Source of the DNA: Streptomyces sp. NBC_00271
Lineage (GTDB): Bacteria; Actinomycetota; Actinomycetes; Streptomycetales; Streptomycetaceae
Assembly (NCBI RefSeq): GCF_036178845.1
Contig: NZ_CP108070.1
Coordinates: 10,478,001-10,542,000, forward strand
DNA length: 64,000 bases
Reading direction: 5' to 3'
Position 1 is the first letter of the stretch, and every line of letters starts with the position of its first letter. The notes under the pieces are model-generated. The model made no database searches and was not told the DNA's origin. It worked only from the letters and a program-made list of their open reading frames with translations. The translations under genes and the position numbers were made by a program. Below, one piece after another: positions 1-64,000 of this stretch.

Positions 1-253
1 GAGTATCCGTCAGCACGACATGGATACGCCCTTCACTCTTTGCGTCGATCTCGTCGGCGCCGTTCTGGACCAACTCGTAGATCTGCCGGTCGCTGTAGCC
101 GCCCCGGGAGATGTCGCGTTCCAGGTTCGCATGCTCCAGAACATGCCGTGGATCGGCTCGATAGACGTTGAGACTGCGCCGTGACAACTCACGTACAGCT
201 GTCACGACATCCGACAACTGAGACTCCGGCAACTGAGGCTCGGGTGCCTGCAT
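1..253 (-). CDS. GHKL-ATPase (sacsin-like N-terminus), 5' part only
   Basis: Only the first 84 codons are inside the window; the gene continues past the left edge. The ATG lies at 251-253 on the minus strand. The translation contains LNVYRADP, VLEHAN, GGYSDRQIYELVQNGADE and an IHVVL strand, which align almost residue for residue with the N-terminus of the large GHKL/helicase protein encoded at 32143-36849 (LNVYRADP, VLEHAN, IYELVQNGADE). ELVQNGADE is the N-box of the GHKL (Hsp90-like) ATP-binding fold, with the Glu and Asn that position Mg-ATP. Seen: the paralogy and the N-box. Inferred: that the full gene is also a large GHKL protein, possibly with its own helicase domain and its own defence operon to the left. 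The rest of the protein cannot be judged. Confidence 0.8.
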   Translation of the reverse strand, partial: MQAPEPQLPESQLSDVVTAVRELSRRSLNVYRADPRHVLEHANLERDISRGGYSDRQIYELVQNGADEIDAKSEGRIHVVLTDT

Positions 254-1579
254 AGTGCGCGTACTCCTTTGGCCCCGGATCGCCAGGGTCGGCATCGTGT
301 TCGATGAGGTGAAGCAGGAGCTGCGCAACACATGGACACAGGCAACCACGCACGCCCAGGGGACGCGCGGTCGTGCGTCAACCCACAGGTATGGCGGCTT
401 CCCTCGCTGGCCACGGAGCCGCGTGGGGAGGCTCGAAGTGTGCGGGACCAGGTTAGAACGCGTGAAGCTTCGGTGACAAGAGAGAGTGTCAATTATGTTG
501 ATTCATAGTGAAATTGGTGATTTTCTGATGCTGGGCGGTGTGCGAGCATCACTGACAGGAGGGGCTGGGAGCTGACCCGTGCGCGCACCGCACGTCTCAA
601 TGGCCCAGAATTCCCGCTTCTGGAAATGCAAACCCATGTCTGAGGGTTTCTCCTTGACCTCAGCAAGGGGGTTCGGTGTAGCAGTCAATCGTAAGCATCA
701 GTGCGGTCGATGCCTTGGCCATGTGTTTTCTGATCCCGTTTCAAGGGCAACGAATCAAAAACTCCTGCAGCCCCGCCCGTGACTCACGGCCGTATCTGCC
801 ATGGCCTGGCGGTGACCTGATCAAACCCCATTTCCTGCGTTGGTGATTCGATTCTTGGGTCAGGTTGTAGCCCCGCAGGCACCAGCTCGTCGACTCTCAC
901 CTTCGAATTCCGCCGCGCCCAGTTCGGGTGGATCTGTCAGGGAGGGGAAGCTGCGCTGAAGACCAGGCTGGATAGCGCGGAGGTGTCGATATGGCTCCTC
1001 GCCGACGTAGCTCTGGCACATCGTGCCCGGCAGGTCCGGGGGGCTTGTCCGGGCACGATGTGTCACAGGCGGCCTCCGCTGCAGCATGGCCGGCAGACCG
1101 GTCCGCTCATCCTCACCCGCGGTTCCTCATCGGCCCTCGTCTCTCCACCTGCCGGTTCGGCGACCAGGACGAGCTGCCCTACCGAGAGATTCCCGCAACC
1201 CGGGACACCGAAGGGCTTCCACCGAAGCACGGTGATCACGGGCACCGAAGACCGTCCGCCGGATGCTCGCCAACGCCACCGAGCGGCCGCGGGCCGGCGG
1301 ACGCCGTAGTGCGCGGGACGTCAGCGGGGGATAGGCGGGCACGAGCCTGATAGTCCCGCCACTTTCAGATGTCGAGCCGTTGCCAAGGGCCCTGGCAAAG
1401 GCCAGTCAACCTGGGGTGAACTTGAGCCAGTCATCCCATCAGAGGGATGGCCGCAGCGGCGATAGACATGCGGAGATTGCCGCCATCATGGGGTGAGCAG
1501 TGTGGTCACTCCACCAAGGCGCTGCGTACGAGACTGGCGGGATCGCCGGCTCAGATTTACTCCGGGTCGGATCTACAGA
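254..1579. other. Non-coding stretch, no supported gene
   Basis: No reading frame here has a credible start, ribosome binding site and recognisable product. It holds the promoter side of the leftward GHKL gene, and a 14-bp inverted repeat at 1017-1062. Short frames on both strands (for example 860-1087 minus, 983-1309 plus) look like chance frames in GC-rich DNA. It may be decayed accessory sequence. Confidence 0.5.
1017..1062. repeat. 14-bp perfect inverted repeat, 18-nt loop
   Basis: Left arm 1017-1030 (cacatcgtgcccgg) and right arm 1049-1062 are exact reverse complements, separated by 18 nt. There is no T-run on either side, so it is not a classical intrinsic terminator. It could be an operator, a factor-independent actinobacterial hairpin terminator or the scar of a mobile element. 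Confidence 0.6.
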
Positions 1580-1832
1580 TCAGGTGATGTTGATTCCCCG
1601 GCGCGCGTGGCTGATCAGGTTGTGGACTTCGGCGCCGAAGACGGCCGACTCCCGCAGGGTCCGCCAGGTGTGCAGGTACAACGCGATCGAGTCGGCGTCC
1701 TCGATCCAGAGCTCGGCGTGCCAGACCTCGACCATGACGAGTCGTTCGTCATGGATCCAGAAGCCTCCGGTCGGCGGGATCTTCAGCGAGGCCGTGAACG
1801 GGATGACTCCCAACCGGACGGTAGCGGGACGG
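1580..1832 (-). pseudogene. DUF5753 (Scr1-type XRE regulator) C-terminal remnant
   Basis: The minus-strand frame ending at 1580 reads VRLGVIPFTASL, then PPTGGFWIHDE, VMVEVWHAELWIED, IALYLHTW and ESAVFGAEV. This is the C-terminal half of the DUF5753 domain found in Streptomyces helix-turn-helix regulators of the Scr1/DUF397 toxin-antitoxin-like type. The N-terminal HTH and first half of the domain are missing: upstream of about 1832 the homology stops and the frame continues into antisense of the next gene. A neighbouring DUF397 gene is also absent. It is a 3' fragment of a lost regulator; the domain match is by eye but strong. Confidence 0.65.
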
Positions 1833-1975
1833 GAAAGCCGGTGACGACCGTGGAGTCTGCCCCGGGTGAGGACCTGCGGGAGCCCCCCCCGGAAGGAATT
1901 GAGACGTGGTTGCTCTACTGCCCGCAGGATGGGGCAGAGTTCTACTTCTGTCGCGGGAAGGGGAATACGCACCAC

Positions 1976-2626
1976 ATGATCAGCGCACAGTCCGCATGGG
2001 CAACTGCAGAACAGGCGGTCCCGGTTGCCGCACTCACCACGATCGTCCTGGGATACTTCCTTGCCGTGTTGCTTGCGCGACGGCAGGAGATGGGCAAGCA
2101 CCAGGCCGCGGCGGAACTCGCGCTGCGGCGCGTTGTCTTTGCCTTGCGCCGGGAGGTCGGGTTGGCCAACGCCCGGCTGGCTCAGACCGGTACGTTCGGC
2201 GCAGAGAAATTCACGGGCTGGGCCATCGATGCCTTCGCATTGGAGGCGGTGGAGCTCGCCCGGGGGCTGTCGAAGAGCAAGCAGAAGCGTGTCCGCTCCG
2301 AACTGGTGCTGCTGACCGGTGAGTGGCGGGTGCAGATGGCCGAAGATCTGGGGCAGGTGCTGGAGACCGTTGCAGAGCGGGGCAAGGGGGCGGGCTTGGC
2401 GGCGCTGGCTCTACGGCACGTCGTGGTCCGCGACGATGACGCGGTACAGGGCTGGTACAGCGCTTATGCCGCGGCAGGGGAGGACGTGACCGAGGGGCTG
2501 TTGCACGAGCTGTCGACGGCGCAGCTGCCGACCGAGGAGGTGCCGGCAGTTCTGGCCGCGCTGGACCATTTGCTGCTGGCCGTGGGCGGCACGGTGGGCT
2601 TGGCTGGCCGGCCCGTCGCCGGCTGA
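1976..2626 (+). CDS. Membrane-anchored helical protein, unknown
   Basis: A 216-residue protein. The open frame extends upstream to 1493, but that part is antisense to the DUF5753 remnant, so the ATG at 1976, preceded by a purine-rich gggaagggga about 12 nt upstream, is preferred. Residues 15-33 (VPVAALTTIVLGYFLAVLL) form one clear transmembrane helix near the N-terminus, followed by a charged, alanine-rich, probably all-helical cytoplasmic domain of about 180 residues. No catalytic motif is visible. Proteins of this shape are common in Streptomyces and have no known role. It stands alone; the next genes on the same strand begin 380 bp downstream. Confidence 0.6.
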   Translation: MISAQSAWATAEQAVPVAALTTIVLGYFLAVLLARRQEMGKHQAAAELALRRVVFALRREVGLANARLAQTGTFGAEKFTGWAIDAFALEAVELARGLSKSKQKRVRSELVLLTGEWRVQMAEDLGQVLETVAERGKGAGLAALALRHVVVRDDDAVQGWYSAYAAAGEDVTEGLLHELSTAQLPTEEVPAVLAALDHLLLAVGGTVGLAGRPVAG

Positions 2627-3008
2627 ACCGCCCCGCCCCGCCGCACACCCCTTGCCATGCACTGTCGATGCCCGCCGGTGGGACGTCGTGACCTGCCCTG
2701 GTCGGGTTCGTGGCCGGTTGGTGCACCGGCGCAAGCTCAGGGGGCGTTGGTCCGCGTTCCCGGATGGGTGTCCGGCCGTCGCTCGGCAGCGCGAGGGAGG
2801 ATCGGTGGTGCCAACAGGGGGCCGGTGGGGTCGGGTTCCTCCGTGCCACGGACCGCCTATCCCCACCGGCGCCGCTTTGCTTGAGGCCATGCTCACGCCG
2901 AATGCTCTGACTTTCCGTCAACTGCGTTCATTTTATGGTGAAACCGGATGTTGACTGTTTGCATGTTCTACGGTGGGCGTAGCGTGCAGGACGTGTGGGG
3001 AGGGTGCA
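2627..3008. other. Intergenic, promoter side of Trypco2/protease pair
   Basis: No gene is supported in this stretch. Around 2905-2970 the base composition drops (tttccgtcaactgcgttcat, tttatggtga), as often seen at promoters in high-GC genomes, and this precedes the Trypco2 gene. No clear -35/-10 pair can be assigned. Confidence 0.4.
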
Positions 3009-3335
3009 GTGCCGGGAGACGACTACGTCGGGCTTGCCGAGGCGATTGAGATCGTGCGGTCGGAGCTGGCTCAGGCTCGCGTCGGTGGTGACGGGCAGGG
3101 GATCCGGTTCGATGTGGCCTCGGTCGTGGTCGAGTTCGGCGGTGAGGTGCGCCGGGAGGGGCCTGCCGGGAACAGTCTGCATTTCTATGTGACCGCCGGC
3201 GACGGCGCCGCGACGACGGGCTCGTCGCATCGGATCAGTGTCACGCTCGAGGCCGTGGACGGAGAGAGCGGGCTGCCGTTGCGCATCAGCGACCGGTCGA
3301 ACGGGGCGCCCGTACGGCCTCAGGCCCGGCGCTGA
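3009..3335 (+). CDS. Trypsin-co-occurring domain 2 (Trypco2) protein
   Basis: A 108-residue protein. The GTG at 3009 is chosen because ggggaggg sits 6-8 nt upstream; an in-frame GTG at 2973 has no such site. The start VGLAEAIEIVRSELAQAR, followed by GIRFDVASVVVEF and a C-terminal VTLEAVDG strand, matches the Trypco2 family: small alpha/beta proteins encoded next to trypsin-like proteases in bacterial conflict systems. The giant protease gene starts 24 nt downstream, so the two are almost certainly one transcript. In this family the small protein is thought to partner or regulate the protease; that role is inferred, not shown. The family match rests on the conserved GLAEAI motif, size and context. 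Confidence 0.8.
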   Translation: MPGDDYVGLAEAIEIVRSELAQARVGGDGQGIRFDVASVVVEFGGEVRREGPAGNSLHFYVTAGDGAATTGSSHRISVTLEAVDGESGLPLRISDRSNGAPVRPQARR

Positions 3336-3358
3336 CCGGTCCGCACCAAGGCGGGGGT

Positions 3359-6300
3359 GTGATGGACGAGGCGGACGTTGAGGTGCTCGCGGACCTCGAC
3401 GACATGAGGGTGTCACGGGGGTCAGGCCGGCTGATTGCGCCGTCACTCGTGCTGACCGCCGCCCATGTGGTGTGCGGCGAGGACGGGCGCGTGCTGGACG
3501 GACCGAGGGTGCGTCTGCTGCACGACGGCCGGGACCGGCAGTGCCGGTTGGCATGGCGGGCCACCGACGATCTGGACGTGGCGGTGCTCGAGATCGTCCA
3601 CGAGGCAGACCATGGTCGAGTCGCCCCGGCCCGGTGGGGAGTCTTTGTCGGCACGAGCAGCGGCAATCATGCGGAGTCGAGCGGGTTTCCCTGGGCGCAG
3701 GAGAGCGCGCACGGCTGGCGCGATAGTGAGCAGGTCCGGTTGACGGTGAATCTGGGCACCGGCCGGGTGCGAGGCATGCTGAGCGGTGACCTCGACGGCC
3801 CCGTTCCGGATCGCCGGCCGGACGGCCTGCGCTGGGGCGGCATGTCCGGATCGGCCGTGCGCGTGACGCACCCGGACGGTGATCTCGTCACGGGTGTGAT
3901 CGTCGAAGAGGCGCCGCGCTACGGAGCACAGCGACTGACCATCGTGCCGGTTGACGCCATCCTCGACGATCCCCGCTTCCGTGCGCTGGTGCACCGAGCG
4001 AGCGGCAGCGAACCGCTCGCCGAACCGGCGGAACTCGCTGGCCTGCTCGACTCCCCGATCCGTCGCCCGGCCCTTTCGCCGGCCTCGTTGTTGCGGGCCG
4101 ACTCCGAGGTCGTCGGCTTCCACGGCCGCCAGCAGGAGTTGAGGAGTCTGCACGACTGGTGTGCGGGCGACGGATTCTCCGCCCGCCTGGTGATCGGGCC
4201 GGGCGGCCAGGGCAAGTCCCGACTGGCTCGGCAACTGGCCGCGGAGCTGGGCGCGGACGGCTGGGTGGTCGGATTTGTGGGCGAGTCGTTCGGCGACGGC
4301 ATGGCGGACCGGCAGATGTTCACGCGACTGCAGGGCTGCGGACGAAGACTGCTGGTCGTGGCGGACTACGCCGAGATGCGGCCGAACCAGATCGCCGAAT
4401 TGGTCCGCCACAGCCGACGACCCCGTGCCCGCATCAGGCTGCTTCTCCTCGCCCGGTCGGCCGACGACTGGTGGAACACCTTGCGCTCCACCTCCCACGA
4501 CGTAGGGCAGGCCCTCGCCAGCACGCAGATCGACAGCCTGCCGGATCTGGAGGACGAACCCGAAGCACGCACGGCGTCGTTCCGACGAGCCGTGCGGGAC
4601 CTGGCACTAGGCCTGGAGCGTCTGCCCGGCGGCTGGGCGCACCGCCCACCCGACCAGGCCCACCCGCCCGACCTGAACGGGGAACGCCACGGCTCCCCGC
4701 TGGGCGTGCAGATGGCCGCACTGGCAGCACTCCTCGGCGCCGTCGACAGCCCGCACATCAAGGCGTCCGGTGAACCGCTCAGCGCCGAAGAAGTCATCCT
4801 TGATCACGAAGCCCGGTACTGGAGAGGCACCGCTGAGGTCCAGGCGGTGCCTTTGACGGGCAACGCTCAAAGGTGGGCCGTGGCGGCAGCGGTCCTGTGC
4901 GGCGCCGCCGACGAGGAGGAGGGCGTGGCCCTCCTGGGCCGTCTGCTGCAGGCCCTGGATCTGCCGGTGCACGACCGGCCCACCATTGCGTGGTGGCTGC
5001 GCAGCTTGTATCCGACCACCCGTCGCTTCTGGGGCTCACTGCAGCCGGACCGGCTCGGTGAGTACCTCGTTGCCAGCGTCATGACCCAACGCCCCCGCCT
5101 GGTGCCTGCCCTGCTGCACGAGGCCTCCACAGACCAAAGCACCAACGCCCTGACCGTCCTGGCACGAGCCGCCCAGCACCGCCCGGACGTGGCCGCCGGC
5201 ACCGAGGTACTGCTTCTGAAGATTCCTCGGCTGGCCCCTGACGCTGTGACCGTCGCCACGCGTAGCCCGTCGCCCGCCGTGCTCCTGAACCCTGTGATCC
5301 GGCTGATGGAAGACGATCAACCCTTCGAGTTGCTGGGCGAGATCCTGAACGCCGTGCCGCAGGAGACTACCGCCCTACTGTCGTTCGCCGTGCGCAGCGC
5401 CGAACTCTACGTCCAGGTCTGTGAGTTGAAGCTGCCCAGCGACCCGGACAGGTGGATGTCCCGCCTCGTGAACGGGCTCGTCGGCCTTGGCAAACGGCAG
5501 ACGGACGCCGGTCGCCACGACCTTGGAGCGCAAACCACCCAGCGCGCCGTCACTCTCTGCCGCCGCCTGCCCGTGGTGGAGGAGGCGGTGCGATTTCCGC
5601 TGGTGCTGGGACTCAACAATCTCGGCGCCGCCCATCTGGAGTCGGGTGGGGAGACGAAGGCCCTCACCGTGCTGCAGCAGGCCGCAGCGCTCAGCGCCGA
5701 CTACGCCGACTCCGACGATGAGGACGACGTCTCGCTGCGCAGCATGGTGGTGTACAACTTGGGCACCCTGCTGGCCAAGCGTGTTCGCCACCAAGAGGCC
5801 CTCGGTCATCTCCGCGAGGCCCAGGACTGTCTGGACACACTGGTGCAGCACCATCAGCACAGCCGACGCCACCCTCTCTATCAGGCTCGCCTTGCCCGTA
5901 CGACGGTGGACCTGGCCAATTGCCTCGCCGTGACCGGCGAGGGGCCGTCCGTGCTCCCCATGGCTCTCGAAGCGGTCGCAGTGCTGCGCCGGCTCGCCGA
6001 CGACGATCCCGACGCCCACCACCAGGGCATGGCCGTCGCTCTGACCCGCCTGGCGGGCATCCACGCCGCACTCGGCCAGACGGACCGCACCGCACCCCTG
6101 CTGTTCGAGGCACGTGCTGTCCTGCAGGAGCTGTCGGTCCGCGACGAGCCGCACCATTTGCCGCGCCTGTCCTTGTGGTGGCAGCTGCTGTGCGACACAT
6201 ACGCGGACATCGGCGACCACAAGGCCGCCCTGGACGCCGCGGGCCAGTCGGTCCAGGTGCTGCGACGCTACGCGGACGCAGGGGGCCACGCCGAGCCCGC

Positions 6301-8080
6301 CGCCCTTGTCCAAGCGCTGACGCGGCTGCACGGCCGTCTGATCGCCCTGGGACGAATCCCGGAGGCGCTCGAGGCTGCGGACGAGGCCTACACCCTCAGC
6401 GACGGCCCTGCCGCTGAGCAACCAGACGGTCTGGAGAGATTGGCCGGCCTCGGCTTGGCCAGGATCGGTCTGCTGGAGACACTGAATCGGCCCCACGAGG
6501 GCCACGTTCGGGCTGACCACCTCATCACCAGGCTTCGTGCCCCCGTGGCCCACGATCCCGCCCGCTTCAGTGAGCTGCTGGCAGAGGCGGAATACCGCGC
6601 GGCGCGGTGCCTGGCGCGGGCCGAACGCCTGGACGAGGCCGTCACGCAGGCACGCACCAGCACCGAACGACTGGCCGCACTGGCCGACACCGACCAACGC
6701 CACCGGGCAGGACACCTCACCTCGCTGCACCGGTTGCTGGGCGTGCTGACCGAACGGCCGCGCGGCGACACCCGCGACCTGCCGCTGCTACAGCAGACCC
6801 TGGCGACCTGCCGAGCGCTACGCCGGGCTGGCATCGACGATCCGCAGCAGGGAGGCGAGACGGAGTTCGCCGAGGGCCTGAATCGTCTGGCACAGGCCCT
6901 GGCAGGGACAGGACTATTCGAAGAAGCACTCGACCTCACCCGAGAGGCCGTCGAGATCATCCGCAGCCAGGCTGCCACCGACGCGGCGGAACACACCCCG
7001 CACCTCGCCAGACTGGTGCACAACCTGTCTAACCGTCTCGTCCAGGCGGATCTTCAGGCCGAGGCGCTCGAGGCGATCGACGAGGCAGTCGCGCTGCGCA
7101 GCGAACTGGCGGCCGACGACCCGGACGCACACACGCCTAGCCTGGCCAACTCGTTGGCCACCAGGGTCGGTCTCCGGGCGAACAACGGACGAGTGGAGGA
7201 CGCACTCGCGGATGCTGTGAAGGCATCCGAGTTGTATCTCGACAACCCTGCCGCCATGGACAGCGCAATCGCCCAGGGGTTGACCAGACTGCTTGAGCAG
7301 CTGGCCGTCGCACACCTTGAGGCGTCTCTGGACCACGAGGCGATTACGGCCGCGTCCAGGGCGGCATGCCTGCACCGTGCCATGATGAGCACTGACCGCG
7401 CGCCGTGGCTCCGCATGGTGGGCCTGCTGTACATTGCCGCGGTGCGCATACTGGAGAGCTGTGTCGACGGCCTCGCCTCAGTGCTGCGCGCTCTCAACGT
7501 GGCGGACCAGCCCGCGATGCCCCTGCCCGAAGCAGGGCACGCCCTGCTGGTCGTCTCCAGCCTCCTGCAACCGGTCGGACACCTCGATGCGGCACAGGCC
7601 GTGTGCGCCGAGGCCATTGCCGTCGAGCGGCTGATGGCCACGCAGTCGGGAACCACCGCAACCCCGACGCTAGCCCGCACCCTGAACCAATACTCGGTGT
7701 TGCTCGCTGCGCTTGGCCGTCGACACGAGGCCCTGTCCGTCACTGAGGAAGTCGTCCAGATGTATGAGGCGCTTCCCGCCGAGGTCCAGGCCCGCGTGCG
7801 TCCCGAACAGGCCATGGCACGCTACAATTTTGGGCTGCGCAACTCCGAGACGGGCCGCCTTGCCGAAGCCGTAGCCGCCTCGGCTGCGGCCGTCGACGAC
7901 TACCGCCACCTGGCGCTGAACGATCCCCAGACCTACGAGCCGGAACTGGCCGACGCCCTCATCGCCTTGGGGGCACACCTGAAGGCAGCGAAAGCCAACC
8001 ACACTGAGATCATGGCGGTCCTGGACGAGGTTGCGGACCTGCGTTCCAAGCAGACCGTCACCGGCGAGCCGCCCCTGTGA
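3359..8080 (+). CDS. Trypsin-like protease / STAND NTPase / TPR protein
   Basis: A 1573-residue multidomain protein. Residues 1-215 are a trypsin-fold serine protease with the triad visible: His36 in LTAAHVV, Asp73 in DLDVAVLE, Ser163 in GGMSGSAV. Residues about 250-600 form a P-loop STAND-type NTPase with Walker A GPGGQGKSRL (280-289) and Walker B LLVVADYAE (331-339). From about 700 to the C-terminus there are many TPR-like helical pairs (repeats of the LAEALEAADEA kind), a sensor/scaffold region. The GTG at 3359 or the adjacent ATG at 3362 starts the protein. This architecture is typical of NLR-like bacterial defence proteins in which TPR sensing drives NTPase oligomerisation and protease activation; all key residues are present, so it looks functional. 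It pairs with the Trypco2 gene just upstream. There is no signal peptide. Confidence 0.9.
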   Translation: MMDEADVEVLADLDDMRVSRGSGRLIAPSLVLTAAHVVCGEDGRVLDGPRVRLLHDGRDRQCRLAWRATDDLDVAVLEIVHEADHGRVAPARWGVFVGTSSGNHAESSGFPWAQESAHGWRDSEQVRLTVNLGTGRVRGMLSGDLDGPVPDRRPDGLRWGGMSGSAVRVTHPDGDLVTGVIVEEAPRYGAQRLTIVPVDAILDDPRFRALVHRASGSEPLAEPAELAGLLDSPIRRPALSPASLLRADSEVVGFHGRQQELRSLHDWCAGDGFSARLVIGPGGQGKSRLARQLAAELGADGWVVGFVGESFGDGMADRQMFTRLQGCGRRLLVVADYAEMRPNQIAELVRHSRRPRARIRLLLLARSADDWWNTLRSTSHDVGQALASTQIDSLPDLEDEPEARTASFRRAVRDLALGLERLPGGWAHRPPDQAHPPDLNGERHGSPLGVQMAALAALLGAVDSPHIKASGEPLSAEEVILDHEARYWRGTAEVQAVPLTGNAQRWAVAAAVLCGAADEEEGVALLGRLLQALDLPVHDRPTIAWWLRSLYPTTRRFWGSLQPDRLGEYLVASVMTQRPRLVPALLHEASTDQSTNALTVLARAAQHRPDVAAGTEVLLLKIPRLAPDAVTVATRSPSPAVLLNPVIRLMEDDQPFELLGEILNAVPQETTALLSFAVRSAELYVQVCELKLPSDPDRWMSRLVNGLVGLGKRQTDAGRHDLGAQTTQRAVTLCRRLPVVEEAVRFPLVLGLNNLGAAHLESGGETKALTVLQQAAALSADYADSDDEDDVSLRSMVVYNLGTLLAKRVRHQEALGHLREAQDCLDTLVQHHQHSRRHPLYQARLARTTVDLANCLAVTGEGPSVLPMALEAVAVLRRLADDDPDAHHQGMAVALTRLAGIHAALGQTDRTAPLLFEARAVLQELSVRDEPHHLPRLSLWWQLLCDTYADIGDHKAALDAAGQSVQVLRRYADAGGHAEPAALVQALTRLHGRLIALGRIPEALEAADEAYTLSDGPAAEQPDGLERLAGLGLARIGLLETLNRPHEGHVRADHLITRLRAPVAHDPARFSELLAEAEYRAARCLARAERLDEAVTQARTSTERLAALADTDQRHRAGHLTSLHRLLGVLTERPRGDTRDLPLLQQTLATCRALRRAGIDDPQQGGETEFAEGLNRLAQALAGTGLFEEALDLTREAVEIIRSQAATDAAEHTPHLARLVHNLSNRLVQADLQAEALEAIDEAVALRSELAADDPDAHTPSLANSLATRVGLRANNGRVEDALADAVKASELYLDNPAAMDSAIAQGLTRLLEQLAVAHLEASLDHEAITAASRAACLHRAMMSTDRAPWLRMVGLLYIAAVRILESCVDGLASVLRALNVADQPAMPLPEAGHALLVVSSLLQPVGHLDAAQAVCAEAIAVERLMATQSGTTATPTLARTLNQYSVLLAALGRRHEALSVTEEVVQMYEALPAEVQARVRPEQAMARYNFGLRNSETGRLAEAVAASAAAVDDYRHLALNDPQTYEPELADALIALGAHLKAAKANHTEIMAVLDEVADLRSKQTVTGEPPL

Positions 8081-8394
8081 GTTCTCGGTTTCTGCCACTG
8101 TGAGGTCTCAATGTTGTTGAGACAGCTGTACGTCTCCTATCTGTAGTCATACAGATGGACTGATGCAGGCTTGAGTACCTTGCCGACGGGCAGGGCATGT
8201 CCTGCTGTCCTGCTGTCCTGCAAGTTGGTTGTGTATGGCGCACATAGAGTGAGAGTGCCTGCGGGTCTGCAGTCTGGTGGCTCGAAAGCGGCGAAGGATT
8301 CGCTGGCTGTGAGCCCCGGCACGCACCTCAAAGAGGGTGAGAAACAATCGTGCATCAGCCCCAGCACAGTCCGGGTCCACCTGCAACTGGCGCG
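8081..8394. other. Intergenic after protease gene; weak hairpins and 8-bp triplication
   Basis: A 7-bp stem with a 5-nt loop (8105-8123, gtctcaa...ttgagac) lies 25 nt after the protease stop and could serve as its terminator, though no T-run follows. At 8198-8221 the 8-mer tgtcctgc is present three times in tandem. No gene is supported. Confidence 0.4.
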
Positions 8395-8664
8395 TCAGAG
8401 CCTTGCCGCTGACCCTGTCCCAGCCCTCATGGTTGGACCCCCGAGGTCCTTGACCACGGGGCGGCGTTCGTCGGGCGGAGCCTGGCCCTGCGGATGCTCC
8501 CAGACCGTCTTCCGTGATGGCGCGCCTGGATGCAGTCGCGACGCAGCAACAGCACTGTCTTGGACTGCGCTCGCGGTTTGAGGGGTGTCATACCGCTCGA
8601 TGTCCTGGGGCATCGGGGGTAGCTCTCGGGCGAGTTCGTTGAGCATGACGTCATGCTCGCTCAT
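8395..8664 (-). CDS. Small hypothetical protein (89 aa)
   Basis: The open frame is longer, but the ATG at 8664 has an excellent ribosome binding site (aaggag, 7-nt spacing), so the product begins MSEHDVMLNELARELPPMPQ. The first 25 residues are acidic and look like real protein with normal codon bias. The rest is Pro/Arg rich and low complexity, and may be past an old frameshift. No domain is recognised. Nearest neighbours are the HNH gene downstream on the same strand (start of that gene is far away, so no operon is implied) and the protease on the other strand. Confidence 0.4.
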   Translation of the reverse strand: MSEHDVMLNELARELPPMPQDIERYDTPQTASAVQDSAVAASRLHPGAPSRKTVWEHPQGQAPPDERRPVVKDLGGPTMRAGTGSAARL

Positions 8665-8901
8665 GACCGATCTCCTTGCCCCATCCACGTCACAAGCCCC
8701 CAGCACCCGGCCGCCCCCGACCGACCACTGGCCTGCATCAGTAGTTCGGCCAAGCACGGCTTTCGACCGTCCGCACCCGCCTCGACCTCGCGCGCTCGAC
8801 GGCTCCACGTTCCCCGCCGAGCATCCATGACAGTCGCGCCGACGGTGCTGCCTGTCCCGGCGTGCCTGCACCACGCCGGGACAGGCTGCGAACACAGCGG
8901 C

Positions 8902-9789
8902 TCAGCAGGCCACGTGGCTGCGGTGCCAGGCAAAGAAGGGCGCCCGATGACCGCCGGAATCCGCAACGCTGCGCCCCACCAACGCCGCCACCGCGCCGTC
9001 CAGGTCCGGAGTGTCGCCGGACTTGGTGCGACGGGCGACGATCCCTTCAGCGGTGACATAAATGTGGCCATGCTCGAACAGCTCGTCACAACCCAGCAGG
9101 CAGACAGGCATGACGTTAGCCATCAGCAGTCGCTCTGCACCGGAGGCGTCCGCGCGACGCTTGATGTGCGCAGCCCGGATGAAACGCACCGGCAAGACCC
9201 GCCCGCACAGCGTGCAGGCAGCTTGCTCGGCGCTCCCCAGCATCCTCCTGCGCAGCTTGGCCTGCTCGCGACGGACCAGAACCTGGGCGACGGCGTTCGT
9301 CTGCCCCTCGTGTCCGACGCTGCCGTCGGCCGGCGGGAGTTCAGCAACCAGCCGGGCGACGGGAGCAGCGCCCGGTAGGAGAACGGCGGCACCCTGCTTG
9401 TTCGCGGACAGCCTCAGACACTCCATGGCCTCTGCGCCCAGAGCCACGCCCGACACGTGTTCTTCCTCGTCAAGGACGTCGATGCCCAGGCGTTCGGGAT
9501 ACGCAGCATCGGGCCACACGGGCTCGTCATCGCGATACAGCGGTCGAGTGACCTGCGCGACGACAACCCGCCGTAGCGTCGCCTCGGCCCATCCACCCGG
9601 CTGGACACGGCTGTTGGGTCCCTTGTGGCCCAGGATCAGGAAGTCGCCCTTGCGCAGTGAGCGAACGGCCTCGCGCGCACCACCCTTGGCGAGAGCTGCG
9701 GAACGCCATCCCCACACGCCGCGGTCGATTCCGATGGCGAGATTGCTACGTGAGGGCGCCGGGACATAGATGTAGCCGGTGTGGGCCAT
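8902..9789 (-). CDS. HNH endonuclease with N-terminal PUA/EVE-like domain
   Basis: A 295-residue protein starting at the ATG at 9789, with gagcggag about 6 nt upstream; the longer frame has no such signal. The C-terminal region has CTLCGRVLP, AAHIKRRADASG, MANVMPVCLLGCDELFEHG: a treble-clef HNH nuclease with zinc cysteines, the first catalytic His in AAHIK, the Asn and the LGCDxLFE loop typical of actinobacterial restriction HNH enzymes. The first 130 residues (GYIYVPAP, GIDRGVWGW, LRKGDFLILGHKG) resemble PUA/EVE-type modified-base readers, but this match is tentative. It lies 300 bp downstream of hsdM on the same strand, so it may be the cleavage partner for that methylase pair or a separate modification-dependent enzyme. 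Confidence 0.75.
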   Translation of the reverse strand: MAHTGYIYVPAPSRSNLAIGIDRGVWGWRSAALAKGGAREAVRSLRKGDFLILGHKGPNSRVQPGGWAEATLRRVVVAQVTRPLYRDDEPVWPDAAYPERLGIDVLDEEEHVSGVALGAEAMECLRLSANKQGAAVLLPGAAPVARLVAELPPADGSVGHEGQTNAVAQVLVRREQAKLRRRMLGSAEQAACTLCGRVLPVRFIRAAHIKRRADASGAERLLMANVMPVCLLGCDELFEHGHIYVTAEGIVARRTKSGDTPDLDGAVAALVGRSVADSGGHRAPFFAWHRSHVAC

Positions 9790-10086
9790 GAAAACTCCGC
9801 TCCAAAGCTCCACCAGAAACCACGCTGGGGGAGACGCTGAGATCGTGTGCAGCCTCAACTGGCCCGACTCGACTGCCATCGGACGACATGGGACTGCGTA
9901 TCGATCATACTCCGCGGAAGTCGGACGCCCTGCATCAAGTCCTGTGCACATCAACCGTGTTGCCTCCGAGGGCAGCACGGAGCGACACACCCGAACCGCC
10001 CCCAAGAGCGGCCGGCAGACGCCGCCCGCCTCCTCTCGCTGCCGGGACACCACGTGTCCTCCCGACGTGACACCGCCCGAGCACGG

Positions 10087-11634
10087 TCACCCGGATTCCT
10101 GCTGCCTCCTGTCTGTCTCGGCCGAGGTCGCCTCGTCCAGGGCCTCGGCGACAGCAGCGAACTCGCGCAGAGCAGTCTGAAGATCCTCGATGATCTCAGC
10201 GGCGATCACCTCGGGCGGCAACAGACTCTCCGGGGAATGGGGCGTCGAGTCCTGCGCCCAGGAGATGTCGAGATTCGTCCGCTCACGAGCGATCACTTCG
10301 GAGTAGTCGAAGCAGCGGAAGCGTTCCGTCTCCTCCCGGTCCGTACGTGGCCTGCCCGGTCGGTACGCTTCGACGAAATCCTCCAGATCCGCCCGGCGCA
10401 GTGGAGTGTGCTTCGGCGAGAACTGCTGGTGGGTGCGCAGGTCGTAGATCCACAACTTCGAGGTGCCCGCACCGCCGTCCGCGCGAGGCGGCCTCCTGTC
10501 GAAGAACAGAACATTCGCCCTGACTCCGGTGGCGTAGAAGATGCCGGTCGGCAGCCGCAAAATCGTGTGCAGATCGAAGTCTTCGAGCAGACGGCGGCGC
10601 ACCACGGCGTATTCCTGGCTCGCGAACAGGACGTTGTCCGGAAGGACGACAGCAGCACGGCCGTTCAACTGCATCAGCGACATGACGTGTTGAAGGAAAT
10701 TGATCTGCTGGTGGGTGGTGGTCACCGGGAAGTCGTCGCGCTGATGGGGCGTGTGACCCGTTGCGGCCCGGTCACCCGTGTCGGGGGTGCGTGTTCCGAA
10801 GGGCGGGTGCGCAAGGACGACGGAGGCCTGCCGGCTCGGTGGACGGGCGAGAGCGTCGCCCACCGTGATGGGCGAGGGGCCTTCGGCGGACCCGGTGCCG
10901 TGCAGCAGCATGTTCATCGCGGCCAGACGGCCGGTGCTGGCGACCATCTCCTGTCCCCAGATGCTGCTGGGCGAGTGAAGCCTTCGCATCCCTTCCACGG
11001 AGAGGTCCTGAAGGTGATGCTCACAGATGTAGCGGTGTGCGGCGACAAGGAAACCACCGGTGCCACAGGCCGGATCGGTGATGGTGTCGGACGGCCGTGG
11101 CTGCACCACCTCGATCATCGCCTCGACGAGCGGATGGGGCGTCACGTACTGCCCCGCACCGCTTTGGACGTCCTCCGCGCACCTGTCCAGCAGGCCCCTG
11201 TAGGCCTGGGCCGTGAGCCCCGCATTGGGTCGCATCCCGTCGTCGAGGCTCAGGTCGACGATCACCCCCTGCAGCACAGCGGGGCCGGGGATGCGGTACT
11301 GGGCCCCCGCAAAGACAGCGCCCACAAGGGTCTTCGGAGACCTCCCGGCGAGCTCGGAAAGGAGCTCACGGTAGTGGAACTCGAGGTCCGGGCCACTCCT
11401 GCCGGCCAGTGAGCTCCAGTCGCGACCGACCGGCAGGACGGCGGAGTCGCTGCCCGCCGCGCGGGCACTGCGCGCAACCCTGTCGGCCTCCCTGAGGAAA
11501 AGCAGGTACGTGAGTTGCTCGACACACTCGAGAGGGGACAAACCGCCGTCACGAAGAACGCAGAAACACCTCCACAACGCACCAGACACAGGATTGGCCC
11601 GACCGTTTGCCTGCGGCATGAACGCGTCTGTCAC
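10087..11634 (-). CDS. hsdM: Type I restriction-modification DNA methylase HsdM
   Basis: A 515-residue N6-adenine methyltransferase. The GTG at 11634 overlaps the hsdS stop as GTGA, so translation is coupled; the upstream part of the open frame is antisense noise. Domains: N-terminal helical HsdM domain (LTYLLFLREADR), then the Rossmann catalytic domain with SAM motif I DPACGTGGFLVAAH. Motif IV reads LAHPPFG where the family has NPPF: the catalytic Asn is His here (codon CAC). Either this clade tolerates His or the enzyme is inactive. The protein otherwise looks complete and of normal length. It would methylate adenine at the site chosen by HsdS. No hsdR is nearby. Confidence 0.9.
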   Translation of the reverse strand: MTDAFMPQANGRANPVSGALWRCFCVLRDGGLSPLECVEQLTYLLFLREADRVARSARAAGSDSAVLPVGRDWSSLAGRSGPDLEFHYRELLSELAGRSPKTLVGAVFAGAQYRIPGPAVLQGVIVDLSLDDGMRPNAGLTAQAYRGLLDRCAEDVQSGAGQYVTPHPLVEAMIEVVQPRPSDTITDPACGTGGFLVAAHRYICEHHLQDLSVEGMRRLHSPSSIWGQEMVASTGRLAAMNMLLHGTGSAEGPSPITVGDALARPPSRQASVVLAHPPFGTRTPDTGDRAATGHTPHQRDDFPVTTTHQQINFLQHVMSLMQLNGRAAVVLPDNVLFASQEYAVVRRRLLEDFDLHTILRLPTGIFYATGVRANVLFFDRRPPRADGGAGTSKLWIYDLRTHQQFSPKHTPLRRADLEDFVEAYRPGRPRTDREETERFRCFDYSEVIARERTNLDISWAQDSTPHSPESLLPPEVIAAEIIEDLQTALREFAAVAEALDEATSAETDRRQQESG

Positions 11635-13058
11635 AGCTCGAACTCCAGTTGAACGGCAGGGGCGGTCGCCAAGGACACCCTGGCGCGTGCTGCTCTGCGA
11701 GGACGGGGGGCCGGCCGACTCGAACACTCCCGAGCTTCCCGCTCGGCCCGCAGCCGCGCGAGCGGGATCCCGGCCGGTTCGTCAGTCGGGTCCTGAGACA
11801 CGAGCCGGCCGGCGAAAGCCGCCTGCAGGAGAGACTCTCGTAGACGGTCCGACCGATCGAGCGACGCCGCCAGCTGCTCGGCCAGTCGGTCGATGCGTTC
11901 CAACTGAGCCCTGATCGACTTGCCGATGCCGGACTGTTCCCGGGCCGGTGGGATGAGGATGCGAATGTCCATCAAATTGCGCTGCGAAATGTTGCGCATG
12001 GAGCTGATGGTCCCGGTGGCCCTGGACGAAATCTGCTCACGCACACCCGGCGACGACAGAACCTGGACCAGCCACTGCCTGTCGACTCCGGCCAGCGGAA
12101 CGAGACGAAGACTCTTGTCACTGAGCAGCAACCTCTGACGACAGTCCCCGACAAGAACCGTGGCACCCACATGAGCGGCGGTGTTGGCGCGGCTCACCAA
12201 GATGTCGTTCCGCTTGATCTCGTGCCGCGGATCGACCTTCGTCCGTGACGGGACGGCCTTCTGCTCATCGGCGCGGAACTCTCCGTACGTCATGGCACTG
12301 GCTTTGATCATTCCCCATTCGGCGTCCCCGGCCGGACGAGGGTCGCAGCGGATGGATCGACCGGCCTCGACCCGCTCGAGCACGTCGCGGAGTGCTCCCC
12401 GCCTCCAACCGTCGCAGCCGCCCGCGGATGGATGATCTCCCGACGTTGCGGTATGGCGAATGGCTCCACGAAGCTCCGGCGCACGCTCGATGACGCGCTC
12501 GACGGCACGTCGGCCGACCTCCAGCCGAGAGAGGTGCTTCTCCAGCCTTTCGACAATGCGATGCTGCTCTGCGAGCGGTGGCAGCGGGAAGCGGATACCT
12601 CGTAGGACCTCCTGGCCGACTGTGTGGATGCCGGTGACCGTACGCACGGCATTCTCTTCCAGGAACTGTCGCACGACGGGCGATTCCCAGACGTGCGCCA
12701 GGTATGCGGCAGACATCAGCTCCGGGTGCACTCGAACACGAATCATGGTGCCTGGGAAAGCCGTCGGCGCGGGGACACACCCCACGAGGGCACCTCGTCC
12801 GACCCGAGTTCGCGACCCGTTCGTGCGACTCACGAGAAAATCACCCTCAGAAACGAGAAAGGGAGCGACCGCCTCCCACGCCCATGCACTGCCCTTCACC
12901 TCGCAGAAGTCGACACCCCGTGGCGTGAGGGCAGTCAGCCGCAGAACGGGAAGACCCCCTTTCCTCGTCCGCACGGACCGACCGTTCGCCAACGGTTCGC
13001 TCAACACGTCCGCCAGACGAACCCACACCCACCCCGGCGCAAGTCCCCCGTCACGCAT
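11631..13058 (-). CDS. hsdS: Type I restriction-modification specificity subunit HsdS
   Basis: A 475-residue protein with two target recognition domains, each followed by a conserved helix: after TRD1 the IRFPLPPLAEQHRIVERLE signature, and after TRD2 the IRILIPPAREQSGI signature. The ATG at 13058 is chosen for its ggag ribosome site 6 nt upstream; the frame extends further without support. The C-terminus carries an Arg/Ala-rich tail (SRPAPRPRRAARARV). It precedes and overlaps hsdM (4 nt), the reverse of the usual M-S order. The two TRDs would recognise a bipartite DNA sequence. Both TRDs look intact, so the specificity is probably functional. Confidence 0.9.
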   Translation of the reverse strand: MRDGGLAPGWVWVRLADVLSEPLANGRSVRTRKGGLPVLRLTALTPRGVDFCEVKGSAWAWEAVAPFLVSEGDFLVSRTNGSRTRVGRGALVGCVPAPTAFPGTMIRVRVHPELMSAAYLAHVWESPVVRQFLEENAVRTVTGIHTVGQEVLRGIRFPLPPLAEQHRIVERLEKHLSRLEVGRRAVERVIERAPELRGAIRHTATSGDHPSAGGCDGWRRGALRDVLERVEAGRSIRCDPRPAGDAEWGMIKASAMTYGEFRADEQKAVPSRTKVDPRHEIKRNDILVSRANTAAHVGATVLVGDCRQRLLLSDKSLRLVPLAGVDRQWLVQVLSSPGVREQISSRATGTISSMRNISQRNLMDIRILIPPAREQSGIGKSIRAQLERIDRLAEQLAASLDRSDRLRESLLQAAFAGRLVSQDPTDEPAGIPLARLRAEREARECSSRPAPRPRRAARARVSLATAPAVQLEFEL

Positions 13059-13377
13059 GCCAGTTCTCCATTCGGTCCTCTCGCAGGGATTGCACAGCAC
13101 AGCCTCCACACGCGCATTCACGGGTGCACCGGCCAACGCCCCTTGTTCCCGCGCAGATTCACGCCACCGGCAAGACCCCGCCGACAGCCACGCCACCTGC
13201 GCAAGAACCGCAACGGCTTCCTGCGCCACCGGACACCGGCGACGGCCGGCAACTCGTCCTCCTCCATCACGCGTCCCGCCCGACCGTAGGGGACGCGCCA
13301 GCCTGCGACACCGGCCAACGGCAATGAGCTCAAATGACGTTGCACAACCCCAGCTGTATCAGGAGCCACTGACATTG
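13059..13377. other. Intergenic, promoter of hsdS operon
   Basis: About 320 bp between the hsdS start and the end of the cysteine desulfurase gene, both on the minus strand. It must carry the hsdSM promoter, but no clear -35/-10 pair was found. The open frames crossing it are antisense or unsupported. Confidence 0.4.
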
Positions 13378-14529
13378 TTACGCGTAGTCCGCGAAGGTGC
13401 AGGCCGCGCTGGTGATGAGCTCGGCGGCTTGATCGACGTCTCTTGCTGTGGTGGTGCGGCCGATGCTGAGCCGGAGGGTGGCGCGGGCCTGGCCGCGGGT
13501 AAGGCCGATGGCGGTGAGGACGTGGGAGGGTTCACCGCTTCCGGTGGTGCAGGCCGAGCCAGTGGATGCCGCGATGCCCGGGAGACGGTCGAGCAGGTCG
13601 GCGGCTTCGATGCCAGGGATGGTGAGGCTGAGGTTCCCGGGCAGCCGCTGGTCGGGGTGACCGTTGACGCTGGCGGTAGGGATGGTGGTCAGGAGGCGGG
13701 TTTGGAGCCGATCGCGCAGGGCGCGGATGCGGGGCGGGGGCGGGGCGGGGGCGCTGGTGATGAGGTGGGCGGCGGCGCCGAAGCCGACGATGGCGGGGAC
13801 GTTGGGGGTGCCGGCGCGCAGCCCGCGTTCCTGACCGCCGCCGGTCTGCTGGGCGGTGATGCGGGTGCCGGCGCGAACGTAGAGGGCGCCGATCCCCTTG
13901 GGGCCGTGCAGTTTGTGTGCGGACAGGGAAGCGAGGCCGACGCCTAGTTCGTTGACGTCGAGCAGGCCGCAGCCGGCGCTTTGCGCGGCGTCGGTATGCA
14001 GAAGGATGCCGCGTGGGCGCGTGATCTCACAGATGGCGGCCAGCCGCTGGAGGGTGCCGATCTCATTGTTGGCGTGCATCACGGAGACGAGCACGGTGTG
14101 CGGCGTGAGGGAGGCGGCAATGTCGTCGGGGTGGACGCGGCCGTGGAGGTCGACGCCGACGCGTGTGACGGTGTAGCCGTGGTGGTCGGCCAGCAGCTGG
14201 CAGGCGGCCAGGACGGCCTTGTGTTCGATTGCGGTGGTGACGACGTGTCCGCCGTGGGGCCGGGCGGCCAGGGCAGCACCAAGGATGGCGAGGTGGTTGG
14301 CCTCGGTGGCGCCGGAGGTGAAGACGATCTCTGTCTCGTTCTGGGCGCCGACCAGGCGGCCGACGTGTCGGCGGGCGGTGCGGACGGCCTGCGCGGCGGT
14401 GCGGCCGTAGGCGTGCGGGCTGGAGGGGTTGCCGTACTCGCTGGTGAGGAACGGCAGCATCGCCTTCAGGACCCGCTCGTCCAGCGGGGTGGTGGCCTGG
14501 TGATCGAGGTAGATCGGCTTGGTGGTCAC
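13378..14529 (-). CDS. Cysteine desulfurase, DndA/IscS type
   Basis: A 383-residue PLP enzyme of the NifS/IscS class that removes sulfur from cysteine as a persulfide. The GTG at 14529 overlaps the preceding stop as GTGA. It begins with YLDHQATTP and has His103 (IEHKAVL) stacking on PLP, Lys206 (SAHKLHGPKG) for the Schiff base, and the catalytic Cys327 in STGSACTTGSGEPSHVL, so all key residues are present. Length is normal. It is the last gene of a four-gene operon with a dCTP-deaminase-like, a HIT and an unknown protein. No iron-sulfur assembly genes (iscU, sufBCD) are near, so sulfur probably goes to a nucleotide or DNA substrate, as with DndA in phosphorothioation; that is inference. dndB-E are absent. 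Confidence 0.9.
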   Translation of the reverse strand: MTTKPIYLDHQATTPLDERVLKAMLPFLTSEYGNPSSPHAYGRTAAQAVRTARRHVGRLVGAQNETEIVFTSGATEANHLAILGAALAARPHGGHVVTTAIEHKAVLAACQLLADHHGYTVTRVGVDLHGRVHPDDIAASLTPHTVLVSVMHANNEIGTLQRLAAICEITRPRGILLHTDAAQSAGCGLLDVNELGVGLASLSAHKLHGPKGIGALYVRAGTRITAQQTGGGQERGLRAGTPNVPAIVGFGAAAHLITSAPAPPPPRIRALRDRLQTRLLTTIPTASVNGHPDQRLPGNLSLTIPGIEAADLLDRLPGIAASTGSACTTGSGEPSHVLTAIGLTRGQARATLRLSIGRTTTARDVDQAAELITSAACTFADYA

Positions 14530-15470
14530 GCGGCTCGCTCCTCGTTCCGCGCGGCGGCCGGGTTGATCGCGGCGTACTTGCGTTCGCCGTCGACCAGGTC
14601 CCAGTAGATGGTGCGGGGCTCGTCGAGGACGGAGAACGCGGTGGCCAGGCAGTGCCAGTTCTGGTTCGGGTGGGCGCGGGCGAGGAGGAAGGCGTCGTCG
14701 AACAGGCGGCGGATGCGCCTCGCCAGGGCCTCGCGGGTGGGCTGGGGCCTGAACAGCTGGAGGAAGCCGCGCTCGCGTAGCCATGCCTCGGCGTGCTCGG
14801 CGCCGGCCGCGCCGTGAAGGTGGCCGCTGTCGCTCAGGGGTTGGGCGGCCAGCCGCTCAAGACGGCGGTGCCGTCGGGCGTCCTCGCCTCCGGGGCAGCG
14901 GTCGCCGGTGATCTTCCATTCGTGCCAGCGGGGCGGCTGGTAGCGGTTCCAGTCGGCGTCGTCGAGGTGGGCGGTGACCTGCGGCGGGATCTGGCCGCGG
15001 GTGAGGTCGGCGACGTCGTAGCCGGGGCCGAGGGCTTCCAGGGTGAGCGAGCCGGGGTACCCGCGGGCGGGCCGGTCCATGCGGACCAGGACGGTGAGCC
15101 GGTTGGTGAAGCGGTTGGTGGGCTCGGCCAGAATCACGGCGCGGCCGTCGGCCAGCAGTCCGGCGGCACGGGGCGGGACTTCATCGAGGGGAAAGGTGTT
15201 GCCGCCGCGGTAGTACTGCTTCTTTTCCACGCCTCCGTCGGAGCGGATCATCAGCCGTTCGGTTCCAGTGGCGGCGGCGAGAGCGTGGGCGGCGACGGGG
15301 ACGGAAGCGGTGCTCTGGCCGGGCGGGATCAGGCAGGCGTTGAGGACGGGCAGCTTCAGGGAGTGCAGCAGGGCCATGGTCTGCCACTTCGGCCAGCGCC
15401 GGTCCTTGGCGGCCGCCGTGAGCTCACTCGTGCTGAGCGCATGTAACGGCAGAGGTAAGGCTGTCGCCAT
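14526..15470 (-). CDS. Unknown protein with ATP-grasp-like features
   Basis: A 314-residue protein starting at the ATG at 15470 with gggagggg about 9 nt upstream. It begins 21 nt after the HIT gene and overlaps the cysteine desulfurase start by 4 nt, so it belongs to the same operon. The pattern LMIRSDGGVEKKQYY, GGNTFPLDEVPP, RAVILAEPTNRF, LTLEALGPGYDVADLTRGQIPP resembles the nucleotide-binding half of ATP-grasp or PEP-synthase-type proteins (R-S-D, E-x-L-G-P-G), but the similarity is weak and by eye. The C-terminal 100 residues are helical and Arg rich. If it is ATP-grasp-like, it could activate a substrate for sulfur transfer from its neighbour. It could equally be an unrelated binding protein. 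Confidence 0.7.
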   Translation of the reverse strand: MATALPLPLHALSTSELTAAAKDRRWPKWQTMALLHSLKLPVLNACLIPPGQSTASVPVAAHALAAATGTERLMIRSDGGVEKKQYYRGGNTFPLDEVPPRAAGLLADGRAVILAEPTNRFTNRLTVLVRMDRPARGYPGSLTLEALGPGYDVADLTRGQIPPQVTAHLDDADWNRYQPPRWHEWKITGDRCPGGEDARRHRRLERLAAQPLSDSGHLHGAAGAEHAEAWLRERGFLQLFRPQPTREALARRIRRLFDDAFLLARAHPNQNWHCLATAFSVLDEPRTIYWDLVDGERKYAAINPAAARNEERAA

Positions 15471-15491
15471 CGGAGTGTTTCCCCTCCCGGT

Positions 15492-16109
15492 TCAGGCGGC
15501 TGCGAGCCGCAGATCGGCGGACAGTTCGCTGAACGTGCGCTCACGGTTGTGGGCGAAGGGATGGTCGCGCCAGTCGAAGAATTCGCCAAGGCCGAGCTGG
15601 TCGGCGCAGACGCGGCGGACGAACTGGCGGGCGAAGCCGGCCGAAGGCCAGTAGTAGTGCTGGCCGGGTCGGGGCGACAGATAGAGGTAGGAGCCGTCCG
15701 CGACCGTCGGCAGATCAGCCAGGGAGGTGATCCGTCGCCCGGTACCGCCGGTCTTCTCGTAGGCGGCGAGGACAGCATCCGGGTCGGGGACGGGTATCAG
15801 GTGCAGGTGGCAGTGGCTGCAGCAGGAGGCGCCCAACTCGCAGTCGCGCGGCCCGTGCTCGGCCAGGATCACCGGGCCGTAGCGGGCCTCGATCACCGTG
15901 CGCATCCGCTCCGCCTCGGCGGCGACCGCGGACAGATCGGCGGAGGTGAGCTCGGCGGCGGCATCCAGGTGCTCAAGCGGCATGAACAGGCAGTAGCCGG
16001 CGGCGAGGGCGCCGATGGTGGGCAGCAGGACCCAGCCACCGGCGGTCTCGGTGATGATCCGGGTCGTGGTCTCGCACGCGGTGAATTCGGTGCAGAACTG
16101 GCAGTCCAT
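15492..16109 (-). CDS. HIT-family nucleotide hydrolase/transferase
   Basis: A 205-residue protein with a strong start: ggaggtg 5 nt before the ATG at 16109, the ribosome site being built from the last codons of the upstream gene. The histidine triad HCHLHLIPV is intact, and the N-terminus has a CQFCTEF zinc-type pair. HIT proteins hydrolyse or transfer nucleoside monophosphates at the alpha phosphate of small nucleotides. Here the domain spans about residues 1-115, followed by a further 90-residue extension (ending YYWPSAGFARQFVRRV) also seen in HIT proteins of actinobacteria. Its neighbours are a dCTP-deaminase-like gene 3 nt upstream and the cysteine desulfurase branch downstream, so a nucleotide substrate is likely. 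Confidence 0.85.
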   Translation of the reverse strand: MDCQFCTEFTACETTTRIITETAGGWVLLPTIGALAAGYCLFMPLEHLDAAAELTSADLSAVAAEAERMRTVIEARYGPVILAEHGPRDCELGASCCSHCHLHLIPVPDPDAVLAAYEKTGGTGRRITSLADLPTVADGSYLYLSPRPGQHYYWPSAGFARQFVRRVCADQLGLGEFFDWRDHPFAHNRERTFSELSADLRLAAA

Positions 16110-16112
16110 GGG

Positions 16113-16670
16113 TCACCTCCGGAACGGGCCGATGGAAAACTCCTCGGCGTAGCGGCTCTTCAGGTCGGCCTGGCGGCCGTAGAAGGGGTGGGATGCGGTG
16201 TCGGCGGCGCAGGCCCCGTCAAGCGCGAAGACGAGCAGGCGGGCCAGGGGCATGCCGTGGTGCAGCCGCAGGACGGCCGGGCCGGTGTTGACCAGCTCCA
16301 GTGTCAGGTGCCCGTTCCAGCCGGGCAGCACGAACGGGCTCGTGACGTGGACGGCGAGTCCGACGCGGGCCAGGTGGCTCAGCCCGCCGATCATGCCCAT
16401 CAGCCCGGCACCGAACCGCAGCGGCTCCTCGACGGCTCCCAGCAGCATCTCCCCGGGCGTCAGCTCGTAACTCACCCACTCGGCGAGCGGATCGCCGTAG
16501 AGGCCGTCGATGCTGGACTGGTCGGCCAGGTCGACCACTCCCGAACTCGGCGCCGCCAGCGGCTGCAACGGCGATCCCAGCGTCAGCAACAGCCCGTCGT
16601 CCCGCAGCTGGCCTCGCCACTCCAACGCGCCCTGGCCCATCAGCGAGGTGATCGACTCGGCTGAAAGCAT
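16113..16670 (-). CDS. dCTP deaminase-like (trimeric dUTPase superfamily)
   Basis: A 185-residue protein, first gene of the operon. The core SHLARVGLAVHVTSPFVLPGWNGHLTLELVN aligns with dCTP deaminase: the Ser-x-Leu-x-Arg motif, the P-G-W-N/S-G turn and the catalytic Glu in LTLELVN are all kept. The following HHGMPLARLLVF strand also matches. The C-terminal tail (HPFYGRQADLKSRY) replaces the usual glycine-rich PT-x-S flap, so substrate choice may differ from housekeeping Dcd. The ATG at 16670 has gggggtgag just upstream. It may deaminate or simply bind a pyrimidine nucleotide. A chromosomal dcd is expected elsewhere, so this copy is likely specialised for the locus. Confidence 0.85.
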   Translation of the reverse strand: MLSAESITSLMGQGALEWRGQLRDDGLLLTLGSPLQPLAAPSSGVVDLADQSSIDGLYGDPLAEWVSYELTPGEMLLGAVEEPLRFGAGLMGMIGGLSHLARVGLAVHVTSPFVLPGWNGHLTLELVNTGPAVLRLHHGMPLARLLVFALDGACAADTASHPFYGRQADLKSRYAEEFSIGPFRR

Positions 16671-16876
16671 GGCTCACCCCCGGAATCAGCAGCGACGATT
16701 TTCGCCACCTTCGGATCGAAGGCGTCTGCTGGAATGTTCTCTGGGCCAGCTCGGAATATCCATATGTCCGATCGGGCATTTAAAGGTTTTCTTGGGGTGA
16801 AATGCGGAGAAGTTCAGCTCTGCTGGCCGCGCGGACAGTGCAGGCTGGATGAGGACGCGTCAGGGAGGGAGAGGCG
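16671..16876. promoter_or_regulatory. Divergent promoter region
   Basis: 206 bp between the leftward dCTP-deaminase operon and the rightward LysR-type gene. LysR-family regulators usually bind such intergenic DNA and control the divergent operon. The stretch around 16735-16805 is AT-richer (tggaatgttc, tttaaaggttttcttgggg), fitting promoter elements for both directions. No T-N11-A box could be assigned with confidence. Confidence 0.5.
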
Positions 16877-17950
16877 ATGGTGACGTCACTGCCATCCGGA
16901 GGCCCGTTGAGGATCCCAGGGCCCGAGTGGTTCCGCGCCGATCTGCTGTCGTGTTCGCCGGACCTGCTGGACCTGACCTGGGATCAGATGAGGACGCTGA
17001 TCATCGTCCAGGAAGCCGGGACCGCGCTGGCCGCGGCGAGAGTCCTCGGCCGAGAGCAGTCCAGCGTGCAGAAGCAACTCGACATCCTCAACCGCAACTT
17101 CCAGTCCCTTACGGGCGAGCTACTGGTGGTCAAACAGGGCCGCGGCAAGGACTTCCTGTTCACTCCCACCGGGCTGGAGGTCGTCGAGCGGGCCAGAATC
17201 ACCTTCGCCGAATGGCTCCAGGGCGTCGCCGACTCCCGCCGCAGGCTTGGCTCAACGCTGACGATCGGCACCACCGAGTTCACCCTCGGCTTCCTTGGCC
17301 GGGTATGGGAACGTGTCGCCCCGCAACTGCTGGAACGGGAGATCGAACTGAAGGTCGTGCACGTACGCACCCGTGACTTCTGGTCCCGGCTGGACTCCAA
17401 CCAGGTCGACCTGCTGTGCGGAGGCCTAGCAGCCGAGACAACCGAAGAACAGGTTGCCCCCGACTACGACTTCCTCGAATGGCATCGCGAGGGCCTGGCC
17501 CTGCTCACCAACCTTCCCGTGCGCGAACTGGCCGCCAAGACCGTCGGCGTGGCCCGGCTGCGGACTCTCCCTCTGATCATCCCCTCCCGTGGCGTCATCA
17601 CCGACTTCGTCGAACGCTGGTACGGCCCCGACTTCCGGTCCCAACTGCAGCTCGCCGCCGAGATCGACGACATCTACTACGGGCTCGCTCTGCTCAGATC
17701 CCGCATGACCTACGGCTGCATGCTCTGCGCCCGCTCCATCGGCCAGGCCGCCGTGGACGGGCGCCTGCCCACCAGCGACGACTTCCGACTGATCGATTTC
17801 GCCGACGACTTCGACCCCATGCTCCAACTGGTCTCCGGCGTCTTTGCCCGCAAGGGCGAACGCGAGACCTACGACGCCTCCCACCCACTGAACATCCTGT
17901 GGAACGCCTTCCGTGACGAGGCCGCCTCCGGCAGGCCCCTGCCCCTGTGA
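16877..17950 (+). CDS. LysR-family transcriptional regulator
   Basis: A 357-residue protein starting at the ATG at 16877 with a gggagggagagg ribosome site. An N-terminal extension of about 30 residues precedes the winged HTH (MRTLIIVQEAGTALAAARVL, REQSSVQKQLDILNRNF), which matches the LysR pattern of alanine-rich helix, SSVQKQL recognition helix and wing. Residues 130-350 form a periplasmic-binding-protein-like effector domain (TLTIGTTEFTLGFL; NQVDLLCGGLA). It is encoded divergently from the desulfurase operon and 16 nt upstream of the nuclease-methyltransferase gene, so it probably controls both. The extension before the HTH is unusual for the family. Confidence 0.85.
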   Translation: MVTSLPSGGPLRIPGPEWFRADLLSCSPDLLDLTWDQMRTLIIVQEAGTALAAARVLGREQSSVQKQLDILNRNFQSLTGELLVVKQGRGKDFLFTPTGLEVVERARITFAEWLQGVADSRRRLGSTLTIGTTEFTLGFLGRVWERVAPQLLEREIELKVVHVRTRDFWSRLDSNQVDLLCGGLAAETTEEQVAPDYDFLEWHREGLALLTNLPVRELAAKTVGVARLRTLPLIIPSRGVITDFVERWYGPDFRSQLQLAAEIDDIYYGLALLRSRMTYGCMLCARSIGQAAVDGRLPTSDDFRLIDFADDFDPMLQLVSGVFARKGERETYDASHPLNILWNAFRDEAASGRPLPL

Positions 17951-17966
17951 ACCTGGAGGACCCTCG

Positions 17967-19304
17967 ATGCTGCTGGCCTCGGTCAACCTCAACAAGCGCC
18001 TCGGCGCCACAAGCGCCCGCTCCCGTCTCGCCTCCTGGCTACGCGAGCACCGCGTCCACGCCATGCTCGCCCAGGAACCCTTCAAACCCGTCGACCGCAC
18101 GCCGCCCACGCTGCCCGGCTTCACCTTCGCCGGCGGCGACGGACACCTCGCCGCCTGGATCAGCGAAAACCTCGCCCCGCCTCAGGTCACTTCACCCAAG
18201 CCATGGCTCCTGCGGATCGAACTGGACTGGCTGGCCGTCTATCAAGTGCACCTCAACGCGTATACGGCAGCCTCCCGAACCGCCCAGCTGGCCGAATTGA
18301 CCGTGCTGGCCGCCGCCGAGAACGACCGCCCACTCCTGATTTGCGGAGACTTCAACCTCGCTCCTCGCCCCGAGGACGGCCTGTTCGGCGAAGAGACCAG
18401 CTCCTTCACCACCGAAACCGAACGCGGCCACCTCCGTAGCCTGATACAGACGGCCGGCCTGACCGACACCACCGCCGACCAGCCACCCGCCTTCACCTTC
18501 GAACGGCTCGTCTCCAACCAGCTCAGCCGCTTCCGCTGCGACCTCGCCCTGCTCAGCGACCACCTGACCCTGGCGACCACGGTCACCGCAGACACGTCCG
18601 TACGAACCGGCCCGCAGGCATTCACCGACCACTCCGCCCTGCTGATCGACGTGCCAGTCACCTTGGACAACGCCGAACCCCACGACGTGCTGTTCTCCCT
18701 GAACGAACTCATCAGCGACGGCCCCACTTCCTCCGCCAAGAGGGAGTACCAGCCCCACAAAACGGCCATGAGCCGCCAGACTCCGTCTCCAGCATCCCAG
18801 GCGGTCACCCGCCATCTGACCGGCCCGCTCGGAGTCAGAAGCCTCCTGGACCACGGCTGCGGCCGGGGCGCGGACGTGGCCCACTACCGCTCGACCGGCC
18901 TGGACGCCGACGGCTTCGACCCGCATGACGCCTTCGGCTGGCCCCGGCCGGAGAGGACCGGGTTCGACCTGGTGACCTCAGCGTTCGTCCTCAACGTGCT
19001 GCCCGACCCCTGGCAGCGGATTCAGGCCCTCAAAGACGCCGCCTCGTTCACCCGCCCCGGCGGCCATATCGTGGTCGTCACCCGCTCTGCCGAAGAGATC
19101 GCCAAAGCCGCTGCCGACGGCGGCTGGACCGCTCACCACGACGGCTTCTGGTCCAGCAAGAGCAAAGGCACCTTCCAACGAGGCATCGACGCCGACGAGA
19201 TCATCGCGCTCGCACGGAAGGCCGGACTCGTCCCCGCTGCCGACACCCCGGTACTGCCGCTGCCCGGTGTGTGCCACACGGTGCTATTCAAGCCGCAGAC
19301 ATGA
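17967..19304 (+). CDS. EEP nuclease fused to phosphorothioation-associated-type methyltransferase
   Basis: A 445-residue fusion; the ATG at 17967 follows ggagga by 6 nt. Residues 1-230 are an endonuclease/exonuclease/phosphatase domain with its catalytic marks: Glu37 (LAQEP), GDFN at 127-130, RCDLALLSDH and Asp221-His222 (TDHS). Residues 260-445 match the putative methyltransferase associated with DNA phosphorothioation: the KTAMSR motif at 265-270, SAM motif LLDHGCGRGADV at 293-304, FVLNVLPDPWQR, and the KGTFQRGIDADE segment. Known members of that family act near dnd genes; fusion to an EEP nuclease is not something I know of. It follows the LysR gene by 16 nt, probably one transcript. Activity on modified DNA or nucleotides is inferred. 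Confidence 0.85.
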   Translation: MLLASVNLNKRLGATSARSRLASWLREHRVHAMLAQEPFKPVDRTPPTLPGFTFAGGDGHLAAWISENLAPPQVTSPKPWLLRIELDWLAVYQVHLNAYTAASRTAQLAELTVLAAAENDRPLLICGDFNLAPRPEDGLFGEETSSFTTETERGHLRSLIQTAGLTDTTADQPPAFTFERLVSNQLSRFRCDLALLSDHLTLATTVTADTSVRTGPQAFTDHSALLIDVPVTLDNAEPHDVLFSLNELISDGPTSSAKREYQPHKTAMSRQTPSPASQAVTRHLTGPLGVRSLLDHGCGRGADVAHYRSTGLDADGFDPHDAFGWPRPERTGFDLVTSAFVLNVLPDPWQRIQALKDAASFTRPGGHIVVVTRSAEEIAKAAADGGWTAHHDGFWSSKSKGTFQRGIDADEIIALARKAGLVPAADTPVLPLPGVCHTVLFKPQT

Positions 19305-19377
19305 GGCAGGATGCTGAACACCCTCAGCCGCGCCGCGCGGAGCCGTATGCCACCGAGCCCCCTCGGCGACCGGCTGG

Positions 19378-19695
19378 TCAGCGGTTACCCGTCCAAATGA
19401 TCCGGTCAGCGAAGCCGCCCCTCTCCCTCGCCTTAGCTGCACGGATTTTCTCCAGCTGTGCCGGATCGATTCCCAGCTCGGTCGCGAGCGCCTGCACGAC
19501 CTCCAGGACGTCCGCGAGTTCTTCCGGCGCCTTCGTCTCGTCTGCGGCAAGGAACTCGGTGACCTCCTCACCGAGCTTGTCCCGCAGCCGCCGCCGGTAT
19601 TCCACCAACCCGGCGGTATAGACGACCGGCTCCGCGCCTGAAGACCGGATGATCTCGGGGATCCGATCCCGTACCAGCTTGCTATTGCCGTCCAC
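19378..19695 (-). CDS. MazG-like nucleoside triphosphate pyrophosphohydrolase
   Basis: A 105-residue all-helical protein beginning with KLVRDRIPEII, then LRDKLGEEVTEFLAA and EELADVLEVVQALA: the E-E-x-x-E ... D motif that binds Mg in the MazG/phosphoribosyl-ATP pyrophosphohydrolase superfamily. The GTG at 19695 is preferred because gggaga lies about 6 nt upstream; an upstream GTG at 19701 would place the site too close. Such proteins hydrolyse NTPs or damaged nucleotides to monophosphate and PPi. It is convergent with the nuclease-methyltransferase gene, 73 bp away. It may belong functionally to the nucleotide-handling locus, or be an independent house-cleaning gene of a widespread Streptomyces type. 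Confidence 0.8.
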   Translation of the reverse strand: MDGNSKLVRDRIPEIIRSSGAEPVVYTAGLVEYRRRLRDKLGEEVTEFLAADETKAPEELADVLEVVQALATELGIDPAQLEKIRAAKARERGGFADRIIWTGNR

Positions 19696-20149
19696 CCGCA
19701 CTCTCCCGCACCCATCGCCGCCGAACGGCCGCCAGCTGCCGCTCCTCCATGCCGCCGCAGCCTAGGCAAGACGCCCCACCAAGCGCTTGAGAACCGCCGA
19801 ACTCACTCGTTCGGGGAGATGCCAGCAGCGCCATACGCAACAGGGCAGCCGAGTAAAACGGTTGACGACGAACCAGTGAAGGCGCGGAGCCGGGGGAATC
19901 GCTACTCGGTCGGGTGATGATGCCGGATCGGCGGAACCCTGTCCGCAGCGGAGCCGGTCGTGGAACTCGCGGACCAGATCGTGGTTGCGCCAGCGCCGGA
20001 GTGACGTCGTAGCCGGTGCCCATGACGACGAGGATGTCCGCGTCGCCCGGTCCGGCTCGCCGAGCGGGAGATCGTCGAGTCCCTGATCGGCCTGGCACCT
20101 CGGCGACGTGACGTCCAGCCGGTGCAGTGTCGTTGGTGGTGATGTTGAG

Positions 20150-20281
20150 CGTCGTCTCGGCGAGTACAGCACCCACGAGCTCGGAATTCAGCCCGAGGCG
20201 TACGACCCGAAGCTGGACGTCGACTTCGCCCCGCTGCGTGAGCAGGGCCTGACCGTTGCTGTTCTCGGTCAGGCCGCCTGA
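20150..20281 (+). pseudogene. C-terminal fragment of an unidentified protein
   Basis: The frame GEYSTHELGIQPEAYDPK, followed by VDFAPLREQGLTVAVLG and a stop at 20281, reads like the true C-terminus of a soluble protein, with normal codon use, but has no start or upstream domain. The surrounding 19750-20150 contains further shattered frames (for example VVMGTGYD on the minus strand, reminiscent of a flavin-binding oxidoreductase). The family cannot be named. It is probably debris of the gene once controlled by the adjacent broken TetR regulator. Confidence 0.35.
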
Positions 20282-20310
20282 CAGTCCACCGAAGGGGTTC
20301 TGCCGCAGCT

Positions 20311-20857
20311 TCACCCGGTTCCTGGAGACCCTGAGTCGGTGGACGGTGCGAACAGGTAGCGGTCCATCATGAGCGCGGCGTCGGCGAGGATCTCGGGGTC
20401 GCCTTCGGCGCTCTCGCGGAAGGCAAGGTCGAGCAGGTTGCCCCCGACTTCCACGGCGAGTCGAGCGCGTCGCCGGAATTGCTCGGTGTCGGGCATCGCG
20501 TAACCGCGGACGAGTGCCTTGTGTACCCGCTCAGCGATCGCCTGGTCCGTCTGCCGGCCATCCGCGCGCAGCGCGGCGATACGTGGCCCGTGGTACCAGA
20601 CGCGCCGGTAGCCGGGCTCCATGCGGAAGCGGTCCGCGTAGGCGCTGAGCAGTTTCTCCAGCAGCTCCTGCGAGCGCTGGGGCAAGGGCTCCTCAGTGAT
20701 CCGCTCGGCAATCTGCACGTCCATCTGGAACCAGCGGTGAACCAGGGAGGCGACGATTGCTTCCTTGTCGGCAAAGTACCGGTAGAGCACGCCCACCGAG
20801 ACTCCCGCTTCGGCGGCGATCAGCTTGGTGCCCAGCTCTTCGTAGGAGGCCCTGTTC
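20311..20857 (-). pseudogene. TetR-family regulator, 5'-truncated
   Basis: The minus frame carries the second half of the HTH (YEELGTKLIAAEAGVSV, then GVLYRYFADKEAIVASLV) and a full TetR ligand-binding domain of about 140 residues ending at 20311. The first helices of the HTH are missing: homology stops at about 20857, at the 25-bp repeat (20848-20872), and an in-frame stop lies just beyond. The longest frame with a start begins inside the HTH (20796), so DNA binding should be lost. It appears to have been cut by the recombination event that produced the repeat. It is convergent with the fragment at 20150-20281. Confidence 0.75.
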
Positions 20858-20872
20858 TCGTATAGCTACGGC
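20848..20872. repeat. 25-bp direct repeat, copy 1 (att-like)
   Basis: The sequence starting ggccctgttctcgtatagct is identical over 25 bp to 22349-22373, 1501 bp away, same orientation. Beyond the exact match the right flanks stay partly similar (gcgtggcgctgtgtgac against gcgtgtagcgctgcgtaac). It coincides with the truncation point of the TetR gene. Likely an attachment site or recombination junction. Confidence 0.8.
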
Positions 20873-21043
20873 GAAGGGACGCGTGGCGCTGTGTGACAGC
20901 TCTGTGCGAGTACGCCGGGCAGGCGCGACACATCCGCTGGGTGGCTGGTCCAGATTTGGCCCTATATGGTCATTTTTAAGCGCCATTTTCCTTGAGTCGC
21001 CAGATCCGGTCGCCAGATCCGGCGGGATCCGGAAGGGACATCG

Positions 21044-22105
21044 ATGAGCTCAGCGAGCCAGGCCGTCAAAACCGTGTACAACGGCCGGATACAGGTCACC
21101 GAGGAGGAAAGAGCGACGATCGACGCCCTCAACGCCTCCATCGCAGCCGATAGAACGCCGGAGGGCTACGGCGCTCTCACAGAGTTCCGGAAGTCGCTCG
21201 CCAAGGAGACCCGCGAGGTGCTGCTGTCCTCGATCTCGGATCTGGAGGAGCGTGGTCGCGCTCATAGAGAGCGGATCATGCCTGAGCTCGAAAGACTCAA
21301 GGGCACTGCGTGGCCCACGCATGGCTTGGTGCCGCTGGAAAAAACTGATGGTCTCGGGTACGAATACCCGCTAGGCAGCCTCTTGGGGCCGGGAGGCGCG
21401 TCCTACCATCCCCTACCTCCCCCGGAAAAGGTGGTGGTAGCGCCAACGCAGCCCCCGAACATGGGCGAACTGTGGAGGGTCGCGCGGTCCGGGTTCCTGT
21501 TCTCCCCGAAGATGAACTACGACAACACTCAGGATCCTTTTCGGATCTGGGGACACGTCAACTACAGCAGCGACGAACTCTTCAATGGCTCGGTGGGCCT
21601 CGGGGTGACGTTCACCCTCCCGCCCGAGCGCATGGAGAACACGAACCGGACGACCTTCGAGGTCAACTCCCTTGCGGAAGTAGACGGCTTTGTCTCTGGC
21701 TGGACCGGTTACTACAACCGGCTCTTTGCCGCGGACGACAAGTGGTCGAAGTGCTGGGAGACCCACGAGGCGACCCTCGTGCTCAGCTCCGGCGAGCGGT
21801 TGACGGGGGACTCGTCGCAGACCAACATCTTCTCTCTCCAAGACGAACCTCCGGTAGGCCAGGCGAATGCCCACCGTGTCGGCGGCTGGGCCCCGACCCT
21901 GAGGTTCACGGCGAACATGGGGGACCTCCGCCAGCGCGGTGTCTCGATCATCCTGCAGATGGCGCTTCGCTACGACTTCCAGCTCGAGGGCGAGAGCGAC
22001 ATCTGGTTCCGCAACCGATACGGCTCGGACAGCGAGTCCCCGGCGGCATTCGACAACGCGCTAACGTACAACTGCTCGCCGGGCGTGGTCAGGTCCATCC
22101 CCTGA
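21044..22105 (+). CDS. Unknown protein, sole gene between the 25-bp repeats
   Basis: A 353-residue protein; ATG at 21044 with ggaaggg 8 nt upstream. Residues 1-90 are charged and helical (ERATIDALNASIAADRTPEGY, LSSISDLEERGRAHRERI). The rest is rich in aromatic residues and beta-strand-like (MNYDNTQDPFRIWGHVNYSSDE, VGLGVTFTLPPERM, SGWTGYYNRLF). There is no signal peptide or transmembrane helix. No family is recognised. Its GC and third-codon bias are lower than those of neighbouring genes, suggesting import. It sits alone in the 1.5 kb segment bounded by the 25-bp direct repeats, close to a tyrosine recombinase, so it is the apparent cargo of a small mobile unit. Confidence 0.75.
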   Translation: MSSASQAVKTVYNGRIQVTEEERATIDALNASIAADRTPEGYGALTEFRKSLAKETREVLLSSISDLEERGRAHRERIMPELERLKGTAWPTHGLVPLEKTDGLGYEYPLGSLLGPGGASYHPLPPPEKVVVAPTQPPNMGELWRVARSGFLFSPKMNYDNTQDPFRIWGHVNYSSDELFNGSVGLGVTFTLPPERMENTNRTTFEVNSLAEVDGFVSGWTGYYNRLFAADDKWSKCWETHEATLVLSSGERLTGDSSQTNIFSLQDEPPVGQANAHRVGGWAPTLRFTANMGDLRQRGVSIILQMALRYDFQLEGESDIWFRNRYGSDSESPAAFDNALTYNCSPGVVRSIP

Positions 22106-22348
22106 ACTGGATCTGCAGACAGACGGCCGCTCACAAGGATCCGCCGCAACGCAGAGCCACATGTCCGTTCGCCGCAGTTATACGAGGACAGCGCCAGGTA
22201 GGGCAACCGCCTGAACAGGCCGGTCCGGTCCCCTTCGTAAGCGCGAACCGCTTTGCTAGACGACCAAGATCAAGCGCTTAGCGGTAACGGCTGCTCCGTT
22301 GTTTCCTGCGGCCAGTCGCTCATGGCATGGGGGTGGGGGCGAAGTCTC

Positions 22349-22373
22349 GGCCCTGTTCTCGTATAGCTACGGC
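22349..22373. repeat. 25-bp direct repeat, copy 2 (att-like)
   Basis: Exact second copy of the sequence at 20848-20872, same orientation, lying 270 bp upstream of the tyrosine recombinase gene. Together the copies delimit a 1.5-kb unit holding one gene. Confidence 0.8.
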
Positions 22374-22514
22374 CAGGTGGCGTGTAGCGCTGCGTAACGC
22401 TCAGGTCTGCGATCGGCGCGAGGGGCGGCGGTGCGGCGGATAGCGGTAGCAGTTGTTCCACTTCAAGAGCGGCTTATCGGACTTTCGTTCATTGGCGGAC
22501 CGTCAGGGTGGTGC

Positions 22515-22539
22515 CGCAGTAAATGCCGGATTTACTGCG
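22515..22539. repeat. Palindromic site, cgcagtaaat-N5-atttactgcg
   Basis: Two perfect 10-bp arms (22515-22524 and 22530-22539) with a 5-nt spacer. The half-site atttactgcgg occurs again at 22608-22618, just before the recombinase start. The size and spacing fit a tyrosine recombinase core or arm-type binding site, or an autoregulatory operator. Confidence 0.65.
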
Positions 22540-22641
22540 ACGGAGCCCCTGCCGTGATCACCGCGACCTGCGGCGAGCCATTCCGGCCGTCGGGGCGAGA
22601 TGTGCGCATTTACTGCGGCAGTACCGGAAGGGTGGGGCAGC

Positions 22642-24819
22642 GTGACAATCGAACCGGTGACCGAACTCGGGAGTGGGGGCGCACTTCGGTTGCCGCGCGC
22701 TCGGGTCGTACCTCTGTCCGGCCCGCCCGCGTCGTACACCGCGGCGGTCGAGCGCTACCTCACCGGCGCGGGCATCGCGAAGTCCTCCGCGCGTATCTAC
22801 CGGATCTCGCTGACGACGTGGGGATGGATGCTCGCCGGCGAACTCGCGCCGACCGGACCCGCCCGCCGGGGCGCGAAGCCGCCCGTCTTCCCCGTCACCG
22901 CGATCGACGACCCGGCGCTGCCGGAGCTCCTGGCCGAGCTGGCGGCGGCGCGGGCGGACGAGATGGACGCCGACACCGTCAACCGGGAGCTGTCCATCGC
23001 GCGCAAGGCGATCGGCTGGTGGCAGCGCCAGGGCTGGATCGAAGGCGATCCCACGATCGGAATCGAGCGGCGGCCGGCACCGCCGGACCGCACCAAGGCT
23101 CTCGCGGAGAAGCAGATCGCCGCCCTGTGGCGCCTCGACGTCGCGCTGCGGGAGAAGACGCAGTGGAAGATGCTCTACGAGTCCGCCGCACGGACCGACG
23201 AGGTGTTGTGCCTCAACGTGGAAGACCTCTACCCGCAGGACAAGCGGGGGAAGATCACCGCCAAGGGCGGGGCGACCGAGTGGATTCACTGGCAGTCCGG
23301 CACCGCCCAGCTGCTGCCCCGACTCATGGCCCGCCGCACCCGCGGCCCGCTGTTCCTCACCGACCGCAAGGCCCCGGCCGGAACACCGACGCTCGACGTG
23401 TGCCCGGAGACCCGCCGGGCCCGGCTCTCCTACCGCCGCGCTGAGGAGATCTTCGAGGAGAACACCCGGCTGCTGGCCAACCCCCTCGCCTCACCCGACG
23501 ACATCGAGGATCTGGACGGCTGGACGCTTCACCGACTACGTCACAGTGCCCTGACGCACGACGCGGAGGACGGCACCTCGACCCCGATGCTGCTGGCCCG
23601 CTCCCGCCACGCCTCCGTCCGCTCCCTGGAGCGGTACGCCCGCCCCGGCGTCGACTCGGTCGCCCGGCACGTCGCCGAACGCGACCCCGCTGCACGTCGC
23701 CGCACGTATATCCGAGCGGATCAGGGCTTCAAGATCATCCCGTTGCCCCTTTGGCGCGTATCTCGGTCACACCCCTACCGGGGACTGTTGGGTACGGTCC
23801 ACCACGACTTGGTCCAGCTCGACGAGCGACTGCGTGAGGCCCGCGCCGAATGGGCCGGCGCCCACTCCCGGCAGGCGCCGCCCCTGGAACGCATCGTCCT
23901 CTACATCGACGACCTCGACCGGTGTCCGCCTGCACGCGTGGTGGAGGTGCTGGCCGCCGTGCATCTGATGCTAGCGCTGCCGCTGTTCGTCGTGGTCGTG
24001 GCGTTCGACCCGCGCTGGCTCCTCACATCGCTCGAGCACCACGACCGGGAACTGTTCACCTCGCGCGACAGCACGTCCGGTTGGGCCGACACACAGGAAG
24101 GACACCGCCACGGCGCTCGACTACCTGGACAAGATTTTCCAGATCCCCTTTGCGGTCCCGCCGACCACCGGGAGAAGGCCGCACGCCTCATCCGCGCGCT
24201 GCTGATCAACCCCGACATCCCCGGCCCCGAAGGCCCGGCACAGCCTGCGGACGCCGGGGGCCTGCCGGATGCGCAGGAGCCCGAAGCACCGACACCGCGG
24301 ACCGCCTCCGTCCCCGCACCGGAGCCGGTCGGCGACCTGATGCCAGGCCCCGACGCCGACCCCACCCCCGTCCAACTGCAGCTCGAGGAGGCGGAGATTG
24401 CGTTCATGTCCCAGATGGGCGGCCTGACCCGTACTCCCAGGGCGGCCAAGAAGCTGGTCAACCTCTACCGCCCGGCACGCATCGGGGTCGATCCGGGCGA
24501 CCTGGCCGCCTTCGTGGGAACGGAAGCGATTCGAGGCGAGCACCAGGTCGTCCAGATTCTGCTGGCCCTGCTCGTGGGCAGCCCGGACCAGGCAGCCACC
24601 GTCTTCCGGCACATCCTGGAGGCACCCCCCCACCAGCAAGATCACCGAAGCACTGCGCGACCTCCCCGCCGATGTCCCCGCAGGAGCCAAGCCCAAGCGG
24701 CCGACCTGATCGAGCAGATGACCACCGGCCGGCCCGTGATCATGGATACCGCCGTGTACCAGCAGTGGTGCCCCAAACTGGCCCGCTTCTCCTTCTACAC
24801 CCGCAACCTCACCGGCTGA
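22642..24819 (+). CDS. Tyrosine recombinase/integrase fused to KAP-NTPase remnant
   Basis: The GTG at 22642 follows ggtggggc; the ATG at 22600 would place the atttactgcg site inside the gene and is less likely. Residues 1-350 are a complete tyrosine recombinase: SAM-like core-binding domain (VERYLTGAGIAKSSARIY), then Arg184 (AARTDEV), His297-x-x-Arg300 (HRLRH), His323 (SRHAS) and nucleophile Tyr332 (ERYARPG). Normal members end near residue 355 (ERDPAARRR). Instead the frame runs on for 370 residues into a KAP-family NTPase fragment, which is itself frameshifted. The integrase part looks catalytically intact. The join is probably an accident of insertion or deletion, not a designed fusion. 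Confidence 0.75.
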   Translation: MTIEPVTELGSGGALRLPRARVVPLSGPPASYTAAVERYLTGAGIAKSSARIYRISLTTWGWMLAGELAPTGPARRGAKPPVFPVTAIDDPALPELLAELAAARADEMDADTVNRELSIARKAIGWWQRQGWIEGDPTIGIERRPAPPDRTKALAEKQIAALWRLDVALREKTQWKMLYESAARTDEVLCLNVEDLYPQDKRGKITAKGGATEWIHWQSGTAQLLPRLMARRTRGPLFLTDRKAPAGTPTLDVCPETRRARLSYRRAEEIFEENTRLLANPLASPDDIEDLDGWTLHRLRHSALTHDAEDGTSTPMLLARSRHASVRSLERYARPGVDSVARHVAERDPAARRRTYIRADQGFKIIPLPLWRVSRSHPYRGLLGTVHHDLVQLDERLREARAEWAGAHSRQAPPLERIVLYIDDLDRCPPARVVEVLAAVHLMLALPLFVVVVAFDPRWLLTSLEHHDRELFTSRDSTSGWADTQEGHRHGARLPGQDFPDPLCGPADHREKAARLIRALLINPDIPGPEGPAQPADAGGLPDAQEPEAPTPRTASVPAPEPVGDLMPGPDADPTPVQLQLEEAEIAFMSQMGGLTRTPRAAKKLVNLYRPARIGVDPGDLAAFVGTEAIRGEHQVVQILLALLVGSPDQAATVFRHILEAPPHQQDHRSTARPPRRCPRRSQAQAADLIEQMTTGRPVIMDTAVYQQWCPKLARFSFYTRNLTG
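23750..24819 (+). pseudogene. KAP-family P-loop NTPase, truncated and frameshifted
   Basis: In the integrase reading frame, from about 23775, HPYRGLLGTVHHDLVQLDERL and the Walker B segment IVLYIDDLDRCPPARVVEVL with VVVVAFDPRWLL identify a KAP NTPase, but the N-terminal half with Walker A is gone. Around 24108 the sensible protein switches frame (TALDYLDKIFQIPFAVPP is read in another frame) and returns near 24172. A run of seven C at about 24625 marks another shift (TSKITEALRDLPADVPAG in a second frame). KAP NTPases are membrane-associated or defence-related ATPases. This copy cannot be functional. Confidence 0.7.
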
Positions 24820-24840
24820 CCCGGCAGCCGTGATGCCTCC

Positions 24841-24864
24841 CCGGGGTCGCTCGGCGACCCCCGG
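24841..24864 (+). terminator. Hairpin after integrase/KAP frame
   Basis: ccggggtcg (24841-24849), loop ctcgg, cgacccccgg (24855-24864): a 9-bp GC stem with a single extra C. It lies 21 nt after the stop at 24819 and between convergent transcription units. There is no T-run, as is common for actinobacterial terminators. Confidence 0.5.
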
Positions 24865-25147
24865 CCGTCCTCGACGGACGGGCCACAGCCGCGGTCGGCT
24901 CGCAGGCCCCGCCCAGGCCGCAGGTCCGGCCCGATCACGTTCGGGCCGTGCCCCTCCGATCGAGACACGTCCCTGCTCTGCCGCGCTCCCGGAGTCTGTC
25001 GGGGACGTCGCGCTCCAGTGAGGCTGGCGAAGACCGACCCGGACCGCGGTGCGCCCCGGCCGGTTCGCCGGGGCCGTCACCGCTTCGGACGGTGGACATC
25101 GCGTACCTTGCACAACGTCCGCCGGGGGAGGGCGCCGTGTCGCCGGC

Positions 25148-26986
25148 TCAAGCGAAATAGCCGGGGAAGTCCTTGGCGGGTGTTCCGACGAGGTGCGCAC
25201 GATCGAGGAACGTGTTGTTCATTTCGCAGCTTGTCTCGGGCAGCAGGAGGCATGCGTGGCAGGCGGCCAGGTTGAGCCCCCCGACACCGTTGGCTTCGGC
25301 CTCCATGCACAAAGGGTCGCAGGAGCACCAGGCGGCGCGTTCCACGGCGAGCGACAGGCTCCTCGACAGCTCCGCGACCTCTCCTCGTGCGACGATGCCG
25401 CCCAGACTTCCTGCCGAGTCGCTGGTTGCCGTGTAGAGGAGGACCCCGCACATTTCGTCGTCGACGTAGAGCCGTTCCCGCAGGGACGCCGCAGGGTAGC
25501 CGCAGTCCAGGCTCCACTCGTTGATCAGCGCGTGCGCCAGGGTGTGCAGGAGGACGAAGCGTGACGTCAGCGGCGAGCGCGGATTCTCCCACTCCTGTTC
25601 CCGGAGCAGGTCCGCGTGCGCGGCTCGCATGCGGTCGGTCCGGTTGGAGTCGATACGGAGCACTGCCGACTCCCACCGGTGAAGTCGCTCCTGGTCCAGG
25701 GTGAGGAAGACGCCCTCGCCGACGACGTCGATGGCCGGGAGCCAGTCGAGGTCCGTGTTCCGGCTCAGGCGACCGATGCGATCACGATCGGCCTTCGAGC
25801 CTTGCGGGGGGCGGATGCGGGTGAAGCCGGTGAGGACCCGAACCTCGCGGAGACGTTTGACCAACATCACCCGGTCGATGCCCGGGACATCGGATCGCTG
25901 CGCGTCCTGTGGGGGTTCGCACACGAAGTGCTTGTTCTCGGGAGTGTCCTCGGTGACCTTGGAAAGCTGCTCGTACTCCTCCTGCCGGAGCGGCTCGCCG
26001 GCGGCGAATCGGATCTCGTCCTCGTCGTCCTCCGCAGGCTCGGGTTGGACTGCGTTCTCAAGGGTGCGGACGGTGCGCAGTACCTGGGAGGCGGAGTATC
26101 CGCCGGGCGTCAGCCAGCCTTCGTCCTGTGCGAACTCCGCGATGCGCTCGTCGCTCTTGCCGACGAGGTGTCTGCGGTGCGCCTCGACGAGTTCCATCAG
26201 TTCCGTGTGCCACGGCGGGATCGACAGGGCTGAGCGCAGGTCGGCGAACCAGGCTGCCGAGGAACCGCGCTGGAGGGTTTGCAAGGGACGCTTGCATCCG
26301 CGCTCCGTGGCGCCGCGGCCCAGCCACGGGCGGGTGCCGCGGCAGCGAAGGCCCAGGCGGCGCAGAGCCGCCTTGCCGAAGGCACCCTCCATCGAGGCCT
26401 TCCGCCCGCAGCTGCAGCTGATGACGATGCTGCGGAGACTGGCGGTGCGACCGTCGGTCTCCAAAGTCAGCTCACTGGTGGCTTGCGAGCACGTACGGGG
26501 GTGAGTGTCCTTGTGTTCCGGGTCGGCGTGGACCCAGGCCTCGTAGGGGAACTCGTCGAGATGCCCGTCCTCGCAGGCCACCATGAAGCGCGAGGGCGTC
26601 AGCAGGGTCGCGCATTGCGCGCAACGGTTGTCGCCCTCTGCCGCGCTCAGGTCGCGGAACGCCTTGAGCGCCTTGCATTGGGGGCACGCGTAGGTGTCCG
26701 GGAAACGACGCACGCGCACGCCACGCCCGGTGGCAACGCGCGCCGCGGGCGGCCGTCTGAACCCGTTGACGTGCAGCATCGGTTCCAGGCGCTGGTCTCG
26801 CAGGTCGGGTTCGCCCGTGACGTCCCAGGTGTCCAGGCCGCTGACGATGTAGGACTGGTCGGCCACGGCGAGCAGGCCACCCACGCCGTACGTCGTGATC
26901 TGTTGAGCCCGCCGGACAGAGCCTACGGAGGGGCGCTTGCGCTCGTCGCCGGGGGGAGTGGTGCCGGGGGTGATTCTGCGAGGCAT
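25148..26986 (-). CDS. drmB: DrmB: DUF1998-domain DISARM protein
   Basis: A 612-residue protein; the ATG at 26986 begins one base after the DrmA stop (TGA-c-ATG), so the long upstream frame is discarded. It starts with RRAQQITTYGVGGLLAV and has zinc-binding pairs (YACPQCKAL, RCAQCATLL, CEDGHLDEFP). The C-terminal DUF1998 domain has LLHTLAHALINEWS, CGYPAASLRERLY and a cysteine-rich end (CSCDPLCMEAEANG, NLAACHACLLLPETSCE). In DISARM, DrmB forms a complex with the DrmA helicase and loads onto phage DNA. All expected elements are present and length is normal. It is the last gene of the four-gene operon. Confidence 0.9.
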   Translation of the reverse strand: MPRRITPGTTPPGDERKRPSVGSVRRAQQITTYGVGGLLAVADQSYIVSGLDTWDVTGEPDLRDQRLEPMLHVNGFRRPPAARVATGRGVRVRRFPDTYACPQCKALKAFRDLSAAEGDNRCAQCATLLTPSRFMVACEDGHLDEFPYEAWVHADPEHKDTHPRTCSQATSELTLETDGRTASLRSIVISCSCGRKASMEGAFGKAALRRLGLRCRGTRPWLGRGATERGCKRPLQTLQRGSSAAWFADLRSALSIPPWHTELMELVEAHRRHLVGKSDERIAEFAQDEGWLTPGGYSASQVLRTVRTLENAVQPEPAEDDEDEIRFAAGEPLRQEEYEQLSKVTEDTPENKHFVCEPPQDAQRSDVPGIDRVMLVKRLREVRVLTGFTRIRPPQGSKADRDRIGRLSRNTDLDWLPAIDVVGEGVFLTLDQERLHRWESAVLRIDSNRTDRMRAAHADLLREQEWENPRSPLTSRFVLLHTLAHALINEWSLDCGYPAASLRERLYVDDEMCGVLLYTATSDSAGSLGGIVARGEVAELSRSLSLAVERAAWCSCDPLCMEAEANGVGGLNLAACHACLLLPETSCEMNNTFLDRAHLVGTPAKDFPGYFA

Positions 26987-26987
26987 G

Positions 26988-29900
26988 TCAGCTCTCCAGG
27001 TACAGGTGGGACTCGACATCGACGTCGCGCAGGCTCCACAGGGTGGGACGGGCTTTGGTGAGGTCGTGGTCCTCGTGGGTGCGCAGCAGGGCGAGGTCCG
27101 GCCGGCGGCGGGGGTTGGCCTTGAACGTGAAGGCGGCCTCGTACTCCAGCTTTTCGTTGGTCTCGACGAGTTGACGCCACTGGTCGACGAAGACGCGGAT
27201 CTCCGCATCCGCGTGGTCGGCCTCGGCAGGCGAGACGCGGCGGATGCGTTCGACCAACTGCTCGCGGGTCGAGTTCAGTTGGGAGGCGAATTCGTTCACG
27301 TTCTTGGCGTCCGTGTTGTCCCGGATCTCCGGATGCAGGAGGCGGGCGAGTCCGAGGAAGGCGGCATGCAGGGCCTTGTCGCGGGCGCGGGCGGCGAACG
27401 GCGTCACGCTGGTCGACTCGACCTGTCGGTAGAGGGCCGAGTGGTAGCTGACGAAGTTCTCGTAGTGGGACAGGTCCCTGGATCGTGCCGCGTTGAACAG
27501 GGTGACGACGAGACCGGGGTGGGCACGACCGACACGACTGGTGGCCTGGATGTACTCGGCAGTGGTCTGCGGCTGCCCCGTCACGGCCATCAGGCCCAGG
27601 CGGTCGAAGTCGACACCGACGGAGATGATGTTGGTCGCCAACGGCACGTCCAACGCCGATCCGGTTTGCAGGGATCGCCCGAGGGCGCCGAGCAGTGCGG
27701 GAAGGTCGCTGGAGGGAACGCGGCTGGTGATCTCGGTCGGCAGGACCTGCCGGGGCTCCACCCCGTCACGCGCGGCGAGCGTCCGCAGCCGTTCGTTGAC
27801 GTCGGCGTTGACCTGCAGCTCGGCGGCGCCGAGCAGGCGCAGGCTATTGAAGTACCCCACCAGCGTCCAGTAGGCGTCTCGTACCTCCTCGTCCGGGCAC
27901 GGCAGGTGCTGGGCGTTGTGGAGCAGGGACGCGTAGGCGCGGATGAGGAGGGTCGCTTGGGAGAGCCCGGGCGCGAGAAGGCCGACATAGAGACGCGAGG
28001 GCCTGCTTACCGCGGGTGCCTGGACGGCGAACCACGAATCGCGGGCGTCCAGGCCGGACGGCGGGAACTGCGCCACGCCCCTGCCGAAAAGGGCCTGTCC
28101 TTGCTCCTGGGCGCGGCGGATCGTCGCGGTGGAGGCGATGATCTTCGGTTGGGCGCATGCGATGTCCACGGCCGCCTCGTAGAGACCGGCGAGAGTTCCC
28201 AGCGGGCCGGAGATCAGGTGCAGTTCGTCCTGGATGACGAGCTCGGGCGGTGGAGTCTTCTGCCAGAGCCGGTCCTCGTCTCGGTTGAATAGGGCCGCGA
28301 CGTCCTCGCGCCAGGCGATGCGGGCGAACTTGTCGGCGGTGGCGATCACGAGCGTGGGGCGCACCCGGTAGAGCTCCGTGTCCACGACGTGCACGGGCAG
28401 CCCGGCGGAGAAGTCGCATGCCCGGTCGTCGCACTGTATGACCATGCGCTTTGCGGCCAGGTCGACCGTATGGTTGCGGACCAGCAAAGGAGTGCCGCAC
28501 CAGGGGCAGTTCTTGAGCTGGACGGGGTTTTCCTCCTGGAGCTTCTCGCCTCGCGCCAGCTTCTTCAGTGCCTTGTCGGCGTTCTTGAGCCTGTTGGGTG
28601 TTGCGGCCTTGCCCACCCACATGCCGATGGAGATCTGTTCCTGCCCCAGCCGCTCGGGTTGCTGGGCCCGCACGCGCTCCATCGCGCAGATCAGAAGGGC
28701 CGCACGTTCGAACTGCTGCAGGGTCAGCAGACGCAGGGTGTAGCGCATGAGCACGCTCACCCCGGCCCCGGCCGCGCCGTGGCGCAGACGGCGATGGAAG
28801 ACGGTGAAGGCGATCAACCCGAGGTAGGCCTCCGTCTTGCCGCCACCGGTGGGGAACCACAGCAGGTCGGCGACGGCCCGGTCGGGATGGGCCGCGTCCA
28901 CGGTGCCGTTCAGGCACAGCAGCACGAACCCGAGCTGGAACGGCCTCCACGCGCCTTCGGGCGAGGGCGCACCGGCCCGCTCCCGTTTGATCCACTGGCC
29001 TCTGCCGCGCTGCACCGCCATGACACGGTTGGCCAGCCGAAACGCCTCCAACGCATCGGGATCGCGTTCCAGGAGGTCGACTCCCGCGCTCATGCGCTGC
29101 CGTGCGGTGCGGCAGTGCTCCAGCTGCTCCTCCGCAAGGCGCAGATAGGCGGGATCGCCGTAGATTCCCTCGCGCAGGAGATCCGCGTCCGCGCTCCGCT
29201 CCATGATCCACTCTTCGTACAGGGCGACGAAGGTGCGAAGAGAACCGATCAGCTCGTGCTTCGGGGCCTGGGCGAGGTGCTGCATTCCCAGGAGTTCCAC
29301 GGGGACGGAGGAGTTGGAGTCGGACAGGAGGACCTCGCTCACGGGGACGTGCTCGGTCCACACGCAGGCGATTCCCGCGGGCGCGGTGTGCCGCTCGGGT
29401 CGATCGACCGGTGAGGGGGACCAGGACCAGTTCGCGGCACAGCCGTGGCCGACGGCGAAGGTCGGGGCATGACGATGCAGGAGCAGGGCGAGCCGGCTCT
29501 CGTCGTCGAGATCGCGGACCGTGGGCCGCTCGACGAGTGCCGGGACTCCGTCCGGGACCGTGATCCGCAGTCCCACCTGGAAGAAGCACCTGGGATCCTT
29601 GATCTCCTGCTGCTCCACGGTGTGGGTGTTCATCAAGGTGGCGGTCACGGAGATCGTGCCGCGGGGTCCGCGAGGGGGACGGACCCGCAGATGCAGGGAC
29701 AGGCCCTCGGCGAGTTCCACAGCCTTGCGGGGCGGGTCCAGGACATCCACCGGCGTGACGGTGAGCTGCAGGGGACGGCGGCGCCAGCGCACCTCGGGTT
29801 GCCGGGTGCTGCGCTGTTCGGCTCGCTCGGGCGCGGCCGGTTCGCCTGCGGCGTCCACCGGGTCGTACACGGCGGCGAACGCGTGCACCAGTACGTGAGG

Positions 29901-30239
29901 GCTGCGCGCGGGGTCGACGGCGAAGGTGAGGCCGGTCGCCGAGGGGCGGGCGACCCTGGCGAGCACGATGCCCCCGTCGGGGGTCTCGTCCACCGTCACG
30001 GTGGAGTCGGCGTCGTCGAGGTCCTGCACCGCGGCGTCCGGGTCCGGTTCGGGGTGCTCTTGCTGCGCCGGGTCCACGACGCGGGGAAACAGCACCCCCG
30101 TGGAGTAGGTGGTGACGGGCCAGTCGTCGAGGATCTCGACGTCCTGGTGGTGCTCGCCGTGGGGGCCCAGCAGGTCCGACTTCAGTTGCTGGGCCAACTG
30201 TCCACGCAGCCGGTAGTGCTGCGTGTGATCGTCCGTCAT
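26988..30239 (-). CDS. drmA: DrmA: DISARM SF2-type helicase
   Basis: A 1083-residue protein; its ATG overlaps the UvrD stop as ATGA. The N-terminal 400 residues are DISARM specific. The helicase core has Walker A FPTGGGKTEAYLG (about residue 460), motif II as IQDELHLISGPLG (about 665), motif III STATIRRA, and C-terminal motifs SVGVDFDRLG and YIQATSRVGR, plus a CPWCGTPLLV zinc pair. DrmA is the ATPase of the DrmAB core, shown in DISARM to bind DNA and be autoinhibited until triggered. Everything looks intact. Its partners here are unusual: a GHKL-helicase fusion and a UvrD helicase upstream, and no methyltransferase or DrmC downstream. Confidence 0.92.
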   Translation of the reverse strand: MTDDHTQHYRLRGQLAQQLKSDLLGPHGEHHQDVEILDDWPVTTYSTGVLFPRVVDPAQQEHPEPDPDAAVQDLDDADSTVTVDETPDGGIVLARVARPSATGLTFAVDPARSPHVLVHAFAAVYDPVDAAGEPAAPERAEQRSTRQPEVRWRRRPLQLTVTPVDVLDPPRKAVELAEGLSLHLRVRPPRGPRGTISVTATLMNTHTVEQQEIKDPRCFFQVGLRITVPDGVPALVERPTVRDLDDESRLALLLHRHAPTFAVGHGCAANWSWSPSPVDRPERHTAPAGIACVWTEHVPVSEVLLSDSNSSVPVELLGMQHLAQAPKHELIGSLRTFVALYEEWIMERSADADLLREGIYGDPAYLRLAEEQLEHCRTARQRMSAGVDLLERDPDALEAFRLANRVMAVQRGRGQWIKRERAGAPSPEGAWRPFQLGFVLLCLNGTVDAAHPDRAVADLLWFPTGGGKTEAYLGLIAFTVFHRRLRHGAAGAGVSVLMRYTLRLLTLQQFERAALLICAMERVRAQQPERLGQEQISIGMWVGKAATPNRLKNADKALKKLARGEKLQEENPVQLKNCPWCGTPLLVRNHTVDLAAKRMVIQCDDRACDFSAGLPVHVVDTELYRVRPTLVIATADKFARIAWREDVAALFNRDEDRLWQKTPPPELVIQDELHLISGPLGTLAGLYEAAVDIACAQPKIIASTATIRRAQEQGQALFGRGVAQFPPSGLDARDSWFAVQAPAVSRPSRLYVGLLAPGLSQATLLIRAYASLLHNAQHLPCPDEEVRDAYWTLVGYFNSLRLLGAAELQVNADVNERLRTLAARDGVEPRQVLPTEITSRVPSSDLPALLGALGRSLQTGSALDVPLATNIISVGVDFDRLGLMAVTGQPQTTAEYIQATSRVGRAHPGLVVTLFNAARSRDLSHYENFVSYHSALYRQVESTSVTPFAARARDKALHAAFLGLARLLHPEIRDNTDAKNVNEFASQLNSTREQLVERIRRVSPAEADHADAEIRVFVDQWRQLVETNEKLEYEAAFTFKANPRRRPDLALLRTHEDHDLTKARPTLWSLRDVDVESHLYLES

Positions 30240-32146
30240 GCGTCGTCGTCCTTGCGGTCGTAGTGGAACCGGCCGATTCCCATCGGCCGCGGTGCGAGCC
30301 AGAGCCCGCAGGGGCCCAGACCGGCGCGGACGGCCGCGGCGTCCTCGCCGGCGACGGTCTCGACGAGGTCGATCCGCGTTCCGGTGATGCGGCCGGGCCA
30401 GGCCGTCGGCCGATGCGCGGGCCGTTGCTGCATGAAGCGGTAGAGGTCGCGGCGGAAGGCTTCGGAGGCGACAGCGACGATCTGTTCGTCGTGCACAAGG
30501 GCGTAACCGGGGGCCGTTCGGCTGTCATGGGCCGCGGGCACGTCGTCCAGCCGCGTCCAGACCACCTCGTCGCCGGGCATCACCTCGGCCGCCAGGTACT
30601 CCTGAATCTGCCGCGGGTCGCAGGCGACGTGCTCGAGCCCTGCGGGATGGCCACGATGGACGTCCCCACCGAGCAACGAGAGCCCCAATCGCCAGCTCGC
30701 GTTGTAGCCATAGTGTCCCCACCGCTGCACGCCCCTGACCTTGCGTACCAGCGGGAAACCACGACGACGGGCGAGGTGTTCCTCGGGCGGCTGCAAGCGA
30801 TACAGCTCGTGGCGGGCCCGGGTCATCGCGACGTAGAGGGCCCGGGCGGCGTCGCAGCGGTCGGCGTCCACCTGCTCGTGCTCGTCCTCCAACGGGCCCG
30901 GGTCGACGACGAGCACCCGATCGAACTCCAGACCCTTGGCCCGGTGGAACGTGGAGACGAGCAGCCCGCCCTCGTGCGGTGTCACGAGAGCGTCCGGCAG
31001 ATTCCCGCGGGCGACGGCTTCACGCAGCCGCCTCGGCTCGACGACGCGCCCGGTGCGGTCGCCCGCCGCCCGCAGGAGCAGCTGCCACGCGCTGCGGCCC
31101 TGGTCGGGATCGGGTGCGTGCGCCAGAGCCTGCCAGGCCTCGAGGAACCGGTCCTGAGGGATCGAGACAGCGTCCGGCAGCCGGGACACGACCTGGGCCA
31201 CCCACGCGGGCACGGCGTGGTCCTCGGCACCTCTGCGGACACGGTGATCGATGCCCAGATCCGCCAACCATCGCGAGATCAGCAGCGCGTCGCCGTTGGT
31301 GGCGCACAGGACGCCGGTGCTGACCTCCGCCTCGCACAGCGAGGCGCGCAGGTAGGGAACCTGCAGGTCGCCGAAGTCCAGCCTCGAGGCCAACTCCGTG
31401 CGCAGCTGCTCGTGCACCGCGTCGGCCTGCGCACGCGTGGTGCAGGCACGCACCGCGGCCTCGTAGGGGCGGGCACAGGCGGCCTCGTCGCAAGCGGCAC
31501 GGAAATTCTCCTCGAGAGTGCATTCCACGAGTTCGCCCGCGAACCGCCCGCGCAGCCAGGAGAAGAACCTGCCCGTCTCGCCCGCCCGCTCCTCGGGATC
31601 CTTGACCTGGAATCCGTAGATGGCCTGGGCGGGGTCGCCGACCACGGTGAATCCGCACTCGTAGGCCTCCAGGAAGGCCTGAACGAGTCGTCGTCGATCA
31701 CCGACCAGGTCCTGTACCTCGTCGATGACGACGTGTCGGACCTCGTCGAGCGACTGCGGTGCGCGGCTCTCGTCCTCGACGAGTTCGATGGCCGCACGGA
31801 TCCGTTCGTCGAAGGAGCGGGCGTGCCAGTTCTCGTCGTGCGCGGCCTCACGCAGCAGACTCAGAGCCCAGGCGTCGAACGTCGACACGCGCACGTGCCG
31901 GGACCTGCCGCCCAACAGGTGCAGGCGGTCGCGGATCTCGGCCGAGGCGGCGCGCGAGAAGGTCAGCACCAGGAGGTCCCCGCCCGCGAGACCTTCAGAG
32001 ACCAAGTGTTCGATCCGCCTGACCAGTGTGAAGGTCTTGCCGGTTCCGGCGCCTGCGGTGACCAGCGCCTTGCACTGCGCCGGCTCCTGGACGACGCGGC
32101 GCTGAGCCGTCGTGAGTTCCACCGTGCCGGTCACGGAGCCGGTCAC
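30236..32146 (-). CDS. UvrD/Rep-type superfamily 1 helicase
   Basis: A 636-residue protein. The GTG at 32146 overlaps the stop of the upstream GHKL gene as GTGA; upstream extension of the frame is antisense. Motifs: Q-motif LTTAQRRVVQ, Walker A TAGAGTGKTFTLVRR (about 30-44), VLTFSRAASAEI (Ia), VIDEVQDL (II), VVGDPAQAIYGF (III), LEENFRA (IV), STFHRAKGLEFDRVLV (V) and LYVAMTRARHEL (VI). It is therefore a complete, probably active 3'-5' DNA helicase/translocase. The C-terminal 130 residues are unassigned. UvrD helicases occur in several defence systems (for example Gabija GajB); pairing with DrmAB is not part of described DISARM classes as I know them. Confidence 0.9.
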   Translation of the reverse strand: MTGSVTGTVELTTAQRRVVQEPAQCKALVTAGAGTGKTFTLVRRIEHLVSEGLAGGDLLVLTFSRAASAEIRDRLHLLGGRSRHVRVSTFDAWALSLLREAAHDENWHARSFDERIRAAIELVEDESRAPQSLDEVRHVVIDEVQDLVGDRRRLVQAFLEAYECGFTVVGDPAQAIYGFQVKDPEERAGETGRFFSWLRGRFAGELVECTLEENFRAACDEAACARPYEAAVRACTTRAQADAVHEQLRTELASRLDFGDLQVPYLRASLCEAEVSTGVLCATNGDALLISRWLADLGIDHRVRRGAEDHAVPAWVAQVVSRLPDAVSIPQDRFLEAWQALAHAPDPDQGRSAWQLLLRAAGDRTGRVVEPRRLREAVARGNLPDALVTPHEGGLLVSTFHRAKGLEFDRVLVVDPGPLEDEHEQVDADRCDAARALYVAMTRARHELYRLQPPEEHLARRRGFPLVRKVRGVQRWGHYGYNASWRLGLSLLGGDVHRGHPAGLEHVACDPRQIQEYLAAEVMPGDEVVWTRLDDVPAAHDSRTAPGYALVHDEQIVAVASEAFRRDLYRFMQQRPAHRPTAWPGRITGTRIDLVETVAGEDAAAVRAGLGPCGLWLAPRPMGIGRFHYDRKDDDA

Positions 32147-35100
32147 CGGTTCGCCCTGTGCCACAGATGCTCCATGCGTGTGTAGGCAAGTCCACGACCG
32201 AAGTTCTCGATGTTGTCGGCCACGTTGAGGATCCGGCAGGACTCCTTGCCCCCGTTGAGCTCGCCGCGCAGACCCCGGCCGATCATCTGGATGTAGGTGT
32301 TGGGGCTGAACGTGGGGCGGGCGACCACGACGGCACGCACGGCAGGGGCGTCGAACCCCTGCGTCAGCACCTTGTAGTTGGTCAGGACTCGGATCTTCTT
32401 GTCCTTGAACGCGGCGATGCGGCGCCGCCTGATGCTCGGCGGCGTCCTCCCGTCGATCGAGGCCGCCGTGATGCCGCGATCCTGCAGCAGTGCGGCAAGG
32501 ACCTGGGCGTGCTCCACCGAGGTGGCGAAGACCAGGATCGGCCAGTCGGCGGGCAGTTCCTCGATCCGGTCCACGATGCGCCGGGTGCGTTCGACGTCCT
32601 GGGCGAGGCGACTGACGACCTCGGCCGGCAGCGTCATCGCGTTCGTGCTGCGCGTCTCGGCCACCTGCTGGGCCGTCAGCGTGTACGAGCCGCCGAGGAG
32701 TTCCTCGTGCTCGACCTTGGCCAGGACCTTCAACGCCTGAAGGTGCCCGTAGGCGTCGTCGTTGTCGAACACCCCGAAGTCGAGACGCTTGTGCCCGAAA
32801 CGGGAGGCCAGGGTCCGCGTCTCGTCGTCGCTGTCCCCGCGGAAGGCGGTGGCCGTCAGACCGATCAGGTGGCGCGAGGTCCGGTACTGGTCGATGCCCA
32901 GAGCGTCCAGGATCCGTGTGTAAGTCTTCGGCACGGCGAAGTGAGCCTCGTCGACGATGGCGAGGGAGCATTCACGCAGCCAGGCGTAGTCCTCCTTCGG
33001 GAGTCGTTTGACGGCCGTGTCGTCGATGGCGACCACCACCTGCGGCCCGTCGACGACGGGAACGGCGTCCGGGATGCCGCCCCACAGACGGGTGATGCGC
33101 AGCGGCTGGTCCGTTCCCACGGTCTGCCAGACGTAGGCCCAGGTCTCGATGGCCTGTTCGGCCAGCTCCTGGCTCTGGGAGATCCACAGGATCGGGCCGT
33201 CGAGCAGGCCGTCGCGCAGCGCGCGGACACCGGCCTCGGCGGCGATCCGCGTCTTGCCCGACCCGGTGGGGATCTGCAGCATGGCCCGCTTCTCCTCGCC
33301 CTGGGCGAGGTGCTCGTACATCCGCTGCACGAGCGCATCCTGGTAAGGGTGGAGCTTCAGCGGCTTTCGCGGTCCCGGGACCGTCTCGTACGGCTTGGGG
33401 CTGCTGGGGGTCTGCGGGTCGCCGGCCCACGCTTCCGGGAAGCCGTAGGTGCGCACGAAGCGTCGTGCCGGCGAAGCGCCGGTCCAGATCCGCGGCACGT
33501 CGAAGCCCGCGTCGGCGAGCGCCGGTGCCAGGACGCGCAGGATGTCCTCCCCGTGAGCGGCGATCAGCAGTTCGGCCGCTCGCAGGCCGTTGACCTGTCG
33601 CCCGCGCAGCTGTGCGTCGGCCAGCGCCAGCCCCGGCGGCAGCTCGGCCGTCAGCCGGTCCTCGCCGATGGCCAGGAGCAGCTTTCTGGTCGGATCGGTC
33701 TCCTGGCGGACCTTCAGCATCTTCTTGTCGTCCCGGTCCCGCGCCTGCTGGCGCAGGAGGCCGCGGCATCCGTCGGCTCCCAGCCGCAGCCCGAGGAGCC
33801 GATCGACGGCCCGCAGGGTCGACTCGTCGTCGCGCTCCCCGCACAGCAGCACCGTGAGTCCGTCGAGCGTCTCGGTCAGTGTCTGCTCTCGTCTGCCCTC
33901 CGGGGCACGGACGATCCTGACCAACTCGGTGCAGTGCGCCAGTTTCCAGGCCGCTCCCCGAGCAAGCACCTGACGCAGCCGAGGGAAGACGTCCGTCAGA
34001 GGAACCGGTTCCGTGAGCGGCACGGAGTGGATCTCCTCCACCAGAAGATCGGACGGGTTCCGGAAAGCGAACCGGTCGACCAGGAGTTGCGCGTCCACGT
34101 CAGCGGGGACGAGGAGCGCCGGCACACGCTCACGCAGCAGGACCTCGAACTGGTCCTGCTCGAACGTGACGGCGATGCTCTCGCGCTGCTTCAGCGCCCA
34201 GTCCTCGCCCACCCTGCAACGGAACAGGCGTGCCCCGTCTCCGAGGTTGTCCGAGGGGCCGGAGCCTGCGAGAAACGCGTAGGCGCTTCCGACGAATCCG
34301 ATGTCGGTCCCCGAGTCCGCGCGCAGAGCCAGTTCGCTCCACAAGGCAGGGGGCACGTCCTGGACCTTGGAGGGCAGCCGCAGCGCACGTGCGTGGGCTG
34401 CAGCAACCTCGGCGACGGGCAGGAGCCTGTCGTCCACCTCCAGCTCGGGACTCACTGCGGCCTTCGGCCGCCTCACACCAAGAGAGGTGGCCAGCATGCC
34501 CCGCTCGCGGAGCATCCAGATCAAAGGCGACTCGACGCTCAGGTCGCCCCCCTGACCGGAGGTTCGGGAACATCGCCAGTCGGGCACGAGCCCAGGGTCG
34601 GGCAGCTCTCGTACGAAGGCGGCCTTGCCTTCCGCGGACAGCTCCGCCAGGAGGTGCAGAGGCCCGGCAGGGTCCTGACCCATCAGGCTCACGGAGGACG
34701 GCCGAGGACGGGAACTGTTGGGTGGAAGACACGCGCAGAACTGGTTGTACATGACAGCGCTGTAGTCGTTGAACCAGGGATCCGAGCGAGGGTTCATCCG
34801 GGGCACCGGACGATCCACCGCGCCGAGCGCCTTGAGCACTTCCGTGTCGGCCGCGTGGAAGGCCGGGTCGATCAGGACCGCGGCGTCGCGCAGTCCGTCC
34901 GCGGGCACGACGGGTCCCGCCAGGATGCAGTTGCGCACGAGGCGGAACTGGCCGGTGGCGGTGCGCACCTTGAGCACCGTCTCCGGTGCGGGGTGGCGCT
35001 CCTTGACGACCTTGACCACCTCGTCGCGCTCGACGGTGCGTGTCAGCGTCCAGAAGTCCTCCCAGTCGTTGTTCCGATACCGGTCGAAGCCCGCGGTGAC

Positions 35101-36849
35101 GGCGGCCCGCAGACGTCCGGCCGCGTTGGCCTCCTCCACCCCCAGGATCCGCAACGCGCGGACTGTCTCGGGGTCCTGTCCGATGGCGTCGTGCAGGTAC
35201 ACCGTCGTGTCGTAGGCGAGCCGCACGCCGTCGTGCCGACGAAACACCGTGCCCTCGGAAGGGGAACGGAAGGCGCCGCCTTCGGTGAGCAGGATCTTCG
35301 CGCTTCGCGCTTCGGCCGCCTGAGCCGAATTGCCGGTCTCGACGATAGACGCCGCCAGCAGCAGCGCGCACTTGGCACCTTCCACACTGCGGTCCGAGGC
35401 CAGTGCCTCCAGCCAATTGCGCAGCGGGGACGCAGCGACGCCAGCCTGGTCGAGGATGTCCCTCGCCCTCGATCGCCTGTCGCGACCCTCCACACTGTGG
35501 TGGCACCAGTTCTTGGGACGCCCCGGGTGGGACGCCCACCCTTCGAGCCAGGCCGGTGCGAGATTCTCCGGATGCAGCCGCAGCTTTCCGGGGAGTCGGA
35601 GAATCCCGTCCTGGTCCGGCAGGGAGGCCCGACGGGCGGCCGCCTGCAGCACCTTTTGGCTGAGCATCTCGTCGCCCCACTGGGAGGCCTCGCGACCACG
35701 CGCCGTGAGCAGGGTCAGGAAGGCCCCCGGGTCCTTCTCCTCGTACAGATCGGGGATCGAGTCGACCACGAGCTCCGCGGCCCTGGTCACCAACTCCTCG
35801 TTGAAATCGCTCTTGGTCAGATTCTGGCGATCCTCGGGGGTCTTCCACGGCGCGTTGAGAAGGCCGGTCAAAGTCGTGTCGTAGTTGGTCGGGAAGTAGG
35901 CCCAGAACGTGCCACGCTTCGCGCGCTGCGGGACACCCTTGTCGGGGACAGCCCAGGAGATGGTGACGACAGGCCGATCGTGCAGCTCTCCCGCCGTCCG
36001 TGCGGCGCTCGCACTGGGTTCGTGGTCGATGCTGAAGACGAACCAGCGCTCATTGCTGCGTGGAGCACCGTCGCGCTGCTCCACGACACGGTGCTCGACG
36101 CCCTGCGTGTCCTGTGTGATCTCCCGGCACACCTCGTGGCCGGTACGGGTGTCCTCCAGGACCAGGCGGTCCACGTGGGGCGAGAAGAGCATGAAATGTG
36201 CAGGGAAGTTGACGATGTCCCGCCCCAGCCGGTCCTCGGCCCCGTCGTGCAGTGGGAGCACCACCGTCGTCGACGCCCACGTCATCAGCTCGTCGAGTCG
36301 CTCGTCACGCCGACGCTCCGCCTCCAGGTCCAGTGGCTGCGCCATCCGCAGCACCGGGGTGGGATCCAGCCTGGAGAGGTCGGGGACCGTTTCCCGGATG
36401 ACACGGGCCGACCAGTCCTTGTCGAAGCCGAACGAGCCGGACGCGCTGTAGAAGCGAGGGGTGTCCGACACGCTCAGCACCGACTTGACACCGACCCCGA
36501 AGCGTCCGATCTTCCCGGTCCGTTTCCGTGACACGGCCATGCGCAGGATCGTGTCGGCGCCGCCCGGGGTCATCGGTGTGCCGGTGTTGGCGCAGTACAG
36601 GTGTTTGTCGGCGAGAAGGACATGGATTGTGCTTACGACGCCGGGCTGGCGCTCCATGTTCTCGTCCGCGCCGTTCTGGACGAGCTCATAGATCTGACGT
36701 TCGCCGTAGCCGCCCTGTGTGATGCGCCGCTCGTTGTTCGCGTGCTCCAGGACATGGCCGGGATCGGCCCGGTAGACGTTGAGAACCCGTTGCGACAGTT
36801 CCTCGACGACCTTGACGACGCCGTCCGCCTCGAGCTCGAAATCAGACAT
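32143..36849 (-). CDS. GHKL ATPase (sacsin-like) fused to SF2 DEAH helicase
   Basis: A 1568-residue protein, first gene of the operon; ATG at 36849. Residues 1-250 are a GHKL/Hsp90-type ATPase: N-box ELVQNGADE (55-63), G1-type ANTGTPMTPGG (87-97) and G2 lid GRFGVGVKSVL (115-125). Note that the usual Asp of the G1 box is Asn here. A long central region (250-1140) has no recognised domain. Residues about 1150-1560 are an SF2 helicase: LHPYQDALVQRM, Walker A IPTGSGKTRIA, IVDEAHF, GLTATAF, VLTNYKVLTQGFDAPAV and MIGRGLRG. The promoter lies in 36850-37060, where tattttctttc precedes the ATG. A paralogue of its N-terminus starts at 253 on the same strand. Role inferred: sensor/motor of an anti-phage complex with DrmAB. 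Confidence 0.92.
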   Translation of the reverse strand: MSDFELEADGVVKVVEELSQRVLNVYRADPGHVLEHANNERRITQGGYGERQIYELVQNGADENMERQPGVVSTIHVLLADKHLYCANTGTPMTPGGADTILRMAVSRKRTGKIGRFGVGVKSVLSVSDTPRFYSASGSFGFDKDWSARVIRETVPDLSRLDPTPVLRMAQPLDLEAERRRDERLDELMTWASTTVVLPLHDGAEDRLGRDIVNFPAHFMLFSPHVDRLVLEDTRTGHEVCREITQDTQGVEHRVVEQRDGAPRSNERWFVFSIDHEPSASAARTAGELHDRPVVTISWAVPDKGVPQRAKRGTFWAYFPTNYDTTLTGLLNAPWKTPEDRQNLTKSDFNEELVTRAAELVVDSIPDLYEEKDPGAFLTLLTARGREASQWGDEMLSQKVLQAAARRASLPDQDGILRLPGKLRLHPENLAPAWLEGWASHPGRPKNWCHHSVEGRDRRSRARDILDQAGVAASPLRNWLEALASDRSVEGAKCALLLAASIVETGNSAQAAEARSAKILLTEGGAFRSPSEGTVFRRHDGVRLAYDTTVYLHDAIGQDPETVRALRILGVEEANAAGRLRAAVTAGFDRYRNNDWEDFWTLTRTVERDEVVKVVKERHPAPETVLKVRTATGQFRLVRNCILAGPVVPADGLRDAAVLIDPAFHAADTEVLKALGAVDRPVPRMNPRSDPWFNDYSAVMYNQFCACLPPNSSRPRPSSVSLMGQDPAGPLHLLAELSAEGKAAFVRELPDPGLVPDWRCSRTSGQGGDLSVESPLIWMLRERGMLATSLGVRRPKAAVSPELEVDDRLLPVAEVAAAHARALRLPSKVQDVPPALWSELALRADSGTDIGFVGSAYAFLAGSGPSDNLGDGARLFRCRVGEDWALKQRESIAVTFEQDQFEVLLRERVPALLVPADVDAQLLVDRFAFRNPSDLLVEEIHSVPLTEPVPLTDVFPRLRQVLARGAAWKLAHCTELVRIVRAPEGRREQTLTETLDGLTVLLCGERDDESTLRAVDRLLGLRLGADGCRGLLRQQARDRDDKKMLKVRQETDPTRKLLLAIGEDRLTAELPPGLALADAQLRGRQVNGLRAAELLIAAHGEDILRVLAPALADAGFDVPRIWTGASPARRFVRTYGFPEAWAGDPQTPSSPKPYETVPGPRKPLKLHPYQDALVQRMYEHLAQGEEKRAMLQIPTGSGKTRIAAEAGVRALRDGLLDGPILWISQSQELAEQAIETWAYVWQTVGTDQPLRITRLWGGIPDAVPVVDGPQVVVAIDDTAVKRLPKEDYAWLRECSLAIVDEAHFAVPKTYTRILDALGIDQYRTSRHLIGLTATAFRGDSDDETRTLASRFGHKRLDFGVFDNDDAYGHLQALKVLAKVEHEELLGGSYTLTAQQVAETRSTNAMTLPAEVVSRLAQDVERTRRIVDRIEELPADWPILVFATSVEHAQVLAALLQDRGITAASIDGRTPPSIRRRRIAAFKDKKIRVLTNYKVLTQGFDAPAVRAVVVARPTFSPNTYIQMIGRGLRGELNGGKESCRILNVADNIENFGRGLAYTRMEHLWHRANR

Positions 36850-37538
36850 GAAAGAAAATACCCCGATCGCATGGGAAAAACAGCCCTCGATGCCGGACGT
36901 GATAACCCCCGTCGGAAGGCTCGACTCGAAAGGCGTTCCCTATCGCTGACATGGCGACAGAAAAGCGCAGCGCGGCTCTATATGTGCGACGGCCCCCCCG
37001 GGCTTACGGAACCGGCCGTGAAGTGGCTGGTTTCCCATCGGAGCACACCCTAACCATGCGATTCGATCCGAGCAAGGACCCTTGACAACGGTCACCGACG
37101 CCAGACGGGACCTTTGGAGGGGGTTCAATCAACCCTGATAGGCAGCCTTGTGACGGGCAGTCAGTATTGGCCCACAGTTGAGTAATATTTCGGGTTGATG
37201 GCAAACTCGGGCGATGTGCGGGTATCGCGAAGTTCATGCACTTTTGTCTTAGCCGGGATGCGCTCGCTCACGTCGATGCGGACCTCTCCGACCGGTCGCA
37301 AATTTGCATATCGAGACGGAGTTCGTGGCTGCGATCGCGAAATCCTAAGTTCACCGAGCATTCTTGGGATCCCTTGAACTTCGGTGTCTAGAAGGTGGAT
37401 TGACGAGATCCGGAAGAAGCCGACCGAAGAGTTCTCCGATCGCCGACAGGTCCGACCGGGCATGTTGCAATTCATTCGGGATCGGCGCTGAATGTGTTCG
37501 GTGCGTCGGACGGTGCCCGCGACGTGAGCGGCTGCGCA

Positions 37539-37588
37539 CCTGCCGAACAGCGGCGGACCGCTCCCCGGCGCCGGCGCTGTTCGGCAGG
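37539..37588. repeat. 14-bp perfect inverted repeat, 22-nt loop
   Basis: Left arm 37539-37552 (cctgccgaacagcg) and right arm 37575-37588 are exact reverse complements. No T-run follows. It lies about 200 bp upstream of the nuclease gene. Confidence 0.6.
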
Positions 37589-37671
37589 CACCGCGAGATC
37601 TGGAGGCCGACACCCTCACGCACTTCTCGGCCGGACGACGAATCGGGAAGGCCCGGACCGAGTCGCGATTC

Positions 37672-37701
37672 GGTGTTGCCGACGGCGCCGTCGGCAACAC
37701 C
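37672..37701. repeat. 30-bp perfect palindrome (candidate operator)
   Basis: Two adjacent 15-bp arms, ggtgttgccgacggc and its exact reverse complement, with no spacer. It lies 85 bp before the nuclease start at 37786. Perfect dyads of this length are typical operators for dimeric or tetrameric repressors, but could also form a cruciform or terminator hairpin. Confidence 0.7.
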
Positions 37702-37785
37702 CACACGCCAAATGCCCCCTCCGGGCACCATCGGCTGGGGACAGTTGGCGGCAAGACCCGACGATCACGCGGGCGCCTGTCGACG

Positions 37786-38757
37786 GTGGATGACATCCTT
37801 GATCGGATACGCCGTCATGTACCGGAGGTTCGCGTGCCGCTCGTTGTCATCCAACCGTCCTACGGCAACCCTGCAGCCCGCCAGCACTGGCGCGACACGC
37901 TTGACAACGTCGTCGACTTCACCGACACCGTGCGCGCACCTCTTCTGACCCCCTCGCAGCGCGAGCAACTGCAGGGGTTCCACCCCGGTGGATCCGCCCG
38001 GTTCTGGGGGGCGACGGGCCGTCAGGACCGGAAGATGGAGCGCCTGAGCCCGGGAGACGTCGTCCTGTTCACCGGCCTGAACCATGTGCGCGGCATCGGC
38101 GAGATCGGCGCGCTCTTTCGCAACGCGGCCTTCGCGGACAGCATGTGGGGCGCCGACGAGGACAACGGCAGCTGGCACAACGTCTACAGCCTTCTGTCGT
38201 TCACTCCTGTCGAGATCCCCTACACCGAGATCTGGGACCTCCCCGGATTCAACGCAGGCGACAACTTCATGGGCCTTCGCATCCTGGACCCCGAGAAGGC
38301 CGCCACCGTCCTGGACGGCCTGGGCATCGAGACACAGAGCGAGGCTCGCGACGACGACAGCCTTCAAGAACCCGTCGCCCGCGCCCTGCGCACCCACACC
38401 GACATCGTCGACGGCGAGGTCCTGCGCACACCGAGCACGCGCTACCGCCTCGAGGAGCGCGAGCTGATCGTCCATCGCACGGAGGCGTTCCTGGTACAGG
38501 AGTACGTCGGCTTCCTGGGCGTCGACCGGCCGCAGCGACTGCGCACCCCCGCCGGGATCACCGACCTGCATCTGGCCCTGCCGGACGGCAGCGAGGTCGT
38601 GGAGGCCAAACGCGCCAGCAGCCGCCGGTTCGTCCGGGAAGCCCTGGCACAGCTGTTGGACTACGCCGTTGCCGAGATTGTAGTCAGGTCTCGGCAATCC
38701 GGGCATTTCGGCCTGGATGGTCCGTCACATCACCGAAGCCTGGGGGCTTGGGCTTGA
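37786..38757 (+). CDS. PUA/EVE-like + PD-(D/E)XK nuclease, 3' end replaced by IS
   Basis: Frame of 323 residues from a GTG at 37786 (no strong ribosome site; the true start could be slightly different). Residues 60-150 (LSPGDVVLFTGLNHVRGIGEI, then MWGADEDNGSWHNVY and SLLSF) look like a PUA/EVE-type domain, which reads modified bases in other restriction enzymes. Residues 255-294 hold a PD-(D/E)XK core: GITDLHLAL supplies the Asp and EVVEAKRAS the Glu-x-Lys, followed by a helix FVREALAQLLDYA. At about codon 294 homology ends; the last 29 residues are read from the IS200/IS605-type remnant that starts with its hairpin at 38669. The nuclease core survives but the end of the fold is missing, so it is probably inactive. 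Confidence 0.65.
   Translation: MDDILDRIRRHVPEVRVPLVVIQPSYGNPAARQHWRDTLDNVVDFTDTVRAPLLTPSQREQLQGFHPGGSARFWGATGRQDRKMERLSPGDVVLFTGLNHVRGIGEIGALFRNAAFADSMWGADEDNGSWHNVYSLLSFTPVEIPYTEIWDLPGFNAGDNFMGLRILDPEKAATVLDGLGIETQSEARDDDSLQEPVARALRTHTDIVDGEVLRTPSTRYRLEERELIVHRTEAFLVQEYVGFLGVDRPQRLRTPAGITDLHLALPDGSEVVEAKRASSRRFVREALAQLLDYAVAEIVVRSRQSGHFGLDGPSHHRSLGAWA
38669..38697. repeat. Subterminal hairpin of IS200/IS605-type element
   Basis: ttgccgaga (38669-38677), 11-nt loop, tctcggcaa (38689-38697). It lies beyond the C-terminal end of the TnpB remnant, where IS200/IS605 elements have the hairpin recognised by their Y1 transposase or by the omega RNA end. It marks the junction with the disrupted nuclease gene. 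Confidence 0.6.
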
Positions 38758-39630
38758 GTACGGTCTCTCGCTTCTGTCTGCCGCTGGTGCGGCAGGGTTG
38801 CGCCGCCTGCCCGCCCCGTCCCCGTCGTGCGGCGGGGGCGGGTGGTGCGGGTCTTGTGGTCGGCTCCACGAGGCTTCGACACCTTGGCGGTGTCCTGGTC
38901 TGCGGCCACTCCGGTACCAGTTGGTGCTGTTGTTGCTGCGAGGGCGGCGAGGTTGCGGGCCGCGTTGTCGTTCCGGTCGATGACCAGGCCGCAGGCGTCG
39001 CATTCGTAGGCCCGCACGTGCAGCGGCAGTTTGGCTTTCACCGCGCCGCACCCGGAACAGGTCTTGGAGGAGGGGAACCAGCGGTCGGCGGCCACGACGC
39101 GGCAGCCGTTCCTGAGGGTCTTGTAGGTGAGCTGACGGCGGATCTCCCCGAACCCGGCGTCGGCGATCCGGCGGGCCAGGTGCCGGTTGCGGAGCATCCC
39201 GGCGACGTTGAGGTCCTCGACCACGACGCTGCCGAACTCGGCGGTCACGGCAGTGGTGAGCTTGTGCAGGGCGTCGGTGCGCAGGTTCGCCACCCGGTGA
39301 TGCACCTTGTTGCGGCGGGTCGGCCTTCTCCCACCGTTTCGACGGCTTCTGGCCGGTCCGGCGGTGGGAAGCGACGTGGGAGGCCCGGCGCAGATGCCTG
39401 AGCGCTGTGTCGAGGTGCCGGGGGTTGGCAATGGTGCGGATTTCACCGGTGCTGTCGGCCAGGACCGCGAGCGTTTTCACGCCGAGGTCGATCCCGACCG
39501 CGACGTCAGGGCGGGTGACGCGCCGGATCTCCCGCGCGGTCTCGACCTGGAAAGAGACGAACCAGCGACCGCGTTCGTGCCGCACGGTCGCGGACAGGAT
39601 GCGCGCCCTCCCGGCCCGCAAGGGTCCCAG
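38730..39630 (-). pseudogene. tnpB: TnpB (OrfB, IS605 family), truncated and frameshifted
   Basis: RuvC motif I VGIDLGVKTLAVL is in one frame (ORF ending 38725), whereas RuvC II VVVEDLNVAGML, the zinc ribbon CSGCGAVKAKLP / YECDACG and RuvC III DRNDNAARNL are in another frame (ORF ending 38730). The switch lies near 39310-39325. The first 130 or so residues are also missing, as homology starts at about RAGRARILSATV. TnpB is an RNA-guided nuclease accompanying IS605-type elements; this copy is dead. The RuvC acidic residues themselves are conserved, so decay is fairly recent. Confidence 0.8.
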
Positions 39631-39639
39631 GAATGCCGG

Positions 39640-39862
39640 GTCGCTCCTCTCCGCCTCTTCGGTGTTGCCCGATGGCGACGTGAGCGTGGTGAGCCAGTGG
39701 GCGTCGTGGACCGGCAACCCGCGTGCCGTGATGTGGGGCATGCGGCGGTCCCCTGCCCCGTCGGCCAGGAGGATCACGTCCGTGACGCCGGCGGAGAGAT
39801 TGACGGCGGCGGCTCCGCCCAGCTCCGCGATGCGGGTACGCAGCGCCGACGCGTGGCTTCAG
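39640..39862 (-). pseudogene. BRCT-like domain fragment
   Basis: On the minus strand from 39862: LRTRIAELGGAAAVNLSAG, then VTDVILLADG and MPHITARGLPVHDAHWLTTL. The alternation of a helix, a GGAAAVNLS loop, a hydrophobic strand VTDVILL, and LPVHDAHWL (position of the conserved BRCT Trp) matches the second half of a BRCT domain as found in actinobacterial proteins. It lacks a start and is fused by chance to the TnpB remnant. Recognition is by eye and moderate. Confidence 0.4.
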
Positions 39863-39879
39863 GTCGTCGGTGGGCGGCG

Positions 39880-40501
39880 CGACCCGCCGGTTCAGGGCAG
39901 TTGAGACCATGGCGGCGTGCTCGAAGTCTGCCGCCGTGATGGGCCCTCGGGCGACACGGCCAAGGTAGCCCAAGCGTTGGAGTGCGTAGAGGACGCCAAG
40001 TGCTCCGCCCAAGCTCAGCATCGAGTGGCCGGTGCGAACCCATCGGTCCTTGGAGTGACGGGCTGCAGTCGCGAAGAGGATGGTCGTGAAGATCATCGCG
40101 ATGCCGATGTACATGGCGAAGAGGCCGACATGCGCAAGTGCCCAGGTGGACGGACGGTGTTCGCTGAAGTTTTCGTCCGGTTCCCGACCCTGACTGGGCG
40201 CAAGGGCGAAGGCAACGGACATCAGCGTCAGACACATGGCCGCGATGATGTGCCGAAGCCGCTGATGCCATCCTTCGGGCCGCTTCACCACGATGATGAA
40301 GTCGAGGAGGGCAGCTGCCGAGACGACTCCGAGCATGTGCTTCATGAGGTAGCCGAGGCTGCTTACGCCCGTGAGGGCGTCCGCCCTCTCGCTGACGGCA
40401 GGTATCGCGAAGGTCATCGCCACAGCCAGGCTGAGAAACGTGGTCTCCAGGGCCCGCTGCTTCTGCGAGTGTCCCAGCGATGGCGCTCTCCATAGCGCCA
40501 C
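39880..40501 (-). pseudogene. MAB_1171c-like membrane protein, 3'-truncated
   Basis: Minus frame with at least five hydrophobic helices (TTFLSLAVAMTFAIPAV, MLGVVSAAALLDFIIVV, IIAAMCLTLMSVAFAL, GLFAMYIGIAMIFTTILFA, LSLGGALGVLYALQRLG) separated by basic loops, matching the N-terminal half of MAB_1171c/DUF6545 putative transporters in actinomycetes. The start (GTG at 40501) lies inside the first segment, and the cytoplasmic C-terminal domain is absent, replaced at about 39880 by the BRCT fragment. Full-length members have about 400 residues. It is not expected to be functional. Confidence 0.6.
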
Positions 40502-40650
40502 TGCCCAGAGCAGGGCTGGGACGTGCGTTGCCCAGATTCACAGGCTGGGTAGGTAGGCCTGGAGGGCCACTTTGCCACTTACCTTGACTGGAATGCGGTT
40601 GCATCAAGCAGGACCCATATCCCCCATCCCATCCGTGAGACAATCACCTC

Positions 40651-41310
40651 ATGATTGATCCCGTGAGCGTCGACTTGGCGCAATTTCTCACCAGTTGGTA
40701 CGGGCCGCCCGACGCCTCGTCAAGCCGCTTGTCGGGCCCGCATGCATGGCTGCCTGAGCCATTGAAGGACTGGCATGAGCTCTCCTCTCAATGGACAAGG
40801 CCGCTCATGACTCTAAGAAGAATGAGGGCACCAAAGGAAATCACAATAGAAGACGGAAAAGCCATCTTCATGACAGACGCTGGCGATGAGGTATGGGCTT
40901 TCGATCCAGGCAGCCCCACGGACGTCTACGAGGGACAGCTCTACGAAGAATGGGGAAAGTGCGCAGAGAGCCTTCCCGAATTCTTGACTCACAACGCCCT
41001 CAATGAAGCAGCCCACAATGCCACATCCCGAAGGGTGTGCGACGAAGTGAAAGAGGAGCTGCTTTCAGAAATTTTGGCACCTATGACGGAAGTTTCTTTC
41101 CGCGGGTGGCGAGTGCCGCGTGCTGGACATCGAGTATTCATGGGTGATTCGCTGATAGCGGATGTCGGCCCAGCGCTTCAGGATCATGCTCCGTGGGGCC
41201 TTAAGTCCGGGTATGTGCAGATCCAAATCGGAAGCAAGGAGCCTGCCGCCATGACCTATCTGGACAAGATTTCCAACCTCGACTGGTTGAAATCTGGACG
41301 CATCGAGTAG
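40651..41310 (+). CDS. Putative SMI1/KNR4 (SUKH)-like immunity protein
   Basis: A 219-residue soluble acidic protein; ATG at 40651. Its GC is clearly lower than that of neighbours, a usual mark of toxin/immunity cassettes. PPDASSSRLSGPHAWLPEPLKDWHE, then ITIEDGKAIFMTDAGDEVWAFD and the YEEWGKCAESLPEFL helix recall the SUKH (SMI1/KNR4) immunity fold, where short motifs around W-x-x-P, strands with E-N-Q-G/D-x-W and a final helix are typical. It ends 76 bp from the end of the polymorphic toxin gene on the opposite strand, with a strong terminator between them. Inferred role: neutralises the deaminase toxin domain. The family assignment is tentative. Confidence 0.6.
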   Translation: MIDPVSVDLAQFLTSWYGPPDASSSRLSGPHAWLPEPLKDWHELSSQWTRPLMTLRRMRAPKEITIEDGKAIFMTDAGDEVWAFDPGSPTDVYEGQLYEEWGKCAESLPEFLTHNALNEAAHNATSRRVCDEVKEELLSEILAPMTEVSFRGWRVPRAGHRVFMGDSLIADVGPALQDHAPWGLKSGYVQIQIGSKEPAAMTYLDKISNLDWLKSGRIE

Positions 41311-41345
41311 ATGCAGCGAAGCGATGTCATCGGGAGTAACCGGCT

Positions 41346-41377
41346 CCGACCCCGACAGGAAGACCTGTCGGGGTCGG
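41346..41377 (+). terminator. Intrinsic terminator of the immunity gene
   Basis: 13-bp perfect stem ccgaccccgacag / ctgtcggggtcgg with a 6-nt loop (gaagac), followed by tcgcttttc. It lies 35 nt after the immunity stop and 8 nt before the toxin stop on the other strand, so it can insulate both convergent genes. Confidence 0.85.
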
Positions 41378-41385
41378 TCGCTTTT

Positions 41386-44300
41386 CTACCCTACTCCGGT
41401 GAATGGGACAGTCTCTATCGCTCCGTCACTCGTGCGGTAGGTCACTTCGAGAACCGCATCTTTAGGAAGCCATTTCGGGAGCCTGTCGGCGCATGCGCCA
41501 CAGATATAGTCGCCACTGATGAAGAGGCGCCCAAACTTTCTTCCTGTCCTGTGCATTGCAGCTGCTGCTTGAGCCTCTAGATGGTGGTAGAAGTCTCCTG
41601 CACCCGAAGGTCGAATGTAGCCTGCGGGAAGATTTCCACGTCCACTCGATACGGCAAGCCATTCGTCAAGCCCTTCCAGATACAGGGCTCCGCTCATGTT
41701 TCCCGGCTTTTTGAACTTTCCAACAGCTACTGCCGCAGATTCGAGACCCTCCACGGCTGTCACAATGCAGCCAACATTGCCGCCTTGGACATTTTTGGCC
41801 GAGGCTCCAGCAATCAGTCCGCGTGTGGTGCTGGGGGGAGTCTTAGTCGGGCACGCCGTACGCGTCTTCTCTGCAATCTCCGCCCAACGTTCGATCCGCG
41901 CCATTGCTTGCGCGTCGAGGTTCAGCGTACGCAGCGCCTTCACAGCGTCAGCAATGCCGATGCCGGTTCGCAGGGAGGCATCCACGGCACGCATCGCGTC
42001 GGCGATCGGCCGGACGATCTTGCCCGCGAACAGGCTGGCGACGTCGAAAGCAGCCCAGCCGCATCCGCCCCAGTTTCCTCCACTGCCCGAGATCTTGAGC
42101 ATCGAGCCGATCTTCTTGCCGCAGTCAATCCAGCTGCCGAAGAGGATGTCGATCGGGTCGACGTTCGCGTTGAACTCCGCGATCGTGATGTTGTGCGTGA
42201 CTTCCTTGGTCATCTCCTTGGACGGCTGCTGGCCGAGATACACCGCCGCCTCGGAGGGGCAGATGTTGTACTCCGGGTTGAAGTCTTCGGTGTCGCACAG
42301 GTACAGGTCGAGGATCGCCTTGTAGGTGATTTGCGCCGTGATAGTGCAGTCGCCCGTGTAGACGATCCTGCTTTTCCAGTCGTCGCAGGCCGACGTCTTG
42401 GACAGGGTTTCCGGCTCGCCGACGTTCTCGTAGTGGTCGACTACATAGAACACGTTGCCGATGTGGCCGTCCGAGTCGAGGATGGTCCCCGTCTGGATCT
42501 GCTGTCCGTTCTTCTTGTTCTCTGTCTCAGTTGCGGCTTGCTGGGCTTGTCTGGCGTATGTGTCGGCGTCCTTGGCGGCTTGTTCGGCTTCGGTTGCGGC
42601 GGCGTCGGCGCGGGTGGCGGCGGCGCGGGCGTCCTTGGCGTCCTGTTCGGCCTGGGAGGCTGCCGCCCGTGCGGCGGAGGCGTCGAGTTCGGCCTGGTCG
42701 GCGGAGGCGCGGGCGTCCTTGGCGTAGCTTTCGGCGTTCCCGGCTGCCTTGTCGGCGGCTGCGGCGTCTTCGGCGGCCTGCTTGTCGTAGTCGATGGTGC
42801 GGGCGAGTGAGGCGGCTGCCTTGGATGCGGCGGTTGCGGCGTCGGCGGCGTAGCCGAGGGCGTCCTTGGAGTAGGTGCGGGCGTCGGCGGCGTACTGGGC
42901 GGCGTTGGCCGCGTGCTGGTAGGCCTCCTTGGCGTCGCCCTGTGCCTGGTCGGCGAGGTTCTTCGCGGCCTGGGCCTCGGCGGCGGCGTTCTTGGCGTGT
43001 GCTTCGGCGACGGCCCGCTGCTGGCCGGCGATGGACTTGGATGCCTGTCCGGTCAGGACGACCAGGCCGGCGGCGGAGTCGGTGTCGATATAAGGGGAGC
43101 CGAGCTGGATGGCGTCGTTGGCAGGGTTGGCGACCTGCTCCGCTGCCTGGCCGGCGTCCACGGCCGCCTGGGCGGTGACGTGGGCGTAGCCGGCCGCCTT
43201 CGCGGCTGCGGCGACGGCCTTGACGGCTTCAGCGTTGGCGGCGTCGGCCTGGGTCTTGGCGTCCTTGGCGTGCTGTTGGGCCTCGTTGGCCAGCTTGACC
43301 GAGGTCTTGGCCTCGGCGGCGGCGTCCTGGGAGGCCTTGATGGCGTCGGCGACCGCGCTGGTCGCGGTCTTCACCGCCGCGTCGGCCTTCAGCTTGTCGG
43401 CCTGGGCTGCGTCGGCGTCGGAGCGGGCCCGTTTGGCGGCGGCCTCGGCGCGGGTGGCCGCGGCATCCGCGTCGGCTGCCGCCCGGGTGGCGGCGTCGGC
43501 CTCGGAGCGGGCCCTGCCCGCCGCGGTCTCGGCGTCGTCGGCCGCCTTGTCCGCGTCGTTCGCGGCGGCCCGGGCAGCGGTCGCCGCGTCACCGGAGTCG
43601 AGGGAGTCGGCGTAGGCGTCCTTGGCGTCGGCCTTGGCGCGGGCCGCGTCGGCCTTCTGTTCGGCGTCCCAGGCGTCGTCCCGCAGGGACTGGGCGTGGT
43701 CCTTCGCCTTGACCGCGTCGTCGCGCCGGTCCTCGGCGGTCTTCTCGGAGGCTTCCGCCTTGTCCTTGGCGTCCTTCGCCTTCGTCGCCTGGGACTCTGC
43801 GTTCTTGCGGTGTTCGGCGGCCTCGGCGCGGCTGGCGGCGGCGTTCTCCTTCTCCGCCTTGGCCGTCTTCTCCTCGGCCTCCGCCGCGAGCCGCTTGGCG
43901 TGCGCGTCGGCGGCGGCCGCCTTCGCATCCCCCTCCGCCTTGACCGCTTCGGTGAGCTTGGCCTCCGCGGTCTCCTTGTCCTTCTTGGCGTTGTCGCGGT
44001 GCACCTTCGCGGCGTCGGCCGCGGCCTTGGCCTGCAACTCGGCCTTCTCCGCGGCCTTCTTGCGGAACTCCGCCTTCACCTGCGCGGCCTGGGCGAGCGC
44101 GCGCTCGGCGATGGTCTGGCTGTCGCCGCCGGAGGCGCGGGTGGCGGCCTCGGCGGTCTCGCCGGCCTTCACCATCGCCTCAAGTGCGGCCGCAGCACCC
44201 TGGGTGACCTGTGCCTTCTGCTGCCCGACCAGCAGACCGCGTCCCCGCGGCGCGCCGTTGGTGTCGGCGATGGTGTAGGAGGCCTGCTCGGCGGTGTTCG

Positions 44301-45966
44301 AGGCGGTGGCGGCCTTCTTCACGGCGGTGAGCTGGGTCCTGAGGACGTCGAGCTGCTTTTTCGCCGCCGTCTGGGCGGCCGTGATGCCGGCCTTGGCCTT
44401 GTCGAACTGGGCCTTGGGCGGCACGGTGCCGGTGTGCCCGGAGGGTGTGACGTCGAACTGCTGCGGCCCGCTGCCGTTGCACGTGTACAGCCACGAGTTG
44501 TAGCCGTTGGTGTACTCGTGCAGGTCAAGGCACTTGTCGGTGCCGACGTTGCGCAGGCTGCCGGTGGCGCGGAGGTTGAACTCCCACGTCTGCGCCGGGG
44601 AGCCGCTGCACGTCCAGATCTGGATCTTCGTGCCGTTGGCCGGGTTGTTGTTCGAAACGTCCAGGCATTTGAGGGAGTTGACGTTCTGCAGGTGCAGTCC
44701 CCGGTCGTCGCCGTAGACCTTCCACTCCTGCGCCGCCGAACCGTTGCACGTGTACAGCTGGACGGGGGTGCCGTTGTCCTTCTTCGCGCCCTCGACGTCG
44801 AGGCACTTGCCCTGCGCGGCGTGCACCTCGATCACCGCCGGGGCGTCGCCGACCCAGCCGGCTCCGCCCGCGGACCAGTAGTCCTGCCAGCGCGCGAGGT
44901 GGTCGGCGACCCACGAGTACCCCAGCAGGTCACCCAGCGCTTTGGCGCCGGTCGCCAGGGACTTGGTGGCGTCCTTGTTGGCGTTCAGGATCTGGTTGCG
45001 CTGCGTGGCCTGAGCGGTGATCTCCTGCTGCCACTCCGTGGCGGCCGTGCCGGAGACGTCGCCCAGGACGTTGTCGGGATCGATCGGGTCACGCCACGCG
45101 CACGCGGCGAACCGGGACTTCAGGTCCTCGACCGCGATCCGGTACTCCGCCGTGCCCGGCTGCGGGGCGGTGCGGGGGAATCCCCCCGACGCCAGGAACA
45201 TACGGGCGTTGTCCGCGCCCGCGTTCTCCCCTGGAACACCGTGCAGTTGCTTGAACGCGTCCCGCTCGGCGAGGGCCCGGTTCCACTCGTCGGTCGGCAG
45301 CCCGACAGGGTCGGGGTCCTTGCCGTAGAGGGGGCTGCCCAGGTCGTCGACGGCCTTGAGGGTCGCCGCGTCCGCCGTGGGCGTGGAGTCGGCGTAGAAG
45401 TCGCCGTCGTTCTTCCAGAACCGGTCGGCGGTCCACTTCGTCAGACCGGTCTGGCCGTAGAAGTCCTCCTTGCCGTCTCCCGGGGACCCCGGTGGCCAGT
45501 GGAAGTCGGTCTCGGTGAAACCGGCCGGGTTCGTCAGACCGTCGAGAGGCTTCTGCCATCCGGTCCGCAGAGCGTGGAGGGCGTCCAGCTCCTTGCCCGC
45601 CGTGTCCCGGTCCGTCTGGTACGCGGTGGCGAGCGGGGTCCTCTCCCAGCTCTTGCGGTCGGCCAGCGTATGAAGCTTGTCCGCGGGCTGGTTCAGGCCG
45701 TCCTGCGCGGTCGTGGCCATGGACGGGCCGCCCAGCCGCAGTACATCGGCCATGAGGCACTGGTCCTGCCGCAACTGCTCGGCAGCCGTGTCCACATTCC
45801 AGTCGTAGGAGGCGCCTGCCGGGTCGGCGTCCGCTCCACGGCCGAGCAGGTCGGGCTGGATAGCCAGGCCGCCGAGGACGGCCAGGGTGGCCACGGACGT
45901 GACGACGGGAGTGAAGAATCTGGATCTTCGTGTTCCGGGCATACGGAACCACGGTCTGGGGCGCAA
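41386..45966 (-). CDS. Ricin-lectin, alanine-rich polymorphic toxin with SCP1.201-like deaminase
   Basis: About 1526 residues. The TTG at 45966 has an aaggag site 8 nt upstream (the frame extends to 45990). An uncleaved anchor or signal helix (TPVVTSVATLAVLGGLAI) lies near residue 20-40. Residues about 375-510 form a ricin B-type lectin with three repeats of the GKCLDVEGAKKDNGTPVQLY / QEW kind. Residues about 520-1140 are a very long Ala/Lys/Asp coiled-coil stalk. The last 90 residues are the toxin: FYHHLEAQAAAAMHR (H-x-E zinc/proton pair), then CGACADRLPKWLPKDA (C-x-x-C) as in SCP1.201-family cytidine deaminases, the family of DddA. Architecture is exporter/adhesin-toxin; delivery route unknown. 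The convergent gene at 40651 is the likely immunity protein. Confidence 0.85.
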   Translation of the reverse strand: MRPRPWFRMPGTRRSRFFTPVVTSVATLAVLGGLAIQPDLLGRGADADPAGASYDWNVDTAAEQLRQDQCLMADVLRLGGPSMATTAQDGLNQPADKLHTLADRKSWERTPLATAYQTDRDTAGKELDALHALRTGWQKPLDGLTNPAGFTETDFHWPPGSPGDGKEDFYGQTGLTKWTADRFWKNDGDFYADSTPTADAATLKAVDDLGSPLYGKDPDPVGLPTDEWNRALAERDAFKQLHGVPGENAGADNARMFLASGGFPRTAPQPGTAEYRIAVEDLKSRFAACAWRDPIDPDNVLGDVSGTAATEWQQEITAQATQRNQILNANKDATKSLATGAKALGDLLGYSWVADHLARWQDYWSAGGAGWVGDAPAVIEVHAAQGKCLDVEGAKKDNGTPVQLYTCNGSAAQEWKVYGDDRGLHLQNVNSLKCLDVSNNNPANGTKIQIWTCSGSPAQTWEFNLRATGSLRNVGTDKCLDLHEYTNGYNSWLYTCNGSGPQQFDVTPSGHTGTVPPKAQFDKAKAGITAAQTAAKKQLDVLRTQLTAVKKAATASNTAEQASYTIADTNGAPRGRGLLVGQQKAQVTQGAAAALEAMVKAGETAEAATRASGGDSQTIAERALAQAAQVKAEFRKKAAEKAELQAKAAADAAKVHRDNAKKDKETAEAKLTEAVKAEGDAKAAAADAHAKRLAAEAEEKTAKAEKENAAASRAEAAEHRKNAESQATKAKDAKDKAEASEKTAEDRRDDAVKAKDHAQSLRDDAWDAEQKADAARAKADAKDAYADSLDSGDAATAARAAANDADKAADDAETAAGRARSEADAATRAAADADAAATRAEAAAKRARSDADAAQADKLKADAAVKTATSAVADAIKASQDAAAEAKTSVKLANEAQQHAKDAKTQADAANAEAVKAVAAAAKAAGYAHVTAQAAVDAGQAAEQVANPANDAIQLGSPYIDTDSAAGLVVLTGQASKSIAGQQRAVAEAHAKNAAAEAQAAKNLADQAQGDAKEAYQHAANAAQYAADARTYSKDALGYAADAATAASKAAASLARTIDYDKQAAEDAAAADKAAGNAESYAKDARASADQAELDASAARAAASQAEQDAKDARAAATRADAAATEAEQAAKDADTYARQAQQAATETENKKNGQQIQTGTILDSDGHIGNVFYVVDHYENVGEPETLSKTSACDDWKSRIVYTGDCTITAQITYKAILDLYLCDTEDFNPEYNICPSEAAVYLGQQPSKEMTKEVTHNITIAEFNANVDPIDILFGSWIDCGKKIGSMLKISGSGGNWGGCGWAAFDVASLFAGKIVRPIADAMRAVDASLRTGIGIADAVKALRTLNLDAQAMARIERWAEIAEKTRTACPTKTPPSTTRGLIAGASAKNVQGGNVGCIVTAVEGLESAAVAVGKFKKPGNMSGALYLEGLDEWLAVSSGRGNLPAGYIRPSGAGDFYHHLEAQAAAAMHRTGRKFGRLFISGDYICGACADRLPKWLPKDAVLEVTYRTSDGAIETVPFTGVG

Positions 45967-46585
45967 CAGAGCATCTCCTTCTTCGTTCAAGGGGGGCGGG
46001 CCCGGTCAGGCCCGGTCGAAGACAAGGGGAGAACAGCGGTCCTGAGCGGGAGTCAGGGGCGCACAGCGCGGGCTGGACCAGCGTGCGCGGACGGCCGGTA
46101 TGACGGCATGGCGAAGCAGCCCCTCCCCGTGGGCGACGGTGTTCCCCCGGTCGCCGAATGACAGACGCGTGTGTCCGGATTGGTCAAGATCCACCGCACA
46201 CGGCGCTCACCATAGACACAGAACACGTGAACAGAACAGGGAAAATTCAGGGCCTACAGGCACACGCACACACCGCTCCGGGGAGACGAGAACCATTCCG
46301 GAATACGTCGTTCATGTGCACATCTCATGCGGGACCTGTGTGATTCATGTGAAGCGGAATGGCGGCTGAAGCCTCCGACAACTTTCCGCACCCGCCACCA
46401 GGTGATGCACGTCACGACACGGAAGCGGAGAGCGGTACCGCCACACTCCCGGTAAACGTGAGCCGCACCGAGAAGATGGCAACAGCTATCCGAGGGGCCT
46501 TGTTGGCACGGAGGTCCCACCGGCGCCGGCACCGCAGTACCCCGCGCTGCCGACGACGCTGACGGCGGAGGTCGCGGACCTCGCC
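45967..46585. other. Intergenic upstream of toxin gene
   Basis: About 620 bp without a supported gene. The part nearest the toxin carries its ribosome site; 46190-46340 is AT-richer and may hold the promoter. Frames on either strand are unsupported. Confidence 0.4.
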
Positions 46586-46770
46586 CAGGTGGGGCCGGAT
46601 CCACAGGGGCATGGCGATCTGGACCACGGTGAAGACGGCGAGAGTGGTGGCCATCGCCGGCAGGGTTCGGCGGAAGAGGACGCCGAGGGCGAAGGCGAGG
46701 GCGGCATAGCCGATGGGGACGACACCGCGCGCGCTGAACACCATCGGGTCGATCCGAGGGAAGAAGCGGC
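46586..46770 (-). pseudogene. ABC-2 type permease fragment
   Basis: The minus frame reads FFPRIDPMVFSARGVVPIGYAA, then LAFALGVLFRRTLPAMATTLAVFTVVQIAMPLWIRPHL. The ARGVVPxGYAAFAFALG...LLRRTxPAM...QxxxPLWVRPHL pattern is that of ABC-transporter permeases common in Streptomyces. Only 60 residues with two helices survive; both ends run into unrelated frames. Confidence 0.55.
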
Positions 46771-46943
46771 TGCGGACGGAGCGCAACGCGCCGGATGCCC
46801 CGCCTGAGTACGTACCGCCGAAGAGGCCCGGCGAAGGCGAACAGATGTCGCTGATCTGACATCGAAGTTGGTAGGTGGCTTGGAGGCGCGCAACGGTGAG
46901 GCCGCTACACCGGTCCCGGTGTGGCGGCCTCACATCACTTGCG

Positions 46944-47102
46944 TTACTTGCGTTTCACTTCCTCGCGAAGGGCACGGAGGGAGCGGACGGCCCGGATCGC
47001 CTTCTGCGACAGCGGCGGCACCTGATCGAAGAGGTAGCCGAGAAGGGATACCACTCCTGCGATGCCGGCCAAGGCGGCCGTCACCCACCCGGCAGCTTCC
47101 AT
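46944..47102 (-). CDS. Small single-pass membrane protein (52 aa)
   Basis: The ATG at 47102 is preceded by ggaagg at 6-nt spacing; the longer frame to 47165 lacks support. The protein has a transmembrane helix at residues 5-26 (GWVTAALAGIAGVVSLLGYLF) and a basic amphipathic C-terminal half (QKAIRAVRSLRALREEVKRK). Organisation (short external N-terminus, one helix, positively charged cytoplasmic tail) fits a small membrane regulator, a phage holin-like protein or a type I toxin-like peptide, but no family is recognised. Confidence 0.55.
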   Translation of the reverse strand: MEAAGWVTAALAGIAGVVSLLGYLFDQVPPLSQKAIRAVRSLRALREEVKRK

Positions 47103-47124
47103 GTTGAGCCTTCCAGGACGAGAG

Positions 47125-47550
47125 TCAGTGGCTGATGGATGGCCTGCCGGCGACGGGGGATGCACCGGCAGGCCAATCAGCCTTCCACTGGCTCTCTTTG
47201 GGATCGCTCACCAGAGAGGAAGCCTTGCGGTTCTCGGATGGGAAGAGTCGAGTACCGCAGCACGGGACTGTCGGCGGTCCTCTCATTTCAGGTACGCGAA
47301 CGGGCACCGCAACCTCCACGGTCACTTGCTGCACCGAGGCTCGACCACGCGGAGAATTGCCCGCGTTGATGTGAGAGTACCGCTCGAAGAGTTCGCTTCG
47401 AAGTGACTCTTCCCAACTCTCCGGTGAGGCTCCGCGCTCAGAGCTCGTAACACGATCATGTTGCTGACACGGACTTGGCGGCGCGACCCGAGGACCAGCT
47501 CCAGCTGTAAGAACCAGCTTGTACCGGGCGTTGTCAGAGGCATCAGGCAC
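47125..47550 (-). CDS. Hypothetical protein, uncertain
   Basis: A 141-residue frame from a GTG at 47550, ending 22 bp before the small membrane protein on the same strand, so the two could be co-transcribed. The middle part (WEESLRSELFERYSHINAG, VTVEVAVPVRVPEMRG) reads like a folded protein, but codon bias is weak, no ribosome site is visible and no family is recognised. The first 40 residues may not be translated. It could be chance. Confidence 0.3.
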   Translation of the reverse strand: MPDASDNARYKLVLTAGAGPRVAPPSPCQQHDRVTSSERGASPESWEESLRSELFERYSHINAGNSPRGRASVQQVTVEVAVPVRVPEMRGPPTVPCCGTRLFPSENRKASSLVSDPKESQWKADWPAGASPVAGRPSISH

Positions 47551-47560
47551 ACTGCGCCGT

Positions 47561-48403
47561 ATGAACTTGGTGACCGCGCGCGACTACGCCTGGATCCGCA
47601 CCTCGCCGCTCTTCCGCCACATGCTGGAGAGCGGATACACCCTGACACTGATACGGGGGCGGACCCCGCGCGAGGTGCTGCGCGCGATGGAGGCGGAGCC
47701 GCGCGGCACCGGGGAGGGCACGGCCGGGCTGATCGAGGCGGACGACGCTCACCGCGCCGAGGTGGATTACGACTACTGGGACGAGTCTTACGTCGCGGGC
47801 GCCTTCAGCGCTCCGGGCGAGAACGACGACTGGACACTCGTCCTCGGCTTCGACGGTGGCCTGGGGATTGCGGCGCCGTGCGTGGAGACGTTGTCGAAGG
47901 GCGGCCGGGTCGTGGCGCACTCGACCAACGGCGGCAAGCCCATCCACCTCTTCCACTGGTTCGAGGACGGTGAGCTCCGTACGACGTTCGAGGGCCCCTC
48001 GTCGCGCGACGGCAACACCCCCGATGAACTGGTCCCCCTGCTGCGGGAAGTCGGCTTCCCTCTGACCTCCGAGGGAGAGCACGACGAGAGCGCCCCGGAC
48101 GTCGACCGGAAGGCGGCGGTCCTCGCTCTGGCCGAGAGGCTCACCGGTATACGCGTCACCGAATCCCTCCTCCAGGACGCTACGTACGAGCTGGGACTCG
48201 TCCCCGAACAGCCCGCCGAGGAGTGGACCAGCGTGGTCATCGACATCACCGATGCCCACGGGGAGCGCCTGTACAGGGAATGGACCTACGAGGAGATCGC
48301 GACGGCGTCGGACCGCGTACGGGCGGAGGCAAACGCGCCGGTCGTGATCACCTACAACGAGCCTCCGGCCATGGATCGTTCGGAGCACGAGACAGGTGAG
48401 TAG
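47561..48403 (+). CDS. DUF6461 family protein
   Basis: A 280-residue protein. The ATG at 47561 is chosen because family similarity starts there (TARDYAWIRTSPLFRHMLES). The pattern GYTLTLIRGRTPREVLRAMEA, DDWTLVLGFDGGLGI, STNGGKPIHLFHWFEDGELR and TPDELVPLLREVGF is that of DUF6461, a family expanded in Streptomyces and often found beside contractile or polymorphic-toxin loci. The function is unknown. The C-terminal 90 residues (AERLTGIRVTESLL onwards) form the second half common to this family. There is no signal peptide. It is not in an operon with its neighbours. Confidence 0.8.
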   Translation: MNLVTARDYAWIRTSPLFRHMLESGYTLTLIRGRTPREVLRAMEAEPRGTGEGTAGLIEADDAHRAEVDYDYWDESYVAGAFSAPGENDDWTLVLGFDGGLGIAAPCVETLSKGGRVVAHSTNGGKPIHLFHWFEDGELRTTFEGPSSRDGNTPDELVPLLREVGFPLTSEGEHDESAPDVDRKAAVLALAERLTGIRVTESLLQDATYELGLVPEQPAEEWTSVVIDITDAHGERLYREWTYEEIATASDRVRAEANAPVVITYNEPPAMDRSEHETGE

Positions 48404-48481
48404 CGAGCGAGCGCGCGAAGGGTGCCCCGGCGTACTCGCCGCCCTCTACAAGGGAACTTGCCGCCACGGGGGCTTCCGCGA

Positions 48482-48665
48482 TCACGGTCCGGCAGCCTTG
48501 TTGAGCCGTCGCCAGCAGATGAGGCCGCAGCGCAGCGAGACGAAGGCATTGTGGAGGTCGAGGCGTCGCTCCCACCGCACGGCCAGGCGCTTGAACTGGT
48601 GCAGCAGGGCAAAGGTCTGCTCGACAACGTAGCGGAGCTTTCCCAGGCTCTTAATGTTCGGGGCC
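48482..48665 (-). pseudogene. IS5-family transposase C-terminal fragment
   Basis: The minus frame reads LGKLRYVVEQTFALLHQFKRL, then AVRWERRLDLHNAFVSL and GLICWRRLNKAA followed by a stop at 48482. RYVVEQTFALLHQFKRLAVRWERR is the conserved end of IS5-type DDE transposases, carrying the last catalytic Glu. Everything upstream (two Asp residues, N-terminus) is missing, and no inverted repeats were recognised. Confidence 0.75.
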
Positions 48666-48721
48666 CCTGCGGGAGATCACCGGCAGAATCCGGCGGCGCC
48701 GAAGTTCACGGCGCACAGAGC

Positions 48722-48979
48722 ATGAGTCGTACCCCGAACAGCGACCGCATCCTGCGACACGCCGTCAAACTGCGGTCCGCAGTGAAGGACCTCGCGCACG
48801 GCGGCAACATCATCTCGCAGTGGTGCCACGGGCTGGACGAACCGCACGAGCTCCCGCCGACGGACTGGATCAAGTGCTACCCCGAGACCGTCGACACCTG
48901 GGTCTTCGGCAGCCTGCGCGCGCTGCTCCCCGTCGAGCAGCCGGAACCGGATTCGGGCTCCCAGACGCCAGCCCGGTGA
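48722..48979 (+). CDS. Small hypothetical protein (85 aa)
   Basis: ATG at 48722; no good ribosome site. The protein (ILRHAVKLRSAVKDLAHGG, IISQWCHGLDEPHELPP, WIKCYPETVDTWVFGSLRALL) is well balanced and reads like a small folded helical protein. No family is recognised. Its C-terminal end touches the DNA ligase debris. It could be genuine or a fragment of a larger gene; it sits between an IS5 remnant and other broken genes. Confidence 0.4.
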   Translation: MSRTPNSDRILRHAVKLRSAVKDLAHGGNIISQWCHGLDEPHELPPTDWIKCYPETVDTWVFGSLRALLPVEQPEPDSGSQTPAR

Positions 48980-49215
48980 GCTCGTTGGGTTGCACGAGGG
49001 ACGGCTGCGTTTCGGGGAGCTGCAGCGCCGGGCTCGGTGCCTTGGGCCGCAGCGCCGTCCAGGCCGCGGTCGAACGCCCCGCCTACCTGATCGTTTTCGA
49101 CGTATTGAGACCGGGGGCACCGAGCTGCTCGCCCGGCCCTACGGCCAGCGGCGCGCGATCCTGGGGGGACCTCTTTGTCGGCGAGGTGCTCGCTGCCCCG
49201 TTCACCCTGTTCCCT
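48975..49215 (+). pseudogene. ATP-dependent DNA ligase fragment (LigD-type)
   Basis: In three different plus frames one reads successively LVGLHEGRLRFGELQRRA, then VERPAYLIVFDVLR, then GGTELLARPYGQRRAIL, then DLFVGEVLAAPFTLFP. In order, these are the adenylation-domain strands of Streptomyces ATP-dependent DNA ligases (GRLxFxxLQRR...PAxYVAFDLL...GTDLxxxPYxxRRxxLExLF). The frame changes several times in 240 bp and both ends are missing, so the gene is dead. Confidence 0.55.
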
Positions 49216-49419
49216 GGTGACGGATGTTATGGGGCTGGACGTGCACCACCTGGGCTGTCGTGCGAACCCGCGGCTCTCTTCGATCATGCCGCGATCTCAA
49301 CAGTTCAGTCTGTCCGCATGCTCAAATGATCTGGAAGAACACCTGTGTCGCGACTTCGCTCGTCCGTCGGGAGCCTGATGGGTCACCCGAGCTGCCCGCC
49401 TATGGTGCGATGAAACGGA

Positions 49420-49715
49420 CGGTCAACAGCCCGCCGAGTCGGCCGCCGTCACCTACGGCGCGGAAGGCATTCGTGTCAACGCCATCGCCCCCGGCGCCAC
49501 GGCGACCGAGATGATACGCACCTGGGAGAGGGATCCCCAGGTCTCCGAGCGCGACTCACGGCGCACACCCCGCTGCGCCGCACGGCCGACCCGCAGGAGA
49601 TCGTCCAGGCCGCAGCCTGGCCCCTCAGTGACCGCTCCTCATACGTGGCCGGCACGGTCCTCCGGGTCGAGCTTCGGCGGACGGCCGCCGCACTCCACCT
49701 CGCAACGATCGTCAG
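49420..49715 (+). pseudogene. Short-chain dehydrogenase (SDR) 3' fragment, frameshifted
   Basis: One plus frame gives SAAVTYGAEGIRVNAIAPGATATEMI, the conserved helix and IRVNAIAPGxxxTEM segment after the catalytic Tyr-Lys of SDR enzymes. After about 49555 another frame gives TPLRRTADPQEIVQAAAWPLS and SYVAGTVLRV, the usual SDR C-terminus. The catalytic Tyr-x-x-x-Lys and the cofactor-binding N-terminus are absent. Confidence 0.7.
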
Positions 49716-49722
49716 CCGGGCA

Positions 49723-50403
49723 TCATGTGTGCGGCTCGGTGTCCAGGACCATGCCGGACGTGGAGCTGATCATGCGGCGCAGGATGGCGTCGGCCCGCTC
49801 GCTGTCGCGGGCCATGACCGCGTCGAGCAGGTCGCGGTGTTCTTTGTGGACGGCCTGGTCGGTCCAGCGTTGCGTCTCTGCCGGTGTGGGTCGGCTCCAC
49901 CGTCGGTACAGTTCGGCCTCTTCTCTCAGGGAGGCGGCCAGGTCGCGTAGCCGGGGGTTGGCGCAGCCGGCCAGGAGCGCGGTGTGGAAGTTGGCGTGGG
50001 CGATCAGCCAGTCCTCGCTGGGCTGGTCACCGTCGCCGCGTGGGGTCTGCTCGAAAGTGTGGTGGGCGGCCAGCACCTGAGCCTGCCACGCGAGGCCGCC
50101 CTCGCTGATGGCGCGGCTCAGGGTGAGGGACTCGATCTCGGTGCGGGTGTCGGTCAGGTCGGCCAGCCCGCGAGCGGTGACGTCGGTGACCTGGAAACCG
50201 TGGTGCGCCTCGGAGCTGACCAGGTTCTTGGCGACCAGCTTGAGCAGGGCTTCGCGTACGGCGCCGGTGCTCACCCCGTACTGCTCGCTGAGCTCGGGGA
50301 ACTTCAACCGCTGGCCAGGCCTGAGCCGGCCGCCCAGGATGTCGGCCCGGATGCGGTCCTGTACCACCTCGCTGCGGGTCTGCTGCCCGGCTTCTCTCGC
50401 CAC
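49723..50403 (-). CDS. GntR (FadR-type) transcriptional regulator
   Basis: A 226-residue protein. The GTG at 50403 has agga 7 nt upstream; the frame extends to 50568 across the divergent promoter and is not used. The N-terminal winged HTH reads VQDRIRADILGGRLRPGQRL, FPELSEQYGVSTGAVREALLKL and LVSSEAHHGFQV, the GntR signature. The C-terminal FCD domain (LTDTRTEIESLTLSRAI; HANFHTALLAGCAN; HRDLLDAVMARDSERADAIL) supplies the Asp/His metal and ligand pocket. It is divergent from the PEBP gene, so it likely controls the 50404-50503 interval, where ttttaaaagtatggttgatt suggests an operator or promoter. Confidence 0.88.
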   Translation of the reverse strand: MAREAGQQTRSEVVQDRIRADILGGRLRPGQRLKFPELSEQYGVSTGAVREALLKLVAKNLVSSEAHHGFQVTDVTARGLADLTDTRTEIESLTLSRAISEGGLAWQAQVLAAHHTFEQTPRGDGDQPSEDWLIAHANFHTALLAGCANPRLRDLAASLREEAELYRRWSRPTPAETQRWTDQAVHKEHRDLLDAVMARDSERADAILRRMISSTSGMVLDTEPHT

Positions 50404-50503
50404 GGGTCGGATCCTACGACATTTGACAGCTGGCAGCATTTTTAAAAGTATGGTTGATTGTTGAAAGTCAGAAGGTGCAAGCCTGGCTTGATTGGGAGAC
50501 CAG
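50404..50503. promoter_or_regulatory. Divergent promoter, GntR / PEBP
   Basis: 100 bp between the leftward GntR gene and the rightward PEBP gene, with an AT-rich core (catttttaaaagtatggttg). FadR-type regulators commonly bind such intervals. A discrete operator half-site could not be assigned. Confidence 0.45.
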
Positions 50504-51040
50504 ATGAGCAGTCCGTACGACACCACGCCCGCCGTTCCCGAGTTCGCCGTCACGAGCGCGGACGTCACCGACGGGGGTCCGTTGCCGGTGGCTCAGTTCG
50601 CCGCCATGAGCGGCGCCGCCGGAGCCGAGGACCGCTCCCCCCAGCTGTCGTGGGGCGGCTTCCCGGCCGCCACCCGCAGCTTCGTCGTCACGATGTACGA
50701 CCCGGACGCCCCGACCCCGTCCGGTTTCTGGCACTGGGCGGCGGCCGACATCGCCGCCGACGTGACGTCCCTCGCCGCCGGCGCCGGCACGCCCGGCAAC
50801 GGCGGCCTGCCGGACGGCGCTTTCCACGTCTCGAACGATGTACGCGCGACCGCCTACGTCGGCGCCGCGCCACCGCCGGGAACCGGCAGACACCGCTACT
50901 ACATCGCAGTCAACGCACTCGACATACCGTCCGTGACGGCCCTCGGCATCACCCCGGAGTCGACCCCGGCCGCCCTCAGCTTCTTCATCCTCCAGCACAC
51001 GCTCGCCCGAGCCGTCCTCGTACCGTGGGCCGGCCAGTGA
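50504..51040 (+). CDS. YbhB/YbcL family (PEBP-like) protein
   Basis: A 178-residue protein; ATG at 50504 with gggaga 5 nt upstream. Hallmarks of the phosphatidylethanolamine-binding protein fold: SPQLSWGGFP, the anion-site motif YDPDAPTPSGFWHW, then GFxHW-type ligand residues and PPPGTGRHRYYIAVNALD (the family's PPxGxGxHRYxF). The bacterial members are cytosolic, of unclear function, perhaps binding small phosphorylated ligands. It stands between the GntR regulator and an SCO6745-like gene, 43 bp apart from the latter, so a two-gene transcript is possible. All key residues are present and length is normal. Confidence 0.9.
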   Translation: MSSPYDTTPAVPEFAVTSADVTDGGPLPVAQFAAMSGAAGAEDRSPQLSWGGFPAATRSFVVTMYDPDAPTPSGFWHWAAADIAADVTSLAAGAGTPGNGGLPDGAFHVSNDVRATAYVGAAPPPGTGRHRYYIAVNALDIPSVTALGITPESTPAALSFFILQHTLARAVLVPWAGQ

Positions 51041-51083
51041 GGCCCGGGTACGGTCGGCCGATCCTTCCGGGCGGCTCGTCCTG

Positions 51084-51962
51084 ATGACTTCATTCGAGAT
51101 GACTGCATTCGAGGCCAGCGCGGGACGCCGCTGCCACAACGTCGTCAATCCCGTGCACACATCCGTGTACTTCGCACCGGAGCAGCAGGACGAACTCGCG
51201 GCGCTCGGACTGGAGCGCGGCGCCATGGCCTACTTCGCGGGCCGCGCGGCCCCACTCGGAGAGGTCGGCGCGGGCACCGTCACAGCGACGTTCTACAACT
51301 TCAACCACGAGCACGTGGCCCGGTACATCCCCGCCGCGTGGACCGTCACCACGCCGGAGGCGGTCCTCGCGGCCCGGCTGCGCGGCGCGGACGGGACGCT
51401 ACGACGGCTGCTCGGGGAGGAGGCCCTCATGTCGAAGGAGATGGTCGAGACGGCCGAGCTGGCGCTGCGCGCCACCGAGGCGTGCCGTCGCGAGGCGCGG
51501 CCGCTGTACGCCGCAAACGCCGTCCTTTCCGTGCCCGAGCAACCGCACCTGGCCTTGTGGCACGCCGCGACGCTGCTGCGCGAGCACCGGGGCGACGGCC
51601 ACCTCGCCGCTCTGGCGGTGGCCGGACTGTCCGGGATCGAGGCCCTCGTCCTGCACAACGCCACCGGTACGGCGCCGACGTCGGCGTTGTTCATGCGGAC
51701 CCGCGGGTGGTCCGCGCAGCAGTGGTCCGCCACCCGGGACCGGCTGTGCGAGCGCGGGCTGTTGGATGAGGCGGGGGACCTCACGGACGCGGGCGCGGCC
51801 CTGCGCGGTGAGGCCGAAGCGCTCACCGACCGCCTCGACGCCGCCCCGTACGACCACCTCGGCCCTGCCGCCACCGCGCGCCTCACCGAGCTGGCCGGCG
51901 CCTTCACCAGAACCCTCAGGGCAGCGGGCGCTTTCCCCGCGGAGCACTTCGGCAAGGGCTGA
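51084..51962 (+). CDS. SCO6745-family helix-turn-helix protein
   Basis: A 292-residue all-helical protein; ATG at 51084. It begins with RRCHNVVNPVHTSVYFAPE and continues VTATFYNFNHEHVARYIPAAW, LRREARPLYAANAVLSVPEQPHL (in outline), LLREHRGDGHLAALAVAGLSGIEA and a C-terminal winged-helix section GWSAQQWSATRDRLCERGLL. This is the SCO6745 family, widespread and uncharacterised in Streptomyces and relatives. The C-terminal wHTH suggests DNA binding or an arrested MarR-like fold. It follows the PEBP gene by 43 bp. No partner or ligand can be stated. Confidence 0.85.
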   Translation: MTSFEMTAFEASAGRRCHNVVNPVHTSVYFAPEQQDELAALGLERGAMAYFAGRAAPLGEVGAGTVTATFYNFNHEHVARYIPAAWTVTTPEAVLAARLRGADGTLRRLLGEEALMSKEMVETAELALRATEACRREARPLYAANAVLSVPEQPHLALWHAATLLREHRGDGHLAALAVAGLSGIEALVLHNATGTAPTSALFMRTRGWSAQQWSATRDRLCERGLLDEAGDLTDAGAALRGEAEALTDRLDAAPYDHLGPAATARLTELAGAFTRTLRAAGAFPAEHFGKG

Positions 51963-52237
51963 GGTCGAGGGCCGGGGCCTCGCTCGGTCGCGGAGGTGAG
52001 GGCGAGGGCCCGGCCTAGGGGCCCAGGGGCGTACAGCAGGGGCGTACGGCCGAAGAAGCCGCTGACGCCGGGCGTCTGGACCACCGCCGCGAGTGCGGCC
52101 AGACCAGGAGGGACAGGGCCTGACCGCTTGATCACGATCGTCCCTCGCAACGAACCGGGCAAGCGGGCCAGAACCTCCCGGGGAGCCGGTTCGTTGATCC
52201 GCTTGGCCTGCTCTCCCAATGATCAGAAGGACTCGTC

Positions 52238-52642
52238 GTGAGCGGTGGTATCCCAGTGGACGACAGCTGTATCAGCGCCTTCCAGGAGCTGAAAAGCAGG
52301 CGGGACATCAACACAGTGATCTACCGGCTCAGCGACAACCTGGAGACCGTCATCCCCGACGCCAAGGGAAACCTGACACACGACGAACTACTGAAAGCCC
52401 TGCCGCCCGACGAGCCCCGGTACGTCGTCCACGACCTGCACTTCGCCACAGCGGACGGGAACCGTCAGGAGAAGACGGTGCTGATCTCCTGGTGCCCGGC
52501 GGGGACGAACGCCGAGGAGAGGATCGCGCACTCCTCCGGCTACGGCACGCTCCGGAACCTGCTCGACGGTGTCCAGGCCCACGTACAGGCCACAGACCTG
52601 TCCGACGTGGAGTACAAGGCGCTTGTCTCCCGGGCCTGTTGA
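52238..52642 (+). CDS. ADF/cofilin-like (ADF-H domain) protein
   Basis: A 134-residue protein from a GTG at 52238 with aagga 6 nt upstream. The whole length follows the actin-depolymerising factor/cofilin pattern: SGGIPVDDSCISAFQELK (SG-V-V-D-C-x-x-F-x-x-LK), NTVIYRLSDN, LLKALPPDEPRYVVHDLHF (LP-x-x-E-x-R-Y-x-x-Y-D-F), KTVLISWCPAGTN (K-x-V-F-I-x-W-x-P), the long actin-binding helix region ERIAHSSGYGTLRNLLDGV, and VQATDLSDVEYKAL. Eukaryotic cofilins sever actin; bacteria lack conventional actin, so the target is unknown. The long helix lacks the usual KMxYAxSK lysines, so actin binding may be altered. It is isolated, with no operon partner. Lateral acquisition from a eukaryote is plausible. Confidence 0.85.
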   Translation: MSGGIPVDDSCISAFQELKSRRDINTVIYRLSDNLETVIPDAKGNLTHDELLKALPPDEPRYVVHDLHFATADGNRQEKTVLISWCPAGTNAEERIAHSSGYGTLRNLLDGVQAHVQATDLSDVEYKALVSRAC

Positions 52643-53009
52643 CCCACCCTCCTCCCGGCGGTGTCGGGGACTGGATCGGCGACATGCCGTGGTGGGCGAT
52701 CAACACGGCCCACCGGGTGCCGAGTGCCGGACCCCGGTACGAGGTGTCAGCGAGCCGTGTCTTCCCGGGGACGGGCTGCCCCGCCGAGTCCACTGTTCCC
52801 GACGGCCACGCTCCCGGGCGGGGCCACACCAGTTCGGCCGGACAGCCATGTGAAAGACGGCCACCGATCGGCGGCCCACTCGAGCCGGCCCGGCCACCCA
52901 GGAGGCGGACCGCCGATTTCCTGCCCATCGAGTTCGGTGGCATCGGTCGCTGGGAGTAGGTCCTGCGCCTCAGGCGCGCTTCGTGCCTGCTTGGCTAGGG
53001 TCGGTCCTC
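52643..53009. other. Intergenic, nothing recognised
   Basis: 367 bp after the cofilin-like gene. No supported frame, repeat or hairpin was found. Confidence 0.4.
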
Positions 53010-53471
53010 ATGGAGACCACGGGAATCGTTCGCCGCCAGACGGCGGAGCGTATGCGCGACGCTCTGGAGCGGCTCGTTGCCGAGCGGGATGTATGGGTGT
53101 CGACGGCTCACCCTGATCACGGGCCGCACCAGGTGCCGCTGTGGTTCTTGTGGGATGGGCGAGCAGTGTGGATGTGCACCAGCGCCACTTCCGTGACTGC
53201 GCGGAACGTCCGCAAAGAGCCGCGCGTGCGCCTGGCACTACCGGACACCTTCGACGTAGTGCTCCTCCAAGGTGAGGCGGAGTGCTTCCCGGACCAAGAG
53301 GTGCCCGGAGGCGCAGCGGAGGCGTTCGCCGACAAGTTCGGGTGGGATCCACGCGTGGAAGAGGGTTCCTTTCTGTATCTACGAGTCGTCCCGAGGACCG
53401 TGCGCGCTTGGCGCGGCGAGCCGGAACTACGCGGGAGAGTCATCATGCGCGACGGGATATGGCTGCAATAA
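53010..53471 (+). CDS. PPOX-fold (pyridoxamine 5'-phosphate oxidase family) protein
   Basis: A 153-residue split-barrel protein. The ATG at 53010 begins METTGIVRRQTAERM; there is only a weak ribosome site, so a leaderless start is possible. The pattern VWVSTAHPDHGPHQVPLWFLWDG, VWMCTSATSVTARNVRKEPRVRLAL is that of the FMN/F420-binding PPOX class common in actinobacteria (strand, S/T-R-N-hydrophobic phosphate-binding motif). Such proteins are F420H2- or FMN-dependent reductases or oxidases of small molecules. Which cofactor is used cannot be told. No operon neighbour. Confidence 0.8.
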   Translation: METTGIVRRQTAERMRDALERLVAERDVWVSTAHPDHGPHQVPLWFLWDGRAVWMCTSATSVTARNVRKEPRVRLALPDTFDVVLLQGEAECFPDQEVPGGAAEAFADKFGWDPRVEEGSFLYLRVVPRTVRAWRGEPELRGRVIMRDGIWLQ

Positions 53472-53830
53472 CGGCCGTCCCTCGCCGACGCGCCTCTCTC
53501 GGATCACGATCACCATGCGCCGCGGCCTGATCCGAGATGATCAAAGGACGCTCCCTAGGCGTCCGTTGGCAGCCTGCGGTTCAACGCCTCGTACCTGGCG
53601 CCGTGCCCGCGTCGATGCTCGGCCACCAATGTCCGAAGCGTGCCGCCACCGCGAACGCTTCCCCCGGATCGGCCCCGGGAAGCAGACTCACCCTCACGGC
53701 CTTCGTCGTGGTCACGTGCATCCTTGGTCGGAGCACACGATCGGCCGAAGGCCGCCCGGCCGTCCGGCGAACGCCCAGGTGAGCGGCCTGGTTGGAGCTG
53801 CATTTCGGCTCGCCGATAGCCTGAGTCCTC
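53472..53830. other. Intergenic, nothing supported
   Basis: 359 bp. A minus-strand tail LRTLVAEHRRGHGARYEALN followed by a stop at 53555 reads somewhat like a real C-terminus but has no recognisable upstream gene. The rest is featureless. Confidence 0.35.
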
Positions 53831-54268
53831 ATGACGCGCGCTTGGATCTTGCCGACGCTGTTTGTGCTCTGTGGCTCAGTCGTTGCGACGGGGCTGGTCT
53901 TCAGGGGGAAACCCGGCGCAGCCGCAGCGCTCCTGCTGGCGTTTGTGTTGCTCGCAGGCGTCAACTCACCTCTGATCTTCCCGAGGTCGATCGGTGCGCT
54001 GGAGGCACAACGCCGCAGCGCGGTCGACGGCCGGCCGGTCGTCTTCTGGCGGTCGGGCTGCAAGTACTGCCTGCGGCTGCGCATCCGGTTGGGCCGTAGC
54101 GCCCGCCAGTTGCACTGGGTCGACATCTGGCGTGACCCGGCTGGAGCGGCAGCGGTCAGGGCGGCCAACGATGGCAATGAGACCGTGCCGACCGTCGTCG
54201 TGGCGGGCCGACCGCACGTCAACCCCGATCCTGAATGGGTGCGTCAACAGCTCTCCCATTCCATGTGA
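53831..54268 (+). CDS. Membrane-anchored glutaredoxin/mycoredoxin-like protein
   Basis: A 145-residue protein; ATG at 53831. Two N-terminal transmembrane helices (WILPTLFVLCGSVVATGLVF; GAAAALLLAFVLLAGVNS) are followed by a thioredoxin-fold domain of about 80 residues: VVFWRSGCKYCLRLRIRLG with the redox-active CKYC pair, the WVDIWRDPAGAAAVRAAN strand-helix, and VPTVVVAGRPHVNPD with the conserved cis-Pro. In actinomycetes mycoredoxins reduce mycothiol-mixed disulfides. The domain topology places it on the cytoplasmic face. Sequence is complete. It is read away from other genes and appears monocistronic. Confidence 0.85.
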   Translation: MTRAWILPTLFVLCGSVVATGLVFRGKPGAAAALLLAFVLLAGVNSPLIFPRSIGALEAQRRSAVDGRPVVFWRSGCKYCLRLRIRLGRSARQLHWVDIWRDPAGAAAVRAANDGNETVPTVVVAGRPHVNPDPEWVRQQLSHSM

Positions 54269-54324
54269 TCGGGAGCGGTGCCAGAAAGCGGACCCGGACG
54301 GCAGTGGCTCGGCGCGCTCGTACG

Positions 54325-55170
54325 ATGGCGCGGTGGGGCAGGCCCGCTGCCGTTGCGGGGTGGGAGGAGCGGACGGCAGCCCGTCGGCGGCGCGAACGCG
54401 ACGACGCACCGGTGGAGTTGCAGCGGCTGGTGGGAGAGTTGCGGCCGTGCAAGGACCGGTGTGAGCTGAGCCTGACGTCGCTCGCCGCCAAGACCGGATT
54501 CAGCGTCAGCTCCTGGCAGCGCTACCTCGGCGGTCGCTCGCTACCTCGGCGGCCGCTCGCTGCCTCCCTGGGAAGCCGTCGACGCGCTGGGCCGGCTGGG
54601 GCAAGCGGAACGTGGCAGGTTACGGGTGGTCTGGGAAGCGGCTGCCGACGTCTGGGCGGATACCGACCGACTCCGTAGGGCACTGGACCGGGGCCCGTCG
54701 CCGAAGACCGGAGCGGGGCAGGAAGCGACCGTTCCTGCGGGGGAGTAAGCGGCGTCGCGGCCGACGGCATGCGGCGGCCGCGGCGGTCGGGTGTGTGCGC
54801 TGGCGGCCGTTTTGGTATGGCATCACTGGGGTGGAGACTACGCGCCGGTTCCGCAGGGTGCGCCGGCCGGCGCGCCGACCTGGCCCTGGCCGCTGCACCC
54901 GACGGCGTCCCGGTCGGGTACGCCGTGCCGTCCGGTCGGTTGCCGGGGACTCGATCCGTATCGGCAGCGGTGCGACCAGGACGCGGTCACGGTGCACCGT
55001 CTCCGGGCGCTCGGGCGGACCCTGACGCTGCGCTGGAGCCCGGCCTGTCACGCCGGCTGGGCCGAGGTCCAACCGACCCAGGGAACCTCAATAGCTGCTG
55101 GTCGCCGGGATCGACGTAGCACGGCGGACGGCGCCCGCGGGTGCTGCGTGGACGGCGATGATCCCCGGCG
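54325..55170 (+). pseudogene. XRE-family HTH-DUF2690 regulator, frameshifted
   Basis: The ATG at 54325 opens MARWGRPAAVAGW, then an XRE HTH: VELQRLVGELR, LSLTSLAAKTGFSVSSWQRYLGGRSLP. A 19-bp tandem duplication (54522-54559) then shifts the frame; the proper continuation PPWEAVDALGRLGQAERGRL and VVWEAAADVWADTDRLRRAL lies in the +1 frame up to 54748. Further on, another frame has a transmembrane helix (VCALAAVLVWHHW) and the DUF2690 core CRGLDPYRQRCDQDAVTV, LGRTLTLRWSPACHAGWAEV. Streptomyces XRE-DUF2690 proteins have exactly this order: HTH, one transmembrane helix, extracellular DUF2690. At least two frameshifts inactivate it. Its DNA-binding part alone might still be made. Confidence 0.75.
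54522..54559 (+). repeat. 19-bp tandem duplication causing a frameshift
   Basis: Copies at 54522-54540 and 54541-54559 (ctacctcggcggYcgctcg) differ at one base. As 19 is not a multiple of three, the duplication moves the HTH gene out of frame. Removal of one copy restores RYLGGRSLPPWEAVDALG. Confidence 0.9.
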
Positions 55171-55315
55171 GACCGCATCATGCTGCCCTGCTCCGTGTAG
55201 TCGGCGTGGCCGGTGATGTTGCCCGTCGTGATCACGCAGGGTGAAGATGCCGTGTGACTTTGGCGAATACTGCGAGGTCGTTCCCTGACACTGCGCGGCC
55301 TTCTAATCTCAGCTC

Positions 55316-55876
55316 ATGGACTGGTTGATGGCCGCGTGGGTGGGGGTGGCTGGTGGTGCCACCATGGAGGCCGTCGACGTCATCAAGTCCGTCAAGTGGC
55401 ACCGCAAGATGCCATGGAACGTGCAGCCGGACACGATCGAGCCTCCTCGGCGCCGGCCCGATGTACGGCCCGGCGAGGAGCAGTTGCCCGCGCCCGGCTG
55501 GCCGGGCTATTGCGTCGCCGCGGTGCTGCGGTTGTTCGTGAGCGGGGCCCCCACGGGCGCCCTCGCCGCGACCTACCCGCACAGCGTGAACCCGCTCGTG
55601 GCCTACATGGTCGGCTTAGGGGCACTGTCCGCCGTCCAACAGCTCGCCACGCTGGTGCCACTGGCGGTCAAGAGCGCCGGCCGGGCCGCCTTGGGCGGTG
55701 TGGCCGAGGAGGCACAACAGCAAGCCCTTCAGGGCCAAGCACAGCAGACGTACGGTTACGGCCACGCCAACGGTGTTCCTCTCCGGCCACAGGCAGCAGG
55801 CCCTCCCGCAGACAGTGCGCAGCCGGACACAGGCATCACCGCGCCACAGGGGGGCAGGTATGACGCCGGCCGCTGA
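55316..55876 (+). CDS. Membrane-associated protein, unknown (operon gene 1)
   Basis: A 186-residue protein; ATG at 55316. The N-terminal MDWLMAAWVGVAGGATMEAVDVI is a hydrophobic segment, followed by a proline-rich linker, two further helices (YCVAAVLRLFVSGAPTGALA; YMVGLGALSAVQQLATLVPLAV) and a Gln/Gly/Pro-rich disordered tail. No family is recognised. The stop overlaps the next gene by 17 nt, whose start at 55860 lies inside its coding sequence; the two are therefore translationally coupled and probably form a membrane complex. Confidence 0.7.
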   Translation: MDWLMAAWVGVAGGATMEAVDVIKSVKWHRKMPWNVQPDTIEPPRRRPDVRPGEEQLPAPGWPGYCVAAVLRLFVSGAPTGALAATYPHSVNPLVAYMVGLGALSAVQQLATLVPLAVKSAGRAALGGVAEEAQQQALQGQAQQTYGYGHANGVPLRPQAAGPPADSAQPDTGITAPQGGRYDAGR

Positions 55877-57236
55877 ATCCTTCGCCGGCCGCGTCCTGGC
55901 CGTCATCTCGCGCCGCTCACCAGGCTTTCGGCCGCCCACCGGGTCGTTCAGGCCGGTCGACACTCGGGTACGGACCGTCATCTCGCCAACTCCTTCGCCC
56001 TCCAGCACTTCCGAACCGCCCGAAGGAACCCGAACCGACACGAACCGCGCTGCGGCAAAGCCGAGTGGTGTCGCGAGCCCGCGCCGACCTCCCCTTGCAC
56101 GCCGTCTGCTGACTTCAGTCCGGGGCATCCGGGTGCACCCGGCGAAGGCGTCCGACGCATCCGTACGGAGTGAGTCGGAAGGGGAGCCGAAAACACAGTT
56201 CACCGACCGCACGAGCAGCCCCGTCCCACCACCGCACACACCGAGCGCGCGACCACGCGCGCAAGAGGAGGGACGCCCTGGGCACAAAGGCGGTGGCGTG
56301 CCGCCCCGCGAGCCGGGCGAGGACCGCCAGGGACACGGCTCGCGGTGGGAGGACCCGGCTCCGCAGTATCTGCTGAGCGAGGACCGCCAGGAATACGAGC
56401 GGATCCTCGATGAGGCGCTGCGCTCCGCCCCACACCGCCCCGAACTCGCCGCTGTCGGCCAGCGGCTCAACACCGAACAGCTGCGCACCATGGCGCTCAA
56501 CGCCACCGCACTCATCACGGCGGCCGCGGCGACCGAGTACCAGCACTATGCCAACGTCCGCGAGGAACTGGGCCGTCCGGCGCCGTCCACCCCATGGTCC
56601 GCCGACGCGCCCGCCTCCGTAGAGCCGGACGCGGGCGCGACGGGGCTCGCGGCCACTTTCGGAGAGCACGACGAGACCGCCGGAGCCGGCGCGATCGCCG
56701 TCGTCGCGGTGCTCGCGCCCGTCCTCGCCGGAACAGCCGCGGCGATCTTCCTGCTCGTGGGATTCATCCTGAAGGTCCTCACCCCCGAGCTGGCGTTCGC
56801 CCAGACCCTGCTGACCACCGGGTGGGTCTTCGGCGCGGTCACGGCGGCCGCGATCCTGGTCGCCGCGGTCGGGCTGCTGCTCACCGCTCTGCGCAACGGC
56901 TCGTCCTCGCTCCAGGCCGGAGCGCCCGGCGAGCTCGACGCGGAGGTGGCCCGGGCCAGGGAAGCCTGGCGCGAGGCCCTGCTGGAGCGCGGCATCATGC
57001 CGTTCCTCCGGGAGGCCCTCGCCGATCCGGCCACGGCGGCACTGACGCGTCCGTCACCGACACCGACCACCGGCCGCATGCCGCACCTCGGCTACGACCG
57101 GCCGGGTTTCAGCAGCCCCGACGGCGGACCCGCGGCGGGTCCGCGCCCGAGCTTCACCAGCCCGGACTTCACCAGCCCGGACTTCGGGGGGCCAGCCGAA
57201 AGCACCCCGTCCACGGGGCCCGAACAGTCCGACTGA
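55860..57236 (+). CDS. Two-helix membrane protein with disordered ends (operon gene 2)
   Basis: A 458-residue protein; the ATG at 55860 has a ggggggcaggt site. The first 150 residues are Pro/Ser/Arg-rich and disordered. Residues about 160-215 (LLSEDRQEYERILDEALRSAPHRPE; NTEQLRTMALNATALITAAA) are helical. Two transmembrane helices follow (AIAVVAVLAPVLAGTAAAIFLLVGFIL; FGAVTAAAILVAAVGLLLTAL), then a helical segment and a Pro/Ser tail with two FTSPD repeats. No family name can be given. It is coupled to the upstream membrane gene. The IS pair 300 bp downstream separates the operon from a strong hairpin at 60153, which may once have been its terminator. Confidence 0.7.
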   Translation: MTPAAESFAGRVLAVISRRSPGFRPPTGSFRPVDTRVRTVISPTPSPSSTSEPPEGTRTDTNRAAAKPSGVASPRRPPLARRLLTSVRGIRVHPAKASDASVRSESEGEPKTQFTDRTSSPVPPPHTPSARPRAQEEGRPGHKGGGVPPREPGEDRQGHGSRWEDPAPQYLLSEDRQEYERILDEALRSAPHRPELAAVGQRLNTEQLRTMALNATALITAAAATEYQHYANVREELGRPAPSTPWSADAPASVEPDAGATGLAATFGEHDETAGAGAIAVVAVLAPVLAGTAAAIFLLVGFILKVLTPELAFAQTLLTTGWVFGAVTAAAILVAAVGLLLTALRNGSSSLQAGAPGELDAEVARAREAWREALLERGIMPFLREALADPATAALTRPSPTPTTGRMPHLGYDRPGFSSPDGGPAAGPRPSFTSPDFTSPDFGGPAESTPSTGPEQSD

Positions 57237-57541
57237 CCAACGCCGGACTCGGGTGTCAGCGGTATGCCGCCCGGCCGCTTTCGGACTTGTGGCGGGCGAT
57301 CCCGAACGGCGGTCCGACACACGCCGGTTGCAACGGACCGGGCGTAGGTTTTCGGCCATGTACGGGACGTCCTGGACGACGTCTCCTCGCGGACGCCTGA
57401 TGTTGTGCCCGAGTTGTACTCAATTCTAGGGATTGACCCTGTGCATGGTGGTGTGCTTGCCTCGAAGAGAGCCCTCGGCGCGGGGCCGGGGGAGATGCGT
57501 CAACGGGGAAACACATGGGGGTGACAACTGCTACAGATTTT
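57237..57541. other. Intergenic between membrane operon and IS630
   Basis: 305 bp with no supported gene; the AT-rich spot near 57415-57440 (tgtactcaattctagggatt) might be a promoter. The right boundary is the TA target of the IS630 element. Confidence 0.4.
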
Positions 57542-58663
57542 CTAGTGTCCTGCGCCAGAGATCCGTCGGCAGAAGCGGGCGAGGGAGTCGAGGATTTCTT
57601 CGGCCGTCTTGGTCCAGACGAACGGCTTGGGGGCTTCGTTCCAGTCCTTGACCCATGCCCGGATGTCGGCTTCCAGGGCCTGGATGTTTTTGTGTGCGCC
57701 GCGGCGGATCATCTGGTGGGCGAGGTAGCCGAACCACCGCTCGACCTGGTTGATCCAGGACGAGCCGGTCGGGGTGAAGTGCAGCTCGAACCGCGGGTGT
57801 TTGGCCAGCCAAGCCTTGATCGCGGGTGTCTTGTGGGTGCCGTAATTGTCCACGATCAGGTGGACCTGCAAGTGCGCGGGCACCTCCTTGTCGATCCGGA
57901 TCAGGAACTTCTTGAACTCCACGGCCCGGTGCCGGCGGTGCAGGGCAGTGATGACTTCACCCGTGGCGACATCGAACGCGGCGAACAACGTGGTCAGGCC
58001 GTTGCGCACATAGTCGTGCGTACGCCGCTCGGGCATGCCCGGCATTATCGGCAGCACCGGCTGGGACCGGTCCAGTGCCTGGATCTGCGACTTCTCGTCC
58101 ACCGACAGCACCACCGCACCCTCGGGCGGGTTGAAGTACAAGCCCACGACGTCGTAGACCTTCTCCACGAACAACGGGTCCGTCGACAGCTTGAAGGTGT
58201 CCGCCAGATGCGGCTTGAGCTGGAACTGCCGCCAGATCCGGCCCACGGTCGACTTCGACAGACCACTGTGCTGCGCCATCGATGTCCGCGACCAGTGGGT
58301 GGCGTTCTTCGGGAGCTGTTCCAGCGTGGTGACCACCACCGCTTCCACCTGATCGACGCTGATGGTGGGCGGCCGGCCCGGCCGGGGCTCGTCCGCCAGC
58401 CCGTCCAGCCGCTCGGCGAGGAAGCGTCGGCGCCACTTGCGGACGGTGTCCGCGGTCACCCGCAGTTCCCGGGCGACCGCGACGATCGGCGGCACCTCCG
58501 GGCCCGCGCACGCCAGCACGATCCGCGCGCGCAGGGCCAGCGCCTGGGCCGATGTAGCCCGACGCGTCCACCGCTCCAACACCGCCCGCTCGTCATCAGA
58601 CAGCAGCAACGGTTCCAGCTTCGGGCCCCGACGAGGAGCTGACGCACCAGCAGTAGAAGTCAC
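57542..58663 (-). CDS. IS630-family transposase
   Basis: A 373-residue DDE transposase. The GTG at 58663 is preferred; a TTG at 58681 is also possible. Two N-terminal HTH domains (SAQALALRARIVLACAG; VTADTVRKWRRRFLAERLDGL) are followed by the catalytic domain with VLSVDEKSQIQ (first Asp), LHLIVDNYGTHK (second Asp) and SSWINQVERWFG (Glu). The gene fills the element, and its stop TAG uses the TA of the target site at the left end. It looks intact and potentially active. Confidence 0.92.
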   Translation of the reverse strand: MTSTAGASAPRRGPKLEPLLLSDDERAVLERWTRRATSAQALALRARIVLACAGPEVPPIVAVARELRVTADTVRKWRRRFLAERLDGLADEPRPGRPPTISVDQVEAVVVTTLEQLPKNATHWSRTSMAQHSGLSKSTVGRIWRQFQLKPHLADTFKLSTDPLFVEKVYDVVGLYFNPPEGAVVLSVDEKSQIQALDRSQPVLPIMPGMPERRTHDYVRNGLTTLFAAFDVATGEVITALHRRHRAVEFKKFLIRIDKEVPAHLQVHLIVDNYGTHKTPAIKAWLAKHPRFELHFTPTGSSWINQVERWFGYLAHQMIRRGAHKNIQALEADIRAWVKDWNEAPKPFVWTKTAEEILDSLARFCRRISGAGH

Positions 58664-58698
58664 GCAACTTCTAACGATCAACTACTGGCGCAGGACAC
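57545..58698 (-). mobile_element. IS630-family insertion sequence, 1154 bp
   Basis: Terminal inverted repeats gtgtcctgcgccag (57545-57558) and its complement (58685-58698) flank the transposase gene. A TA dinucleotide is present on both sides (57543-57544 and 58699-58700), the expected IS630/Tc1-type target duplication. It is inserted in the CTAG that forms the left target site of the neighbouring IS701 element, so it came later. Confidence 0.9.
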
Positions 58699-58753
58699 TA
58701 GTAGGACTCCGTTAGGTCTGTCTCGCGGTCCTGTTTGAGGGCATGGTGGGGGT

Positions 58754-60031
58754 GTGGACGCACATGAAGTGAACCGTGCTCGGGCGAAGTTGGCGTTATT
58801 CGTGGCTGATGTGTTCGCGTCGGTGCCGCGCAAGGATCAGCGGGCGAAGGGTGACTGCTATCTGCGCGGACTGATGCTGGACGGGCGGCGCAAGTCCATC
58901 CAGGCCATGGCAGAGCGGCTGCCGGACGGCAACGAGCAGAACCTGCAGCAGTTCGTGAACCAGTCGACCTGGGATCCGGTGCCTGTGCGGCGGCGGATTG
59001 CGGAGCGGATGGTGCCGCAGATCGGCCCGGACGCGTGGGCGGTCGACGACGTGTCATTCCCCAAGGACGGGAATCAGTCGGTGGCGGTCGCCCCTCAGTA
59101 CTGCGGGGCTTTGGGCAAACAGGCCAACTGCCAGGTCGCGGTGAGCGTGCACGCGGTCTCCGACACCGCGTCCTGTCCGCTGCAGTGGCGGTTGTTCGTG
59201 CCCCAGCAGTGGGCGCACGATGCCGGACGGCGGAAGAAGACCGGGATTCCGCAGGAGGTCGGGCATCGGGAGAAGTGGCGCCTGGCCCTGGACACCATCG
59301 ACGAGTTGGCCGGGTGGGGTCTGGTGCCGCCGGTGGTGGTGGCCGATGCCGCCTACGGGCAGAACGCTGACTTCCGGGCCGGCCTGAGCGAGCGGGGCAT
59401 CGGCTATGTCGTGGCGGTCCGTTCGGACGTGACCGTCCACCCGCACGGCGCCGAGCCCCTCGCGCCGCCGTGGTCGGGCCACGGCCGCAAGCCGCAGCCC
59501 CGCTACCGGGACAAGCCGTCCCCGCTGTCCGCGCTGGCGGCCAGCCGGGGGCGGCAGGCGTTCACTGAGGTGACCTGGCGTGACGGCTCCCGCGGGCCGA
59601 TGCGCTCGCACTTGCTGGCAGTGCGGGTGCGGCCGGCTGGGGTCAGGGCCCGCCGTCTGGCCCGGGCCGCCGCCACCGCCGAACACGGCCACTGGGACGG
59701 TGTCCTGCCCGAGGCGACGCTCCTGGCCGAATGGCCCGAGGAAGCCGAAGTACCCAGTGACTACTGGCTGTCCAACCTGCCCACCAGCACACCGCTGCCC
59801 GAGCTGGTCCGTCTGGCCAAGATCCGCTGGCGGATCGAGCACGACTACCGGGAACTCAAACACGGCCTCGGCCTGGACCACTTCGAGGGACGTTCCTGGG
59901 CGGGGTGGCATCACCATGTCACCCTGGTCACCGCCGCCCACGCGTTCCTCACCGAACAGCGCCTGGCCCCAAAAGCCGATACAGCGGACTCACCCTCTAC
60001 CAGATCCTCGACGCCATCCAAGGCCTGCTGA
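58754..60031 (+). CDS. IS701-family transposase, C-terminus out of frame
   Basis: A 425-residue DDE transposase from the GTG at 58754. Motifs: AWAVDDVSFPKDG (first Asp), VVVADAAYGQNADF (second Asp) and IRWRIEHDYRELKHGLGLDHFEG (Glu, the YREMK-type signature). After AFLTEQRLAPK the frame leaves the family: the normal ending SRYSGLTLYQILDAIQGLLNCW is in the -1 frame up to 60120. The switch falls on the heptamer CCCAAAA (59968-59974), in the phase required for -1 slippage. So either one A has been lost or the C-terminus is made by frameshifting. All catalytic residues precede the switch. Confidence 0.9.
   Translation: MDAHEVNRARAKLALFVADVFASVPRKDQRAKGDCYLRGLMLDGRRKSIQAMAERLPDGNEQNLQQFVNQSTWDPVPVRRRIAERMVPQIGPDAWAVDDVSFPKDGNQSVAVAPQYCGALGKQANCQVAVSVHAVSDTASCPLQWRLFVPQQWAHDAGRRKKTGIPQEVGHREKWRLALDTIDELAGWGLVPPVVVADAAYGQNADFRAGLSERGIGYVVAVRSDVTVHPHGAEPLAPPWSGHGRKPQPRYRDKPSPLSALAASRGRQAFTEVTWRDGSRGPMRSHLLAVRVRPAGVRARRLARAAATAEHGHWDGVLPEATLLAEWPEEAEVPSDYWLSNLPTSTPLPELVRLAKIRWRIEHDYRELKHGLGLDHFEGRSWAGWHHHVTLVTAAHAFLTEQRLAPKADTADSPSTRSSTPSKAC
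59968..59974 (+). promoter_or_regulatory. In-phase slippery heptamer CCCAAAA in IS701 transposase
   Basis: The zero-frame codons are GCC CCA AAA, so the heptamer reads C-CCA-AAA, matching the X-XXY-YYZ rule for -1 programmed frameshifting. A -1 shift here joins the transposase body to its conserved C-terminal tail. No clear stimulatory hairpin was identified directly after it. Confidence 0.45.
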
Positions 60032-60152
60032 ACTGCTGGACCGGCACCTGCACCACCTGCCACCGCCCCCTGCCCAGAACAGCCACCACCAGCCCAAACT
60101 CAAGAGCCAGAGCAACCTAACGGAGTCCTACTAGCCACGTAGTCCAGTTCCC

Positions 60153-60189
60153 GGGGGCGTCTCGGCTTCTACCCAGCCGAGACGCCCCC
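60153..60189. terminator. Strong 15-bp hairpin after IS701
   Basis: gggggcgtctcggct (60153-60167), loop tctaccc, and the exact complement (60175-60189). There is no T-run but the stem is long and perfect; it probably ends transcription on one or both strands. It lies 19 nt after the IS701 target site. Confidence 0.7.
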
Positions 60190-60300
60190 ACCGTCAGCGC
60201 CATGCGCTACACCTGAACGAACTCTTCCCTGAGAGGGGTTCATGAGTTGACTGATCAGTAAAATCCCGTTGCACTGGCGACCAAGGAAGCAGGGGCCCTC

Positions 60301-60726
60301 TTGAGACACCTTCCCGCAGACCAGCAGTACCGAATCATGCAACTCATATGGGGACGAGAGAAAGCGGATACACAAGCAGCAGCCAACACAGACGACTATG
60401 TACGCCGGGTCCTAGAGAGCGGAGAGCTCAGCGGCGACCTACGTAAACCCAACGAGCAAGCACCCCGCGACCCGACCTACGTCCGCATCTACCGCGCTGC
60501 CAAGCCACTGCCAGCCGTCGCCTACGCGATGCCCGGCCCTGGCACGATCGAAATCCGCCTTGAACATGAGGACGCCAATGACTTCCGCAGCGAGAAGTGC
60601 GTCCGCTTCCTTGACGTCAAGCACGACAACAAAGTTGCCGTTACCGTTTCCAACACAGCCACAGTTTTGATCGCAGTAGAGCTCACCGCCCGTGCTCTGA
60701 AGAAGCTAAATACTGATCACGGGTAA
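60301..60726 (+). CDS. Hypothetical protein (141 aa), low GC
   Basis: Start uncertain: TTG at 60301 with aggggccctc upstream, or the ATG at 60337 (MQLIWGREKADTQAAANTDD). GC and third-codon bias are lower than in neighbours. The middle has ELSGDLRKPNEQAPRDPTYVRIYRA (split by a short loop) and IEIRLEHEDANDF, KCVRFLDVKHDNKVAVTVSN, a beta-rich second half. No family, signal peptide or transmembrane segment is recognised. It stands alone after the IS pair. Confidence 0.5.
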   Translation: MRHLPADQQYRIMQLIWGREKADTQAAANTDDYVRRVLESGELSGDLRKPNEQAPRDPTYVRIYRAAKPLPAVAYAMPGPGTIEIRLEHEDANDFRSEKCVRFLDVKHDNKVAVTVSNTATVLIAVELTARALKKLNTDHG

Positions 60727-60790
60727 GGCAGATCCCGGGTTCCGGCGTGGCCGACTCCCCGCCCGTCGGTAACAGGCGCCGGACGCTCGG

Positions 60791-60955
60791 TCAGCATGAC
60801 GAGACAGACAGACGGAGCAGGTGGAGCAGCGCGCGGGCCAGAACACCGGCCAACGTGGTGGAAGTGGCATAGAACGCTGCTTGCCCGAAGCCCTGGACAA
60901 GACGATGGCGGGTGCGTTGCCGCTTCACGTCGGGGCGGTGCGTACGGTGGGACAT
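60791..60955 (-). CDS. Small basic protein (54 aa)
   Basis: ATG at 60955 with ggaga at 5-nt spacing, a good ribosome site. The translation has a very basic N-terminus (SHRTHRPDVKRQRTRHRLVQG) and an amphipathic or hydrophobic helix (QAAFYATSTTLAGVLARALLH). This frame was found by eye. It may be a small membrane-active or DNA-binding peptide; no family is recognised, and it could be fortuitous. Confidence 0.4.
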   Translation of the reverse strand: MSHRTHRPDVKRQRTRHRLVQGFGQAAFYATSTTLAGVLARALLHLLRLSVSSC

Positions 60956-61111
60956 GACGGTCTCCGTTCAGGGGATGAGTCGACTGCCCCCGCACCGCTT
61001 GTTCCTGGCCGGGATACGGTGCGGGGCGCAGTTTCTGCTGCCCCAAGCCTTATGGCTGACGTCCGCTGAATGCAGCTCCCGGAGCTCGAATCTCGATGTA
61101 AGTTCGGCGCC

Positions 61112-62032
61112 ATGAACGGGAATCGGGCCAACGCGTGGGTCGAGGGAACTTCGGCCGATCTGGTCGCCGACGCGCTCGCCCTGGGAGTGAAAGCCAGTCC
61201 CAGGATGGTGACCTCCTGGGTCGAGGACGGGATGCTCGCCAACCCCGAGCCACGCAAGACCAGCGCGCACGGCAGCGATCCGCGGGTCTTTTCCCCCGAG
61301 CAACGCGAGTTGTTCACCAGACTTCTGGAAGCTCGAGAGCGCTCCCCGCTGGGGCGCATCCCGCAACGCTCGCTGGTCCGCGTCGTGCTGTACCTGTGGC
61401 TGATCGACGACACGGTGGTCCTCACCCCGCAGGCGCGCCGAGCCTGGCGTACCCATGCGCGCGCCACTGGCCAGACGACTGCCGTCAGGCGAAGCGAGAA
61501 CGTCCGCGCAATCGTCGAGCAACTCGCCCACCCCTCAGCCAGCCTCAAGCAACGGCGCGCCGCTCAGCTCGTCCTCGAGGAAGGCGAGCGGACCGGGCGG
61601 ATCGACGTGGACAGACTGACGTCGGTCCTCACGGAGTTGTACTCGCCCTGGCCAGTTCAGCCCGGCATGCCGAGGATCGAACGAGCCCTTCCGGGCCCGT
61701 TCGGGCCCGTCCCCGTCCAGTACCACATCGCGATATGGAAGGCCAGACAGCAGACGATCCGCCGCCTTCGGCACGAGGAGATCGACGAACTGGAGCTCGA
61801 CCGGGTGCGCGCCGTCTATCGGCCGATGTGGGCGGACTATCAGGCTCGTCGGCCCGCCCTGGCGACCATCGGCGCCGGAGAGTTCGCGGCGTACTTTGCT
61901 GAGCCCGACACCATGGAGGGCCGCGCCATCGAGGCGGTTGATGCGTTTGTATCGACGCTCGCCGGCGAACTCGGGCTGATCGAAGCCGCGTCCCATGCCG
62001 CAGAGACGGCACGTCTCAGACTGGCGCGCTGA
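61112..62032 (+). CDS. Hypothetical protein with N-terminal MerR-like HTH features
   Basis: A 306-residue protein. ATG at 61112 is preferred (an in-frame ATG at 61070 is possible); neither has a clear ribosome site. Residues 10-60 (VADALALGVKASPRMVTSWVEDGML and FSPEQRELFTRLLEAR) resemble a MerR-like winged helix where the wing is followed by RVFSPEQREL. The rest is helical and basic, with no effector domain recognised (IVEQLAHPSASLKQRRAAQLVL; VQYHIAIWKARQQTIRRLRH; VDAFVSTLAGELGLIEAA). It may be a regulator of the integrative region together with the GntR gene downstream. Role unknown. Confidence 0.65.
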   Translation: MNGNRANAWVEGTSADLVADALALGVKASPRMVTSWVEDGMLANPEPRKTSAHGSDPRVFSPEQRELFTRLLEARERSPLGRIPQRSLVRVVLYLWLIDDTVVLTPQARRAWRTHARATGQTTAVRRSENVRAIVEQLAHPSASLKQRRAAQLVLEEGERTGRIDVDRLTSVLTELYSPWPVQPGMPRIERALPGPFGPVPVQYHIAIWKARQQTIRRLRHEEIDELELDRVRAVYRPMWADYQARRPALATIGAGEFAAYFAEPDTMEGRAIEAVDAFVSTLAGELGLIEAASHAAETARLRLAR

Positions 62033-62388
62033 CGACCCCACCTACGCCCGACGGGGCATCTCCCCCCCCGGTGCCCCTCGTCGGCTGCCCTGGACGGCTC
62101 CGAGCCGCTCGCCCGCCCCTTCCTCAAGCCAGGCTGGGGCCACTGGCACGTACGGATCGTGACCATTGTGTCGCTGCGTAAGTCCACCTCGACCTGGTAG
62201 GGCGCCCTGCCGTCCGCCCAGTTCTGCCGCGCCATGACCCGCGCGTACCGCCAAGACCCGGCCGACCACACCTTCAGCGATGGACGATCGGCGTTCGGCC
62301 ACGTCCAGACCTCCGGTCAGCCGCTGTGCGGCACGCTACGGGCGCAGCCTCGGCAGCAGCGGAGAAGAGCAGCACGGCGCAAACGACG
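62033..62388. other. Intergenic, nothing supported
   Basis: 356 bp. Frames on both strands are short and without recognisable product. Possibly the 3' debris of another gene. Confidence 0.35.
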
Positions 62389-62703
62389 CTAGCTCTCGTC
62401 CTCCAGCGGCGTTGCCTCGTACGCCCCGCGGAATACGGCGTCCAGTGCGTCCGCAAGACTGGCAGTGCCCTTGGCCTGGTGCATCGCCTTGAATGCCTCC
62501 TCAGCGCGGAGAACCCAACGGGATTCACGGTCAAACAGCTCCGTAAGAGGCTTCGGCGCCATCCTCGGAGCCCCCGAGGTACGCGCCGCTGAGGCGGCGC
62601 TGACCTGCCCGTGCAGCGGGAGCCACACCATGGCCACAGGCCCGACGCCAGGTTCTCTGACTACGTGTCCATCAACGATGCGCACCGCTAACTGGCCCGT
62701 CAT
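62389..62703 (-). CDS. Hypothetical protein (104 aa)
   Basis: ATG at 62703 with gtgggg 5 nt upstream. The protein opens TGQLAVRIVDGHVVREPGVG, then a strand VAMVWLPLHGQV, a Pro/Ala linker and a helical, acidic C-terminus (ELFDRESRWVLRAEEAFKAM; LADALDAVFRGAYEATPLE). No family is named. The compact size and position opposite a GntR/HD cassette suggest an accessory protein of an integrative element. Confidence 0.55.
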   Translation of the reverse strand: MTGQLAVRIVDGHVVREPGVGPVAMVWLPLHGQVSAASAARTSGAPRMAPKPLTELFDRESRWVLRAEEAFKAMHQAKGTASLADALDAVFRGAYEATPLEDES

Positions 62704-62920
62704 GTCCCCACGGTGACAGGTTCGTTGATGATCGGAAAGACTGCCTAGGCTCGAAAGAGTGCGATTGCTAAGGCCGGACACACCGGACAGCTCCGATCTC
62801 GGCTGTCCGGTCCATCTTCGCAGTTCACAGGCCTAACCGGACAGCCGGACAGCCGGGACACTCCACCTGCACTGGTGTGCGTGGGAAGCTGGAACACAAC
62901 GGACTCCGAAGGAGGAATGC

Positions 62921-63421
62921 GTGCCGAGCCCCAGCCCACGCGGGACGTATCAGGTGATCTCTCAGGCGTTGCGCGAGCGGATTGCCGCTGGGGCCTACCT
63001 CGACGGGTTGCCGTCCGAGGCCGAGATCGGGCGCGAGTTCGGAGTGGCCCGTACGACGGTGCGGCGTGCTCTGCATGCCCTCGAAGAATCGGGGGACATC
63101 AAGACCGTTGCTGGCGTTGGACGCAGTGTCGCCGGGAGCGCTGGGACCGCACCGTACGAACAGATCATGGCGGACTTGTTGGAGCAGATCCGGAAGGGCG
63201 ACCTGCCTGCGGGTACGCGACTTCCGAGCGAAGCGGACCTCGTCGAGAAGTACGGGGTGTCTCGCGGCACGGTTCGCCGCGCCGTGCGTGAACTGGAGAC
63301 CGCCGGCCACGTCGAGGCGCGGCACGGTGTTGGTCGTTCGTCAGCTCTCCTTCTTGAACTCCCGATTGCCTCGGAGGCAGTGGAAAATGCAACTGGTCAA
63401 GTGGGCCCACGACCTTGCTGA
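62921..63421 (+). CDS. GntR regulator with two tandem winged helices
   Basis: A 166-residue protein; the GTG at 62921 has gaaggagg at 6 nt. Unlike normal GntR proteins, which join one wHTH to an effector domain, this consists of two wHTH domains in tandem: residues 10-65 (VISQALRERIAAGAYLDG, LPSEAEIGREFGVARTTVRR, ALHALEESGDI) and 77-145 (PYEQIMADLLEQIRKGDLPAG, LPSEADLVEKYGVSRGTVRR, AVRELETAGHV). No effector domain follows. It overlaps the HD gene by 35 nt, so they are co-translated. It could bind as a pseudo-dimer. Both domains appear intact. Confidence 0.88.
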   Translation: MPSPSPRGTYQVISQALRERIAAGAYLDGLPSEAEIGREFGVARTTVRRALHALEESGDIKTVAGVGRSVAGSAGTAPYEQIMADLLEQIRKGDLPAGTRLPSEADLVEKYGVSRGTVRRAVRELETAGHVEARHGVGRSSALLLELPIASEAVENATGQVGPRPC

Positions 63422-64000
63422 GTCGCTGTTGGCCGACAGTCTGCCGCGGCGGTGGGCCCACTCTCAGAGGGTCTACTCCCAGGCATTGACCCTGGCACCA
63501 GCGCTGGGTGAGGACGCCGAGCGGTTGGCGGCCGCCGCCATCGTGCACGACGTCGGGTATGCCCGGGCCGCCGTCGATACCGGACACCACATGATCGACG
63601 GGGCCCGGTACTTGCGCGACGTCATGGGGGGTGACCCGCGGCTGTGCAGCATCGTGGCCTTCCACACGTCCTCTCCGTGGGAAGCATCTGAACTTGGGCT
63701 GGACGATGCGCTCACCGAGTTTGGGCCCGCCGAGCCTGAGTTGGTAGACGCGATCACCTATTGCGACCTGACCAGTACTCCGGCCGGAGATCTAGCGGAC
63801 CCTGCCGAGCGGCTCTCCGAGGTCCTAGAACGGTACGGTCCCGAGCATGTCGTCTTCCGGGCGGTATCCGAGGCCCGGCCCGAACTCGTGGCAAGGGTGG
63901 CTCGGGTACGGCGGCGGCGTGCCGAGGTGGTGGAGGCAGGCCCTAGAACTAGGCGGTGCTGCTGGTGCGCAGGACCGTGGCGCGGAACGATGTCACCAGG
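63387..64000 (+). CDS. HD-domain phosphohydrolase, runs off right edge
   Basis: ATG at 63387, inside the end of the GntR gene (35-nt overlap); open to the end of the window (204 codons). Residues 1-95 carry the HD signature: His in RWAHSQRVYSQAL, then AAAIVHDVGYARA (His-Asp), HHMIDGARYL, LCSIVAFHT, and the later Asp in AITYCDLTSTP. HD domains hydrolyse nucleotides or cyclic nucleotides, or act as metal phosphohydrolases. The C-terminal part (LERYGPEHVVFRAVSEARPE) is helical. The last 20 codons look less natural (RRCCWCAGPWRG), so the real stop may be just beyond or a frameshift may be present. It is paired with the GntR regulator. Confidence 0.8.
   Translation, partial: MQLVKWAHDLAESLLADSLPRRWAHSQRVYSQALTLAPALGEDAERLAAAAIVHDVGYARAAVDTGHHMIDGARYLRDVMGGDPRLCSIVAFHTSSPWEASELGLDDALTEFGPAEPELVDAITYCDLTSTPAGDLADPAERLSEVLERYGPEHVVFRAVSEARPELVARVARVRRRRAEVVEAGPRTRRCCWCAGPWRGTMSP

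What the first reader, a model, noticed from the sequence alone, without database searches (positions are those of the whole stretch)
13378..19304. Candidate undescribed sulfur-linked nucleotide or DNA modification locus
A DndA/IscS cysteine desulfurase, an ATP-grasp-like unknown, a HIT hydrolase and a dCTP-deaminase-like protein form one tight operon, divergent from a LysR-type regulator and an EEP nuclease-methyltransferase of the phosphorothioation-associated type. The genes supply sulfur, activate or hydrolyse nucleotides, and possibly modify or cut DNA. dndB-E, ssp genes and iron-sulfur assembly genes are absent, so this is not a known Dnd or Ssp system. It could make a thio-nucleotide, a DNA mark or a nucleotide-based antiphage signal.
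Basis: inference. Interest (0 to 1): 0.9.

Follow-up and report, generated by a model that had tools for sequence, protein, structure and literature searches.

The report
Mobile seven-gene sulfur–nucleotide cassette
A seven-gene cassette found on Streptomyces chromosomes and plasmids combines a sulfur-releasing enzyme, a protein of no known family and several nucleotide-handling enzymes; it may make a sulfur-bearing nucleotide-like molecule, perhaps against viruses or rivals, but its product is not known.

Summary
All seven keep order and orientation in 10 of 10 complete copies (window plus nine Streptomyces relatives, two on plasmids), evolve together and are under purifying selection; the divergent promoter is conserved. 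The cassette is rare (3 of 392 sampled Streptomyces, the window's own included), and in 4 of 10 copies lies near defence genes (DISARM, E1/E2/JAB, type I-E CRISPR); there is no random-locus control.

Corrections: the desulfurase is IscS/NifS-like rather than DndA; only the methyltransferase domain weakly resembles the 'phosphorothioation-associated' family, far below cut-off; 'ATP-grasp' for the 314-aa protein is unsupported (no family, no solved relative). dndC is not found in the genome.

Most likely it makes a sulfur-bearing pyrimidine nucleotide or nucleoside under LysR-type control, working like the 6-thioguanine operon without belonging to it, and used as an antimetabolite against phage or competitors. 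A DNA mark is less likely. Chemistry and role are inference. No description turned up in ten open-literature searches.

The parts
13378..14529 (-). IscS/NifS-type cysteine desulfurase (383 aa), last gene of the minus-strand operon; start overlaps the stop of the gene before it
   Evidence: PF00266 263 bits; NifS/IscS/DndA models 428/370-378/372 bits, all below cut-off; best PDB matches of NFS1/IscS type; PLP-lysine motif HKL(H/Y)GP and active-site (A/S)TGSAC in 11 of 11 copies read; the L014 copy reads about 94 residues longer
14526..15470 (-). 314-aa protein of no known family; invariant R76-S-D-x-G, G89-G-N, R120-x-T-N, G148-x-G-x-D, W290-D-x-x-D and one invariant Cys274
   Evidence: no Pfam or NCBIfam match, no PDB match, 326 homologues at E<=1e-3 among 8000 scored candidates, invariant columns in 54 sequences
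15492..16109 (-). divergent HIT (histidine-triad) protein, motif H-(C/A)-H-L-H-L-I
   Evidence: CwfJ_C_1/HIT/DcpS_C matches under Pfam cut-offs; triad in 10 of 10 complete copies
16113..16670 (-). dCTP-deaminase/dUTPase-superfamily protein, first gene of the operon; catalytic Ser, Arg and Glu kept
   Evidence: PF22769 66.7 bits over cut-off; TIGR02274 67.7 bits under cut-off 92.8; alignment to a PDB dCTP deaminase and to the genome's own housekeeping enzyme
16671..16876 (.). divergent promoter region between the operon and the LysR-like gene; 206-208 bases long in all 10 copies
   Evidence: 107 of 211 aligned columns identical in all 10 copies
16877..17950 (+). LysR-like regulator, the slowest-evolving gene of the cassette (mean identity 87.8%)
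   Evidence: HTH_1 24.1 bits, just under cut-off 26.6; dN/dS 0.07-0.18
17967..19304 (+). EEP-fold metallo-phosphoesterase fused to a SAM methyltransferase (445 aa), both active-site motif sets present
   Evidence: PF03372 37.7 and PF13489 40.0 bits; TIGR04096 57.1 bits, under cut-off 150; QE, GDFN, (S/T)DH and DHGCGRG in 10 of 10 copies
19378..19701 (-).
   Evidence: PF01503 28.9 bits over cut-off; at the same place, with EExxE, in 10 of 10 complete copies; also found without the cassette

Best explanation
The cassette is a LysR-regulated pathway that makes a sulfur-bearing (thiolated) nucleotide or nucleoside, most likely from a pyrimidine deoxynucleotide. Shown: the seven genes are one co-inherited, selected unit with intact active-site motifs. 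Inferred steps: (1) the desulfurase takes sulfur from cysteine as a persulfide; (2) the 314-aa orphan, first choice for the sulfur-inserting enzyme and carrying one invariant cysteine, moves it onto the nucleotide; (3) the dCTP-deaminase-like protein supplies or recognises the pyrimidine triphosphate; (4) MazG and the HIT protein trim, or clean up, triphosphate and activated nucleotide forms; (5) the EEP domain removes phosphate and the fused methyltransferase methylates the product, perhaps on sulfur. The product acts as an antimetabolite that poisons nucleic-acid synthesis, in defence against phage or competitors, and the LysR-like protein turns on the divergent operon when a ligand is sensed.
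For: Conserved order and orientation in 10 of 10 complete copies. Pairwise distances of the seven genes correlate at 0.79-0.97, and dN/dS is 0.07-0.50 in all 35 gene-by-locus comparisons made (7 genes, 5 of the 9 relatives). Intact motifs. The intact EEP-methyltransferase occurs in 3 of 382 sampled Streptomyces genomes, the same three that carry the orphan gene in a draw of 392. 31 of the 120 listed orphan clusters share an exact longest-contig length with one of the 120 listed EEP-methyltransferase clusters, which suggests the link also holds in relatives only about 50-56% identical. The 6-thioguanine (tgs) operon of Staphylococcus has the same logic in its predicted functions: cysteine desulfurase, sulfur transferase, two NUDIX hydrolases, a phosphatase and an efflux protein; it too is patchy and in one strain on a plasmid (PMC7994395, passages). 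HIT enzymes can act on sulfur-bearing nucleotides: HINT1 releases H2S from nucleoside 5'-thiophosphates (PMC8775712, passages).
Against: No cassette protein matches a known sulfur transferase to nucleotides, and the orphan's fold is unknown; its only repeated stray Pfam match is to a restriction endonuclease family (RE_XamI, 6 of 54 members, best E 0.011). No exporter or resistance gene is recognised, unlike tgs. A desulfurase can also feed Fe-S clusters. Defence neighbours were seen in only 4 of 10 copies, two of them close kin, with no random-locus control, and six proteins scanned beside five other copies gave none. MazG also occurs without the cassette.
Confidence: 0.4

Rival explanations
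1. Nucleotide-depletion or nucleotide-damage defence: on phage infection the dCTP-deaminase-like, MazG, HIT and EEP proteins break down the nucleotide pool or a signal nucleotide; the desulfurase only matures a partner or supplies a cofactor, and there is no thio-product.
For: Several nucleotide-hydrolysing folds in one cassette; defence neighbours in 4 of 10 copies; dCTP deaminases acting in phage defence are known (recalled, not read).
Against: A dedicated desulfurase and a methyltransferase, under purifying selection in the five relatives compared, have no clear role in this reading; no PADLOC model matches any of the seven proteins except the desulfurase.
Confidence: 0.2
2. A small thio-nucleoside natural product that is secreted against competing microbes, as 6-thioguanine is; the island context is just where mobile genes collect.
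For: Gene logic as in the tgs operon (PMC7994395); LysR-like regulator divergent from the operon; Streptomyces hosts; plasmid copies.
Against: No transporter or self-resistance gene is recognised inside the conserved cassette; 4 of 10 copies sit near defence genes.
Confidence: 0.18
3. A nucleic-acid modification system: sulfur is put into DNA (a phosphorothioate-like or base mark) or into tRNA, and the EEP-methyltransferase modifies or cuts nucleic acid.
For: The methyltransferase domain's best NCBIfam match is TIGR04096, 'DNA phosphorothioation-associated' (57 bits); EEP folds include nucleases (recalled); a type I methyltransferase and HsdS stand next door in the window; weak RE_XamI matches of 6 of 54 orphan members.
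Against: 57 bits is far below the family cut-off of 150; no dndC in the genome and dndD only a sub-threshold partial match; the desulfurase is IscS-like; no DNA-targeting protein is recognised in the cassette; the window's type I genes had no match in the other loci searched.
Confidence: 0.12
4. Chance neighbours, or housekeeping sulfur and nucleotide genes.
For: The genome holds other cysteine desulfurase homologues and its own dCTP deaminase.
Against: Same seven genes, order and orientation in 10 of 10 complete copies; found in 3 of 392 sampled genomes; absent between homologous flanks of a sister plasmid.
Confidence: 0.02

Closest known systems
tgs operon for 6-thioguanine (Staphylococcus chromogenes) and the ycf operon of Erwinia amylovora
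   Same: Cysteine desulfurase together with nucleotide pyrophosphohydrolases and a phosphatase in a small, patchy operon, once seen on a plasmid (tgs; PMC7994395, passages)
   Different: No PP-loop nucleotide alpha hydrolase (TgsB/YcfA) recognised, no NUDIX, no efflux protein; instead an orphan protein, HIT, dCTP-deaminase-like, MazG, EEP-methyltransferase and a LysR-like regulator
Dnd (DndABCDE) DNA phosphorothioation
   Same: A cysteine desulfurase in a Streptomyces accessory region
   Different: Desulfurase is IscS-like; dndC not found in the genome and dndD only a sub-threshold partial match. A survey of Dnd neighbourhoods (PMC10853773, passages) has no occurrence of MazG, dUTPase or ATP-grasp in its main text
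Ssp (SspABCD-SspE)
   Same: The SspA model matches the desulfurase (457 bits; the DndA model gives 464)
   Different: No other Ssp protein among the ten proteins scanned with PADLOC; SspB-E not searched for genome-wide
Type-4 BREX
   Same: A cysteine desulfurase resembling DndA is present in 56% of taxa with the system (PMC12839542, passages)
   Different: Core genes (PAPS reductase BrxP, BrxL, PglZ) are not among the seven genes; they were not searched for genome-wide
TIGR04096, DNA phosphorothioation-associated putative methyltransferase
   Same: Positions 4-141 of the model match the methyltransferase domain (57.1 bits)
   Different: Below the cut-off of 150; the other ~340 of 478 model positions are unmatched and an EEP domain is fused in front

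Membership tests
Dnd phosphorothioation system | DndC (PP-loop sulfur transferase) | tested here: not met
   TIGR03183 against the whole genome: 0 matches at E<=0.01
Dnd phosphorothioation system | DndD ATPase | tested here: not met
   TIGR03185: one 34.2-bit match over positions 1-94 of 650, cut-off 245.85, far from the window
Dnd phosphorothioation system | DndA-type desulfurase | tested here: not met
   TIGR03235 372.5 bits against cut-off 480; PDB DndA 210 bits against about 302-317 for IscS and NFS1 entries
Dnd phosphorothioation system | DndB and DndE | not tested
   no search made
Ssp system | SspB, SspC, SspD, SspE | not tested
   no genome-wide search; none among the ten proteins scanned with PADLOC
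[quoted passage not shown]
   no genome-wide search; none among the seven cassette proteins
6-thioguanine operon (tgs/ycf) | cysteine desulfurase in the operon | tested here: met
6-thioguanine operon (tgs/ycf) | PP-loop nucleotide alpha hydrolase/sulfur transferase (TgsB/YcfA) | tested here: inconclusive
   no Pfam or NCBIfam PP-loop match in any cassette protein, but the orphan's fold is unknown and no direct comparison with TgsB was made
6-thioguanine operon (tgs/ycf) | NUDIX hydrolases and efflux protein | tested here: not met
   none recognised among the seven cassette proteins
ATP-grasp superfamily (314-aa protein) | ATP-grasp fold or profile match | tested here: inconclusive
   no Pfam match for the window protein and no ATP-grasp family among the matches of 54 members; hhalign scores to PPDK_N, RimK and R2K sets 17.0, 18.7 and 16.9 (P 0.19-0.32) against null scores of 11.8-18.9 (5, 3 and 3 nulls).
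dCTP deaminase | equivalog model TIGR02274 over its cut-off | tested here: not met
   67.7 bits against 92.8; the superfamily model PF22769 is met (66.7 against 27)
dCTP deaminase | catalytic Ser, Arg and Glu | tested here: met
   alignment to a PDB dCTP deaminase and to the genome's own enzyme; kept in 10 of 10 copies; identity and roles of the residues recalled
HIT superfamily | HxHxH triad | tested here: met
   HCHLH or HAHLH in 10 of 10 complete copies; Pfam scores under cut-off
LysR regulators | HTH_1 domain over cut-off | tested here: not met
   24.1 against 26.6 bits; weak matches to LysR equivalogs; no substrate-binding-domain match listed
TIGR04096 methyltransferase | score over cut-off | tested here: not met
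   57.1 against 150 bits

The most novel reading that the evidence does not exclude
A sulfur-based counterpart of the viperins: when triggered, the cassette turns dCTP/dUTP (or CTP/UTP) into a thiolated, perhaps S-methylated, nucleotide that is taken up by phage polymerases and stops or poisons them, while MazG and the HIT protein clear it from the host pool. The 314-aa orphan would be the founding member of a new nucleotide sulfur-transferase family.
Probability: 0.15. Interest if true: 0.93.

Novelty: categorically new. Interest (0 to 1): 0.7.

Why it matters
A co-inherited seven-gene cassette centred on a protein of no known family, with a dedicated sulfur source and a set of nucleotide enzymes, points to undescribed nucleotide chemistry. 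If it makes a thio-nucleotide used against phage, it would be a new class of chemical defence; if secreted, a new antimetabolite pathway. The set is compact (6.3 kb), occurs in named Streptomyces species and on sequenced plasmids, and can be tested directly by heterologous expression and LC-MS.

Tried and rejected
Dnd completion elsewhere in the genome: dndC absent, dndD only a weak partial match; dndB, dndE and sspB-E not tried.

ATP-grasp for the 314-aa protein: by eye I thought of the pyruvate-phosphate-dikinase N-domain and of R2K-type ATP-grasps. Profile comparison gave scores of 17.0 (PPDK_N; the reversed null scored 18.9), 18.7 (RimK; nulls up to 17.8) and 16.9 (R2K, three sequences; nulls up to 15.6), P 0.19-0.32: not significant. 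The control pair of known ATP-grasps gave only P 0.04, so this does not disprove it. Pfam scans of 54 members gave stray matches only: RE_XamI in 6 (best E 0.011), Tnp_DNA_bind in 2 (best E 0.0047), six families in one each.

Phage or viral carriage: no match to the orphan or to the EEP-methyltransferase in 50,697 phage records; none to the orphan in viral contigs. Part of the neighbouring type I methyltransferase system: rejected, those genes had no match in the other loci searched. MazG as an exclusive member: weakened; it stands next to only a tail of the EEP-methyltransferase in two chromosomes, and of five Streptomyces plasmid records at 60-80% identity two carry the cassette and three show no other cassette gene in the 12 kb fetched. 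A weak match in G006 (20.5 bits) was treated as chance; it did not appear with the alignment. A tblastx step was run but its table not printed, so it is not used; the blastn table of that call was cut by the output limit.

Literature: ten searches of open-licence PMC papers; six aimed at the cassette or its parts and four at analogues. None of the listings showed the cassette; mostly returned a culture medium of similar name. Four papers were seen as passages only: PMC7994395, PMC12839542, PMC10853773, PMC8775712.
Full report
What is there. The window lies in a Streptomyces chromosome (G000 contig 1, 10,478,001-10,542,000 of a 12.28-Mb genome; the genus is inferred from relatives). The genes named in the finding are present at the stated coordinates. 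On the minus strand, read from 16670 to 13378, come a dCTP-deaminase-like protein, a HIT-like protein, a 314-aa protein of no known family and a cysteine desulfurase, with gaps of 3 and 21 bases and an overlap of 4. Divergent from it, after a 206-base gap, are a LysR-like regulator and a fusion of an EEP-type phosphoesterase with a SAM methyltransferase. Convergent with the latter is a MazG-type pyrophosphohydrolase at 19378-19701, which the finding left out.

It is one unit. tblastn of the window's genes against loci fetched with the orphan protein found all seven in the same order and orientation in seven complete genomic loci (L011-L017) and on two plasmids (L021, Streptomyces sp. NBC_01278; L022, Streptomyces sp. 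Mg1): with the window, 10 of 10 complete copies. L018 is cut by a contig end and shows three genes. The copies differ by up to about 41% in protein sequence, yet pairwise distances of the seven genes correlate at 0.79-0.97, and dN/dS between the window and five of the nine relatives is 0.07-0.50 in all 35 comparisons. The divergent promoter region keeps its length (206-208 bases) and 107 of 211 aligned columns are identical in all ten. Active-site motifs are kept: HxHxH in HIT, Ser, Arg and Glu of the deaminase, the EEP and SAM motifs and EExxE of MazG in 10 of 10, PLP lysine and TGSAC of the desulfurase in 11 of 11 copies read (motif meanings recalled). One oddity: the L014 desulfurase reads about 94 residues longer.

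Where it occurs. The orphan was found in 3 of 392 sampled Streptomyces genomes including the window's own, in 4 of 295 in an overlapping draw, one of them a weak partial match, and in 2 of 394 genomes of the class, both of the window's genus. The intact EEP-methyltransferase was found in 3 of 382 genomes of the genus, the same three as; two more hold remnants, a tail of the EEP-methyltransferase next to MazG. In the protein database 326 relatives of the orphan passed E<=1e-3 among 8000 scored candidates; of the best 120 listed, the named ones at 64-85% identity are nearly all Streptomyces (one Nonomuraea), while those at 50-57% are mostly unnamed, with Micromonospora, Trebonia and Egibacteraceae among the named. 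31 of these 120 share an exact longest-contig length with one of the 120 listed EEP-methyltransferase clusters, among them distant ones (lengths 17160, 56003, 7798), which suggests the pairing reaches beyond Streptomyces; this is indirect. There was no match in phage records or viral contigs (orphan only).

It moves. In the part of the blastn table that was shown, flanks share little beyond about 100 bases before MazG, scattered short pieces, and longer stretches between near kin. A sister plasmid of Mg1's (S. goshikiensis NZ_CP115939) matches it over 12 kb on one side (94%) and 0.9 kb on the other (92%), but has about 165 bases where Mg1 has 11.6 kb holding the cassette and the two arrays beside it. 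That block was gained or lost together.

Its company. In the window lie DISARM drmA and drmB, a large protein matching TmtA and PbeA models, a type I methyltransferase with its specificity subunit, and a STAND NTPase. In L012 a protein with E2, ThiF (E1) and JAB domains and a weakly metallo-beta-lactamase-like protein follow the cassette within about 4.2 kb. In L022 the cassette lies between arrays of 29-base repeats at about 61-base spacing, with annotated type I-E cas genes on the same plasmid; its kin L016 has the same kind of arrays. So 4 of 10 copies, three independent contexts, are near defence genes. Six proteins scanned beside L014, L015, L017, L018 and L021 gave no PADLOC match; flanks of L011 and L013 were not scanned with PADLOC. 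There is no random-locus control, so this is a lead only.

What the parts say. The desulfurase is IscS/NifS-like and below the DndA cut-off. The deaminase-like protein is in the dCTP deaminase/dUTPase superfamily, below the equivalog cut-off, with the catalytic residues kept; the genome has its own housekeeping enzyme. HIT is divergent. The methyltransferase domain's nearest named family is TIGR04096, far below cut-off. The orphan has no Pfam, NCBIfam or PDB relative; single members give stray Pfam matches, RE_XamI most often (6 of 54, best E 0.011). Its ATP-grasp label could not be supported: hhalign scores to PPDK_N, RimK and R2K sets were 17.0, 18.7 and 16.9 with P 0.19-0.32, nulls 11.8-18.9, though the control pair of known ATP-grasps was also weak (P 0.04). 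It has one invariant cysteine (Cys274), which would suit a persulfide relay; this is inference.

How it most likely works. A sulfur source, an orphan with invariant polar motifs and a cysteine, a pyrimidine-nucleotide fold, two nucleotide hydrolases, a phosphoesterase and a methyltransferase, beside one divergent regulator, fit a pathway to a sulfur-bearing nucleotide or nucleoside. The nearest functional parallel I saw in print is the 6-thioguanine operon (PMC7994395, passages). HIT enzymes can act on sulfur-bearing nucleotides (PMC8775712, passages). That the product is an antimetabolite against phage or rivals is inferred from mobility, rarity and company. Depletion without a thio-product, a secreted antibiotic and a nucleic-acid mark remain open, in that order.

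Novelty. Dnd fails on tested defining features; the 6-thioguanine operon fails on NUDIX and efflux proteins, with its sulfur transferase left open; Ssp and Type-4 BREX were only compared by gene content. Of the seven proteins only the desulfurase matches a PADLOC model. Ten open-literature searches showed no description. 'Categorically new' refers to the cassette as a unit, not to a demonstrated function.

Noticed in passing
window 25148-30239: DISARM genes drmB and drmA (PADLOC 242 and 784 bits), minus strand.
   Followed up: partly
window 32143-36849: 1568-aa protein matching TmtA (N-terminal part) and PbeA/type IV restriction models (C-terminal part); possibly a fused or variant defence protein.
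   Followed up: no
window 10087-13229: Type I-like DNA methyltransferase and specificity subunit directly after the cassette on the same strand, followed by a 383-aa ORF (8902-10053) of no Pfam family; no restriction subunit was seen among the proteins scanned.
   Followed up: partly
window 3359-8080: 1573-aa trypsin-like / STAND NTPase / TPR protein.
   Followed up: no
window 22600-24819: One ORF joins a phage integrase domain to a KAP NTPase domain; may be a fusion or an integrase inserted into a KAP gene.
   Followed up: no
window 41386-45942: 1518-aa ORF in a stretch with extreme AT skew (-0.49 at 42-44 kb); not examined.
   Followed up: no
L113 12365-23951 against L112: Sister plasmids of S. 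sp. Mg1 and S. goshikiensis differ by an 11.6-kb block holding the cassette and two CRISPR arrays; about 165 bases stand in its place in the other.
   Followed up: partly
L022 21626-21952 and L110 5980-6306: MazG genes of the cassette type standing alone: one next to a CRISPR array, one near an AAA ATPase and a UvrD helicase (a Gabija-like pair, a name recalled and not tested).
   Followed up: partly
L014 10941-12384: The desulfurase frame reads about 94 residues longer than in the other copies and lacks 12 residues inside.
   Followed up: no
P0003: A copy filed under 'Stenotrophomonas sp. NPDC087984' at 85% identity to the window's protein is probably a contaminated or mislabelled assembly.
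   Followed up: no
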